Of a stretch of DNA of 64,000 bases, positions 1-64,000 are shown one piece after another. The notes beneath the pieces were generated by a model. The model saw only the letters and a list, made by a program, of their open reading frames with translations, had not been told where the DNA came from and searched no databases. The translations under genes and the position numbers were made by a program. Source of the stretch: Branchiostoma floridae (taxonomy: Eukaryota; Chordata; Leptocardii; Amphioxiformes; Branchiostomatidae); assembly GCF_000003815.2 (NCBI RefSeq), contig NC_049992.1:4848481-4912480 (forward strand), written 5' to 3'. The stretch's first letter is position 1; every line of letters starts with the position of its first letter.

Positions 1-186
1 GACTTTTGTAGGCAAGGCATCGGAAGTCTCACTGCTGTTAGTAAATGGCACATACATTGGGGTCGAGTCGATGACTACGAACTCTTCAAATGCCGAGTTG
101 TTTTCTTCATAGAATGTCGTCTTCCATGGAGTACTGGTTTCCAGGATCATCGTGCCATTTTGTTGCAGCTTTGAAGCAAGTGCAGC
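1..186 (-). CDS. Gene D stalk exon (partial)
   Basis: This is the extracellular juxtamembrane stalk exon. It starts after an AG acceptor at 187-188 and is open for 62 codons to the window edge. It carries the family motifs [22 protein letters not shown] and PFTNSS, with several N-glycosylation sequons (NGT, NNS, NSS). The equivalent exons in genes A and C are 205 nt, so about 19 nt are missing off-window. The exon has no cysteine and is Ser/Thr/Asn rich, as expected for a glycosylated spacer. Confidence 0.85.
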
Positions 187-935
187 CTACGTTTAGGAAC
201 ACAGATTTATCCATAAAGCTAAGGGCACAACCCACCGTACGTGCAAATACGTGCTGTCTGCGTGCCAAAACGTGGGCAATCTTTGGGGATCCGTAAGTGG
301 TAAGTACCGCCTCCGCACGAACTTGTAATGGAATCCGACGGATTTTGGAGCATGCAGACACGCCGTAGAACTTTACGTGCAGGCAAAACTTTGTGTGCCA
401 TCGGGCTGCGGAATCGCCCCCTACGGAGGGCCAAGTGTTGCAAAATTATACACACACAAATCGCGCGCATCACACAAACATAGCGCAAGTGCAACACACA
501 CACACAACCCCAGATTCCAACACACACACACACAAATCACACGCATCACACAAACATAGCGCAAATGCAACACACACACATAACGCCACTTTTGTTTCGC
601 ACACACAACTCCAGATTCCAACACAAACACACACAACCACACACACACACAACCACAGTACCACTTCTGTCTGATACACTCATATCTCACAGATTCTTGT
701 TCAATCATACATCTCCCCCCCCCCCCCCCTCCGTTACTTTAACAACGTTCAAGATAAAGGTAGTTATCTGGTATGAATGGAGATGTATGCATACATTGTT
801 GGAAACGAATGTGGATTCATAACCAGCTACAAAATTCAACGGAAGCTGTACTGTTCATACCGTACAGCCAGATAAATAAGAAGATGTCAAGTTCAACATT
901 CATTCATCGATGCATGATACCACCCAAATACACAA

Positions 936-991
<56 letters not shown>

Positions 992-3900
992 TCACACACA
1001 CACACACGCGCGCGCGCACACACACAACTACTCATGCATCAAACAGCTGCGCAACTTGCAGCACGTACACTCAGGGTCTGGCATGTGTGTGTGTCTGTAT
1101 GTTTGTGTTTGCATTAATTATTGCTTTTGCGTTCCTCAGTTAACACTAAAAGCATGACTCCTTATTTCAACAAGTTCAAGGACAAATAAAAGACAGAAAG
1201 GCTATCTCACCCACTGCCCAATAAATGCATTTATTGGGCCGCGAAAACGTTCGATACAGGTGTTCCGGACCGGGTGATACTTTTCTGTATCGCATGGGGT
1301 CTAAGTTGCTGTTCGGTTACAATTTTTTGTCCGAGGACACAACATTTTCTCAACTTCTGGTGCATTTCGCATCAAAAGATATGTTTTCTCAGGTGGATAT
1401 GATATAAATAAAATACAACACGGTGTATTCCGTATCACCCGTGGTTCCAGCACGACCGCGGGAAGGATCACCCGACGGCCGAAAATTTATCCAACACATA
1501 CGCAAAGAAACACAATCACACGCACATACAAAGCCGTAAGACACACACACACACTGTGCCACTTGCAACACACACACACTCAGCGTCTGCCCAGTATGTG
1601 TGTNNNNNNNNNNNNNNNNNNNNNNNNNNNNNNNNNNNNNNNNNNNNNNNNNNNNNNNNNNNNNNNNNNNNNNNNNNNNNNNNNNNNNNNNNNNNNNNNN
1701 NNNNNNNNNNNNNNNNNNNNNNNNNNNNNNNNNNNNNNNNNNNNNNNNNNNNNNNNNNNNNNNNNNNNNNNNNNNNNNNNNNNNNNNNNNNNNNNNNNNN
1801 NNNNNNNNNNNNNNNNNNNNNNNNNNNNNNNNNNNNNNNNNNNNNNNNNNNNNNNNNNNNNNNNNNNNNNNNNNNNNNNNNNNNNNNNNNNNNNNNNNNN
1901 NNNNNNNNNNNNNNNNNNNNNNNNNTTGATACAAAAATCCCACAAACACACACACACTCATAAACACAAACACACACACACACACCAGGATATACACAAC
2001 ACACACACTGCGCTCACAGCAACACACACACACACAAGGTCTGTCCGACGTGTGTGTTGTATCTCGCTGTGTGTGTGTGCATTTTTACTTCAGTGTGCGT
2101 GTTGTACTGGTATCTGTGCGGTGATTATATTGATATAGTTGATTTTGCATTCCAGTCTGTTAAGGTCATAATTGGTATCAACTGACGTTCAACAAAGAGT
2201 TTCACGTCATGACCATTATCTTTCATTGTGTAATTCATTCGCAAGTGAACAGCGACTGTAACCGTATATATATAACTAGCAAGAGGCCTGGGCGGAAGCT
2301 AGAGTAGCTGTATTGTACAGCCAGATGTAGATCTATGCCAGGATGACAAATTCAAGGGTACATAAAAGACGGCAATGGTGACTCATCCATTCAACAATAA
2401 ATATACAATATATCTATTCAACAAGCACACACACATGCAGGTACACAATCTCACACTCACAGACAGCACACACACACACACACACACAGCGCCCACTACA
2501 ACACACACACACACAGGGCCTGCTCGACATGTGTGTGTTGAAATTCGCCCAGTGTTTTTGTATGTTTTTACTAGAATGTGTGCATACAATGGATTACATT
2601 GTTCTTTTCAATTTTACAATCCTCGGTTCATGCCAGAACTGATATTATTGAATTTGGAGTACCTATAGTTAAACAGTGAGTATTACGTCATCAGCAGTAT
2701 GTTTATTATACTTAGGTGATTTACACACGAGTCTATAGCTAGCGAGGCTAGCATNNNNNNNNNNNNNNNNNNNNNNNNNNNNNNNNNNNNNNNNNNNNNN
2801 NNNNNNNNNNNNNNNNNNNNNNNNNNNNNNNNNNNNNNNNNNNNNNNNNNNNNNTGTGTGCATTTTGACTTCGTGCGCGTGTTTTGGGGAAATGATTAAA
2901 ATTGATCTTGATTTTCATTCTGTTTATGTTGTAATTGGTATCAACTGACGTTTAACAATGAGTTTAACGTCACGACCATCATCTTTGTGTAATTCATTCG
3001 CAAGTGTATGAACACTGCGACCATACCACGGTGTGAATTGCAAGAGGCCTGGGCGGAACCTAGGTGGAGTAGCTGTATTGTACAGCAAGATGAACGTGAA
3101 AATGACAAGTTCAAGATCAGGTAAAAGACGATAATTATTTCTCATTCATTCATCTATCAATAAATACCCGATACATTCATTCAACACATACACACACACA
3201 CATACATACACAATCACACACACACAAATTACGCAGCACACACGCTGCGCGCACTGCAACACACACACACACAGGGCCTGCCCGACGTGTGTGTGTGTTG
3301 TACTTCGCTGTGTGTGTGTGCATTTTGACTTCAGTGTGCGTGTTTTACTGGTATTAATCTGTGTGTGCGTGTTTTTGGGGAAATAATTGAAATTGATCTT
3401 GAGTTCCATTCTCTTTATGTCATAATTGGTATCAACTGACGTTTAACATTGAGTTTAACGTCACGACCATCATCTTTGTGTAATTTACACATTCGCAAGT
3501 GTATGAACGCTACGACCATACCACGGTGTAAATAGCAAGAGGCCTGGGTGGAACCTAGAGTAGCTGTATTGTACAGCAAGATGAACGCGAAAATGACAAG
3601 TTCAAGGGCACATAGAAGACGATAATGGTGTTTTCCACTCATCAATAAATTCACGATACATTCATTCAAAACACACACACACACACACGCACACATACAT
3701 GTACACTATCACACGCACACAAAGTCTTACGCAGCACACACACACTGCGCTCAGTAAAGCACACACACACAGGGCCTGCTCGACATGTGTGTGTTGCAAT
3801 TCGCTCAGTGTGTGTGTGTATGTTTTGATTCCAGTGTGTATGTCAGTTCGTCTGAGTGTGTGCGTGCAATGAATTACATTCATCTTTTCAACTTTGCATT

Positions 3901-6900
3901 CGTAGCTTTATGTCATAACTGATGTTATTACAGTACCTAAAGTTAAACAATGAGTATTACGTCATCAGCACTATGTTTATTATAATTAGGTGATTTACTA
4001 AAGGTGATTTACACTCGAGTCTATAGCTGGCGAGGCTACCATGGCGTAAGTAGCAAAACGGGCTAAACCTCTACTAGGAGCTGTATGTTAACGCCAGATA
4101 AATGAAAAGAGACACATAAAAGACCGCAATCATATCTCACTCAATAAATCATAAAAGATCTACGAGAAACTTATTCAACGCACACACGGATAGATAATCA
4201 CGCAAACACATCCACACAAACACACATACACAATCACACACACACACAATGTCTTACGCGTCACACACACTGCGGGCACTGCAACACACACACTCAGGGC
4301 CTGCCCGACATGTGTGTGTGTGTTGTACTTCGCTGTGTGTGTGCGTGCATTTTGACTTCAGTGTGTGTGTTTTTCGTGGTATTTGTGTGCGCGTGTTTGG
4401 GGGGAAATAGTTAAAATTGATCTTGAGTTCCATTCTGTTTATGTCATAATTGGTATCAACTGACGTTTAACAATTAGTTTTACGCCATGACCATCATCTT
4501 TGTGTAATTCATTCGCATTCGCAAGTGTTTGAACACTGCGACCATACCACGGTGTATATAGCAAGAGGCCTGGGTGGAACCTAGAGTAGCTGTATTGTAC
4601 AGCAAGATGAACGTAAAAATGACAAGTTCAAGTGCACGTAAAAGATGATAATGGGGTCTAATTCATCCATCAATAGATACCCGATACATTCATTCAACAC
4701 ATACATACACAATCACACACACACACACAAAGTCCTACGCATCACACACACTGCGCGCACTGCAACACACACACACGTACAGGGCCTACCAGACATGTGT
4801 GTGTGTTGTACTTCGCTGTGTGTGTGTGCATTTTGACTTCAGTGTGCGTGTTGTACTGGTATCTGTGTGCGCGTGTTTTGTGGGAAATAATTAAAATTGA
4901 TCATGATGTCCATTCTGTTTATGTCATAATTGGTATCAACTGACGTTTAACATTGAGTTTCACGTCATGACCGTCATCTTTGTGTCATTCATTTGCATTC
5001 ACAAGTGCTTGAACACTGCGACCATACCACGGTGTAAATAGCAAGAGGCCTGGGCGGAACCTAGGTGAAGTAGCTGTATTGTACAGCAAGATGAATGCGA
5101 AAATGACAAGTTCAAGATCACGTAAGAGACGATAATGGTGTCTCATTCACCCATCAATAAATACCCAAATACATTCATTGAACACACACACAAAAACATC
5201 ACAATCACAAACACACAAAGTCTTTCGCAGCACACACACTGCGCGCACTGCAACACACACACACAGGGCCTGCCCGACATGTGTGTGTGTGTGTTGTACC
5301 TCGCTGTGTGTGTGTGTATTTGGTCTTCAGTATGCGTGTTGTACTGGTATCTGTGTGCGTGTGTTTTTGGGGAAAAAATTAAAATTGATCTTGAGTAGAT
5401 TCTGTTTATGTCATAATTGGTATCAACTGACGTTTAACATTGAGTTTTACGTCATGACCATCATCTTTGTGTAATTCATTCACAAGTGTTTGAACACTGC
5501 GACCATAACACGGTGTTTTAAAATAGCAAGAGGCCTGGGTGGAACCTAGAGTAGCTGTATTGTACATCAAGATGATCGCTACATTGATAAGTTCAAGATC
5601 ACGTAAAAGACGATAATGGGGTCTAATTCATCCATCAATAAATACCCGATACATTCATTCAACACACACACACAAACACATACACAATCACACACACACA
5701 CAAAGTCTTACGCAGCACACACACTGCGCGCATCACAACACACACACACACATGGCCTGCCCGAAATGTGTGTCTGTGTTGTACCTCGCTGTGTGTTTCT
5801 GTATTTTGACTTCAGTGTGCGTGTTGTACTGGCATCTGTGTGCGCGTAGTTTTGGGGAAATAATTTTAAATGACATTGAGTTCCATTCTGTTTATGTCAT
5901 AATTGGTATCAACTGACATTCAACAATGAGTTTTAGGCCATGAACATCATCTTTGTGTAATTCATTCGCAAGTGTTTGAACACTGCGACCATACAACGGT
6001 GTTTTAAAATAGCAAGAGGCCTGGGTGGAACCTAGAGTAGCTGTATTGTACAGCAAGATGAACGCGAAAATGACAAGTTCAAGGACACGTAAAAGACGAT
6101 AATGGGGTCTGATTCATCCATCAATAAATACCCGATACATTCATTCAACACACACACACAAATACACAATCACACACACACAAAGTTTTACGCATCACAC
6201 ACACTGCGCGCACCACAACACACAGACACAGGGCCTGCCCGACATGTGTGTGTGTGTTGTACTTCCCTGTGTGTGTGTGCATTTTGACTTCAGTGTGCGT
6301 GTTGTACTGGTATCTGTGTGCGCGTGTTTTTGGGGAAATAATTAAAATTGACCTTGAGTTCCATTCTGTTTATGTCATAATTGGTATCAACTGACGTTTA
6401 ACAATGAGTTTTACGTCATGACCATCATATTTGTGTAATTCATTCGCAAGTGTTTGAACACTACGACCATACCACGGTGTAAATAGCAAGAGGCCTGGGC
6501 GTAACCTAGAGTAGCTGTATTGTACAGCAAGATGAACGTTGACAAGTTTAAGATCACGTAAAAGACGATATATAATGGTTTCTCATTCATCCATCAACAA
6601 ATACCCGATACATTCATTCAACACGCACTCACACATACACAATCACACACACATGTACACAAAGTCTTACGCAGCACACACACTGCGCTCACTGCAACAC
6701 ACACACACAGGGCCTGCCCGACGTGTGTGTGTGTGTGTTGTACCTCGCTGTGTGTGTGTGCATTTTGACTTCAGTGTGCGTGTTGTACTGGTATCTGTAT
6801 GTGTGTGTTTTTGGGGAAATAATTAAAATTGACCTTGAGTTCCATTCTGTTTATGTCATAATTGGTATCAACTGACGTTTAACATTGAGTTTTACGTTAT

Positions 6901-7339
6901 GACCATCATCTTTGTGTAATTCATTCGCAAGTGTTTGAACACTGCGACCATAACACGGTGTAAATAGCAAGAGGCCTGTGCGGAACCTAGAGTAGCTGTA
7001 TTGTACAGCAAGATGAACGCTACACTGACAAGTTGAAGGGCACATAAAAGACGATTATGGTGTCTCATTCATCCATCAATAAATACCCGATACATTCATT
7101 CAAGACTCACACACAAATACACAATCACACACACACACACCGACAGTCTTACGCAGCACACACACTGCGCTCACTGCAACACACACACAGGGCCTGCCCG
7201 ACGTGTGTGTGTGTGTGTGTTGTTTTTCGCTGTGTGTGTGTGTATTTTGACTTCAGTGTGCGTGTTTTTGCTGGTATTCCTGCGCGTGTGTGGGGAAGGA
7301 TCGATTATCAAATATATGTCTATAATTGATTTTCCAGAC

Positions 7340-7396
<57 letters not shown>

Positions 7397-10300
7397 CTAT
7401 ATGAATCATATATGATTACGTAATGAGTACTATCTTTACTAATACTATATTGATAATGTGATTTATACCTGAGTCTATGGTTAGCGATAGTGGCTGTATG
7501 GCCATATTTCCTAGAGGTTTTTTACAGCCAGATTAATGCCAAGTTGACAAGTTCAAGACCACATAAAAGAAGGCAATCGCATCACCCCCATCAGTCACAA
7601 AATGATATACTTTATACTATAAACTTATCCAACGCACACGCAGATACACAATCACACATACTCGCGTACACAGCACACACACACACTGCGCGCACTACAG
7701 CACACACACACAGGGCCTGCCCGACATGTGTGTGCTGCAATTCACTCACTGTGTGTGTGTGTGTATGTTTGGACTCTAGTGTGTGTATATCTGCGTTTGT
7801 GTGTGTGCGTACAAGAAGTTGCTTTGTTCTTTCCAACTTTGCATCTTGTATTGTCAAACCTGGCTGGCGTACTTCAAGAAAAATGACAAAATAGGGAGCC
7901 CGATAAAAACGACTAAAAGAACGTTTAAAAAACAGCCGGAGCCTAACCTCTGCTTGGAGAGTGTTGAAGCCGCCAACTTCACGCATTCTTTACAGGAAGC
8001 GACAAACAAATGCATCCGCTCGCTTTGGTCATTAGGGCGGTTATTGTTCAGTAATTTTATTTGTTTCGATCAAGGACGTTATAGAGATTCGATCAAGGAC
8101 GTTATAGAGATTCATATAACGTCCTTGGCTCGATTTAAAAGGGTCTTACAATTTTATCATCATTGTTATTCATTGTATCCAACTTTGTAACCAACTTTGT
8201 AACCAACTTTGTATCAAGGAAGAAATTGAACAATCATTATTAAGTTTTTATCTGCGAGGCTGGGGACTGAGAGATGGGTAAACAATCTGGTAATCCTCAC
8301 CCCAAAAACAATGACAGTGTGTTGGCAACAAGGTGTTATAAAACTTGAAACAAATTTTACACAAGGTTGTGAAGATATGTGCCAGGGTTATGAATGAGAA
8401 CAAAAGGACAATAATGAATGTACGAGTAGCTTGTAACCGTTTGTATTTTGCAGCGGAAAGGGCGGAGTAGTACTAGATCCACATAGGTCCTTTTTTATTC
8501 TCCTTGCTCCAATAATCTAACTGATTGCATGGTACGCTGAGCTCCCCGGAGAAATTTGGCACCTTTGACGATTAGCACGGAGGTGCAAACTTTCCGCATT
8601 CATCAGGCCACGTTGGCTTCATAATACGGATGACGTCCGAGCGCACATCAATTTTCGGACATAAATGCCAAAATGAATAACAAAGTAAAAGAAGATGTTG
8701 AAGAACAAAAATAAAAAATCTCCAGATGGGCACGTAATACGCACACAGTGCTTCATCATTTGTTCACGACCTTCACGACCACTTCGAATTGAAGATTTGT
8801 TAAAATCACCAACCTCCTTGAAATCACAGAACCCACTAATCATTAAAGAAGTGGGACTTTTCATCAGCCACTGCCTCCAAAGAAGAAGTCAAACCTCCCA
8901 GTAAAGAATGTAGAAACATGTAACGTTACATAGATAGCTGACGTGTGTGTATATAGAATAGACACTTGTTACTTTTTACTGTCTGTATCATTGCAATTAG
9001 CCTACGGGCATGGATTTGCAAATAAACAAATTAATTATAATGACTGCCACTTTTTTCTTTCGGCAGTTTCGCATATACACATCAGTTATGGCGTTCCCAT
9101 AGGATTCCATCAATACGATCAAATCAACATGGCCTAATAAGTGCCGACAAACGATTCCCCGCTCGTTTGGGTCATTCAATGCTTCATTTACAAAGTCAGC
9201 ATTTTTGTCTCCCGTGCTATCGTAAAAAATAGAATGAACATAAACAAAATAGAACTCAAGATCAACTTTCACTATTTCCCACAAAACACGCACACACAAA
9301 TACCAGTAAAAACACTCACACTGAAGTCAAAATGCACAAACACACAGTGAAGTACAACACACACACACATGTCGGGCAGGCCATGTGTGTGTGTGTTGCA
9401 CAGAGCGCAGTGTGTGTGCTGCGTAAGACTTGCGACTGCGTGTGATTGTGCATTTGTGTGTGAGTCTTGAATGAATGTATCGGGTATTAATTGATGGATG
9501 AATGAGACACCATTATTGTCTTTTAAGTGATCTTGAAATTGTCAATGTAGCGATCATCTTGCTGTACAATACAGTTACTCTAGGTTCCGCCCAGGCCTCT
9601 TCTATTTTAGAACACCGTGTTATGGTCGCAGTGCTCAAACCCTTGCGAATGAATTACACAAAGATGATGGTCATAACCAAGTGTTTTAACCTCCTTGTCA
9701 TAACGTAAAACTCAATGTTAAACATCAGTTGATACCAATTATGACATAAACAGAATGGAACTCAAGATCAATTTTGATTATTTCCCACAAAACACGCGCA
9801 CACAGATACCAGTACAACACGTGCACGCACACTGAAGTCAAAATGCACACACACACACAGCGAGGTACAACACACACACACACACGTCGGGCAGGCCCTG
9901 AGTGTGTGTGTTGTGGTGCGCGCAGTGTGTGTGCTGCGTAAGACTTTGTGTGTGTGTGATTGTGTATGAGTGTGTGTGTGTGTGTTGAATGAATGTATCG
10001 GGTATTTATTGATGGATGAATAAGACACCATTATCGTCTTTTACGTGTCCTTGAACTTTCGCGTTCATCTTGCTGTACAATACAGCTACTCTAGGTTCCG
10101 CCCAGGCCTCTTGCTATTTACACCGTGATATGGTCGCAGTGTTCAAACACTTGCAAATGCGAATGAATTATACAAAGATGATGGTAATAACGTAAAACTC
10201 ATCGTTAAACGTCAGTTGATACCAATTATGACATAAACAGAATGGAACTCAAGATCAATATAATTATTTCCTCAAAAACGCGCGCACAGATACCAGTACA

Positions 10301-13300
10301 ACACACACACTGAAGTCAAATTACGCACACACACAGCGAAGTACAAAACACACACACGTCGGGCAGGCCCTGTGTGTGTGTTGCAGTGCGCGCAGTGTAA
10401 GACTTTGTGTGTGTGTGATTGTGAATGTGTTCGTGTGTGTTTGAATGAATNNNNNNNNNNNNNNNNNNNNNNNNNNNNNNNNNNNNNNNNNNNNNNNNNN
10501 NNNNNNNNNNNNNNNNNNNNNNNNNNNNNNNNNNNNNNNNNNNNNNNNNNNNNNNNNNNNNNNNNNNNNNNNNNNNNNNNNNNNNNNNNNNNNNNNNNNN
10601 NNNNNNNNNNNNNNNNNNNNNNNNNNNNNNNNNNNNNNNNNNNNNNNNNNNNNNNNNNNNNNNNNNNNNNNNNNNNNNNNNNNNNNNNNNNNNNNNNNNN
10701 NNNNNNNNNTGGACATGATGATCAATCTTAATTTTTTCCCACAAAACACGCGCACACAGATACCAGCACAACACGCACACTGAAGTCAAAATGCACACAC
10801 ACACAGCGAAGTACAACACACACACACATGACGGGCAGGCCCTGAGTGTGTGTGTTGCAGTGCGCGCAGTGTGTGTGATGCGTAAGACATTGTGTGTGTG
10901 TGTGTGATTGTGTATGTGTGTTTGTGTGGATGTGTTTGCGTGATTATCTACCCGTGTGTGCGTTGAATAAGTTTCTCGTAGATCTTTTATGATTTATTGA
11001 GTGAGATATGATTGCGGTCTTTTATGTGTCTCTTTTCATTTATCTGGCGTTAACATACAGCTCCTAGTAGAGGTTCAGCCCGTTTTGCTACTTACGCCAT
11101 GGTAGCCTCGCCAGCTATAGACTCGAGTGTAAATCACCTTTAGTAAATCACCTAATTATAGTAAACATAGTTCTGATGACGTAATACTCATTGTTTAACT
11201 TTAGGTACTGTAATAACATCAGTTATGACATAAAGCTACGAATGCAAAGTTGAAAAGATGAATGTAATTCATTGCACGCACACACTCAGACGAAGAGACA
11301 TACACACTGGAATCAAAACATACACACACACACTGAGCGAATTGCAACACACACATGTCGAGCAGGCCCTGTGTGTGTGTGCTTTACTGAGCGCAGTGTG
11401 TGTGTGCTGCGTAAGACTTTGTGTGCGTGTGATAGTGTACATGTATGTGTGCGTGTGTGTGTGTGTGTGTGTTTTGAATGAATGTATCGTGAATTTATTG
11501 ATGAATGGAAAACACCATTATCGTCTTCTATGTGCCCNNNNNNNNNNNNNNNNNNNNNNNNNNNNNNNNNNNNNNNNNNNNNNNNNNNNNNNNNNNNNNN
11601 NNNNNNNNNNNNNNNNNNNNNNNNNNNNNNNNNNNNNNNNNNNNNNNNNNNNNNNNNNNNNNNNNNNNNNNNNNNNNNNNNNNNNNNNNNNNNNNNNNNN
11701 NNNNNNNNNNNNNNNNNNNNNNNNNNNNNNNNNNNNNNNNNNNNNNNNNNNNNNNNNNNNNNNNNNNNNNNNNNNNNNNNNNNNNNNNNNNNNNNNNNNN
11801 NNNNNNNNNNNNNNNNNNNNNNNNNNNNNNNNNNNNNNNNNNNNNNNNNNNNNNNNNNNNNNNNNNNNNNNNNNGTGTGTGTGTTGCAGTGCGCGCAGCG
11901 TGTGTGCTGCGTAATTTGTGTGTGTGTGATTGTGTATGTATGTGTGTGTGTGTATGTGTTGAATGAATGTATCGGGTATTTATTGATAGATGAATGAATG
12001 AGAAATAATTATCGTCTTTTACCTGATCTTGAACTTGTCATTTTCACGTTCATCTTGCTGTACAATACAGCTACTCCACTTAGGTTCCGCCCAGGCCTCT
12101 TGCAATTCACACCGTGGTATGGTCGCAGTGTTCATACACTTGCGAATGAATTACACAAAGATGATGGTCGTGACGTTAAACTCATTGTTAAACGTCAGTT
12201 GATACCAATTACAACATAAACAGAATGGAACTAAAGATCAATTTTAATCATTTCCCCAAAACACGCGCACTGAAGTCAAAATGCACACAAACACAGCGAA
12301 GTACAACACACACACACACGTCGGGAAGGCCCTGTGTGTGTGTGCGTTGCAGTGCGCGCAGTGTGTGTGCTGCGCAAGACTTTGTGTGTGTGTGATTGTG
12401 AATGTGTTTGTGTGTGTTGAATGAAAGAATCGGGTATTTATTGATGGATGAATGAGACACCATTATCGTATTTTACGTGTCCTTGAACTTCTCATTTTCG
12501 CGTTCATCTTGCTGTACAATACAGCTGTACTCTAGTTTCCGTCCAGGCCTCTTGATATTTACACCGTGGTATGGTCGCAGTGTATTACACAAAGATGGCT
12601 GTCGTGACGTTAAACTTATTGTTAAACGTCAGTTGATACCAATTATGCCATAAACAGAATGGAACTCAAGACCAATTTTAATTATTTCCCCAAAACACGC
12701 ACACAGATACCAGTACAACACGCACACTGAAGTAAAAATGCACACANNNNNNNNNNNNNNNNNNNNNNNNNNNNNNNNNNNNNNNNNNNNNNNNNNNNNN
12801 NNNNNNNNNNNNNNNNNNNNNNNNNNNNNNNNNNNNNNNNNNNNNNNNNNNNNNNNNNNNNNNNNNNNNNNNNNNNAGTTTATCGTACATCTTTTATGAT
12901 TTATGGAGGGAGATAGGATTGCCGTCTTTTATGTTTCTCCTGAACTTGTTATCTTCTCATTCATCTGGCTGTATAATACAGGTATAGATTCGCTAGATTT
13001 ATCCCGTTTTGCTTCTTACACCATGCTAGCCTCGCTAGCTATAGACTCGTGTGTAAATCACCTAAGTATAATAAACATACTGCTGATGACGTAATACTCA
13101 CTGTTTAACTATAGGTACTTCAAATTCAATAATATCAGTTCTGGCATGAACCGAGGATTGTAAAATTGAAAAGAACAATGTAATCCATTGTATGCACACA
13201 TTCTAGTAAAAACATACAAAAACACTGGGCGAATTTCAACACACACATGTCGAGCAGGCCCTGTGTGTGTGTGTGTTGTAGTGGGCGCTGTGTGTGTGTG

Positions 13301-16300
13301 TGTGTGTGTGCTGTCTGTGAGTGTGAGATTGTGTACCTGCATGTGTGTGTGCTTGTTGAATAGATATATTGTATATTTATTGTTGAATGGATGAGTCACC
13401 ATTGCCGTCTTTTATGTACCCTTGAATTTGTCATCCTGGCATAGATCTACATCTGGCTGTACAATACAGCTACTCTAGCTTCCGCCCAGGCCTCTTGCTA
13501 GTTATATATATACGGTTACAGTCGCTGTTCACTTGCGAATGAATTACACAATGAAAGAAAATGGTCATGACGTGAAACTCTTTGTTGAACGTCAGTTGAT
13601 ACCAATTATGACCTTAACAGACTGGAATGCAAAATCAACTATATCAATATAATCACCGCACAGATACCAGTACAACACGCACACTGAAGTAAAAATGCAC
13701 ACACACACAGCGAGATACAACACACACGTCGGACAGACCTTGTGTGTGTGTGTGTTGCTGTGAGCGCAGTGTGTGTGTTGTGTATATCCTGGTGTGTGTG
13801 TGTGTGTTTGTGTTTATGAGTGTGTGTGTGTTTGTGGGATTTTTGTATCAAATGTACGTGTTCGTTGGATAAATATATCCTATATTCCTTTCTTAATGGG
13901 TGAACTACCATTGCCGTCTATTATATGCCCATGTACTTGTCGTCTCCTCATCTAACTGGCTGTAAGAAACCCTTTTGCTATCTACACTGGGATGCTATTG
14001 CTGTTTAGGGTATGAAACAACCAAAGAAAGATAATGGTGAGGACGTAAAACTCATCGTCAAACTACAGGTAATAATATAAATAATATCACTACTGGAACG
14101 CAATCGCAATAAGGTCAAATTGAATATAATTCATTGCACGCAAACACACACACATACTGGAGGCAACACACACACACACATACTGGGCAGACGCTGAGTG
14201 TGTGTGTGTTGCAAGTGGCACAGTGTGTGTGTGTGTCTTACGGCTTTGTATGTGCGTGTGATTGTGTTTCTTTGCGTATGTGTTGGATAAATTTTCGGCC
14301 GTCGGGTGATCCTTCCCGCGGTCGTGCTGGAACCACGGGTGATACGGAATACACCGTGTTGTATTTTATTTATATCATATCCACCTGAGAAAACATATCT
14401 TTTGATGCGAAATGCACCAGAAGTTGAGAAAATGTTGTGTCCTCGGACAAAAAATTGTAACCGAACAGCAACTTAGACCCCATGCGATACAGAAAAGTAT
14501 CACCCGGTCCGGAACACCTGTATCGAACGTTTTCGCGGCCCAATAAATGCATTTATTGGGCAGTGGGTGAGATAGCCTTTCTGTCTTTTATTTGTCCTTG
14601 AACTTGTTGAAATAAGGAGTCATGCTTTTAGTGTTAACTGAGGAACGCAAAAGCAATAATTAATGCAAACACAAACATACAGACACACACACATGCCAGA
14701 CCCTGAGTGTACGTGTTGCAAGTTGCGCAGCTGTTTGATGCATGAGTAGTTGTGTGTGTGCGCGCGCGCGCGTGTGTGTGTGTGTGTGAGATTGTGTGTG
14801 TGTGTGTGTGTGTGTGTGAGAGATTGTGTATTTGGGTGGTATCATGCATCGATGAATGAATGTTGAACTTGACATCTTCTCATTTATCTGGCTGTACGGT
14901 ATGAACTCCGTTGAATTTTGTAGCTGGTTATGAATCCACATTCGTTTCCAATAATATATGCATACATCTCCATTCATACCAGATAACTACCTTTATCTTG
15001 AACGTTGTTAAAGTAACGGAGGGGGGGGGGGGGGATGTATGATTGAACAAGAATCTGTGAGATATGAGTGTAACAGACAGAAGTGGTACTGTGGTTGTGT
15101 GTGTGTGGTTGTGTGTGTTTGTGTTGGAATCTGGAGTTGTGTGTGCGAAACAGAAATGGCGTTATGTGGGGGTGTTGGATTTACCCCTATTTTGGGTGAA
15201 GCNNNNNNNNNNNNNNNNNNNNNNNNNNNNNNNNNNNNNNNNNNNNNNNNNNNNNNNNNNNNNNNNNNNNNNNNNNNNNNNNNNNNNNNNNNNNNNNNNN
15301 NNAGATTTATCCGTAAGGTAAGTTGACTCATCCAAACCAGTAGAAAATGTCGCATTATGTGATTTATAAGATACTGCTACTTATGATAATACCCCCGTTG
15401 CAGACTTGACCGAGTATTTTTGTCACCCATAGTTGTGCGATTGTATGCTGTGTTCTTGTTGCTTTTGCCCTGGCCTGATTTAAATGGTGATCTTTGATGA
15501 TCTTTATTTATTTGCATGTTATTGCCCTCATAGGATAAATGCAGTGATTCGATAGTATTACGTGAAATATTATGTAGACTAGATGCTATTACAATTGCTA
15601 AAAGTGCAACAACTGAATAGCAACAATTAAAAAAACATCAACTCCCAGAGACGTCTGCAATGGATAATCCAAATATGATCAATTGGACCTTTAATCAAGA
15701 GTTCCTAGCTTACCCTCCCATCGGAAGTGCTCAGGAAGTGAGTTGCCAGGATGCCGGCGGCGACAACTGATGCTATGAACAGAAGTCCACATCCCATTGC
15801 AAGCCAGTAAAGTCTGCTGAATTTCCATTTACTCCAAATTTCCCGGACACGTACTGAGGTAACGGAGGCAAACGTCAGCAAGGATTGAAAAACGGTAGCA
15901 TCCTTCTAAAGGTCTGTTTGACCCACAGCCCCTCAAATAGCCGAACAGCCTTTGTCGCCATGGCAACACGCGTTTTAGAGCCATTTTGCCAGATGTCAAA
16001 ATGTAGATACTGTAAATGCAGAAATGTTCGCGGTGGATTAATGTTCGCGGTTTTCGCGGCGGCCGCTTCACCGCGAATTTCAAACCACCGCGAACATTTT
16101 TCCATAACAGTAAGAGACTACAGTGCATGGTGCTACCGCAAATTAAAAACAACCGCGAAAAGTTCATTTTCCTGCTACCGCGAAATCAAATCCCCGTGAA
16201 CTTAAATGCATTTACAGTATTGTCGAAGGTTAGGTTTTGCCTGGCGTTAAATTCGATGTACATATGTCATCTTAGTATAAAATATTTTCTTCCAAATTCA

Positions 16301-17897
16301 TAATTATAGACATATGAAATATCTATTTAAGTGTAAGATGTAGAATTTTTTTTCATTCAAGAACACATGACATGTGGCACTGCTCTCAAGTTGTAAAAAA
16401 ACTTATTGTAACAGCGCCGAATAACAAAATACAATGAATAAATGAGCTCAGTTAATCAACATCAACATAGGATAGGTTCAGACAGGAAAATGTAGTACGT
16501 TTTATATCTGCCAAACTAAAAATAGTTCTATCAAGTATTCTTGTGTCCAGGTGTTTACGTTACCGTTATAAGTAAAATACATGTTTGCAAGCATTGATGT
16601 ATTGTTTTTTCTAGCTGTAGTCAAGTTGTTCCTGTGTATAATGTGTATATCACTTTATCATTAAATAAATTTATTTATTATGCTTTTCCGTCACTGTGGA
16701 CGGTATGATGAACGGTATGGTATTCATTATCAAGGTCCTATTTTCAAGGCTACCATATCAACAAAATCATAACAGACTACTAAAACATATATTCTATAAA
16801 ATTTCGATACAAAGGAAGTTATAAGTTTTCGGTTGCTGAAAATGCCAAAACAAAATGTTTTCTGACTCAACTTTTCATTAGATACAGACGTTTGTTGTCG
16901 ATTAATTGCTGATTCCTTATCCCCAGATGTATGTACTCTTTTGCGACGAAGGGTGATCAGAATTCAAATCCTTTCAGGCAATATTTAAAATAGAAAACAT
17001 GTTTGAAAATGTCGCAACAATGTTTCTTTTTGAGTGCAATATGCTATGGAACTGATGTAAGCTTATAGCACATTATCCTGGCATGGAGTCCGGCCTTGTT
17101 AGTTTTGGTCCGCTCCCAAAGCTCGCTCTCACTGACCAAAGATAAGAAGGCTAAACTCCAGGCTAATTGCATACAATACAATGTAATGCAATACAATGCA
17201 AAAGAGTTTAAAAGTGTATTGAATACTGTAACGTACCTTTAGCCCTGTATGCAAAGCTGACTTCCGTAGGATCTTTGTAAGCATCCTCTGGTTTGTCGAA
17301 GTCGCTGGAACAAGACTCCTCCTCATACGCGTTGTTTACTTCCTCAGGCACTTTGTAGCCGTAAGCACCCTCTGGGATTGTGGAGTAGTGTGAGCAATGA
17401 TTTTCCTCACACCCCTTACTGACTTCTTCAGCCTCTCGGTACGCGTAGGTGTGTTCTGATTCATGTCCCGTGCACACCACTACGTGATCTCCGACGTGAA
17501 GATACCGGGGCCCAACCGCGGCAGGTTGTTTGTCGGTGTGGATGCCAGGATCGGAACCATACGGGCCAGATTCAGTCTGCTTTCCGACGATGGTGTGTTC
17601 ATATGCATGCTTTTCACGATTGGTGGCGTTGCTTCGGATTTTGAGATCTTTCTCAGCGATAGAGGAGGACTCGATTTTTACTTTACGGGCATGTTTCCCA
17701 CGCGTTGGAGCGGGTGTGTATATATTAGGCACTGAGGGTTGATGTGCTGAGCTGATCTTTGGGGCAGTCACACCTTTCTCTTTGGCACCTTCCTCGTGCA
17801 GTGCCTGCTGAAGCTTTGAGCTCGGTTTCGTGACGCCCGCACCTTCCCCTTTCTCGTGCTCTTGCTCCGGCAGCGGCGTGGTCTCGGGGTTTGCCAT
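1..17897 (-). CDS. Gene D: type II transmembrane EGF/C-type lectin family member, 3' part off-window
   Basis: Minus-strand multi-exon gene. Visible coding exons are 17237-17897 (cytoplasmic tail), 15714-15853 (transmembrane) and 1-186 (stalk, cut by the window edge). Exon lengths of 661 and 140 nt give the same phases as the complete paralogue C, so the reading frame is continuous. Family knowledge: the remaining EGF and C-type lectin exons should lie beyond position 1. The intron between the transmembrane and stalk exons is about 15.5 kb instead of about 240 bp in gene C, because a giant inverted-repeat element sits in it. Inferred role: cell-surface lectin receptor with a tyrosine-based signalling tail. 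No inactivating change is seen in the visible exons, but the intron insertion may affect expression. Confidence 0.8.
203..218. repeat. Left candidate target-site duplication of the giant inverted-repeat insertion
   Basis: The sequence agatttatccataaag lies just upstream of the gene D stalk exon and matches agatttatccgtaagg at 15303-15318 with two differences. Genes B and C have a single copy of this intron stretch (acatttatccataagg at the matching place in C), so the second copy in D was probably made by the insertion. Confidence 0.5.
219..577. other. Left terminal part of the insertion without a visible partner
   Basis: This stretch is GC-richer and non-repetitive up to about 445, then CA-rich with a short internal duplication (acaaacatagcgcaa at about 474 and 551). 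I see no matching stretch at the right end, where an N gap (15203-15302) may hide it. No coding region is supported. Confidence 0.4.
936..988. repeat. (CA)n microsatellite
   Basis: Nearly pure CA dinucleotide repeat followed by a CGCG run. Its partner in the right arm (about 14780-14830) is a shorter, interrupted TG run, so the two arms differ mainly in microsatellite length. Confidence 0.95.
1604..1925. other. Assembly gap (N)
   Basis: 322 Ns inside the left arm. The matching place in the right arm (about 13850-14180) is sequenced, and the flanks pair on both sides. Confidence 1.
2755..2854. other. Assembly gap (N), 100 bases
   Basis: A run of exactly 100 Ns, often used for a gap of unknown size, in the left arm. 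Confidence 1.
4440..7300 (+). repeat. Tandem array of about 480-bp units (left arm)
   Basis: The landmark gcaagaggcctg recurs at about 4561, 5041, 5525, 6010, 6486 and 6967, spacing 476-485 bp. Older or more diverged units lie at about 2278, 3039 and 3535. Each unit has a non-repetitive half (starting cataattggtatcaactgac, with the short dyad GCTGTA-TTG-TACAGC) and a CA-then-TG half in which CAACACACACACA and TGTGTGTGTGTTG surround a loop gggcctgcccgac. Each unit can therefore form its own hairpin. Similar peptides (SSINKYPIHSFN) appear in several units only because the DNA is repeated. Confidence 0.9.
7344..7395. repeat. (AT)n microsatellite
   Basis: About 26 uninterrupted AT repeats at the inner end of the left arm. 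It is self-complementary and may contribute to instability at the centre of the palindrome. Confidence 0.97.
7858..7951 (-). mobile_element. Half-copy of a small foldback MITE
   Basis: The segment from aacctggctggcgtac to cagccggagcctaacc matches the reverse complement of the left half of the complete element at 43013-43178. Only one terminal repeat is present, so this copy is truncated. Confidence 0.65.
8068..8127. repeat. 23-bp tandem repeat plus inverted copy
   Basis: The unit gatcaaggacgttatagaga, extended by ttc, occurs at 8068-8090 and 8091-8113 and is followed at 8115-8127 by the inverse tataacgtccttg. The DNA can fold into a hairpin close to the middle of the loop. Confidence 0.8.
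10451..10709. other. Assembly gap (N)
   Basis: 259 Ns within the right-arm tandem array. Confidence 1.
11538..11874. other. Assembly gap (N)
   Basis: 337 Ns in the right arm. The left-arm counterpart (about 3280-3610) is sequenced. Confidence 1.
12747..12876. other. Assembly gap (N)
   Basis: 130 Ns in the right arm, in a CA-rich unit. Confidence 1.
15203..15302. other. Assembly gap (N), 100 bases
   Basis: Exactly 100 Ns at the right boundary of the insertion, hiding its true right end. Confidence 1.
15303..15318. repeat. Right candidate target-site duplication
   Basis: agatttatccgtaagg begins directly after the gap and then runs into ordinary gene D intron sequence (atccaaaccagtagaaaatg) that also follows this motif in gene B at about 36848. 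It pairs with 203-218. Confidence 0.5.
15714..15853 (-). CDS. Gene D transmembrane exon
   Basis: 140-nt exon between an AG acceptor and a GTAAG donor. It encodes a juxtamembrane basic/aromatic stretch ([11 protein letters not shown]), then a hydrophobic span starting [10 protein letters not shown] and running to about LATHF, then SDGR. Basic residues on the N-terminal side and no signal peptide indicate type II topology. Unlike its paralogues, D has Tyr in place of the Cys just before the membrane (RLYW versus RVCW). Confidence 0.88.
16010..16217. mobile_element. MITE with CTGTAAATGCA terminal inverted repeats and TA duplication
   Basis: The termini CTGTAAATGCA and TGCATTTACAG flank a 208-bp element rich in CGCG-containing motifs (accgcgaa, ttcgcggt). 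TA lies on each side. Gene C has the empty site at the equivalent intron position (tagatattggcc at about 23847), so the insertion came after the C/D duplication or was never in C. A second copy is at 58294-58493. It has no coding capacity. Confidence 0.88.
17237..17897 (-). CDS. Gene D cytoplasmic-tail exon with start codon
   Basis: The ATG at 17897 follows a 5'-UTR/coding acceptor (cag at 17900-17902). The exon encodes 220 aa plus one base and ends at a GTACGT donor. It starts MANPETTPLPEQEH, has a conserved KPSSKLQQAL segment, the block [17 protein letters not shown], and two 28-residue tyrosine modules beginning YAYREAEEV and YGYKVPEEV, then a partial one ([15 protein letters not shown]). 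It has two YxxP motifs (YKVP, YKDP). The first module has lost YKxP (it reads YSTIP). No signal peptide, so the tail faces the cytoplasm. Function of the tail is inferred: SH2-domain docking after phosphorylation. Confidence 0.88.
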
Positions 17898-18355
17898 TCC
17901 TGCGCACAAAAATGGGGACCGTATTCAGACTTGTCTCACATAATGAATATCATTCATAGATTTCTGAGTTACGAGATGTTAAACCGCCAAAAAAGCTGAA
18001 ACAGAAAAGCACATTATGGAAAGCAACCTACTTGACGAGATTCATGAATATATGGACAAAGTACGAGACTCGTAGCACATGAGGGCAAAATATACATATT
18101 TTTGGGGAAAATAGTCAACTATTCCTCTGTCATATGTAGATTAGATAATCATGCTGAAAACAGGAACAAATTTTAAAGGCCTACCTAGAAAATTGAAACG
18201 AGCGCACCTTGCTTTGAACACACATTGCACACCTACACCACTTGTCATTTGACGTCTTAGAATGTTGACTTTATGCCATAAATTTCCAAAAACCGTTTGA
18301 GAACGAAAACAAAAATTGATTTGAATAAAAATAATTCTATGACTACTAGAAATAC

Positions 18356-18548
18356 CTTAGTTTGATGTCATAAAACAATCGCGGTGACAGAACATCCCAA
18401 AATGTCCGTGTGTATCGCAGCTATGATTTCTGACTTGAACAGCGAGGATTTTGTAAAGCCCCGTTGCCTCGGTACTGAAGAAAACACATCCAGACTAATT
18501 TTGAATCATATCTGCACATAAAACGATTGCAAAAGTGCACCCACGTCC
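18356..18548 (-). other. Gene D noncoding first exon (5' UTR), start approximate
   Basis: The donor AACTAAG|GTATTTC at 18356 is conserved in all five paralogues at the same distance from the promoter block. The upstream limit is placed about 27 bp downstream of the TATA-like box and is an estimate. The exon has no family reading frame, and translation starts in the next exon. Confidence 0.65.
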
Positions 18549-18574
18549 AAAATATGATGTCGTCATCCAAACTC

Positions 18575-18615
18575 TTATAAAAGAAACCCGGCTCGAGAAC
18601 TGTGCCCAAATAAGG
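18575..18615 (-). promoter_or_regulatory. Gene D core promoter: CArG box and TATA box
   Basis: On the minus strand a perfect CCTTATTTGG (18606-18615) is followed about 22 bp downstream by TTTTATAAGAG (about 18573-18583). CC(A/T)6GG is the serum response factor/MADS consensus. The same pair in the same order occurs before genes A, B and C. An inverted motif acgtgattgcacgt lies 81 bp upstream at 18696-18709 and is identical in C at the same distance. Confidence 0.65.
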
Positions 18616-20095
18616 ACAGCGTCAGCTGGATTCTGAGAATAATCTGGCTTTCAAAATTTGGCTGGGAGGATTTCTTTTAATATGTATATCTTCGTACGTG
18701 ATTGCACGTTTCAGCTTTGGACCGTAACGTAACTGTCAAAACAAACTGCGAGGGGACCTAAACCTACATTGAAGTCGCCAAAATGATCAGAAAAAGTCTA
18801 GGACACAATTTCACATACCTAGACCTCTACTACAATACCGACGTCATACACTAGGGGGCCCAAAGTACACATTGACCTTCGTCCTTGACCTTCGTCTATC
18901 CCACCTTACATTTTAGTGCAAATATTAATGTAATTTACCATTTTTTTTTTACAAAATTATATGAATTAAGCTAAGACTTTCCACTTAGAATTGGTTTAGT
19001 ATTAGTTTATTTCAATCCTAGAAACGAATCATCCAAACCCTCGCCTTACTATTTTGCATTGTCTACAATGAAAATGGCACAGAAAACACAGACTGATGAT
19101 TGCGTGTACACTCAGTGTATTGAACATCACAATTTCTACGTCATCATACAATACTCATTTTGCTAGCCTGATAAAAATAGACTGATAAAAATATACTCAA
19201 CTTGCGCAGAATAATAGTACATTTTGTACCTTGAGCTGAAACCTTCAGAAAAAAGCAGCGGCTAATTTCTGTGTAGGGATCTCAACCAGTGTGCTTAATT
19301 CCACAACTTCTACACTTTAGAAACGAATGCCATTTCAGATTCTTTAATAATATCACACAAGTTCTTTGGCAACTTCCATTTCTGCTTGTTAACTTAATGT
19401 AAACAATAAAGTGATTCTGCCCTAAGCCAGTTTGAAATTCACATGCATGTATAGCACCCACCAGGTGCTTCTTTTCAACACTATACCATGAGTAGAGAAG
19501 TTAGAATTATTATCGTTTGATTTCAATAAACAGCGTTAAACAGAACTAAATGCTCTTAGTTTTCTACATGTAGGCTGTCCTATTTCTTCAGTTACAACTT
19601 TGACACTATAATTATAAATGTTCACTAATTTGTTATCAGCTCCTGGGTTATTTTCATAATCAACAGTCAAGCTATTAACTACAGAGGAATTGGCATTTGT
19701 AATTTCGAAAATTCTTTTATGTGCAGTACTAGTATTACATCATGACTCAGTTTTTACAAAAGTTTCCAAGTTTAAAATCTTTGTTCTTCGCACTAGTTAC
19801 ATTGCGCAATAAGAGAAAAAAAATCATTACTGCGGCTTGCAGTATTTTTTGTCACTTTAATACCACAAGCCTCACTGCTGCTATGTTCCTGTTAATACCA
19901 ACCCGCTGTAAACTTGCTACTTATTACTATAGTTTGCAAGTAAATCTGTACATTAGTAGAACGGTGATCTGATTTAACACCACTTTTGTTGTCTTAAGCA
20001 TATTAAATAGGTAAAACAGCTGCAACTGGTCTAGTCCAAACGCATCTCTCTAAACTAATTGATAATAGTAATGAGTTTGTGTCATCATAAAAATT
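18616..20095 (-). repeat. Upstream block of gene D, duplicated upstream of gene C
   Basis: This intergenic DNA matches 26409-27817 upstream of gene C. The distal part (about 19250-20095 versus 26995-27817) is close to identical by eye. Similarity stops sharply at 20095/27817, just short of the gene C poly(A) signal. This indicates tandem duplication of a gene-plus-upstream unit of about 7.7 kb. I see no gene in it. Confidence 0.75.
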
Positions 20096-20139
20096 CAAGT
20101 GACCAATCACCAAAGTTACGTTGCTCGTGTTGGAAATGT

Positions 20140-20145
20140 TTTATT
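20140..20145 (-). terminator. Gene C candidate polyadenylation signal
   Basis: AATAAA on the minus strand, about 170 nt downstream of the gene C stop codon. Confidence 0.5.
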
Positions 20146-20315
20146 TGTCTACTTTTATACGTTGTTACTACACAACTACTGTTCACCAAGAATGTTAGGC
20201 AGAATTCGAGTGTGTGTGTGAATGCCTTCATAGTAGTACGCATACATTGCTAGGTGTTGATGAGACATTGAAATTATTAGATTTTAGGATTTGAGATGTG
20301 GTGCAACTCCAGCTG

Positions 20316-20417
20316 TTAAATTGGTTTCTCGCAAATGTAGGGGTACTTCGCGTCGCATAGGGCGTCGTTCCACTGTCCTGTGTGCCTCTTTTTTCCAAAA
20401 ACCCAATTTTTGCCGGT
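20316..20417 (-). CDS. Gene C lectin domain exon 3 and stop codon
   Basis: The exon follows an acag acceptor and encodes [18 protein letters not shown], then [15 protein letters not shown] and stop TAA at 20316-20318. The WND motif and the last two cysteines of the C-type lectin fold are present. WND supplies calcium and sugar ligands in this family. Confidence 0.88.
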   Translation of the reverse strand, partial: TGKNWVFGKKRHTGQWNDALCDAKYPYICEKPI

Positions 20418-23400
20418 CTGTCAAAAAAATAACACAGCAATTAGGGTACAATCATGTACATTAGATGACCATATTCCCCGCAATAGTACTCTTTTTTCAT
20501 TTCACACAAAGTAAAAATTTCTTCGTCTTTTATGCAGATCACGTAATATGGCAACGCTTATTTTATGACTAATTGATTGAAAATTAATTAAATTAATTGA
20601 CTATGGAAATTTCTTTGTTCTCCAAGACAGTGAAGATAAAAAAACTAAAGATAGTTTTCTTTAGATAGATATTGATGAAAAGGAATAGAAACACAGTGAC
20701 GATAACATTTCAGCTATCTTACTCCAAAAAAAAAGGAAGAAGCACGCACCTTGGAATAGACTGCGGCGCAGTTCTCTCCCTTGAAAAACGAGACAAGAAG
20801 AGTGTTACTTGGCTCCCCCCGGGCCCAGTTTGTGTAGCCAACAGGTGATTCATCTGTCCACTTCCATTGTCCAGCTTCTTTACGCAGACCCAGCCAGATT
20901 AATGGCTCAGCCCTTTTATCAGGAACTGCAATCAAAGGACAACAGTCTGTTACTTTAGTTGCAACCTCCGACGACTCTGGAGTAAAGGCTTTTGTCTTTG
21001 CTTCTTTTCCAGCGTTGCACGTGGCTAATTTATCAAACCAAAGTGAATGTAAGTAAAGCGAATGTAGAAAAGTTTTAATGATGGACCCAAGTCTAAGGAA
21101 ATATTGCATGTTCGGTTAACACAAGGACTATACATTACTTTGTATACAAGACCTTTGTCATTCCTTGAAGGATGAGATAGCTTCTCATTCATATAATAAT
21201 AATTGAATGTTATATGGCAAATTTCAGCTAAAAAAAGACGCAAAGTTTTAGTGGTCCTGCTTCAGAGTATTTTCACATTGACCCAATCATTATGATCTTG
21301 TTTCTTGTTTACCATTATCTTCCGTTTCGTCTGTATGCGTTCAACTAATACCCTATTATGATTCTTTATGCATATATTCAGTGATGGGAGAGATATGATA
21401 AGGAATGGCTGCGTGATTTGCAAACCTAAAAGTTACAACATTTACGTGCAAAAAACTGATACCCACATTTCGAGAGCAGATTTGCAAAATAGTTGTTCTC
21501 GGCCTGGTCGTTGATAGAGACAAGACTTGCGCCGTGTTGCCTGCATCGTGAGCTCGCTGTAGACCAGCTGACTTTGTCTGTCATCAGTTTGTAGCAGTGG
21601 TTGTTGTATTTGCTCCACTCACTGGGGCACTGTACAGCTGTAGTAATCGGTAATAGGATGGGATAAGATTTCAGTGGTTAGATTTGTGATTCTCACACAA
21701 GGAAAGTCATTATGAATTTAATTCACATTCTTGCCCGTGGGCTAAATGCAGGTAAAATGAAATATTACAGACCAAAAATTATAGGAACAAGTGTCAACTC
21801 TAGTCTAAAGGCTAACTCCAGATTATAAGTTATTCGGTTTGTAGACTTCTTTTTTCAAGACAGTGGAAGGCGAATAATCCCCCATTTCCTGTAATGAGTG
21901 CGTTTTGTGATATGAGAGAATTGTATTCTATTTGTCAGTTAAGGTGGAAAAATTGGGTAGAATTTATTGGCCTAAGCTCTTTAAACAGCTCATTACCTAA
22001 CCGCGGCCGGACACACTGTGGAGGGCAGTATGCAGACGGCAAGTAATGACACCAAGCATTTTGTTTCGGACTTTGCATCTTCTGCTATAATAAATAACAC
22101 GCGACACAGACGACGTTACATATTCTGTTCAATTTTACTTCGTTCGTACTTATAAAACTGTGCACTATTCACTAGAACGTCTAGGCACAACGTTGTACTA
22201 TGCGATAAAATTGCTGATGGAGGCTGGAGGTTGCAAAACGTTCATATAACAATATAAAAAAAAGAGAACTCACCATTCTGACAGTTCTGTCCAGTCCATC
22301 CTTGTGAGCAGGTACATTTGTAGCCACCATCTTTGTTCACACAGCGTCCATTTTGGCATGGGTTTCTGGTACACTCGTCAATGTCTGTGTGATACGCAAA
22401 AATATCTTGTACATGAACTACAAATTTGAAACTGTTTTAGAGGTTCAATACTTGATACATTGAAATCAGATATGTATAATATATATGCATATTAGAAGAA
22501 ATAGATATGGAAATAAAAGAGATAAATATGGTTTGCCCCTGTACAGAATTTGAATATGAACTCACCTTGCTGACAGTTCTGTCCGGTCCATCCAGGTGAG
22601 CAGGTACATTTGTAGCCACCATCTTTGTTCACACAGCGTCCATTTTGGCATGGGTTTCTGGTACACTCGTCAATGTCTGTATGATACGCAAAAATATCTT
22701 GTACATGAACTACAAATTTGAAACTCTTTTAGAGGTTCAATACTTGATACATTGAAATCAGATATGTATAATATATATACATATTAGAAGAAATAGATAT
22801 GGAAATAAAAGAGATAAATATGGTTTGCCCCTGTACAGAATTTGAATATGAACTCACCTTGCTGACAGTTCTGTCCGGTCCATCCATGTGAGCAGGTACA
22901 TTTGTAGCCGCCATCTTTGTTCACGCAGCGTCCATTTTGGCACGGTTTCCTGGTACACTCATCCAGGTCTTTGTAAGAAGCTAAATGAAAAAGAAAAACT
23001 AGACCCTTAGCATTAATTCAAAAAGAGTATCACTAACAAAATACTAGTAGAGAGCTTTGGACATGATGAGGCTAACAAAGGGTAAAACTCTCAAACTAAC
23101 ATTACTTACCAGTGGTTGACAGAAATGTGACTTTTATAGGCAAGGCATCGGAAGTCACATTGCTGTTAGTAAATGGCACATACGTTGGAGTCGAGTCAAT
23201 GACTGCTATCTCGTCAAATGCCGAGTTGTTTTCTTCATAGAATGCTGTCTTCAATGGAGTACTGGGTTCCAGGATCATCGTGCCATTTTGTTTCAGCTTT
23301 GAAGCAAGTGCCACCTACGTTTAGGAACACACATTTATCCATAAGGTGATGCATACAAACCATTAAGTGATTTATAAGAAACTGTTACTAATAAAATCCC

Positions 23401-25433
23401 CTTTGCAGACTTGACCGGGTATTTTTGTCACCCAAAGCTTCATGATTGCTTGAAAAATATCAACTCAATCCTAGTGACGTCTGCAAAGTATATATAAAGC
23501 ACGTATGGCACGTATGACCACTCGGCCCACGTGAACAAAAGTTATTATCTTACCCTCCCATCGAAAGTGATCTGTGTTGCCATGATGCCAGCGATGACAA
23601 CTGCTGCAACGACCAGAAGTCCACATCCCATTGCAAGCCAACAAACTCTGCTGAATTTCCATTTACTCCAAATTTCCACGACACGTTCTGAGATAAAACA
23701 GGTAACAGAGACAAACGTCAGTAAGGATTGAACAAAGGTAGCATCCATTTAAGAATCTGTTTGGCCAACAACCCCTCAAATAGCCAAACACCCTTTGTCG
23801 CCATGGCAACACGCGTTTTAGAGCCATTTTGCCAGATGTAAAAATGTAGATATTGGCCAAGGTTAAGTTTTGCATGACGTTAAATTCAATGTACAATTCA
23901 TAATTATAGACATATGAAATATCTATGTAACTGTAAGATATAGAATATTTTTTTATTCATTAACACATGACAAGGACAATGTGGCGCTCCACTCAAGTTA
24001 TAAAAACCTATTTTAACAGCGCCACATAACAAAATACAATGAATAAATGAACTCAGATAATCAACAGCAACATAGAATAGGTTCAGAGTGGAAAATGTAG
24101 TTTTGCGCTACGTTTTATATCTGCCAAACTAAAAATAGTTCTATCAAGTATTCTTGTGTTCAGGTGTTCACCTTTCCGTCGACAGTCAAATGTATGGTAG
24201 CAAAACTTTGCTTGCTATTGTTAAGTTGTTCCGGTGTATATCATTTTATCAATGTATTTATTTATTTTTTCCATCACAGTGTACGGTATGATGAACGGTA
24301 TGCCATTCCCTTTCATTCACCCTTTTAGTGCCACCTTCAAAAAATCATAACAGACTTCTAAAACAAACATTCAATAAAATTTTATACAAAGGAAGAAGTA
24401 ACTTTTCAGTTGCTGAAAATGCCAAAACAAAATGTTTTTCTGACACAACTTTTTTTCAGATATGGACCTTTGTTGTCGTTTGATGGCTAATTAATTGTCC
24501 ATGCAGATATTTACTCTATAGCGACGAAGAGTGATGAGAAATCAATCTCTTTCAGTCAATTTTCAAAGTTGAAAACATATTTGAAATTTACGTAACAGTG
24601 TCCCTTGTTTGTGTGTCTACAATACGCTATAAAACTGTTTTTTTATGATAGTACATTAGCCTCTAGTCCAGCTTTGCAAGCTTTGGTCCGCTCCCAGCGG
24701 TAGCTAATAATGCTGAATTCCAGGCTTATTGTATACAATACAATGCAATACAATGCAAAGAATTTAAATGTTGTATTTAACGCTGTAACATACCTTTAGC
24801 CCTGTATGCAAAGCTGACTTCCTTAGGATCTTTGTAAGCATCCTCTGGTTTGTCGTAGTCGTGGGAACGAGACTCCTCCTCATATGCTTTGTTTACTTCC
24901 TCAGGCACTTTGTAGCCGTAACAATCCTCTGGGTCTTTGTAGTAATGGGAGCAATGACCTTCCTTATACCCCTCACTGACTTCTTCAGCCTCTCGGTACC
25001 CGTAAGTGTGTTCTGATTCATGTCCCGAACACACCACCACGTGATCTCCGACGTTAAGGTATCGAGGCTTGTCGGTGTGAATGCCAGGAGCGGAATCATA
25101 CGGGCCTGCTTCCGCCTGTTCTCCGACGATGGTGTGTTCATATGCATGCTTCCCACGATAGACAGCCTTGCTTCGGATTTTGAGATCTTTGTCAGCGATG
25201 GAGGAGGATAACTCTTTATTTACTTTCTGGGCATGTTTCCCACGTGTTGGAGTGGGTGTGTATATATTAGGCACTGAGGGTTGATGTCCTGAGCTGCTCT
25301 TTGGGGCGGTCACATCTTTCTCTTTGGTATTTTTCAGTGCCTTCTGAAACTTTGAGCTCGGTGTTGTGACGCCCACACTTTCCCTTTTTGTGTGCTCTTG
25401 TTCCGACGGCGGCGTGGTCTCGGTTGTCGCCAT
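20316..25433 (-). CDS. Gene C: complete type II transmembrane protein with 3 EGF domains and a C-type lectin domain
   Basis: Exons in coding order: 24794-25433, 23554-23687, 23110-23314, 22858-22968, 22566-22676, 22274-22384, 21467-21637, 20750-20925, 20316-20417. They sum to 1761 nt in one frame, 586 aa plus TAA. Order: cytoplasmic tail (about 1-213), transmembrane segment (about 225-250), stalk to about 326, three calcium-binding-type EGFs (about 327-437), C-type lectin domain to the end. Inferred role: surface pattern-recognition or adhesion receptor. It is the cleanest family member here and the best template for the others. The lectin site reads EPS instead of EPN but keeps WND, so sugar binding may be altered. 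Confidence 0.85.
20750..20925 (-). CDS. Gene C lectin domain exon 2
   Basis: 176-nt exon, donor AAG|GTGCGT. It encodes PLIWLGLRK (the WIGL element), [20 protein letters not shown] and [10 protein letters not shown]. The residue after GEP is Ser where paralogues A and B have Asn, and the loop after it is longer than in B. EPN is the mannose-type signature, so this copy departs from it. Confidence 0.88.
21467..21637 (-). CDS. Gene C lectin domain exon 1
   Basis: 171-nt exon, phase 1 at both ends. It encodes [19 protein letters not shown], then [18 protein letters not shown] and [14 protein letters not shown]. The CPxxW, HCYKL and GAxLxSI elements are the N-terminal half of a long-form C-type lectin domain. 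Confidence 0.87.
22274..22968 (-). CDS. Gene C EGF exon array (3 exons)
   Basis: Three 111-nt phase 1-1 exons: 22858-22968, 22566-22676 and 22274-22384. Each encodes a 37-residue EGF of the form D-[LI]-D-E-C-x4[26 protein letters not shown] with all six cysteines, the calcium-binding N-terminal D-x-D-E and the C-x-N-x4-Y-x-C hydroxylation consensus. The second and third exons, with their upstream introns, form a 292-bp direct repeat that is almost identical, so one copy is recent. Confidence 0.92.
23110..23314 (-). CDS. Gene C stalk exon
   Basis: 205-nt exon encoding [18 protein letters not shown] and onward, with [11 protein letters not shown] and [12 protein letters not shown]. It has several N-glycosylation sequons and no cysteine. 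It begins in phase 0 and ends in phase 1, as in gene A. Confidence 0.87.
23554..23687 (-). CDS. Gene C transmembrane exon
   Basis: 134-nt exon between cag/AACGTG and AGG|GTAAG, two codons shorter than in paralogues. It encodes [13 protein letters not shown], then [20 protein letters not shown], then [12 protein letters not shown] single hydrophobic span with basic residues before it fits type II orientation. Confidence 0.9.
24794..25433 (-). CDS. Gene C cytoplasmic-tail exon with start codon
   Basis: The ATG at 25433 lies two bases after the acceptor. It encodes 213 aa plus one base. It starts [14 protein letters not shown] and contains [45 protein letters not shown] and two 28-residue modules beginning YGYREAEEV and YGYKVPEEV, then [15 protein letters not shown]. 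There are three YxxP motifs (YKDP, YKVP, YKDP). The exon ends at AAAG|GTATGT. Confidence 0.88.
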
Positions 25434-26180
25434 TCCTGCACGCAAAAAAGGGGACCCTTAATCAGAATTGTCTCACATAATGAATATCATTCATAGCTTT
25501 TTGAGGTCTGATGTTAACAGAAAAACACACTATGGAATAAAATCTTCTTGACGAGGGTCATGAATATATGGACAAAGTACGTGACTCGTATCACATGAGG
25601 GCAAAATATACATGTTTCGGGGAAAAAAGTCATCTATGCCACTGTCATGTGTAGATTTGATAATTTGATAATGTTTCCAATTTGTACAATATTATATAAA
25701 TAACGCCTAATATCAAATGAATGGTCTCTGTACATCATGTGCTGAAAACAGCAACAAATGTCAAAGGCCTTCATGGAAAATTGAAACAAAAACGCACATT
25801 GCTTTTAACCCACTTAACGTTAGTTATTTAATAACCTTTATCCGTAGGGTAACCTATATCCGTTGTATATAAAAATAGGATATTTTGGGATCGTTAAGTC
25901 GATGGAGGGTAGTTTCACACTGCAATATTTTTAAAATGTTGATATTTGAAACCCACGTCGTTGACCTGAAATCTCTAAATACTCATTTTTTTTACAGCAA
26001 CGAATCTAGGTTACCCCACGGATTAAAGTGAACTAGCGTTACGCATATTGCAAACACGCCTACACCTCGTGCTATTTGACGTCTTGGAATGTTGACGTTA
26101 AATCGTTTAAGAACGAAAACAAAAATTAATTTTGACTAGAAAAGAATTCTTTGGAAGGGAAATCTGACGGCTAGAAATAC

Positions 26181-26340
26181 CTTAGTTTGATGTCACACAA
26201 CAATCGCTGCGACCGAACATTCCAAACACAAGACTTAACAGCAAGGGTTTTGTAAAGCGCTGTTGCTTCGGTAAAGAAGAAAGCACACCTAGACTCATTT
26301 AGAATCACATCTGCATATGAAACAAAAGTGCACCCACGTC
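26181..26340 (-). other. Gene C noncoding first exon, start approximate
   Basis: The donor AACTAAG|GTATTTC at 26181 matches the donor of gene D at 18356. The upstream boundary is an estimate from the TATA-like box. Confidence 0.65.
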
Positions 26341-26365
26341 CAAAATATGATGTCGTCATCCAACC

Positions 26366-26408
26366 TCTTATACAAGAAACCCGGCTCAAGAACTGTGCCC
26401 AAATAAGG
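26366..26408 (-). promoter_or_regulatory. Gene C core promoter: CArG and TATA boxes
   Basis: CCTTATTTGG at 26399-26408 and TATAAGAG at about 26366-26373 on the minus strand. The distal inverted motif acgtgattgcacgt at 26489-26502 is 81 bp upstream, as in D. Confidence 0.65.
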
Positions 26409-27817
26409 ACAGCGTCAGCTGAGTTCTGAGAATAATTTGGCTTTCAAAATATGGCTGGGAGGATTTCTTTTAATATGTATATCTGCGTACGTGATTGCAC
26501 GTTTCATCGTGTACCGTAATGCAGCTTTCACGTAAACAAGCTGCTAGGGGACCTAAACATACACTTCTTCTTCCCTACATTGAAGTCCATCTGCCACCAA
26601 AAAGATCAGAGCATGTCCAGGACACAAGGTACACATACCGGGACCTCTGCTGCAATACCAACGTCACACACTAGGGGGCCAAAAGTGCACATTGACCTTC
26701 GTCTTAGTCCTTGACCTTCGTCTATCCCACCTTACATTTTAGTACAAATATCAATGTAATTCACAAAATGTTTTACAAAAATATATGAATTAAGCTAAGA
26801 ATTTCCACTTAGAATGAAAATGGCACAGAAAACACAGGCTGAAGATCGCGGGTACACTTGGTGTATTGAACATCGCAAATTTCTACGTCATCATACAATA
26901 CTCATATTGCTAGCCATGTGATTGATAAAAAATGTACTCAACTTGCGCAGAATAATAGTACATATTCTACCTTGAGCTTTAGAAAAAAAGTAGCGGCTCT
27001 TTTCTGTGTAGGGATCTCAACCAGTGTGCTTAATTCCACAACTTCAACACTTTAGAAACGAATGCCATTTCAGATTCTTTAATAATATCACACAAGTTCT
27101 TTGGCAACTTCCATTTCTGCTTGTTAACTTAATGTTAACAATAAAGTGATTCTGCCCTAAGCCAATTTGGAATTCACATGCATGTATAGCACCAGGTGCT
27201 TCTTTTCAACACTATACCATGAGTAGAGAAGTTAGAATTATTATCATTTAATATCAATAAACAGCGTTAAACAGAACTAAATGCACTTAGTTTTCTACAT
27301 GTAGGCTGTCCTATTTCTTTAGTTACAACTTTGACACTATAATTATAAATGTTCAACAATTTGTTATCAGCTCCTGGGTTATTTTCATAATCAACAGTCA
27401 AGCTATAAACTACAGAGGAATTGGCATTTGTAATTTCAAAATTTCTTTTCTGTGCAGTACTATTATTACATCATGACTTAGTTCTTATAAAAGTTTGCAA
27501 GTTTAAAATCTTTGTTCTTCGCACTAGTTACATTGCGCAATAAGAGAAAAAACATAATTACTGCGGCTTGCAATATGTTTGTCACTTTAATACAAGCCTC
27601 ACTGCTGCTATGTTCCTGTTATACCAACCCTCTGTAGTCTTGCTACTTATTACTATAGTTTGCAAGTAAATCTGCACATAAGTAGAAGTGATATGATTTA
27701 ACACCACTTTTGTTGTCTTAAGCATATCAAAAAGGTAAAATAGCTGCAACTGGTCTAGTCCAAAACTCATCTCTCTAAACTATTGGTAATAGTAATGAGT
27801 TTGTGTCATCATAAAAA
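26409..27817 (-). repeat. Upstream block of gene C, partner of 18616-20095
   Basis: Matches the DNA upstream of gene D, with the best match from 26995 to 27817. The proximal part (26560-26720) also resembles upstream DNA of genes A (59290-59440) and E (61640-61760), so it belonged to the ancestral family promoter region. Confidence 0.75.
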
Positions 27818-29050
27818 TTAATCTCTTGAAGATTTCATCATCCTTGATATGAAATTTTTTTTATTCATGCAGAACTGGGTAGGAGGTATCTTGGATCTGT
27901 TCATTGCATTCACAGAAATTTGCTGCCAAGCAGGTGTGAATCGAACGGCAAACTGCCCCCCCCCCTCGTCTGAGGTACACAGCGAACAGAAGCGACTTAT
28001 GTCCAATGCATCAATGGAAACATCTTGCTGACACTAATCAGATTCTGTAGCGTTTGTACTTAGATTTTGTTTCTAGCAATAAGACCATAAATCAAAATAA
28101 ATAGACGTATGGAAAGAATATTTCATGGTTGTTCATAACTGAAAGTCAAGGTCGCGGACATTACGATGACTTGTCACATCTATGGGTGGGTACCGGTATA
28201 GAAAATTTAGGTCCAGAAGATCAGGTTTAAGTCCGGACTTGAACCTGGACATGATTCAGTATATGAAAACTTGTGAATGAACGATACTAAACACAATGGT
28301 TCATTTCGCTATAAAGAATTGCGGAGTATTCGACTCCCACTGGGGTTTCAAAAGCCTACAATGCTAACTGCCATTGTATGATTGACTGTAAAACTTGCTC
28401 TACATTACGTACGATGTTGGTCAAAACAAACATACTTCGATGGAAGGGAGAATCTTTTTCATCCACTCTTCGTGCTTCTCTGGTCGCTTTTGCAGCACCA
28501 GTGCGTACTTTTTACGCCAACTTGGATGTGACTTTGATGTTACAATTAAAAAAAAAAAAAAACAATATACGTACACAAAGTAAAGTGCTTACCAACAAGA
28601 TTTCGATCAATCCTTAACATAAAGTTGACTACCGCCACAGATAAACTTATATTCTGGGATGTCCCTTTTTTGACTACTTGCAAATGAAATCATATTTTCT
28701 GCTGCAGTCGCCGTCTGCATTTTCCGTATAGCAACAAGACTTTATGTATTATGTGAGCTAATAATGTGCTTCGTTATTGTCCATATGGACAAAGTAAATG
28801 CCATGTTGGACATGCAAGTGACCTTTGACATCTAGTTCAATGCTAAGTGACAACCTTCTATTTGAATGGATACTGAAATGCCTAACATCGCGATTACGGT
28901 CAAATTTCTTCAATACTGCAATGCAAGGGTGGATTGATTATTTTTTACATCCACTCTTTCTCCATTTGCTTCGATGATGGAAAGCCTATCCACTGCTATC
29001 ATGCTGGGACCCCAAACACGCAGTACCATTCAATACTGGCTTGTATGTCA
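27818..29050. other. Intergenic region between genes C and B
   Basis: Downstream of gene B and upstream of gene C. It holds a short poly-C run at about 27957-27965, a hAT-MITE fragment at 28187-28345 and a poly-A run at about 28547-28562. No gene or RNA is recognised. Confidence 0.6.
28187..28345 (-). mobile_element. Fragment of the hAT-type MITE
   Basis: It starts gggtgggtaccggtat, then has the GGTCCAG/GACCTG-rich interior and a region ending near ctcccactgg. It matches one end of the complete element at 30087-30503 in reverse. The other end is missing. Confidence 0.7.
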
Positions 29051-29152
29051 CTATTTTGACTTTTCGCAAATGTAAGGAAATGTCTCTTTGCACTTGTTGT
29101 CATTCCATCTTCCGTATGTCCATCTCAGGGTGTTTGTCCAGTTTTTGCCGGT
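29051..29152 (-). CDS. Gene B lectin domain exon 3 and stop codon
   Basis: Encodes [18 protein letters not shown], then [15 protein letters not shown] and stop TAG at 29051-29053. WND and the last two cysteines are intact. Confidence 0.88.
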   Translation of the reverse strand, partial: TGKNWTNTLRWTYGRWNDNKCKETFPYICEKSK

Positions 29153-32100
29153 CTGTGGGAAATGTTAGATACGAAACATGGTTACTTTATTCAGCACGAC
29201 TCCTACACAGTCTCCCATGCAAAAAGCAAATTTTAAAAAGCACATGCTCTACTAATATTCAGAGATATCGTTACTTTTTTATGATAGAAGGGATCACTCA
29301 CCTTAGACCATATGTTCACACAGTCCTCTCCACCGTTCCAGAAATCGTTGTTAGGCTCACCATGGTCCCAATTCTGATAGCTGAATCGTGATCCATCATT
29401 CCACTTCCAAGCTCTCCCATTCTTACGAAGTCCAATCCAGACACCTTTATCAGGGGCTGTAGAGAAGTAAATGGAAATGATCTGTCTGTGAATAGTATCT
29501 GTTACAGCAGTACTATACTCATACTGCTCAACAGTCGTTATAAAAGTTATACATGGGAGATTTAACAACATTTTGAAAAAAAATCAAGTTCATACTACGT
29601 CGATGAAGGTTTGACATTCAGGTAATAAGATATTCCAAAAAGCAATTGCTCAAGCAAGTGGTTATGATTTTGGAAACGGTCAGACGTTTCAACTAACATC
29701 CACCATTCGTCAGTGACACTAAAATGTCCAATAGGAAACGTTGTATTGTAAGACAATTTTAAGCTAAAGGCAATTTGGATTCCAAGAGGAAATAAAAGGT
29801 AAGGAAAAGTCAAGCTGAAGACAAGTTTGGATTTCATCCATAGTTAGAGTATAAAAGACCTGTTTCTTCCAGATCACTTCAGTGTCACTGACGAAAACTA
29901 GTGGATGCCAGTTGAAACGTCTGACCGTGTCCAAATCATATCCAGTTGCCTGAGTAACTGCTTTTTGGAACAAGTCATGATCAATAATACTAATCTGTTG
30001 ATTCTCTAACGTCTCATATAATCTATCCTATAATCAACTTGACGACTGAGGCACCAGAAAAAAAATGGCCAAACAGTTCCCTCCACTAGGGGTGGGTACC
30101 GGTATGCTGCACAAAACCGATTTTTCTTATTGGACCGGTCCGGAAAAAACGGACCTAAAGAAAATTAGGTGGACCAGATGTTGGACCTATTGGAATAAGA
30201 ACAGATTACTTGATCAGGATTTCACACGATTTGGCGCTTGCAGGTCGACGAAAATAACAAGAGCGAAGTAGAGAGAATCATTTCTACCAAGTTCTACAGC
30301 CAATCGTACAGAGGCAGCTAGTCTTGTCTGATCTTAAAACGCCAGTGTGAGTCTAATACTCTACCAAATACATTTCTTTGTTGTAAAATAGACACATTTT
30401 TCACATACTGAATAAGGTCCCGGTTCAGGTCCGAACCTGGACCAGATCCTCTGGACCTGGACCGGACCTGGACCTGAATTTTCTGTACCGGTACCCACAC
30501 CTACCCTCCACTCTTCTCGGTTTTCTGGTCTTCTTAATGTTTTAACTAGTATCATGTCTGTCCAGTCTCTGATGTTATCCTCCCATCCTTTCAGTGCCTA
30601 CCCCTCTGTCTTTCTCCCTGGGTGGTTCCTTGTATGATAGTTTTGGCTCTTTCCGATGTCTCAGTGATGGAATTTTTTTATCACACTTTTTCTAAATCTT
30701 AGAAGCACCAAATTAGATGTATATTGTTGTGGAAAAAAATCAAATCTCTCAGACTAATTAAGGCCTTGTAACATTTAATCATCTGTTAACTACCCACCAT
30801 TAGAGATAAGACCTTTAATGAAGTAGTTCTCCTCCTTGCTTGTGATGGATGCCAGATAGGCACCATTTCTCCTACACCTGTATGCTGCATCATGCCAGGT
30901 GACTTTGTATCTCATTAAAACGTAGCATTTGTTGTTGTGTTCCCTCAATCCTCTTTGACATTTTTTGGCTGCAACGAAACAGTAAATGCAGTGAGCGAAC
31001 GCCAGATGGGCTTAGATGGTTGCAGTAAAGCATTGGCTCTAGAGCAGCTGACGTTGTCTCTAAAGTTACGCAACCTAATTACACAAGTTGGTCAAAGTGT
31101 AAAAATAAGAATGCAAATGCTAAGAATACTTCAAGTAAATAAAGGAACTATAAAATATAGATAACTCACCTTGCTTACAGTTCTGTCCAGTCCATCCAGG
31201 TGAGCAGGTGCATTTGTAGCCGCCATCTTTGTTCACACAGCGACCATGTTGGCATGGTTTCCTGCTACACTCGTTGATGTCTTCGTGTTAAAGAAAGAAA
31301 TATCATTAATAGATGTGCACATTACTGCAACAAGAGAGAGAGAGAGTAAAGAAAAGGAAGGATGAAAATTCGATAATGTTTGCAAAGTGTATGACAGCCA
31401 CGAAAAAAATCTATCACCTTCCTGACAGTTCTGTCCAGTCCATCCAGGTGAGCAGGCACATTTGTAGCCACCATCTTTGTTCACACAGCGTCCATGTTGG
31501 CATGGGTTCCTGGTGCACTCGTCAATGTCTGTGTAATTAATGACATATTGTGTGAATACTAGCTCAGTTTTAGATTTGAGATGCTGAATTTGTACGGATA
31601 GAAGAATGAGAACTAACCTCGCTGGCAGTTCTGTCAGAAAGCACAAGACAAGCTTTAGAAGTCTAGGTAATAACTTACCATGTTTACAGTTCTGTCCAGT
31701 CCATCCAGGTGAGCAGGTACATTTGTAGTTGCCATCTTTGTTCACACAGCGACCATGTTGGCATGGGTTCCTGGTACACTCGTCAATGTCTGTGTTATAC
31801 ATAAGATATTTTGCCATTTCTAACTCTGAGGGAGTCAATGTTAGATTAAAGATACACAATGTGACAGGACAAGACTAGAAGTCTAGGAAATAAATTACCT
31901 TGATCACAGGCCTGTCCAGTCCATCCAGGTGAGCAGGTACATTTGTAGCCATCATTTTTGTTCACACAGCGTCCATGTTGGCATGGGTTCTTGGTGCACT
32001 CGTCAATGTCTGTGTTATGCATAAACTATTTTGTCTTTTCTAACTCTGAGGGGTTCAATGTTAGATTGAAGATACACAATGTGACAGGACAAGACTAGCA

Positions 32101-35100
32101 GTCTAGGAAATAAATTACCTTGATCACAGGCCTGTCCAGTCCATCCAGGTGAGCAGGTACATTTGTAGCCACCATCTTTGTTCACACAGCGTCCATGTTG
32201 GCATGGGTTCCTGGTACACTCGTCAATGTCTGTGTAATGAATAAAATATTGTGCCATAAAGGAGTCAATGTTAGATTGCATACATAGAATGTGAAAGACG
32301 AATCTAGAAATCTAGAAAATAACTTACCATGGTTACAGTACTTTCCAGTCCATCCAGGTGAGCAGGTACATTTGTAGCCGCCATCCTTGTTTACACAGCG
32401 TCCATGTTGACATGGGTTCTTGGCATATTCTTCTTTGTCTGTGTGAACATTACAATTTGAAAGTCTGTTGAAGGCGGAGCCAAGGACTTATTTAAGCAAG
32501 CATCCAATGAACATTGGACAAAGGAAATAAAGATAGCTTAGGGTCTAGCTCAGACCAATTGCCTTTCAGTAAGTGTATATTTGTTTACTCCGAACAGAAA
32601 TGTATAAGTATAACATAAAACGTATAGAAAGTAAACTGAAATAAATTCAAATGTAAGTGTAAACAGAAGCCCAAGAGTTGTCGCATCTAAAATATATTGA
32701 CATAGATAGATAGATTCACTTCCTGTCATACCTAAACCACAAAACGTTAACATAGACTAACCTGTAATCTGGTAGACCTCATTTGCATGAGGCCCGCCTT
32801 CGCCGTCTGCTTTACAGGCTGTGGAACGGCCGTACTTCTTGTAGGTGTTGATCCCATCAGCAGATCCAAAACACTGTCCGCCATGCTGTACAGCAAACGT
32901 GGTAAAGCCACGAGAAACTGCAACCTGGTAACACTTGTCTATGGCGTTGGTACGTCTTATGTAGCGGCCATCTAGTCGTGGATCTGTCTTCTCGAGTATT
33001 GAGATGGCCCGGGCACTCGGCACGTCCTTCCAGCATCCCAGGCTGGTGTACCCACAGCTCTTCCTCCCTGTGTGAGGAAGAAGATTTTACTGTAAACCCC
33101 AAGCAAAAAACATCCTCGGTGTGAGAAGAAACTGATTTTAAGCTATCAAGGTCTACATAAAGGCAATGATATTAGAAGAAGCAATGAGTTTATTCCCATC
33201 AAGGTTGATTGTTCCTTTCTTAAGAAATGCAAGACATATATTTCTATCACAAAAGAAGGGCCTATTTAAAGCAACTCACTTTGCTGACAGTTCTTTCCAG
33301 TCCATCCAAGTGAGCAGGTACATTTATAGCCGCCATCTTTGTTCACACAGCGTCCATGTTTGCATGGGTTCCTGGTACACTGGTCAATGTCTGTGTAATG
33401 AATAGAATATTGTGTCATAAATGAGTCAATGTTAGGTTGCATATACAGAATGTGAAAGGATAAAACTAGAAGTCAGGGAAATAAATTACCTTGGTTACAG
33501 TTCTGTCCAGTCCATCCAGGTGAGCAGGTACAATTGAAGCCGCCATCTTTGTTCACACAGCGTCCATGTTGGCATGTGGTCCTTGTACACTCGTTGATGT
33601 CTGTGTGATTAATAAAATATTGTTTTATTGTTAACTGTGAAAATAGCTGAAGTTTAGATAGTAGCTAGATGCTGAGTGTGTAAGAATAGAACCGTCAAGA
33701 AAAGACAAACTCGCCTTGCTGACAGTTCTGTCCAGTCCATCCAGGTGAGCAGGTACATTGGTAGCCGCCATCCTTGTTCACACGGCGACCATGTTGGCAT
33801 GGGTTCCTGTTACACTCGTCAATGTCTGTGAAATGAAAAAAAATATTGTGTCAGAAAGGAGTCAACGTTAGATTGCATATACTGAATGTGAAAGCACAAG
33901 ACTAGCACTAGAAGTCTAGGAAATAACTTACCACGGTTACAGTTCTGTCCAGTCAGTCCAGGTGAGCAGGTACATGTGTAGCCGCCATCTTTGTTCACAC
34001 AGCGTCCATGTTGGCACGGGATCCTTGTACACTCGTTGATGTCTGTGTGATTAATAAAAGATTGCTTTATTGTTACCTGTGAAAATAGCTAAAGTTTAGA
34101 TAGTAGCCAAATGCTGAATGTGTAAGAATAGAACAGTCCAGAAAAGAAAAACTCGCTTTGCTGACAGTTCTGTCCAGTCCATCCAGGTGAGCAGGTACAA
34201 TTGAAGCCACCATCTTTGTTCACACAGCGCCCATGTTGGCATGGGTTCTTGGTGCACTCGTCAATATCTGTGTTATGCATAGAATATTTTGTCATTTCTA
34301 ACTCTGAGGGAGGCAATGTTAGATTGAAGATACACAATGTGATAGGGCAAGACTAGAAGTCTAGTTAATAAATCACCTTGATCACAGGCCTGTCCAGTCC
34401 ATCCAGGTGTGCAGGTACATTTGTAGCCACCATCTTTGTTCACACAGCGTCCATGTTGGCATGGGTTCTTGGTACACTCGTCAATGTCTGTGTAATGAAT
34501 AAAATATTGTGCCATAAAGGAGTCAATGTTAGATTGCATACACAGAATGTGAAAGACGAATCTAGAAATCTAGAAAATAACTTACCATGGTTACAGTTCT
34601 TTCCAGTCCATCCATGTGAGCAGGTACATTTGTATCCGCCGTCTTTGTTCACACAGCGTCCGTGATGGCATAGGGTCCTTGTACACTCGTTGATGTCTGT
34701 GTGATTAATAAAAAATTGTTTTATTGTTAGCTGTGAAAATAGCTAAAGTTTAGATAGCAGATTCTGAATGTGGAAGAATAGATCAGTCTAGAAAAGAAAA
34801 ACTCGCCTTGCTGAGAGTTCTGTCCAGTCCATCCAGGTGAGCAGGTACATTTGTAGCCACCATCTTTATTTACACAGTGTCCATGTTGGCATGGGTTCTT
34901 GGTACACTCGTTGATGTCTGTGAATTGAAAAAAATATTTTGTCAGAAAGGAGTCAATGTTAGATTGCATATACTGAATGTGAAAGCACAAGACTAGCACT
35001 AGAAGTCTAGGTAATAACTTACCATGGTTACAGTTCTGTCCAGTCCATCCAGGTGAGCAGGTACATTTGTAGCCACCATCTTTGTTCACACAGCGTCCAT

Positions 35101-38100
35101 GTTGGCATGGATTCCTGGTACACTCGTCAATGTCTGTGTTATGCATAAAATATTTTGTCATTTCTAACTCTGAACGAGTCAATGTTAGATTAAAGATACA
35201 CAATGTGACAGGATAAGACTAGAAGTCTAGAAAATAGATTACCTTGCTGACAGTTCTTTCCAGTCCATCCAGGTGTGCAGGTACATTTGTAGCCGCCATC
35301 TTTGTTCACACAGCGACCATGTTGGCATGGGTTCCTGGTACACTCGTCAATGTCTGTGTTATGCATAAAATATTTTGTCATTTCTAACTCTGAACGAGTC
35401 AATGTTAGATTAAAGATACACAATGTGACAGGACAAGACTAGAAGTCTAGAAAATAGATTACCTTGCTGACAGTTCTGTCCAGTCCATCCAGGTGTGCAG
35501 GTACATTTGTAGCCGCCATCTTTGTTCACACAGCGTCCATGTTGGCATGGGTCCCTGGTACACTCGTTGATGTCTGTGTGATTGATAAAATATTGTTTTA
35601 TTGTTAACTGTGAAAATAGATAAAGTTTAGATAGTAGCTAGATGCTGAATGTGTAAGAATAGAACATTCCAGAAAAGAAAAACTCGCCTTGCTGACAGTT
35701 CTGTCCAGTCCATCCAGGTGTGCAGGTACATTTGTAGCCGCCATCTTTGTTCACACAGCGTCCATGTTGGCATGGGTCCCTGGTACACTCGTTGATGTCT
35801 GTGTGATTGATAAAATATTGTTTTATTGTTAACTGTGAAAATAGATAAAGTTTAGATAGTAGCTAGATGCTGAATGTGTAAGAATAGAACATTCCAGAAA
35901 AGAAAAGCTCGCCTTGCTGACAGTTCTGTCCAGTCCATCCAGGTAAGCAGGTACATTTGTAGCCACCATCTTTGTTCACACAGCGTCCATGTTGGCATGG
36001 GTTCTTGGTGCACTCGTCAATGTCTGTGTTATGCATAGAATATTTTGTCATTTCTAACTCTGAGGGAGTCAATGTTATATTGCATAAATATAGAATGTGA
36101 CAGGACAAGACTAGAAGTCTAGGAAATAAATTACCTTGATCACAGGCCTGTCCAGTCCATCCAGGTGAGCAGGTACATTTGTAGCCACCATCTTTGTTCA
36201 CACAGCGTCCATGTTGGCATGGGTTCTTGGTGCACTCGTCAATGTCTGAGTAATGAATGAAATATTGTGTCATTGCTTCCTCTGGGGGAGTCAATGTTAG
36301 ATTGCGGCAGGTACGGAATGTAAAAGGACAAAACTACAAGTCTAGGAAATAACTACCTTGGTTACAGTTCTGTCCTGTCCATCCAGGTGAGCAAGTAAAC
36401 GCGTTATTCCCATCTCTGTCCTGGCCGGTCCCATGCTTACATGATTTCTTGGCGCACTCAGTCAGGTCTGTGTAAGAAGGTTCGTAGAAGATAAGCCTTT
36501 GTCATCAAATATGATCACAGAAATGATAAAGTTCATCACCTACAATATCTTGCAATGAGCATTCATGGGGTTAAAATTAATTAGTTCTTGGACAACATTA
36601 AACAAACATTACTTACTGGTGGGCAACAGAATTGTGGCTGTAACAGGTGAGGCATCGGCGGTCACACTGCTGTTGGTAACCAAATACGTTGGAGTCGAGA
36701 TGACCTCGTCAAATGCTGAGTTGTTTTCTTCATAGAATGTCGTCTTCCATGGAGTACTGGATTCCAGGATCATCGTGCCATTTTCCTGCATCTCTGAGCC
36801 AAGCGCCACCTACGTTAACATTATTCACACATTTATCTGTAAGGAAAATGCATCCAAACCAGTAGAAAATGCCACAATATGTAATTTATAAGAAACTGCT
36901 ACTATCCTCGTTGCAGATTTGACCGGCTAATTTTTGCTACGCATAGTTGTGTGATTGTTTGCTTCGTTCTGATTGCTTTTGCCTGGGAAAAACACCAACA
37001 AGCCTTTATTCCATATATATCATACGTTCATAGCATATGCTAGAATACATTAGGGCAAGAAGGGTGGATAAGATAAAAGAACACATTGGTAAACGGGGGA
37101 ATATAGCTTTATCGTTAGAACATTGTGAATAACATAATACAACTTCTGTTTATCGTTTCCTTGTTATATCCAAATGTGTAACTGCTATGCTTTATCCTCA
37201 TTGTTTTCTGGTTTTATTTATATTTATTGTGCTCCACATGTCCTTTCAGTATTATTGCTCTATATGTGTACCTTGTGTTTGAAAATCAATAAAAAGTAAA
37301 ACAAAAATTAAAAAATCAACTCCCAGTAATGTCTGCAAAAGATAATGCACATATGTCCACTCGGCCCATGTGAACAACAGTTATTATCTTACCCCTTCAT
37401 CGGAAGTGCTCAGTAAGTTAGCTGCCAGGATGCCAGCGATGACAACTGATGCTACGAACAGAAGTCCACATCCAATTGCAAGCAAGCAAAAAATGTTGGA
37501 CTTCCATCTACTCCAAATCTCCTGGACACGTTCTGAGATAAAACAGTGATAGAAAATTGCAATGAAAGCAAGCGTCCGAAAGAATCAAACAACGGTAGCA
37601 CCAAAGTGAAAATCTGTTCTGGCCCACTGCCGCCAAAATCACCCTCAAAATAGCTATCCTTCTGCTAAAGGTCTCATTGATGAGTTTCTTCTTCCCATAA
37701 ACTTTTATGTTATAATTCGTGTTTTGCATGGCCGCGTTCATAATGAAGCTACATGAAATGTCAGCGGATTTTTCATTCTATGTTGAGCAAATTAAATTTA
37801 CTCTATATGATGGAAATAGGTTTGTTGTTTATAGCAATTACAAGCTACAATTAGTCAATCCCCACAAAAGGCAATTTTTTCCCTGCTAGTGTACAGCCGC
37901 ACCACTCAGAACCCAGGGCTGTGTACCTCCGACCTAGCACGCGGCTGTCAAACTTTACCTGCTAATTTCTTCAGTTACAAGCAAGCTTTCACCAATCTAA
38001 CTTTTGATATCAGTTTGGCTGGCTAAAAGGGAATTTCTCACCGCTAAAAACATGCGTCCATGCAGCCGTTCAGTTTTTGGCTCGGATCTCTTTTAGGGTA

Positions 38101-41100
38101 TCGGAGTAATACATCTATGAGACCTAAACACCATTTGCCACAATGGTGGAAAAATGTCAGTGATGTCATTTTTATTAATTTACGACAACCCCGTCTCCGG
38201 TCTTTGTCTGACCTCCCACGTGGTCACCGCGTGTCCGTCCTTGCCTCTTCACACCTCCGCACACCACACCGGGGCTCTCATTCTGTGTTTCGTCCGCGGG
38301 AAGCGAGGCGCACGGAGACTCGCTCCCCGGTTTTCGAGCTTTGGTCAGGGATTTCCCCCTTTCCGCGATGGCAAAGCCCAAAGTTTGTTCAGTCTGCACT
38401 ATGCCAGTCAGGGGTCATCGAGGGCCGCATGGTCGTGGCAAGTGTACGGCGGGTCTCTCCCCGGGCTCAGACAACAACTCGGACAGCCTTGAGGAGAGGG
38501 TCCGCCGGTCCCTAAAAAAGCTGAAGAGAGACAGCAAGGCCAAGGAGCTAGCCAAAGGACTCTGGTCGGAGGCCAGCGAAGAGGAACGGGCCCCCACCGC
38601 GAGGGACTTGCGGGAAGACGACGACCTTGCTGACAGGGTCGATAAAACCCTGGATGAAATCTTCGGGAAGAAACCGAAGAAGCGTTCCTCCTCTCGAGAT
38701 CGCCGGAAGGACAGGAAGGACACAAGCCCGTCCTCATCCCGCTCGCGGTCTCCAGACGCCGCCCGCTCACGCCGTCGCCTGAAAAACATCGACGACCTTC
38801 TCGGGAAACGACCGGTCTCGTCACGGAAGCGTTCTTCCTCCGACTCAACAACGAGCTCCACGTCCCGGTCCCGGTCAACAGACGGCTCCCGCTCCCGACG
38901 CCGCCGCAGCAACGACCACAAAGGCCACAGACGCCGACACCGGTCAGCTCACCGCCGACGGCACAGCTCGGACTCGAGGTCTTCATCTTCTCCACGCCGC
39001 CGCCGCCGAGGTAAGAAAAGCGGTCGCACCAAGACCATTAACGATTCCGCGTCTAGTCGGGTAAAAATCGAGTGGCCCCACCACCATGTCCACTTCCCTG
39101 GCAAGGGCAAGGGGGGCGATGGGTGTGTGACGTATGACGATCTATCAACATCCATGTTTGTGCACGGCTTCGTCAAAAATCTCTTGGAGAAAAAACACGT
39201 CAAGCGGTCTGTTCGGATCAGACTCGAACACTTATCGGATCTAATGTTTGATGCTGCTTATTACGATTGGGGCATTGTGAGGGAGACACATGCTTCTGTG
39301 TTGTATGCTATGGAGAATGGCACAATCTCCTGGTCTAGCTCTAAGGAGACAATAGATAACACCAGGGAGAGGTCCTATCGCGCCCAGGCGGGTGTATCCC
39401 ACCCTCCCGCCGCGCCACGGGCTCAAGCGCGCTCGACTGCTAGGGACCCCAACAGGCCACGCTGGTGCGAGGCGTACCAGCACGGGAACTGTCAGCAGGG
39501 GCCGGAACACTGGGACCCGCGCTGGGGACAGGTTAAGCATATCTGTTGCATGTGTCTTTTAGTCCGACGCGTGGAAGAGGAACATCCCAAGACTGAGTGC
39601 CGACATGGCCCGAGATCCTTTCGTCAGCCCCCTGGTGACAACACAAGGCGAGCCGCCGGTTTCTCTTCACAGCCGGGTGCCACTGGCACCGGGGGAGGAC
39701 ATTATTGAACTCTATACCGCTGTGGCCCAGACCGGTGTTCCTAATTATATCGGCGCACGAATTCCGGTCAAGACGTCACTCAATATCCCGGTCTGGCGGG
39801 CTTTGTTAGCTAATTACTCCAACACTTCAATACCCGACTTTCTCGAATTCGGCTGGCCGATCAACATTCATCCTGAAAATTACAATTTCCCACACAATGT
39901 GCATCATTCTAATCACCGATCGGCTTTGGATTACCAAGCAGACGTGGACTTGTTTATCGACAAGGAACTCCGCTACGGCGCCATGTGTGGCCCATTTCGT
40001 GCGAACCCATTCCCGTTTCCAGTCTTCCCGGCACCTCTGCAGACGGTAGCAAAACGTGACAGTGACACGCGTCGCGTCGTTGTGGATTTGAGTTACCCGT
40101 CTGGGCAGTCTGTGAATGACGCCATTCCAAAGAACACTTTTTTGGGCGAACCAATTAGTTTAGTGTATCCATCCGTAGATACAATGACTGAGATGATCTT
40201 AGACAAGGGCCGAGGCTGTTTGTTGTTTAAGACTGACCTGCGCAGGGCATATAGACAACTCCCTGTGGATCCCGCGGATTATCGGTATTTATGTTATTGT
40301 TGGCGAGACAATTGGTATATTGACACCCGTGTTTGTTTTGGTCTGCGATCTGCGTCAGTCATGTGCCAGTCAACCACGTCCGCGATCACTTTTATTGAGC
40401 GTGAAAAAGGTTATTCGGTGACAAATTATATCGACGACTTTGGTGGCGCCGAGATCGCACCTCTGGCTCCCGCGGCGTTTGCCAGCTTACAAAGAACAAT
40501 AAACGTATTAGGACTCGAGGAGGCGCCTGAAGTGTTGGAGTAATACATCTATGAGACCTAAACACCATTTGCCACAATGACTACAGGCAAAACAAATTTG
40601 AAAGCCATTTTGCCAGATTTTGGCATGCAAATCTTTTAGATATTTGTAAAGGTGAAAGGTTTTTCCTAACGTTGAAGTGCTGAAATAATATGTCTATGAA
40701 AGTTTTTAGAAATTTTTTAGCAGATTTTAGTCGAAATTAATGATGTTACATGTATAGACACAAGAACTGTGATATGTAGAATAGGTAAAGACGGTAAATG
40801 TGATTTCGCACTATCATTTTCAATCTGTATAAAATCTGCCAATCTAAAATGGCTCTATCATGAATTCTTGTGTTAGGTGTTCACCTATATGCTATCAGTC
40901 AAATACATGATTGCAATCGTTGATGCATTGTTTTTTTCTATGTAGTTGTTCTTAAAGTTGAAATACTGTCATTCTATCGTTTTAGTAACTATTATGGATT
41001 TTTATCACAGTGGACGAAATTTTAGAACAGGTCTTCCTTTACAAGGTCACCTTTTGAACGCCATTATACCGGTAAAATCATAAGAAAAAGAATATTCAGT

Positions 41101-41567
41101 AAATCGTAATAGACAGGAGGAAATGAGTTTTCGATTGCTGGAAATGCGCCAATCAAATGTTTTTCCAACTCAATTTTTTATCAGATTTACATCTTTTGTT
41201 GTCGTCTAAAATCTGGTTGATTGTCCCTGTGGATCTGTACTGTTTGACAATGAAGTGTGATGAAGAATAAAATCCTTTCAGTCAAGTTTCAAACTATAAA
41301 CATATGTGACAATGTTGTTACAATGTTTCTGTTTATCATATGCTATAGAATTATAAATACCACAAAAGTAAATTGCATCAAAAGGGTTTAATGTGTCCAA
41401 TGCTGTAACGTACCTTTAGCCCTGTATGCAAAGCTGACTTCCTTAGGATCTTTGTACCCGTAAACATCCTCTGGTTTGTCGTAGTCGTTGGAACTGTTAC
41501 AAGAGCCCTCCTCAAACGTCATTTTCCCCTCCTCCTCCTGTCCCGAACACGTCTTAGGTTTTGCCAT
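29051..41567 (-). CDS. Gene B: type II transmembrane protein with 21 EGF exons, a GCWKD module and a C-type lectin domain
   Basis: Exons in coding order: 41414-41567 (tail), 37393-37532 (transmembrane), 36617-36809 (stalk), 15 EGF exons between 36467 and 33280, the GCWKD exon 32762-33067, 6 EGF exons between 32438 and 31170, then lectin exons 30798-30968, 29302-29456 and 29051-29152. If all are used, the sum is 3552 nt, 1183 aa. Every EGF exon is 111 nt in phase 1-1, so any can be skipped without a frameshift. The tail is only 51 residues. A DIRS-like retroelement sits antisense in the intron after the first coding exon, and several EGFs have lost cysteines. Inferred role: long-stalked surface lectin. 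Confidence 0.82.
29302..29456 (-). CDS. Gene B lectin domain exon 2
   Basis: 155-nt exon encoding [33 protein letters not shown] and [11 protein letters not shown], donor AAG|GTGAGT. EPN together with WND in the next exon is the mannose-type calcium site. Confidence 0.9.
30087..30503. mobile_element. Complete hAT-type MITE in a gene B intron
   Basis: Terminal inverted repeats are taggggtgggtaccggta at the left and its near-complement taccggtacccacaccta at the right. Both sides carry the 8-bp duplication ccctccac (30079-30086 and 30504-30511), the size made by hAT transposases. The interior is rich in GGTCC/GGACC motifs and has no transposase. Fragments of the same family occur at 28187-28345, about 49440-49497 and 62905-63275. 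Confidence 0.9.
30798..30968 (-). CDS. Gene B lectin domain exon 1
   Basis: 171-nt phase 1-1 exon. It encodes [36 protein letters not shown] and [11 protein letters not shown]. Cysteines and the hydrophobic core match exon 1 in A and C. Confidence 0.87.
31170..32438 (-). CDS. Gene B membrane-distal EGF array (6 exons)
   Basis: EGF exons 16-21: 32328-32438, 32119-32229, 31899-32009, 31679-31789, 31418-31528 and 31170-31280, each 111 nt. Typical sequence is [20 protein letters not shown] followed by [15 protein letters not shown]. Exon 16 reads [10 protein letters not shown], where the first cysteine is Tyr, so its C1-C3 disulfide cannot form. The others have six cysteines. Exons 17 and 18 both end TGQACDQG and share intron sequence, indicating a recent tandem copy. 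Confidence 0.9.
31618..31635 (-). pseudogene. EGF exon relic between two EGF exons of gene B
   Basis: Only the 3' end and donor of an EGF exon remain (aacctcgctggcagttctgt), directly joined to intron-type sequence. The rest has been deleted. Confidence 0.65.
32762..33067 (-). CDS. Gene B GCWKD module exon (cysteine-rich extracellular domain)
   Basis: A single 306-nt phase 1-1 exon encodes 102 residues: [20 protein letters not shown], then [47 protein letters not shown] and [12 protein letters not shown], with five cysteines. The GCWxD...AVQxGGQC...YGxS pattern occurs in many amphioxus, echinoderm and mollusc extracellular proteins and is loosely WSC-like. Ligand unknown. Among the family members visible here only B has it. 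Its symmetric phase allows exon shuffling into the EGF array. Confidence 0.85.
33280..36467 (-). CDS. Gene B membrane-proximal EGF array (15 exons)
   Basis: 111-nt exons start at 36467, 36245, 36023, 35798, 35573, 35353, 35133, 34917, 34696, 34487, 34267, 34042, 33825, 33600 and 33390, in coding order. Most read DI[DN]ECT[RK][17 protein letters not shown], then TC[ST]PGWTGQNC. Exon 1 has lost cysteines 3 and 4 (KHGTGQ, NAFTC), exon 8 has lost cysteine 6 (TGQNSQQ), and exon 13 has Arg for cysteine 3 (HGRRVN). Exons 3, 4, 8 and 13 use GC instead of GT donors. Exon 11 has a GC donor preceded by A and may be skipped. Exons 4 and 5 with their introns are a 225-bp near-identical tandem copy. Confidence 0.9.
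36617..36809 (-). CDS. Gene B stalk exon
   Basis: 193 nt, 12 nt shorter than in A and C. It encodes [35 protein letters not shown] and [11 protein letters not shown], with glycosylation sequons and no cysteine. It ends TCCCACCA|GTAAGT-like, so the last base is A and not G, giving Asn at the split codon. Confidence 0.82.
36985..37315 (+). mobile_element. Possible retroelement 3' end in a gene B intron
   Basis: This stretch is absent from the matching intron of gene C. It ends in gaaaatcaataaaaagtaaa followed by A-rich sequence, as LINE 3' ends do. No coding part is recognised, so the call is weak. Confidence 0.35.
37393..37532 (-). CDS. Gene B transmembrane exon
   Basis: 140-nt exon encoding [15 protein letters not shown], then [20 protein letters not shown] and [11 protein letters not shown]. 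Same phase and length as in A and D. Confidence 0.9.
38103..38145 (+). repeat. Left 43-bp direct repeat flanking the retroelement
   Basis: Identical to 40537-40579 over 43 bp, ending gccacaatg. Confidence 0.95.
38368..39708 (+). CDS. Retroelement gag-like ORF
   Basis: 446 codons from the ATG at 38368 (the frame is open upstream without an ATG). N-terminus [20 protein letters not shown] is a CxxC...H zinc-finger-like motif. Residues of about 90-240 are Arg/Ser rich (many RSRS and SSSRSRS runs), consistent with nucleic-acid binding. The C-terminal part has [17 protein letters not shown] and [10 protein letters not shown], then HPKTECRHG, a Cys/His arrangement seen in DIRS/Ngaro-type gag proteins. 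Overlaps the next ORF by 104 nt in another frame. Codon use is GC-rich compared with the host exons. Confidence 0.75.
   Translation: MAKPKVCSVCTMPVRGHRGPHGRGKCTAGLSPGSDNNSDSLEERVRRSLKKLKRDSKAKELAKGLWSEASEEERAPTARDLREDDDLADRVDKTLDEIFGKKPKKRSSSRDRRKDRKDTSPSSSRSRSPDAARSRRRLKNIDDLLGKRPVSSRKRSSSDSTTSSTSRSRSTDGSRSRRRRSNDHKGHRRRHRSAHRRRHSSDSRSSSSPRRRRRGKKSGRTKTINDSASSRVKIEWPHHHVHFPGKGKGGDGCVTYDDLSTSMFVHGFVKNLLEKKHVKRSVRIRLEHLSDLMFDAAYYDWGIVRETHASVLYAMENGTISWSSSKETIDNTRERSYRAQAGVSHPPAAPRAQARSTARDPNRPRWCEAYQHGNCQQGPEHWDPRWGQVKHICCMCLLVRRVEEEHPKTECRHGPRSFRQPPGDNTRRAAGFSSQPGATGTGGGHY
39605..40543 (+). CDS. Retroelement reverse transcriptase, C-terminally truncated
   Basis: 312 aa. The polymerase motifs are visible: [16 protein letters not shown] near 110, [17 protein letters not shown] near 160, motif [17 protein letters not shown] near 212, motif [13 protein letters not shown] near 248, motif C YIDDFGG near 277. 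The YIDDF aspartates are intact. The frame runs into the right direct repeat at [11 protein letters not shown], and the stop codon belongs to the repeat. The connection domain, RNase H and recombinase are absent, so the element is not autonomous. DIRS-like assignment rests on the motifs and the paired gag. Confidence 0.82.
   Translation: MARDPFVSPLVTTQGEPPVSLHSRVPLAPGEDIIELYTAVAQTGVPNYIGARIPVKTSLNIPVWRALLANYSNTSIPDFLEFGWPINIHPENYNFPHNVHHSNHRSALDYQADVDLFIDKELRYGAMCGPFRANPFPFPVFPAPLQTVAKRDSDTRRVVVDLSYPSGQSVNDAIPKNTFLGEPISLVYPSVDTMTEMILDKGRGCLLFKTDLRRAYRQLPVDPADYRYLCYCWRDNWYIDTRVCFGLRSASVMCQSTTSAITFIEREKGYSVTNYIDDFGGAEIAPLAPAAFASLQRTINVLGLEEAPEVLE
40537..40579 (+). repeat. Right 43-bp direct repeat flanking the retroelement
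   Basis: Copy of 38103-38145. The following bases (gactacaggcaaaac and onward to gccattttgccag) resemble intron DNA of genes C and D, so this is the original host site. Confidence 0.9.
41414..41567 (-). CDS. Gene B short cytoplasmic-tail exon with start codon
   Basis: The ATG at 41567 follows the acceptor at 41570-41572. Only 51 aa plus one base: [16 protein letters not shown], then [19 protein letters not shown] and [17 protein letters not shown]. It keeps half of one 28-residue module and a single YxxP motif (YKDP), and has lost the VGDHVVVC block and most of the tail seen in A, C and D. Splice phase is conserved, so this is a shortened but usable exon. Signalling capacity is probably reduced. 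Confidence 0.85.
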
Positions 41568-41569
41568 TC

Positions 41570-43384
41570 CTGTGTGAAATGAAAGGGGTCCCGGACAGGG
41601 CTTTTTGGGTGTTTGAGGCCTACCCCTTCTAACTCCTGAAACTCTTAAACGACTCCTCATATGACCAGTAAGTGTTTAAAGAATGATGTATACATAATAC
41701 ATAATTTCTTAAAAGAAATAAAATTTGATGTTATTACGACGTAACATCACGTAGTTATGATGTCATCAATTTGAATGTATTGCCTGAAACCATGGAAAAA
41801 GGGTATTCTCAGAAAACTTACAGGTATTCTACAAACAAATGTAACACCAGTTGCACGTAACTGCAGAATTATAAAGTTTGGTACGAATTGTGTTGCCAAT
41901 AGTAACATCAAGGACGTCAAAATCACGTCTTAAGTGACATCATGCATATCTAAGATACAAGTTGGGCTCCGCCATTATATATCCACCACCTTGTATTTTC
42001 AGGAAATAATCGCTAAAGACAGCGGAAATAGACTAAAATCGTGTATAAAATTTTTTTTCGATAAAAAGATACCAGGTAGTTACAAACTCTGAGGTATAAT
42101 AAACTATTCTGGTTATATGGTCCACTATCTTGGATTTGGGCCAATAACGTCATCAACTTAGCAGTATTTTTTTTATATCTAACTATGTAAGATTTAGATA
42201 ACATGATGTTTTATTTGTGTAAGAAAAATAGCAGTAACATAGCAAATAACGTGAAAAAATATTGTTAGAATCGAAATTAGCGACTTTCGTCATAAATATT
42301 TGTCAACAAAAGGTTGCACGAAAAATAGTTTTCTAACTTTGTGAAATTGGTGCCAAGTAAATTAAAAAAAAAGCCTTGAATTTGGTAGCTCCAGCGTAGG
42401 CCGCTATGTAGTTATGCGACATGAAAGTTGGTGCAGTCCTCAAAAGACCACCCCCCCCCCTCCGTCTGAATAGGGTTAAACCTGCAACACACTTAGCTAC
42501 AACACCCATTGTTCTTCTCAAAGGTAATGACGATACGGATAATGTACGTGAATCTTGGCACCTTCTCGCCTTCCAGAACACAAGGGAAAAAAATATTCAT
42601 ATTTCGTCGAAAGTAGCTAGTCACGAACCACTATTTGATATTATATACTCGCAATTTGTACAATATCATATCATTATTGAATTGCCTAATATCACGTGAA
42701 TGGAATCTATGCACTTCATGCCTAAAACAAAAATATCAAAGGCATCTTTTTCTAAAGCCTAAGCTCACATTGCTAAGCTGCAGCGTCATTTGCCGCCATT
42801 AAATGTTGTTTCACAAAAGCAATACATACACAAAAATATTCTAGAGACAAAATCGAAAACGAACAAATTGATTCCACAATATACATATCGACTAGACGTC
42901 ATCTGGCATAAAACTCAAACCGGGTGACTTTTGGAAGACCAGACCAGAGAAATATGAAGTAACTTGCACATCGTCAGATTATATTAGCTCAAGCACTACT
43001 CTGCAAGCGCTAGGTTAGGCTCCGGCTGTTTTTTAACGTTTTTTAGTCGTTTTTGTCGGGCTTTCTATTTTGTCATTTTCCCTGAAGTACGCCAGCCAGA
43101 CGTTAGGTTCTGACACAGCAAGATAAAATACAAAATAGAAAGCCCGATAAAAAAGACTAAAAACAGCCGGAGCCTAACCTCTGCTTAGAGAGTACTCAAT
43201 CGCTACAATCTTTTTCTCCGCCTGCGTATTAAACTGCACCCACCCCGCTTATATCAACCAGAGAGTAACAAAGTTGCAGTCTTGGGGGGGGGGGAGTCAG
43301 GCGGTTTTATCAGAGAAAAAACAAGATCTAAAAAATATCAGAGAAAACATATCTATGGAAAGAAAATCCCAAAACTAGAAATAC
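41570..43384 (-). other. Gene B first intron
   Basis: 1.8 kb between the noncoding exon and the start exon. It contains the foldback MITE at 43013-43178, a poly-C run near 42450 and a poly-G run near 43286. Otherwise unique AT-rich DNA with no gene. Confidence 0.6.
43013..43178. mobile_element. Small foldback MITE
   Basis: Inverted repeats of about 50-60 bp: the left end starts ggttaggctccggctg and runs to gggctttctattttgt, and the right end is the near-complement ending cagccggagcctaacc. Total about 166 bp. A half-copy is in the loop of the giant palindrome (7858-7951). The target duplication is unclear. Confidence 0.75.
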
Positions 43385-43515
43385 CTTAGTTTGTTGTTAC
43401 ACATCCCGAAACGTACGTGTGTTCTGCTGCTATGATTTCTGACTCCTGTTGGTATGGTTTTAGAAAAAAAATTCTAGACTAATTTAGAAGCACCTGCGCA
43501 TAACGCACGATAAAT
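43385..43515 (-). other. Gene B noncoding first exon, start approximate
   Basis: Donor AACTAAG|GTATTTC at 43385, as in C and D. The exon contains tcatagcagcagaacacacg, similar to gene E. The 5' limit is inferred from the promoter. Confidence 0.6.
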
Positions 43516-43540
43516 GTGCACCATACTATGGCATAATTCA

Positions 43541-43585
43541 AACTCTTATCAAAGGAACCTGACTAAGGACTATGCCCAAATAAGG
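43541..43585 (-). promoter_or_regulatory. Gene B core promoter: CArG box and TATA-like box
   Basis: CCTTATTTGG at 43576-43585 and TTTGATAAGAG at about 43543-43553 on the minus strand. TATA is weakened to GATAAGAG as in gene A. Confidence 0.6.
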
Positions 43586-44316
43586 AGCGGTTCGGCTGAA
43601 TTCTAATGAATAAAGCTTTCAAAGCATCTCATTTTGGCAAGGAGGATTTCGTTCAACACGAAAAATATTCCTCGATCAGAGACTTTTGAAAACACGTAAA
43701 ACACTCACCATTAAATTACCTCCAAACACACAAACAAACACACCATAAACAATAACACTGTTAAACCCCTCTTCACGTAGGTAATGATCAAATTCTGTTG
43801 ACAAAAGTCAGATTGGTCTGAACTATTCTTTATTCATCCATTCAAATTACGAAAAACTACAACAAACCAACAGGATTACATTTGTTTTAAGATTTGAGAT
43901 GTCGAATAAACACAATTGTGATTTATCGTCGTCCACAAAACAAAATATTGATGACAGGAATAAAATCAACGTTGCAATCGTCTGCTAAAGATAAGAATTA
44001 ATGCTGTTTACTGAGATTGCTTTCATATGATAGAATTACATTGTTTTGTTATGCTTTTTTTCCATATAGTAATGAGTCTCGCAAATAGTCGGTTGCCAGA
44101 AAGGCCACTGCTTGCTCCACGTGAAATTTCTGAAGTGTCTTTTTGAAACGTCAGTATAGTTCGAATTCTCAGCTCTTACGACTTATGTTGAGGAAACAAG
44201 CACACAGAGACCCTAAACATTTAGCATGCTCCCAAAAGGAATACTTACAAATGATTCTAAAAAATACTTCTAAAAGAAATATTCAAATAATTCCGAAAGG
44301 AATACTTGTAATGCTA

Positions 44317-45011
44317 GAGTCCATTCCAAGACACCATGCGGATGTTTGTGGCCATTGTTTAGAATTGATTTTAAAGTTTTGTAATTATATGTCTAGGACA
44401 TTTGATACTTCAGAAATATTTGTAACACTGTTTCAACTTTATAAATATTTCCCTGGTCCTGTAAAACTTTGGAAATACTCATCGTGTGGAATTGGATACT
44501 TCTAATGGTTTCTAAATAATGATAACAGTATTCTACCATTATTTACCATTTTCTACCATTTTTTGTAAATGGTTCAGTGGGCTGGGAAGATAACAATTCA
44601 CACATTCTTGCAAATTATGGTTGGGTGCCATGCAACAATGGCCCACCACAAAGGATTCACCAGTGCCCAGCAGTGAAATCTAAAAATATACAGATACAAC
44701 AATAGGGCTTACTTTTATGGGGGCAATAAACTAATTTAACCATTTGGCCAGGTTTACCATTTTTTGTAAATATTTGTAAATGTGAAATAATCACACAGAG
44801 GTTTCACAATAACTCTAAATAAAGATATTTTGTACAGTTACTTTCAAAATGTTTCTAAAATATTCAAAGGAATTCAAATATATGAGTACTTTCTCAGTCA
44901 ATCTTTTTAAAATAATATAATTATTGTGGCTCAGATATTCTTTTATTCAAAATAATTCAGACTAATTATAAATATCGGTTAAAAACCCTCATGGTGTCTT
45001 GGAATGGACTC
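44317..45011. mobile_element. Mariner-like nonautonomous element with TA duplication
   Basis: Perfect 22-bp terminal inverted repeats (44317-44338 starting gagtccattccaagacac, and 44990-45011 ending gtcttggaatggactc) with TA on each side (44315-44316, 45012-45013). Length 695 bp, AT-rich, with many wttctaaa/attcaaa motifs and no transposase. A TA target is typical of Tc1/mariner. Confidence 0.85.
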
Positions 45012-46235
45012 TATTAATACCTTTACTAATACCTTTAATGATATCAAAATGAATAGTTGTAAGTACAATAAATGGTAAGCCTCTAAATGAATTGAATTAT
45101 TAGCTCTATGAAAAAATATATTGTTTTAAGTGTGTCCATGTGTGTATTTATTTGTCCCCGTGAGTTTGTCAGAATCTTTCATGGAGAATAAGTGAACAAA
45201 GGAACGGCAAATTTCCATTATATGTAGTATGCAAATAATGCATTATTAAAGAGAAACATATATTTGCAGTGTTTTCCATTATAAGACTCATATACATGAA
45301 ACACATTAGCGGTTGGAACATTTGCAGATACCAGTTATGCAATAAGATCCTAATTTGCATATTTAATGCAAAACACATCTTCTGAGTGATAAATGATTGG
45401 ACTGTCAACATTGTGACCTGTGTAAGTTAATTGAAGATGTACATATACAAGCAAAGATAATTTACATGATGATTGATATTTCATTTAGATATGAGGTTTA
45501 CTTGCAATAATAGGACCCAAAATAGGAATTAATTTTAGTACACCACAGGCATTAACACATCACACATCAAAACTTACTAAAACACCGTCGCCATGACAAT
45601 GACTTTTTTGGTTGGTAGTCTTCTTAATTCGAAAAGCATTTCTTCAGAAAACAAAAACAGATCTACATACATTGCAAATTGAAGAAATGTACAACATGTA
45701 CATTAGAAAAATACAAATGCTGAATCCACGATACTACGCCCCGTCAGTACGTCTAGCATATTGTCAGTGTTGGCAGCTTCGTCGTTCGTTCGTGTGTGTG
45801 TTAGTGTGTGTGAATGCCTGGATAGATTATTGTTTTTATTTATGTTTTCTTTCGCCAGGGTAGCTCCCTCAGTGGCTAAGCACTGCTTTTCAGGGAGGAC
45901 CTGGGAACACACATACACACAACACAATATTTACATAACAAAAACATAATCATCAAATCATAAGTCGTATCCTTCTCATTGTCCTTATCCGTGCCAAGTC
46001 GTAAGGGTTGGGGGTCAGAGGTCACGCAAATCTCTTGCACAGTGCATTGATTGTGCAAACGTTCGCTTCCCAGATTCTAGTTTAGCTTTTGGTAATCGCA
46101 AAGATCCTTGTGCTAACTGTGTCGTGTTTTAAAAAGAACAACTATGAGATTGATGTGCTGCTGACGAACCTAAAATGGTCTGGTAACAGATTACACATTG
46201 ACTTGTGTACAGTTTGTAGAAGGTGCATTTTGGGA

Positions 46236-46640
46236 CTTTTTTTTTTATTTTCATTACTTTTTTTATTTATTATTGATCACCATGTAACAAGATCCGAAGG
46301 TCATTTTAAGTTGCAACCTGAAGGTCACACCAAGGTTCCGGGTTACATTGTAAATTCACTACCCCATTTAAGTCGTAATGGTTTGATCCGCTCACACCGG
46401 GAAGGTACTCTACTCCTTTCGTGTGGCGGGTTCTTTTACGTGCCCGGGGTGTGGCTCTCCTCGAACACGGGACCTCTATTCAACGTCCTATACGAGGGAC
46501 GGCCCTAGCCGAAGCTAGGTACTCATTTTTCACCTGACTTAGAAAGCTCGTGTAAAGTGTCTTTCCCAAGGGCACAAGATCGGAGACATGGCAGGTTTCG
46601 AACTCGGGGCCAAAGCGCTGCCAATTACGCCACGAGATCT
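46236..46640 (-). mobile_element. tRNA-derived SINE
   Basis: On the minus strand the head reads ctcgtggcgtaattggcagc (fits the A box TRGCNNANNNGG) and, about 30 nt on, ccgagttcgaaacctgcc (fits the B box GTTCGANNC). The body has cccttgggaaagacacttta, found in many invertebrate SINEs. The tail ends in A-rich sequence (aataataaataaaaaaag and a run of A at about 46237-46246). No clear target duplication. Confidence 0.65.
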
Positions 46641-46904
46641 CACATAAACGTGAAGTTAGAGTGGTAGGTGTTAGTTGCTGACCTATGTGACGAACCAAGT
46701 ATCATTCTCACTGCACGATTGTGTAACTTTTGTAACTTGTCAGACAGGCCTTTCCCACAATCCCCCCACACTACGGCAAGCCAACCCCCAAAATAATTTA
46801 AACAAGGTACTACAGTATACGTAGAAGTCGCCGTTTAATTGGACTCCCCATTTGCCAGCACATTTTGTGCAGTTATCCTGATGGTGCAGCAAAGCGAAAT
46901 TATT

Positions 46905-47225
46905 CAGCTTGCTATGTTAGTAGGTGTTGATAAGACCTCTACCGAAATACTATGGTGTTGCAGTGGAAGTTTTGGTATCTCGTGTTCTGGACGTGCTATG
47001 GTTATGATGTTTAAATGGTAAACAGCTCTTGTGGGTAGAGTAAATCGGTTAATGATCTCTTTGGAACTACAGGGGTCGATTTTGTTTTGAAACTTGACAG
47101 ACAATAACTCAAGAAGAGGTTGACAGATGATCTTGACTTCTGACATGTAGATAGCTGGAATAATTAGGATGTTTTGGAAAATAAGCTCAATGTGTGCATT
47201 ATCAGACAAATCATGCAAATGAGGA
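46905..47225 (+). repeat. Dispersed repeat copy (family 1)
   Basis: Contains the marks taggtgttgataagacc, tctcgtgttctggacgtgct and aactacaggggtcgattttg. Related copies lie at 50040-50270 and 50485-50720, and the upstream DNA of the lectin genes shows the same marks (ctagtg..gcagcagag..tcctggacatg). No coding sequence. Probably an old mobile element. Confidence 0.55.
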
Positions 47226-47426
47226 CTCTATTTGCATGATTGATCAGGAAATGCTACAAATACAATTTTAAGAAAAAAACTTTTATACTTTCAACTTCTT
47301 TTGTTATTTCGGTGAGGAAATAGGACCTTATTTGAGGTTCCTATTAGCATGATAAATGACAAAAATTTATAATACGTCACTGGAAAAGGTTATCATCATT
47401 GGCCAAAGGCATGAGGTCGTGGAACT

Positions 47427-47534
47427 CTAGTTGTTGTGTAGTGGTTTCTTGCAAATGTAATTATACTCCGAGCCGCATTTGAGGTCGTTCCACTGTCCCG
47501 GGTACTTCGGCTTTCCAAGCCGATGTGTGAATCC
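47427..47534 (-). CDS. Gene A lectin domain exon 3 and stop codon
   Basis: Encodes [35 protein letters not shown] and stop TAG at 47427-47429. WND and both terminal cysteines are present. Confidence 0.88.
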   Translation of the reverse strand, partial: GFTHRLGKPKYPGQWNDLKCGSEYNYICKKPLHNN

Positions 47535-50500
47535 CTGTCAAAAAGATGACACCACAAATATTTTACATTCAGATGACTGTATTTTCCGCAATTTTGCTCT
47601 TTTTCATTAAGCAATCAATGCAAAAATCATTTGTTTTGTGAATAGTATGCAACATGACAATTATTTATACTCTGTAATGTATCGACTATGACAAAGTTGG
47701 TAACCAAACCAATAGCTTCTATTTTGGTGTCACTTTTACAACTATCCAATAAGTTTCACTTCTGCATCTACAGCCCTGGGTACCTCGCAAGTGTCACTTC
47801 TACAAGTTTAATTATTAGGCTACAACAAAATAATTTTGCTCATTTTGGTACTTTATCGTCATGTTTAAACATCCCGGCAAAATTTTTTTTTCTGAAATCA
47901 GGCGGAAATTAATGCACGCGTTGATGTCATCCATAAAATTTACTTGCTGTGGCCTTACCGTAAAAAAAAGACCCAGTTTAGCTTAATGAAGAGCTCATCT
48001 TCCACTGGCCTTGAAAGAGAGAATACTTGCTTTGTTTGTACTTACAGGTTCAATGTACCAAGAGAATTCCCCTCGCACTTTTCGACATGCACAATGAACA
48101 ATGACCCACGGCCCTCCCCCAGTAGCCTGTCTGGTTAGCGACAATAGCTGGAATTCGGACTCCCAACTGCTTGGTGCAGAGGCAGAGGCACTAAACACTG
48201 GACTACATACACTATAATCTCTAGGTAAATCTTCCGGTGGCATAATGAGTTTAGCTGGCCATCGGGGCCGGTTCAGTTCAGTGCAGTTCATCATCGGAGA
48301 GGTGACACCATCGTTTACACATGTCCCTGACCAGCATGATCGAACGGAGTTCGCCGGCCGGCAAACCCTTGTCCTCGAGCAGTAGCTTACTGAGTGTGAC
48401 CGAAGGGCGGCCACGCCTGAGTGGCTCGTTTGGTTCCCAAAGCAAGACCTCTCCTGCCATTTCACACATTTCGCCTTAATTGGCCAGCTAAACTCCTTAT
48501 GCCACCGATAGATCTGCCTGAAGATTAAACACACTACAGGTGTTCACGATAGTCAAGATAGATAGCTGAGTGTTCATAGGGTAGTTATTGAATAAGAATA
48601 ATGCAAACACTAAAATCTCATACTTGAAAGAATGGAAGAAACACACACCTTGTAATATAAAGCGGCACAGTTCTCTTTCCAAAAAATCCACCCGTCGTTC
48701 GGCTCCCCATAAGCCCAGTTTTTGTATTCAAAACGTGAACCATCTTCCCACTTCCATTGTCCAGAATGTTTATGTAGACCAAGCCATATTATGGGTTTCC
48801 TTTGAGAAACTGCAATCAAAAAACGACGGGCTCTCATTGACTATATAAGTTATTTGCAACATCAGTCAATTCTTTTCTCGGTGGTTATTTTCTATAATTG
48901 CACATGCGTGGCTCTTTTTGAAGCCAAAGTTGATGTAGGAAAATGTGTGATAGACCCAGGTCTAAGGAAGGACATGGTTAGCATTTATTATGGCAGACAT
49001 GGTCATACTTTGAAATGAGACATTTCCAAGGATGAACGTTTCTTTATAAGATGTTTCTTAGTTTAACAATAAAGTGNNNNNNNNNNNNNNNNNNNNNNNN
49101 NNNNNNNNNNNNNNNNNNNNNNNNNNNNNNNNNNNNNNNNNNNNNNNNNNNNNNNNNNNNNNNNNNNNNNNNNNNNCAAAAATGCGAGACCTTTTACGTG
49201 GTCCTGCCATAGATTGTTGACCCAACTATACAGAATCTCGTCTATAGCGGCCACTTGTTTACTTTTACTTTCTTCATAATGAAGTCTGTGGTCACTGTGG
49301 ACAGGTTTGACAGCATATGATCAAGAAAATTCCATGTTATGATTAATCGCATACATTTAGAAACGATAGAGACGTAATGATATGGATTGATAAAAGTTCC
49401 AGCGTGATTTGGACACAAAAGAAATACATTTCTGTGCAAGAACCATGTTCAGAACCAGGGCCTGGACCGTACCTGGATTTTCTGTTCCGGCACCAACCCT
49501 TAGACCCAACTATTAATTATAATAATCTCGTCCCTAGTGGATACTTGTTTTCTTTGACGATCTTCTTAGAGTAAATGTTACTCACGTTTCGAGATGCCGA
49601 GATCTTTAACGAAGTTGTTCTCGGCCTGGTCGTTGATAGAGGCAAGAATTGCGCCATGTTGTTTGCATCTTGAGCTCGCTGTATCCCAACTGGCTTTGTC
49701 TGTCATCAGTTTGTAGCAGTGGTTGTTGTGTTTGATCCACCCACTGGGGCACTGCAGAACTAATAAATGTTAGAATTTTACAAAAGGCTGGATACATTGC
49801 TTGTTTTCACTGCCTGTCTCTATGTGTTAGATACAAACAATATTCAGCTGTAAATTCTCTAGTTAACGAGTTTTATTGAAGAATCCAAACATTATTACCT
49901 TCGTCAGATAGGCAAAATTATGTTTTGGGCAGCGTTTGTATATTATATATGTATGGATGTATGTATGTATGTATGTTTCTATGTAGAAGACCAGCATAAC
50001 TCAACAACGCCTGGATGGATAGTATTGATATTCGGTATGTAAGTAGGCATTGATGAGACCCGGAAACAATTAGATTTTGACCCCTAGCATCCTGTTACGG
50101 TACTGCAGGGGAACTTCCTGGTTTGATATCTGTAGTTCTGGACATGCTGTGGTCATGATGTTTGAGTGGTGAGGATCGAGAGTAAGTGGTATAGGTTTGG
50201 GCACCCTAGCAGCTTGTTTTGGAACTGCATTGAGCATTATTGTTTGAATGTTTTTGAAAAACTGTCTGTCCATAGTTCTGCTTGGACATGTTTATTGGCC
50301 AGCCTTGACCCGTCTGTGCTCTTTTAGTACTACATGAGTGAGACCTTAGAGAGTCCCGGATAAAGTTTTTTTCTGCACTAAATTGTGCATCGTTATCGTT
50401 ATTACCTTCGCAAAGGAGGTTATTTTTTCGGCAGCGCCCGTGTGTGTTAAAAATGTGAATGCTTGTATGAACTGTCTTCATTGTTGGTTTGTTGGTTGGT

Positions 50501-51658
50501 GTTGATGAGGCCTCGAAATGATTAGATTTTGGGCCCCAGCGAACTTCTTTGGTTCTGTAGCGAAGCTTCCTGTGCGAATATCTCGTGCTCTAGACATGCT
50601 ATGATCATGATATCTAGTTGGTTAACAGCTCTTGGGAGGGAGAATAAATCGAGTAGCGGCTTTTTATCAAACTACATGCGCCGATTTTATTTCAAAATGC
50701 AGCTGAGAGCGGTACACATGAATATAGTTCAGGGTCTAAAACTTCAAGATTTTTTTTCTGGTCAGATGGGTAGAAATCCTGGCAGTTTTGAGGTGGGTGT
50801 GACAGGGGAGGGTTTCTACTTTCTGATTAGGGCCAAAAAGCTGAGTTTTTTGTGGTTGTTAGGGGGTATAAAGTTGGGACTTTTTTGTCCTAGCACATGG
50901 CCTCCTCACTGGGTTGTGGTGCAGTTTTGAGGTCAAGGGTCAATCTTTCAGTTGACACCGGAAGTTTGTGCCGTTAGTTTCATGGCGAATGTTTTTTTTT
51001 ATAGTTGAGATGTCGGGCTTTCATATAAGTGTATGTTTGTGTGCCAGTAACGTCAGAAAGTTGAGTTATTAACAGTTGCTTTCTCCTCTTTTTGGCATAG
51101 GAACCCATTGTTAAGAGGCTGAGTGTATATTGAACCACTGGCAGATGCCCTAGTGCGCCGGGACAGAACTAGCCGCACTCTGGCACAATGTAAGGGTTAA
51201 ATCCACCCTGTGAGCTGAGATCAAAACTTACATATTTTAAGTTTACTGTTTTCACATTCAATGCGATACGGACGGCGCTGAGTAATTTGTTCGGCGTTTG
51301 TTCAATTTCACCTTCATTTCATGAAACTGCGAACTGTTTTACCAGAACCATTGGGCCCAGCAATGACGTAAGTCATGAATCTTTGGTCTAGGTAAGATTT
51401 TGCGAAAAGCTTGGGCAAAAAAATAAAATCAAATAGATTACTGTAATATACAATTATCCATATGGAAGGGCACATGTCTAACAGAATAACTGCACGAGAG
51501 AGAACTTACCAATCTGACAGATGTGTCCAGTCCGTCCAGGTGAGCAGGTACATTGGTAGAGGCCATTTTTATTCACACAGCGTCCATGCTGGCATGGGTT
51601 ACTGGAACAGCCATCTATTTCTGATTGAAGAAATATATAATCATTCCATTAGCAAGAT

Positions 51659-51722
<64 letters not shown>

Positions 51723-54700
51723 AAAAAAGATAGAAATGAAATATGTGATTAGAAATGATATATGTAATGCGACGCAAATGGTGAGCTACAGAGATATGTA
51801 ATTATATCAGCATGCCGTTTCATCCAACGTTCATTACTTTTAAGCTATTATGAAATCAACTCACCTTTGTTACAGTTCAGTCCAGTCCATCCAGGTGAGC
51901 AGGCACATTTGTAGCCGCCATCTTTGTTCACACAGCGTCCATGCAGGCAAGGGTTCCTGGTACACTCGTCTATGTTTGCATGAAAGAAAAGACAACACTG
52001 TATAGATAATAATCGGATCAAATTACTTTGGCATTGAATAAATCTATGCCCCAGATTGCTCAAATAAACAGCACATATAGGATACCTCACCTTGCTGACA
52101 GTTCTGTCCAGTCCATCCAGATGAGCAGGTACATTTGTAGCCGCCATCTTGGTTCACACAGCGTCCATGTTGGCATGGGTTCCTGGTACACTCATTGATG
52201 TCTGTGTAATGATTGTAATATCACAACCTTTTAGCTCAGAGAAATCAGCTCAATGTTAGATTGTACAAAGTTTGATCGGTCTAAAAATAACTTGCCTTGC
52301 TGACAGTTCTGTCCAGTCCATCCAGGTGAGCAGGTACATTTGTAGCCGCCATCTTTGTTCACACAGCGTCCATGCTGGCAAGGGTTTCTGGTACACTCAT
52401 TGATGTCTGTGCAATGAATGCAATATCACACAATTGTTAAATCGAGATCAGCTCAATGTTACATTGTAGAAGTTGATTGCACAAAGATTAAGTGGTCTAA
52501 AAAATAACTCACCTTGCTGACAGTTCAGTCCAGTCCATCCAGGTGAGCAGGTACATTTGTAGTAACCATCTTTGTTCTCACAGCGTCCATGCAGGCAAGG
52601 GTTCCTGGTACACTCGTCTATGTCTGCATGAAAGAAAAGACAACACTGTATGGATAATAATCGGATCAAATTACTATGGAATTGTATAAATCTATGCCCC
52701 AGATTGCTCAAATAAAACAACACAAATAGGATACCTCACCTTGCTGACAGTTCTGTCCAGTCCATTCAGGTGAGCAGGCACATTTGTAGCCACCATGGTT
52801 GTTCACACAGCGTCCATGTTCGCATGGGTTCCTGGTACACTCATTGATGTCTGTGCAATGAATGTAATATCACACCATTGTTAATTCAGAGCGAATAGCT
52901 CAATGTTAGATTGTAGAAGTTGATTGCACAAAGATTAAGCAGTCTAAAAAATAACTCACCTTGCTGACAGTGCTGTCCAGTCCATCCAGGTGAGCAGGTA
53001 CATTTGTAGCCGCCATCTTGGTTCACACAGCGTCCATGCAGGCATGGATTTCTGGTACACTCATTGATGTCTGTGTAATGGTTGTAATATCACACCATTG
53101 TTACTCAGAGAGAAAGGCTCATTGTTAGATTGTAGAAGTTGATTGCACAAAGATTAAGCAGTCTAAAAAATAACTCACCTTGCTGACAGTTCTGTCCAGT
53201 CCATCCAGGTGAGCAGGTACATTTGTAGCTGCCAGCTTTGTTCACACAGTGTCCATGTTGTTGTAATGATTGTAATATCTCACCATTGTTAATTCAGAGA
53301 GAAAAAGCTCAATGTTAGACTGTCGAAGTTAGTTACACAAGGTTTAAGCAGTCTAAAATGATAACTCGCCTTGGTTACAGTTCTGTCCAGTCCGTCCAGG
53401 TGAGCAGGTACATCTGTAGCCGCCATCTTGGTTCACACAGCGTCCATGTTGGCATGGGTCCCTGGTACACTCATTAATGTCTGAATGAAAGAAAAGACAA
53501 TACTGTATAGATAATAAACGGATCAAATTACTTTGGCATTGTATAAATCTATACCCCATATTGCTCAAATAAAACAACACAAATAAGGTACCTCACCTTG
53601 CTGACAGTTCTGTCCACTCCATCCAGGTGAGCAGGTACATTTATAGCCGCCATCTTTGTTCACACAGCGTCCATGCTGGCATGGGTTTCCGGTACACTCA
53701 TTGATGTCTGTGTAATGAATAAGATATCGTGTTATTGTAATGTTGCCAGTGTCATGTACTGGTAGATGCTGGATGTGCGAAGACAAATAACCTACCTTGG
53801 TTACAGTTCAGTCCAGTCCATCCAGGTGAGCAGGTACATTTGTAGCCGTCATCTTTCTTCTGGCAGTTTCCATGTTTGCATGCTTTCTTAGCACACTCAT
53901 TCAGATCTGTGTATGAAGATTAATAACAAACAAAACTTACCATAGGCTCTCTTCTTATCAAATGTCATGGAAATGAAAAAGATCGTCACCAACAAGAACT
54001 AGCTTTGGGTATTCACGAGGTAAAACTAAATGGTACGTGAATATTTTCAAACCTACATAGCTTACCAGTGGTTATTAGAAATGTGGCTGTTATTGGTAAG
54101 GCATCGGAGGTCAAACTGCTGTTCGTAAATGGCAAATAGGTTGTAGTCGGGCCAATAACTATGAACTCGTCAAATGCTGAATTGTTTTCTTCATAGAATG
54201 TCGTCTTCCATGGAGTACTGGATTCCAGAATCATTGTGCCATTTTGTTGCAGCTTGGAACCAAAAGCCACCTAAATACAAGAGCACAGCATTGAAATATC
54301 TCCGATATCATCATTCCACTAGTATAGTGACCTCACTTCGGTCGCATTACAGTCTTAATTTTGACGGAGCGGTCAATGAATTTCATGGAATAATTCTACG
54401 AATCATGTGTTTCGTTTCCTTTTAGTCCTACCCTACAATATTTTCATAATATTCGAGTTGTAAAGGTTACGGAAATCCAAGTAAGGTCACAGTGAGGTCG
54501 CAGGGAAATTGCCGACTAGTTGAATGGGACTGGCTGAGGTGATGCTGTCAAACAGGAAATGTCACGTTTTGTGATTGATGATAATTAATATCTATGACAT
54601 AGCCACTCATTTAGAACACTTGACATGACATTTCTTTCCTTCACAATTGGCCTGGCTTCAAAAACATTAATGGGCGCCTGCAAAAGTTTAGCCAGGGAAC

Positions 54701-56931
54701 CCAAATGAAAAGATTGATCCAGCACCTACTACGGAGGATATAGTACCCAGGATAGCTGAAGTCTGCAAATAAAAATTCTAGCTTAACCACGTATGGCCAC
54801 TCAGCCCCTGTAAACAAGACTTCCTAGTAGCTTACCCTCCCATCGAAAGTGATCATGAAGTGAGCTGTCAGGATACCAGCGATGACAACTGATGATATGA
54901 ACAGAAGTCCACACCCCATTGCAAGCCAGCAGACTTTGCTAGATTTCCACTCACTCCACATTTCCACGACACGTTCTAAAAGCAAACAGATGGTAGAATA
55001 TGCATTTTGAGCAAATGCCTGTAAGGACACAGCAAGTAAATTTTACGGATGACATCCTCTGCAGACTGCAAAAATACTGCGATAGGGCGAAAAGAAAGAA
55101 CAAGATGGCTACGTTTTCAGCAATAGGCATCATTAAGTTGTGATGAATGTTGTAACAAGAATTAAAGGGATAAAACATGGTATCAGAGCCAACATGGCAT
55201 TCATTCCTGTACTCAAGACATGAACCGGTGTGGTGAAAGTGACACTAGTGTTGGTAACCATACTCATAGCTTCCATATTGGTGTCACTTTTACAACTATC
55301 CAATAAGTTTTACTTCTACAACTACAGTCCTGGGTACCTCGGAACTGTCACAACTGTCAATTCTACAAGTGCAATTATTATGCTACAACACAACATATTT
55401 GCTCATTTTGGTAGCTTCTCGTCATGTTGACCATCCCTGCTGAAATCAGGCGAAAATTAATACGCGTGCTGATGTCATCCATAGGATTTACTTGCTGTAG
55501 CCTATAGTAAGGATCAAATTACGGTATCGCCGACAAGGAATGTCGCTCTCTCCACCGTTCAGAATAACTTTTCTTCTGCTCAACGGTCTTTATCGCCATG
55601 TCAACAGGTCAAACAAGATTTTGAGAGCCATTTTCCCCGATGTTTGCATTAAAAATGTGGATAAAATTGACAATGTATTGAATTTCATGTTTTCACCCGT
55701 GTGTTGTCAATCAAATGCATACTTGCATACTCTATATGTTATTCTATTATTTCATGAATTCATTTGCTATGCTTTTTCATCACAGCTGCAGTTATGTTCC
55801 TTTTGTCCTTTTGAAGGCCATCTTTTGAAGGCCACCATACCGACAACATCACATCAAACTAATACAGCAAATATGTATACAAAAGATGCAATGCATTTTT
55901 CGGTTTCCTATGAGCTGCTGAAAATGCCAAAATAAAATGTTTTTCTGACTTAACTTTTTATCAGATGTAGAACTTTTTGGTTGTGTTCTGGCTAATTAAT
56001 TATAAAGAGGTATGTAATCTTTGGTGACGAAAGGTGATGAAGATTCAAATCCTTTCAATCAATTTTCAAACTAGAAACATGCTTGACAACGTGCAGTGGA
56101 AACTATAAATACTATAGAAATATAGTAAATTATATCAAAATGGTTTACATGTAAATTTATTCAATGCTGTAACGTACCTTTGGCCCTGTAGGCAAAGCTG
56201 ACTTCCTTAGGATCTTTGTACCCGTAAACATTCTCCGGTTTGTCGTAGTCGTTGGAACAAGACTCCTCCTCATGCGCGTTGTTTACTTCCTCAGGCACTT
56301 TGTACCGGTAAGCATCCTCTGATTTGTCGTAGTCGTGAGAGCAAGACTCCTCCTCATACGCGTTGTTTACTTCCTCAGGCACTTTGTAGCCGTAACATTC
56401 CTCTGGATTTTTGTAGTAGTGGGAGCAATGGTCTTCCTCATATTCCTCGCTGACTCCTTCAGCCTCTCGATACCCGTAAGTGTGTTCCGATTCATGTCCC
56501 GTGCACACCACTACGTGATCTCCGACGTGAAGGTATCGAGGCCCGGCCGCGGCAGCTTGCTTGTCGGTGCAGATACCAGACGCGGAACCATACAGGCTAG
56601 ATTCCGTCTGTTTTTCGACGATGGTGTGTTCATATGCATGCTTCCCACGATCGGTGGCTTTGCTTCGGCTTTTGAGATCTTTTTCAGCGACAGAGGAGGA
56701 TATCTCTTCTTTTATTTCATGGGCATCTTTCCCACGTGTTGGAGCGGGTGTGTATATATTAGGCACTGAGGTTTGATGTTCTGAGCCGATATTTGGGGCA
56801 GTCATATCTTTCTTTTTGGCATCATCCTCATTCAGTGCCCGCTGAAGCTTTGAGCTCGGCTTCGTGACGCCCACATCTTCCCATTTTGCGTGCTCTTGTT
56901 CCGACAGTGGCGTGGTCTCCGTTGTCGCCAT
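47427..56931 (-). CDS. Gene A: type II transmembrane protein with 9-11 EGF exons and a C-type lectin domain
   Basis: Exons in coding order: 56178-56931 (tail), 54836-54975 (transmembrane), 54066-54270 (stalk), EGF exons from 53906 down to 51510, lectin exons 49586-49759, 48649-48809 and 47427-47534. Eleven EGF units are present. The fourth lacks its 5' half and the tenth has a mutated acceptor, leaving nine usable. With nine, the coding length is 2541 nt (846 aa) in one frame. It has the longest tail here (three full tyrosine modules, four YxxP motifs) and a canonical EPN/WND lectin site. It is head-to-head with gene E. Confidence 0.83.
47690..47960 (+). repeat. Dispersed repeat, pair with 55240-55505
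   Basis: About 270 bp (ttggtaaccaaaccaatagc to ccataaaatttacttgctgt) closely similar to 55240-55505 in another intron of the same gene and the same orientation. Confidence 0.75.
48120..48490 (-). pseudogene. Possible retroelement coding relic in a gene A intron
   Basis: The minus strand reads [20 protein letters not shown] and [15 protein letters not shown], resembling the RRGRP...L..D.GL tail of LINE-type proteins. GC-richer than the surroundings and broken by frame changes. Weak identification. Confidence 0.3.
48649..48809 (-). CDS. Gene A lectin domain exon 2
   Basis: 161-nt exon encoding [35 protein letters not shown] and [10 protein letters not shown], donor AAG|GTGTGT. It has the EPN motif. 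Confidence 0.9.
49077..49176. other. Assembly gap (N), 100 bases
   Basis: 100 Ns in the intron between lectin exons 1 and 2 of gene A. Confidence 1.
49440..49497 (+). mobile_element. Short fragment of the hAT-type MITE
   Basis: gggcctggaccgtacctgga then ttctgttccggcaccaaccc matches the right end of the element at 30087-30503, with decayed GGTACC. Confidence 0.5.
49586..49759 (-). CDS. Gene A lectin domain exon 1
   Basis: 174-nt phase 1-1 exon. Encodes [36 protein letters not shown] and [17 protein letters not shown]. Start chosen at the ttag acceptor, which keeps phase and the LQC residues shared with gene C. Confidence 0.87.
49760..51509 (-). other. Gene A intron between the EGF array and the lectin domain
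   Basis: 1.75 kb with two dispersed-repeat copies (about 50040-50270 and 50485-50720) and a short ATGT microsatellite near 49952-49975. No exon is recognised. Confidence 0.6.
50485..50720 (+). repeat. Dispersed repeat copy (family 1)
   Basis: Contains gttgatgaggcctcgaaatg, atctcgtgctctagacatgc and ttaacagctcttgggaggga. Related to 46905-47225 and 50040-50270. Confidence 0.55.
51510..53906 (-). CDS. Gene A EGF exon array (11 units, 2 broken)
   Basis: 111-nt phase 1-1 exons in coding order: 53796-53906, 53597-53707, 53370-53480, [53179-53260 truncated], 52960-53070, 52740-52850, 52513-52623, 52296-52406, 52091-52201, [51865-51975 acceptor lost] and 51510-51620. The first reads [15 protein letters not shown], most read [15 protein letters not shown], and the last reads [15 protein letters not shown] with RTGHIC. 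Exons 3 and 8 have GC donors (AAG|GCGAGT and AAG|GCAAGT). All usable units keep six cysteines. The EGF next to the lectin domain is the most diverged. Confidence 0.9.
51661..51720. repeat. (GA)n microsatellite
   Basis: About 30 GA repeats in the intron just upstream of the last EGF exon of gene A. A shorter GA run lies at the equivalent place in gene B (about 31331-31344). Confidence 0.97.
51865..51975 (-). pseudogene. Gene A EGF exon 10 with destroyed splice acceptor
   Basis: The coding part is a full six-cysteine EGF ([15 protein letters not shown] and on), but the acceptor reads catgcaa|ACATAG where the near-identical exon 7 has catgcag|ACATAG. AG became AA, so the exon should be skipped. 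Skipping keeps the frame. Confidence 0.7.
53179..53260 (-). pseudogene. Gene A EGF exon 4, 5' half deleted
   Basis: The donor and the half from HGHCVNKAG to the end remain, but the sequence jumps from the HGxC region straight into intron sequence (ttgtaatgattg). The acceptor and the [10 protein letters not shown] part are missing. Confidence 0.85.
54066..54270 (-). CDS. Gene A stalk exon
   Basis: 205 nt encoding [35 protein letters not shown] and [13 protein letters not shown]. It has N-glycosylation sequons and no cysteine. Phase 0 in, phase 1 out. Confidence 0.88.
54836..54975 (-). CDS. Gene A transmembrane exon
   Basis: 140 nt encoding [13 protein letters not shown], then [20 protein letters not shown], then [13 protein letters not shown]. 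The incoming single base G completes Glu at the junction, confirming the phase. Confidence 0.9.
55240..55505 (+). repeat. Dispersed repeat, pair with 47690-47960
   Basis: See 47690-47960: same orientation, with the marks tggtgtcacttttacaacta and tgatgtcatccata. Confidence 0.75.
56178..56931 (-). CDS. Gene A cytoplasmic-tail exon with start codon
   Basis: The ATG at 56931 lies two bases after the acceptor. The open frame upstream of it is intron. 251 aa plus one base: [73 protein letters not shown], then three 28-residue modules at about 152-235 beginning [18 protein letters not shown] and YRYKVPEEV, then [17 protein letters not shown]. Four YxxP motifs (YKNP, YKVP, YKVP, YKDP) and many acidic DYDK/EEES stretches. 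One module more than C and D, from an internal in-frame duplication. Confidence 0.88.
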
Positions 56932-57150
56932 GCCTGCGTGTAATAAAAGGGGTTCAATCAGCATCACGCCTTTGTTTACATAAACATTATCATAACAATT
57001 CATTCATTGCTTTTTGAGAGCACGTACCAGTATTGATAACAACCTTCTTGGTGTAGGAAAGCAGCTCGGGCGCTAGCGGAAAGAAAGCTTGTGCCACATG
57101 CCAACTATAGACCCTTATACAAAGTCCGCTAGCGTCCCTTTATTATATAA

Positions 57151-57600
57151 TCTACCACCCATAAACTAAGAATCAGTTGCCACCGACTGCGAATTGAATC
57201 AGGAAGGCAGAACCGCACTCTTCTAGAACAAAGAGTCTGCCAATTTTGTACCTCAAACATGGTAGAAGATGAACTGCACTTCACTGTTGATTGCGATATG
57301 TATGTCAATGATAGAAATACTCTATTCAGTTATATAGAAAGTAGATTCTGTCATTTTAGACACATGAGTAGCACTGACAAGTTTATGTTTCTCATGCGTT
57401 TTGACAAACCGACAATAGCTAAACCCATACAGTCCTACATTTTCACCATTACCAAGAAGCGAGAAGAAGCCGAACTTTTGTGTTAGACTAGATTTGTGAT
57501 ACTTTTATATGTACATATCTTGACTTGTTGTGACCTGTACTTAGCTCGGTTGGGCAAAACTGTACAATAGAAGTCTTCAATCATTCATTCATTCAATATA
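57151..57600 (+). mobile_element. LINE retrotransposon 3' fragment
   Basis: The frame to the stop at 57484-57486 reads THKLRISCHRLRIESGR, RVCQFCTSNMVEDELHF and TVDCDMYVNDRNTLF. The CxxC...EDExHF...C pattern is the zinc-knuckle-like C-terminus of LINE polymerase proteins. After the stop is a short 3' UTR (ttggttgggcaaaac-like) ending in tandem attc repeats (attcattcattcattc near 57582-57597), as in some LINE tails. The upstream polymerase is missing (5' truncation). Confidence 0.72.
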
Positions 57601-58293
57601 CGTACCCTGCTTTACATGTGCATCCTGCCGACCAACAAAGTAAATGCTATGCAGTGTCTCTCCCTACTAAACCAATTATACCCCGTTGGTTTAATCTGCA
57701 GAAAAGTAGGCATAGATTTTTACTTTGGCCATTTCTACCCCACTAGGGCAGCTGTTTAATTGACCGAGGTGTTCGGAATAGAACAGGAGGTTCTAACTGT
57801 TCGATATGGCGTTCGACTGGAATGGTCCATTCACTTCGGATATAATCTAAGCTTTGATTTGCTCAGTTTCTTCGAGCTTGTAAGCCACCTTTGTATTGCC
57901 ACCTTTGTATATGCCACCTTGACTGACGGCAAGCTCCAAATTGCCCTTCCTACCGGAGTATGGCCGGCGTTTGGACGATTACGTGGGGTTCAGACGATTG
58001 TTACACCCAGGTGATTTGCTTTGCTTTATTTCAGCGAGGCCTCGTCGACGATTTTTGAGATCATTAAGTTAATTTTATTTTCTAGCTGAGGTTGCCCGTC
58101 CAGCCCACTCATGTCCTACATATTTACCAACATTCAGAAGTTAAAGTTGATCCAAATATCAGCTTTTTACCGATTTAATCGATTCTCACTTCGTCCATGT
58201 CCAAGAGAAAGGCTACCCTCTCATGGGGGACATATACTCATAAGTGTTTGATAGACACAGTTTTGTGAAGGGGCAGATTTTCACCGAAAAATA

Positions 58294-58493
58294 CTGTAAA
58301 TGCAGAACCTTTCGCGGTGGTTTGATGTTCGCGGTTTTCGTGGTGGCCGCTTCACTGCGAACTTAAAATCACCGCGAACCTTGGCAGTAAGAGACTACAG
58401 TGCATGGTGCTACCGCGAAATTAAAACCACCGCGAAAAGTCCATTTCCCGCTGCCGCGAAATTAATTCCCCGCAAACTTAAATGCATTCACAG
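58294..58493. mobile_element. MITE with CTGTAAATGCA ends (second copy)
   Basis: Begins CTGTAAATGCA and ends TGCATTCACAG (one mismatch), TA on both sides, 200 bp. Shares the interior aagagactacagtgcatggt with 16010-16217. Confidence 0.87.
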
Positions 58494-58586
58494 TACAGCC
58501 GATGCTCAGGCGATGTTGGAAGTCGGCGAGCTCTGACCGATCTACAGATTCGGCCGGCGTTCGCAGGGATTGCAAAGCCGGCTTAA

Positions 58587-58760
58587 AGCCCCGTTTACAA
58601 ATCAAGATTTTAGCCCGGCCGAGTTGTCAGCGAGCTCTGAATTACGAGGAGGTATGACCCTGATGCCGACGAGAAACTCTGCCATTTGTTCATGCCTCCT
58701 CGTAATTTAGAACTCGCTGACACCTCGGCCGAGCTAAATTCTTGATTTGTAAACGGGGCT
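58587..58760. mobile_element. PIF/Harbinger-like foldback MITE
   Basis: Inverted repeats of about 70 bp: the left end agccccgtttacaaatcaag continues to cgaggaggtatg, and the right end is its near-complement ending tttgtaaacggggct. TAA lies on both sides (58584-58586 and 58761-58763), fitting the TWA target of PIF/Harbinger. 174 bp, almost entirely stem. Confidence 0.82.
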
Positions 58761-58883
58761 TAACTACGCTTACCCCGGATATACCTGGCCGGCGTGTTTT
58801 GTGGTTATTTCAGAGAAGAGAGGGACCCAAGAAAAATCAAAGGAAAGAAATCTATGGAAGGGTAATCTACAAACTAGGAATAC

Positions 58884-59040
58884 CTTAGTTTGTCGGCAGA
58901 CAACGCTCGGACCGGCGAAGAAAGCCCGAAATGTGCTGTTTGTCTTGCTGCTATGATTTCTGCATTTCACAGAAAGGGTTTTGTTTAAAGGTCCAGACTA
59001 ATTTAGAAACACATGCGCAGCAGAAACGTGTACCCACGTG
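58884..59040 (-). other. Gene A noncoding first exon, start approximate
   Basis: Donor AACTAAG|GTATTCC at 58884. Exon sequence includes aatcatagcagcaagacaaa, matching the first exons of B and E. Upstream limit inferred. Confidence 0.6.
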
Positions 59041-59066
59041 TACGCCTGCACCATGCGTCATTCAAA

Positions 59067-59110
59067 CTCTTATCAAAGAAACCCGGCTCAAGGACCATAC
59101 CCAAATAAGG
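59067..59110 (-). promoter_or_regulatory. Gene A core promoter: CArG box and TATA-like box
   Basis: CCTTATTTGG at 59101-59110 and TTTGATAAGAG at about 59067-59077 on the minus strand, the same arrangement as B, C and D. An inverted repeat (59109-60050) begins right at the CArG box. Confidence 0.62.
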
Positions 59111-60050
59111 AGAGATCTCAGCTGAATTATGAGAAAAAAAGCGTTTACCTCGAATTATGATAATTAAGCATTTACCTCATTTTACCTCGTGTTGGTTTGG
59201 AGGATTTCGTTCAATACGCATTAAACACAATTACGCAACTGGACCTTTCAGGTTTGGACTGTAACGTAACGTAAACAAGCTGCCAGGGGACATAAACGTA
59301 CATTACTTCTTTATCACATCAAAGGACATCTGCCGCTAAAAAATCAGACCATAGTATGTCCAAGACAAATGATACACAAATCAGAATCTCTACCGAGTTC
59401 CAAGGTTACATACTAGCGGGGAAGGGGGGATCGACACACCGCCCACACACATGCCAAATGTCATCGTAGTCCATGAGTGAGACCTTTCTGTGTGCCTGTG
59501 AGTGACTCACTCACTCGCTCGCTCACTCACTCACTCACTCACTCACTCACTCACTCACTCACTCACTCACTCACTCACTCACTCACTCACTCACTCACTC
59601 ACCCCCCACACACTCATGAGTGAGTGAGTGAGTTAGTGAGACCTTTTTGTGTCCTACGTATACAGAGACGTGTTTATTTCTTATCATCAATAGATGCATT
59701 ACTTAAAAAACTGATTGGATTGCGATGACATTTGGCATGTGTGTTGGCGATGTCGACCCCCCTCCCCCCGCTAGTATGTAACCTTGGAACTCGGTAGAGA
59801 TTCTGATTTGTGTATCATTTGTCTTGGACATACTATGGTCTGATTTTTAGTTGCAGATGTCCTTTGATGTAATAAAGAAGTAATGTACGCTTAGGGCCCC
59901 TGGCAGGTTGTTTAAGTTACGTTACAGTCCAAACCTGAAAGTTCCATTTACGTAATTGTGATTAATGCGTATTGAACGAAATCCTCCAAGCCAACACGAG
60001 GTAAGGTGTGGTAAATGCTTAATTCTCATAATTCAGGTGAGATCTCTCCA
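59109..60050. repeat. Inverted duplication of gene A upstream DNA
   Basis: The left arm (about 59109-59480) and right arm (about 59690-60050) are closely similar in opposite orientation: ggagagatctcagctgaatt pairs with the reverse complement ending at 60050, and atagtatgtccaagacaaat at about 59352 pairs with the inverse at about 59815. The centre is a CACT/GTGA microsatellite. The CArG box is just outside the arm. Confidence 0.85.
59513..59601. repeat. (ACTC)n microsatellite
   Basis: About 20 ACTC repeats followed by an inverse gtgagtgagtgagt run at about 59615-59632, at the centre of the inverted repeat. Confidence 0.97.
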
Positions 60051-60077
60051 AGATATTCAGCTGAGATATATCCTATA

Positions 60078-60173
60078 TCTCTCACTCACTCACTCACTCA
60101 CTCACCCTCTCACTCACTCACTCACTCACTCACTCACTCACTCACTCACTCACTCACTCACTCACTCACTCAC
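60078..60173. repeat. (CACT)n microsatellite
   Basis: A second tetranucleotide array just outside the right arm, with one interruption (ccct). Confidence 0.97.
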
Positions 60174-60269
60174 AGGCACCCATGCAGATAGACGCACCTC
60201 AAACAACACATCCCTTTTCGTAGGCACCCATGCAGATAGACGCACCTCAAACAACACATCCCTTTTCGT
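60174..60269 (+). repeat. 48-bp perfect tandem duplication
   Basis: The unit aggcacccatgcagatagac and onward to ttttcgt occurs at 60174-60221 and 60222-60269 without differences. Confidence 0.9.
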
Positions 60270-61639
60270 GGATGTAAAGTCGTGTTTGCCAGTGTCTGCA
60301 GTATAAAACACATGTTGGATTATATAGTGACACAGAAAGATCAGGATTCTTTATAACAGCCACTCATAACCATCTATTCATTTCACTCAGACTATGAAGG
60401 TCGGGACCTCAGTTAGACGAAGAGAAATTAGTTCGGTATTCATATAATAAAATTTCTTAAATTCATAAGTAAACTCGGACGATATGATAGCGTCACACCA
60501 ATGTTGTCAACATGAAAATACTAATTTGGTCCTCCTAGGCTTGTTTATGGCAGCATACACAGTGCGTTTCATTTAACAAGACCAGTTTTACGATCCTACC
60601 ATGCAACTTAAATATCTATGAAAGGAGTGTGATCTTAAATTTAGTGTCATTTTTCTCAACGTCTCTGTCTCAGGGTGCGTGGCGACATTATTTTGACATG
60701 TACATAGACAATCGGTATGGTGAGTCTGACGTCAGCCATCTGATGGTTAAAACATACTGTGTTCTTTTGGCACCTGCCGCTGTAAAATTAAATCCACTAT
60801 AGAGGGCATATCCTATACACAATGTTTGCAAGATTTGTCATTATTCTCACGTTGTGAAGCAGTAGTGAATATTAAGTATTTCGAGGTGTTTGAAAACTAT
60901 CAAATTGATGAATGTGGTTTATTCGCTATAATTATAGTAACACTGTAAACGCCATATACTACATCATGTGGACAGCTTTGAAATGAGTTAATCCTGAAAT
61001 TATTAAAAATGATTATCATCACTATTTCTGAATTGCATTTTTTTTCGAAATTTAGAACACTTAAGATATGTTTGATATCTACTTTGACAATATCATTACA
61101 GACAGCGGTGTATTTCTGGCTCTTTTCAACGAAATATGTATATTTTGTAACATGTGATACAATCTATCTTCACAAAGCAGATCGTTCTCATAGTGTGTGT
61201 TTGCGGCTTAGTTTGTTGGTGGTTTTACATCATAATTCAAGAGGATGTGGATGTTTGTTGTGAATATGTGGCGACAACAAAGTCTAAAAAATTCTGATTG
61301 ATTAGATACCGTGCCTAATTATCTTTTTTAATCATATACGTATGTACTGAGGTCGAGACCTTAAAAACGGGAGTGACTGTTACGATGTCTTGTGCATCAC
61401 TATTAATATTATCCAACAGGTTACACCAAGAAGCTTTCATCTGATGAAGGATAGGTCATTGATTACACTACAAATATTGGTCAACAAATACGTCTGTCTT
61501 TTTCAGCTCCGTGCAGAATTATGAACATTATTTGGGGTTAGGAGTTGGCCACCCGTGTTTCCAGATATTCAGCATGATTTCAGAACCTCTGAATGGATTA
61601 TGATTATGATATTTGACGGATGTGGGTGGATTTTGGATA
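60270..61639. other. Intergenic DNA between genes A and E
   Basis: AT-rich, with no recognised gene, RNA or repeat. Small open frames here have no family features. Confidence 0.5.
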
Positions 61640-62220
61640 GGTGAAGGTCAATGTCTATTTTGGCCCCCTAGTGCGTGACCTTGGTATTGCAGCAGAGATC
61701 CCTGTTAGTGTATTCTTTGTCCTGGACATGCCTGGACATAGCTGGCAGATGGCCTTTGATGAAATATAGAATATTAGTGATAATGGTTTATTTTGTCCTT
61801 AAAACTGTACAGATTAGCAAGGCTCTAAATTTGGGTCCTGAACTGCTCCTGTACCCACATTGCTGTAGAATAATGGGTGCCAGAACAGCGCCCTGTGGCA
61901 AACTGCAGGTAAGTATCTCCCATACTGAAAAAGAACCCTGGTACAAGACACATTGTCGCCTCTCAGTGAGGAAGTCATTAAGGCCTAACTCCAGCAGCCT
62001 AATTATCGCAGTTGTGTGTTCAACAGGACCAAAAACGCTTAACGCGAAATGAAGGCTTAGACCTGGCAGCTTCAGGTCTTACGTTACGTTCCATTGAAGC
62101 TGAAACGTGCAATCACGTACTTAGATATGCATATAGAAAGAGATCCTCCAAGTCAGAGTTTGAAAGTCTTAAACTCAGACTCAGACGACACGCTACATCT
62201 TTGGATATAATCCTAGAGCC
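61640..62220 (+). promoter_or_regulatory. Gene E upstream promoter region, similar to A, C and D
   Basis: 61640-61760 matches upstream DNA of gene C (26560-26720, reversed), then about 300 bp of extra sequence intervenes. From 62080 the match resumes, including acgtgcaatcacgt at 62105-62118, the same inverted motif as in C and D. The CArG position reads catctttgga (62196-62205), which no longer fits CC(A/T)6GG. Confidence 0.55.
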
Positions 62221-62264
62221 GGGTTCGTTTTGATAGGAGTTTAGACGACGATACCGTGACATTT

Positions 62265-62452
62265 TGGACGAAAAAGCACATTTGTTTCATGTGAGGATGT
62301 TGGTCTAAACGAGTCTGGAGTTGTTTCCTTGTTTATCGAGACAAAGGGACCTTATAAAACCCTTGCTAAGTAAGTCAGATATCATAGCAGCGATACACAC
62401 GTACATTTCGGGGTGTTGTACCATTGCGAGCGTTGTATGGCAAGAAACTAAG
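62265..62452 (+). other. Gene E noncoding first exon, start approximate
   Basis: Ends at AAACTAAG|GTATGTC (donor at 62453), the family donor. The 3' part (tttcggggtgttgtacca to aagaaacta) is repeated in the intron at 62577-62630, where the donor is changed to aactaactgatgg, so a second, probably dead copy of the exon end is present. Confidence 0.6.
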
Positions 62453-63665
62453 GTATGTCTAGTTGTGTCATCCCCTTCCGTGAGATTTTACTAGCTCATT
62501 TATCTAGTCTAAGCTATCTTATTCTTCTCTGACCCAATCGCCAGCCTGACTCCCAAGTGCACTGATAGACTAGGGTTTCGGCGCGTTGTATCAGTGCGAG
62601 CGTTGTCTGGCAAGAAACTAACTGATGGTATTTCTAGATGTGAGATTCCCATTCCTTGAGATTTCTCTCCTTTAAGTAGCTTATAAGATACCAGTATATC
62701 TTGGATCTTAGTATTCTCTGACCCAGCCACCAGTCTCTCCAAGGCTGAAGAAACGGTAAGTCTCAGGTAAATATCACCGGAGTGGGCGTGGTTAGCCTTG
62801 CGGGGTATAAGCCCACATCAGCCGAGCAATCACAACTGACAGTCATAGGAGTGACTGGGGACTAGCTGCAGGTTACTTCACATTTCTCTGGTGTTTTCAC
62901 CAACTGGTTTTTCTTGTTGGACCGGTCCGGATAATTGACCAGTTCGAAAATGAACGGATTATACCGACAGGCGTTCACGTATTTTGGGTCTTACACGACA
63001 AAGAAAAGAACAAGTAGAAGTAGAGGCGAGTTGATAGTAATTTTTACCAGGCTTTTGCGGTCAAACTTGTTGCACGCATGAAGATGGGATTTTAAAACGC
63101 CAATGGACGTCGGATACTCTATAAAAGATGATCATGTGTACCTAGCGAAATGGAAAATTGTTTTAAGGATCGCCCATACATCAGGTTTTGCGTTAAGTAG
63201 GTCCAGGTTCAGACCTGGACCTGAGTCTTTGGACCTGAACCGTACCTGCACTTGAAGTTTTTGTACCGGTACCGAGTACCATTTCAAAAGTGAAGCGAAT
63301 TCTAGAAGGAAATAGTGAAATCTATTTTCATTTTTTCCAGCTAAAATGATTTTAGACATATATGTTTTTTAAATAACTTTCAAAAACGCCCAATGACACG
63401 ATTTGTTAGGCTGTTTAGCGATATGCGTTTTCTGTAAAGGTCTTTGAAATTCGTTGTGGTCTTTGAAGTTCGAAGTGCGTCGATTCACGTACTTTATCTA
63501 TATCTTTATTACCTTCTACAAGAAGGTTGTCTTCGACACTGTTAGCTTAGTTTCTTGCAGGTTTGATACGATAACTCAAAAAGCCTTGAATGAATTGATA
63601 TGATATTCCTTATGTGGGTAAAGAAGGACAAGTGTCATAAAAGACTTCCTTTTTTTAAACGCAAG
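62453..63665 (+). other. Gene E first intron with a decayed hAT-type MITE
   Basis: Contains the duplicated first-exon end (62577-62630) and a copy of the hAT-type MITE at about 62905-63275 (ggaccggtccgg, ggtccaggttcagacctgga, ttttgtaccggtacc) whose outer termini have decayed. Remaining sequence is unremarkable. Confidence 0.6.
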
Positions 63666-63666
63666 A

Positions 63667-64000
63667 ATGGCGACAACCGAGACCACGCCGCTGCCGAAAC
63701 AAGAGTACGCAAAAGACCTGAGCGCCATAAAACAGAGCTCAAAGCTTCAGCAGGCCCTGCATGAGGATGATGCCAAAGAGGAAGATGTGACTGCCCCAAC
63801 GATTAATTCTGGACATCAACCCTCTGTGTCCAAGGAATACAAGTCGGCCCCAACACGTAAGAAACAAACGTATAAAGTAAAAGAAGAGGTGTCCATCTCT
63901 GAAAAAAATCTTAAAATCCGTCGCAAGGCTGCCGATCGTGAAAAGCATGCATATGAACAAACCATCGTCGGAAAGCAGACTGAATCTGGCCAGTATAGTT
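63667..64000 (+). CDS. Gene E: fifth family member, cytoplasmic-tail exon, cut by the window end
   Basis: Plus strand. The ATG at 63667 lies one base after an AG acceptor (63664-63665) and the frame is open for 111 codons to the window end. It starts [16 protein letters not shown] and contains KQSSKLQQALHEDDAKEED, SGHQPSVSKEYKSAPTRKK and EKHAYEQTIVGKQTESG, aligning along its length with A, C and D. It has lost the IYTPAP tyrosine context (KEYKSAP). Transmembrane, EGF and lectin exons should lie beyond 64000. Divergent from gene A. Confidence 0.85.
   Translation, partial: MATTETTPLPKQEYAKDLSAIKQSSKLQQALHEDDAKEEDVTAPTINSGHQPSVSKEYKSAPTRKKQTYKVKEEVSISEKNLKIRRKAADREKHAYEQTIVGKQTESGQYS

Follow-up and report, generated by a model that had tools for sequence, protein, structure and literature searches.

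The 64,000-bp stretch of the Branchiostoma floridae genome analysed here (hereafter the window) carries paralogous copies of a lectin gene. A C-type lectin domain (Pfam PF00059) is encoded in ORFs of the rightward copies (20714-21115 and 29233-29583); that of the copy at the left edge lies outside the window. The intron between two exons of this leftmost copy holds a region of about 15 kb with tandem repeats in inverted arrays. Six of the seven N runs of the window fall within this region (219-15302), where they occupy 1,248 of 15,084 positions. The region and its flanks comprise the following features:

1-192, putative minus strand: left flank, exon-like (stalk exon of the preliminary description), common to three paralogous copies
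203-218, no strand: last bases of the left flank, repeated at 15303-15318 with 2 differences
219-442, no strand: outer end of the left arm, not part of the array; candidate terminal domain without visible right-arm partner
443-2037, plus strand: outer left arm with CA-rich stretches, divergent unit pieces and one non-array stretch; includes the 322-N gap 1604-1925
2038-7844, plus strand: left array of ~475-525-bp units; contains the 100-N gap 2755-2854
7845-9233, no strand: middle domain (loop); 7860-7962 matches 42998-43099 at 89%
9234-10450, minus strand: inner right array, gapless with the loop and the left array
10710-11537, minus strand: right-arm contig; mirrors 3606-4290 (9/685 mismatches), then steps to a different unit
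11875-12746, minus strand: right-arm contig; 11875-12289 mirrors 2855-3268 (4/414 mismatches), the remainder falls in the left 100-N gap
12877-15202, minus strand: right-arm contig; mirrors 543-1603 (20/1028 mismatches) and 1926-2754 (2/829)
15203-15302, no strand: 100-N gap hiding the right terminus
15303-15872, putative minus strand: right flank contig with intron and the transmembrane exon of the preliminary description, from paralogue alignments
N gaps (length): 1604-1925 (322), 2755-2854 (100), 10451-10709 (259), 11538-11874 (337), 12747-12876 (130), 15203-15302 (100)

The left flank is 82-92% identical to 23129-23344, 54087-54263 and 36650-36816, and the right flank 80-83% identical to 23536-23743, 37302-37541 and 54807-54977. 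The labels of stalk and transmembrane exon appear to fit these alignments. In paralogue B the sequence 1-216 corresponds to 23129-23344 (92% identity) and the right flank resumes from 23361; paralogue C has the same order, with 36650-36816 followed by 36831-36983. The flank alignments therefore agree with the earlier claim of an intron uninterrupted in both paralogues, and since the two flanks nearly adjoin there, the break at ~217-222 interrupts a short intron. That position supports the left boundary of the span 219-15302 proposed in the preliminary description, but coordinate 15302 is merely the end of a 100-N gap and the right outer end is absent from the sequence. The right contig begins with AGATTTATCCGTAAGG and the left flank ends with AGATTTATCCATAAAG, of which the paralogues carry one copy. 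The 10 bp AGATTTATCC are exact at 203-212 and 15303-15312, and the likeness extends to 16 bp with 2 differences; the left bases 213-218 resemble the empty site of paralogue B. Judged by these junctions, the near-copy could have arisen by target duplication or could mark an allele that lacks the insertion, and the latter would fit at least as well. The left junction also fits an element that starts with GGGCACAACCC and made a 3-bp duplication, TAA; under that reading the right contig must be the uninserted allele.

Other repeated or coding features are found further to the right. Direct tandem arrays of EGF-domain exons, 70-84% alike among the matches listed, lie at 31161-36478 and 51849-53930. 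The ORF 31233-31874 (minus strand) has EGF and calcium-binding EGF Pfam matches, and ORF 32757-33086 (minus strand), beside the EGF array, a WSC-like match below the Pfam cut-off (21.6 versus 27.8 bits). The GC-rich segment 38212-40543, with long ORFs and a weak RVT_1 match (E 0.0079, 16.4 bits; cut-off 29.6), looks like a possible retroelement remnant. A small hairpin-like element at 59108-60074 is formed by an inverted pair (59108-59473 and 59716-60074) that is 88% alike. Rfam models gave 0 matches at gathering scores over the whole window.

Comparison of the window against itself by blastn yielded minus-strand hits of up to 1,317 bp (E=0), with strong inverted similarity between 543-7291 and 9238-15202, and so bore out the long inverted arms of the preliminary description. 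Outside 1-15302 there are 11 inverted pairs at E≤1e-10, the longest of only 528 bp and 70%; set against these pairs, the lengths and E values of the self-hits rule out a chance origin of the arms. The tandem units of ~480 bp described earlier were likewise recovered, by TRF (period 481, 6.3 copies, 87% matches at 4220-7266) and by a profile built from six left units. The profile has 30 matches at E≤1e-5 (16 on the plus and 14 on the minus strand) spanning 842-14901 and none at this threshold in the remainder of the 64-kb window. At least two kinds of unit exist, of ~480 bp and ~523 bp, which are ~65-67% alike at aligned sites. The loop, for which 1.9 kb had been given, is corrected to ~1.39 kb (7845-9233), as unit homology ends at 7844 and ~9234. 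The inner ends of the two arms, compared by eye from the alignments, are within ~20 bp of the same unit phase. A left arm at 219-7844 and a right arm at 9234-15202, mostly made up of the tandem units, thus surround a middle domain, without gaps in 2855-10450 and with outer arms that rest on the scaffold.

The outer terminal sequence 219-442 is seen on the left only, the right end falling in a 100-N gap. Within the window it matches, itself excepted, only one segment of 13 bp at word size 7 and E≤1, and the end motif TAAGGGCACAACCCACCG at 220-237, allowing up to 3 mismatches, was found in the window once, at its own position. Neither the unit profile nor the end motif nor the self-comparison revealed a second copy of the element within the 64 kb. 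The transposase gene expected of an autonomous DNA transposon was not recognised in the loop, where the four overlapping ORFs of at least 90 aa match no Pfam family at E≤0.01. Exact copies of a 27-mer of the unit numbered 0 in viral_contigs, where eukaryote DNA is not expected. One unit folded as DNA has a z of -3.09, with 1 of 100 shuffles as stable; its long stem is made of TG and CA runs and was given no weight.

Two further repeats concern the loop. A 23-bp direct repeat in two exact copies (8065-8113) overlaps an imperfect 34-bp palindrome (8094-8127). The segment 42998-43193 is a short hairpin-like repeat with two inverted halves, one of which recurs in the loop at 7860-7962; it probably represents a small dispersed repeat family.

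The region is patched from several contigs, roughly its inner half being joined without gaps. The sole gapless piece, 2855-10450, runs from the left array through the loop and 1.2 kb into the right array. Because the turn-around lies inside this one contig it is independent of any gap; because no other piece is gapless, the full 15-kb structure is an inference of the assembly. The outer right arm consists of three contigs, with gaps between them, which follow the left arm in mirror image, unit for unit. The 322-N gap faces exactly 322 right-arm bases and the 337-N gap exactly 337 left-arm bases. Two exact agreements are hardly to be expected from mate-pair estimates, and both N runs therefore probably represent stretches whose length was known but which were placed only once, a situation compatible with both main explanations discussed below. 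At the 100-N gap 2755-2854 the right arm implies 733 bp, which makes this a gap of unknown size.

Over all 3095 aligned sites the outer arms show 49 differences. A trimmed core, without 543-602 and everything beyond 4290, differs at 26 of ~2929 positions (~0.9%); the trimming removes contig-end noise and the unit step, and thereby favours the reading as a real foldback. Mismatches cluster by contig ends, with 545-592 holding 9 of 20 and 4308-4428 holding 14 of 23. A binomial test against 3.2% gives P ~1e-8 for all sites and 6e-17 for the trimmed ones, values that assume independent sites and the host's rate and serve as a guide only. The non-array stretch 1200-1500 is mirrored at 301 of 301 positions. 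Contig 10710-11537 has ~1.3% mismatch to the left arm before its step; past it, the likeness is 0.895 with the collinear left unit and 0.947 with the one that follows. Across the 259-N gap a unit of 472 bp results, in phase. Inner right units of the gapless contig are 84-89% alike to left units in best alignments with gaps counted, and 91-93% alike to the nearest left units at aligned sites.

A tree of the units was computed from 25 of the 30 pieces, five short ones being dropped. Six outer pairs of left (L) and right (R) units correspond one-to-one in mirrored order: L842/R14901, L2038/R13739, L2516/R13261, L2855/R12332, L3274/R11538 and L3772/R11369. Five of them are 98.5-99.8% alike; L842/R14901, over a CA run, reaches 86.7% in the multiple alignment. 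Two inner pairs extend the mirrored order at greater divergence, L6710/R9898 with 92.6% and L4782/R10842 with 94.7%, the latter figure resting on 131 sites with one unit skipped; their tree support is 0.967 and 0.968, respectively. Inner units of the two arms altogether pair at 5-9% divergence or not at all. No close partner was found in the tree for R9382 and R10370, for R12746 and R14181 (both opposite left gaps), or for the left units L4297, L5266, L5754, L6231 and L7190. Between L3772/R11369 and the loop, seven full units and a partial one are counted on the left and three and a partial one on the right, a deficit of ~four in the right arm.

Foldback elements such as FB of D. melanogaster, TU of sea urchin and FARE of Arabidopsis have long inverted repeats, with tandem repeats inside them in FB and TU. 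FB and TU are smaller than the present element, whereas the total size of some FARE copies may be comparable; the three were compared by description only.

Published precedents exist both for foldbacks whose arms are built of tandem repeats and for large inverted repeats in introns of amphioxus immune genes. Tetris of Drosophila virilis has a similar layout, with an outer flanking domain, an intermediate tandem-repeat domain and a non-coding middle (PMC4079207). It has no conserved ORF, and its allelic copies vary in the number of units. Tetris is unlike the present case in its arms of up to 1,735 bp, ~220-bp units and 8-10-bp target-site duplications (PMC4079207), compared with arms of 6-7.6 kb as assembled, ~480-bp units and a candidate 10-bp duplication that is within the Tetris size range. 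Galileo of D. mojavensis shares long inverted ends, which in one subfamily are lengthened by ~210-bp internal tandem repeats, and unequal repeat numbers in the two arms, for which recombination and conversion were proposed (PMC3573991). Its inverted ends reach ~1.26 kb, however, and it has a known transposase of the P superfamily, none being recognised here. The interpretation as a foldback element given in the preliminary description is partly supported, by a layout that matches Tetris (PMC4079207) and by a turn-around within a gapless contig. A foldback family would be a candidate status only, as the window shows no right end, clean target-site duplication, second copy or recognised transposase. 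The element is unnamed among the matches listed for the literature on amphioxus foldbacks, inverted repeats and satellites, which is weak evidence as subscription journals lie outside its scope.

At the amphioxus VCBP genes, which are of immune type, large inverted repeats and indels that depend on the haplotype lie between exons and are surrounded by errors of assembly, a setting that resembles the present one; there one inverted-repeat set consists of ribonucleotide reductase gene fragments, and the text at hand describes no foldback made of tandem units (PMC2632668). The divergence between two VCBP haplotypes is 7.6% at aligned sites. In the Brafl1 assembly, alleles at these loci were swapped, and inversions, artefactual fragmentation and a falsely duplicated gene pair occurred there as well (PMC2632668). 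The reassembly of B. floridae used ARACHNE on Sanger data and HaploMerger2 (PMC7269912). Heterozygosity in amphioxus is 3.2-4.2% (PMC12500494). In B. belcheri, SNP polymorphism is 4.39% and unevenly spread, and 65-77% of large indels apparently come from mobile elements (PMC4284660).

We favour, at about even odds, a genuine insertion of foldback type whose outer arms were homogenised through gene conversion. This reading starts from direct observations, namely a gapless contig that contains both inverted arrays and the loop, the mirrored outer unit order as assembled and the uninterrupted intron of the paralogues. A distinct possibility, which we do not favour and which takes up the head-to-head joining of haplotypes considered in the preliminary description, is that the contigs of 10710-15202 belong to another allele of the left outer arm and were reversed by a scaffolder misled by the similar, true inner right array, in which case the real insertion would be smaller or its right side unknown. 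Outer arms 97-99.8% alike at aligned sites, beside 84-89% in the best inner alignments, would agree with allelic contigs, as would the piling up of differences near contig ends (545-592; 4308-4428). The 322-N and 337-N gaps match the opposite arm in length, as might result from a single sequence that was entered at one place and masked with Ns at the other, and the Brafl1 errors at VCBP loci provide a precedent (PMC2632668). The right flank contig moreover starts with a near-copy of 203-218, an overlap of ~16 bp with 2 differences, so it may derive from the insertion-free allele. Against two alleles stands the outer mismatch, which is below the printed amphioxus rates (3.2-4.2%; 7.6% at VCBP) and was counted in favour of a real foldback; low mismatch is also compatible with alleles given the uneven local polymorphism of lancelets (PMC4284660). 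Contig 10710-11537 loses collinearity with the left arm within its own gapless sequence and is therefore not a plain second copy of it. A real right arm is also favoured by a gapless right array with units that are not close copies of any left unit, by the mirrored order continuing inward with growing divergence and by the in-phase unit across the 259-N gap; the nearly equal unit phase of the inner arm ends was counted on the same side. Points against it are the 86.7% likeness of the outer pair L842/R14901 and the match L4782/R10842, which could also be an allele. Inner units within one contig diverge by 7-9% and pairs across gaps by 0.2-2%, a difference that a real foldback needs conversion to explain.

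It is unlikely, in our judgement, that a local tandem array was inverted and duplicated in place, without transposition, to form a non-mobile satellite block. Confinement of all 30 unit matches of the window to the region would agree with such an origin, as would the lack of a clean duplication, second copy or recognised transposase; the exact mirroring of the non-array stretch 1200-1500 and a break at a single point of an intron uninterrupted in the paralogues speak against it. Palindromic chimaeric reads or clones, produced by fold-back in library making and assembled as true sequence, are a very improbable source. Head-to-head arms are the signature of this error, but it should produce arms that are almost identical where they turn, with no loop between them. 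This candidate was rejected, the arms being least alike at the turning point and separated by a 1.39-kb loop.

For the real foldback-type insertion, the following course may be envisaged. A non-autonomous DNA element would have arrived in the lectin-gene intron by transposition, possibly on one haplotype only, with a transposase supplied from elsewhere. Its arms would be inverted copies of an outer zone and ~480-bp tandem units around the 1.4-kb middle. The number of units may shift by unequal exchange, and gene conversion between the arms would keep their outer ~3.9 kb alike; the inner units may have drifted, with some being lost on the right.

If the structure is an artefact, it shows how a highly heterozygous genome could yield a false giant palindrome, with measurable marks in gaps as long as the facing arm, overlapping flanks and a step in divergence. 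If it is real, its arms would exceed those of Tetris and Galileo several-fold, and it would be a case of inter-arm conversion within the intron of a lectin-type gene. If transcribed, such an intron could fold as a multi-kilobase hairpin. A wider reading, which we consider rather improbable, is that a giant-armed foldback family of an invertebrate chordate inserts in immune-gene introns, has its arms homogenised by conversion and forms a pre-mRNA hairpin that may affect splicing of polymorphic lectin receptors.
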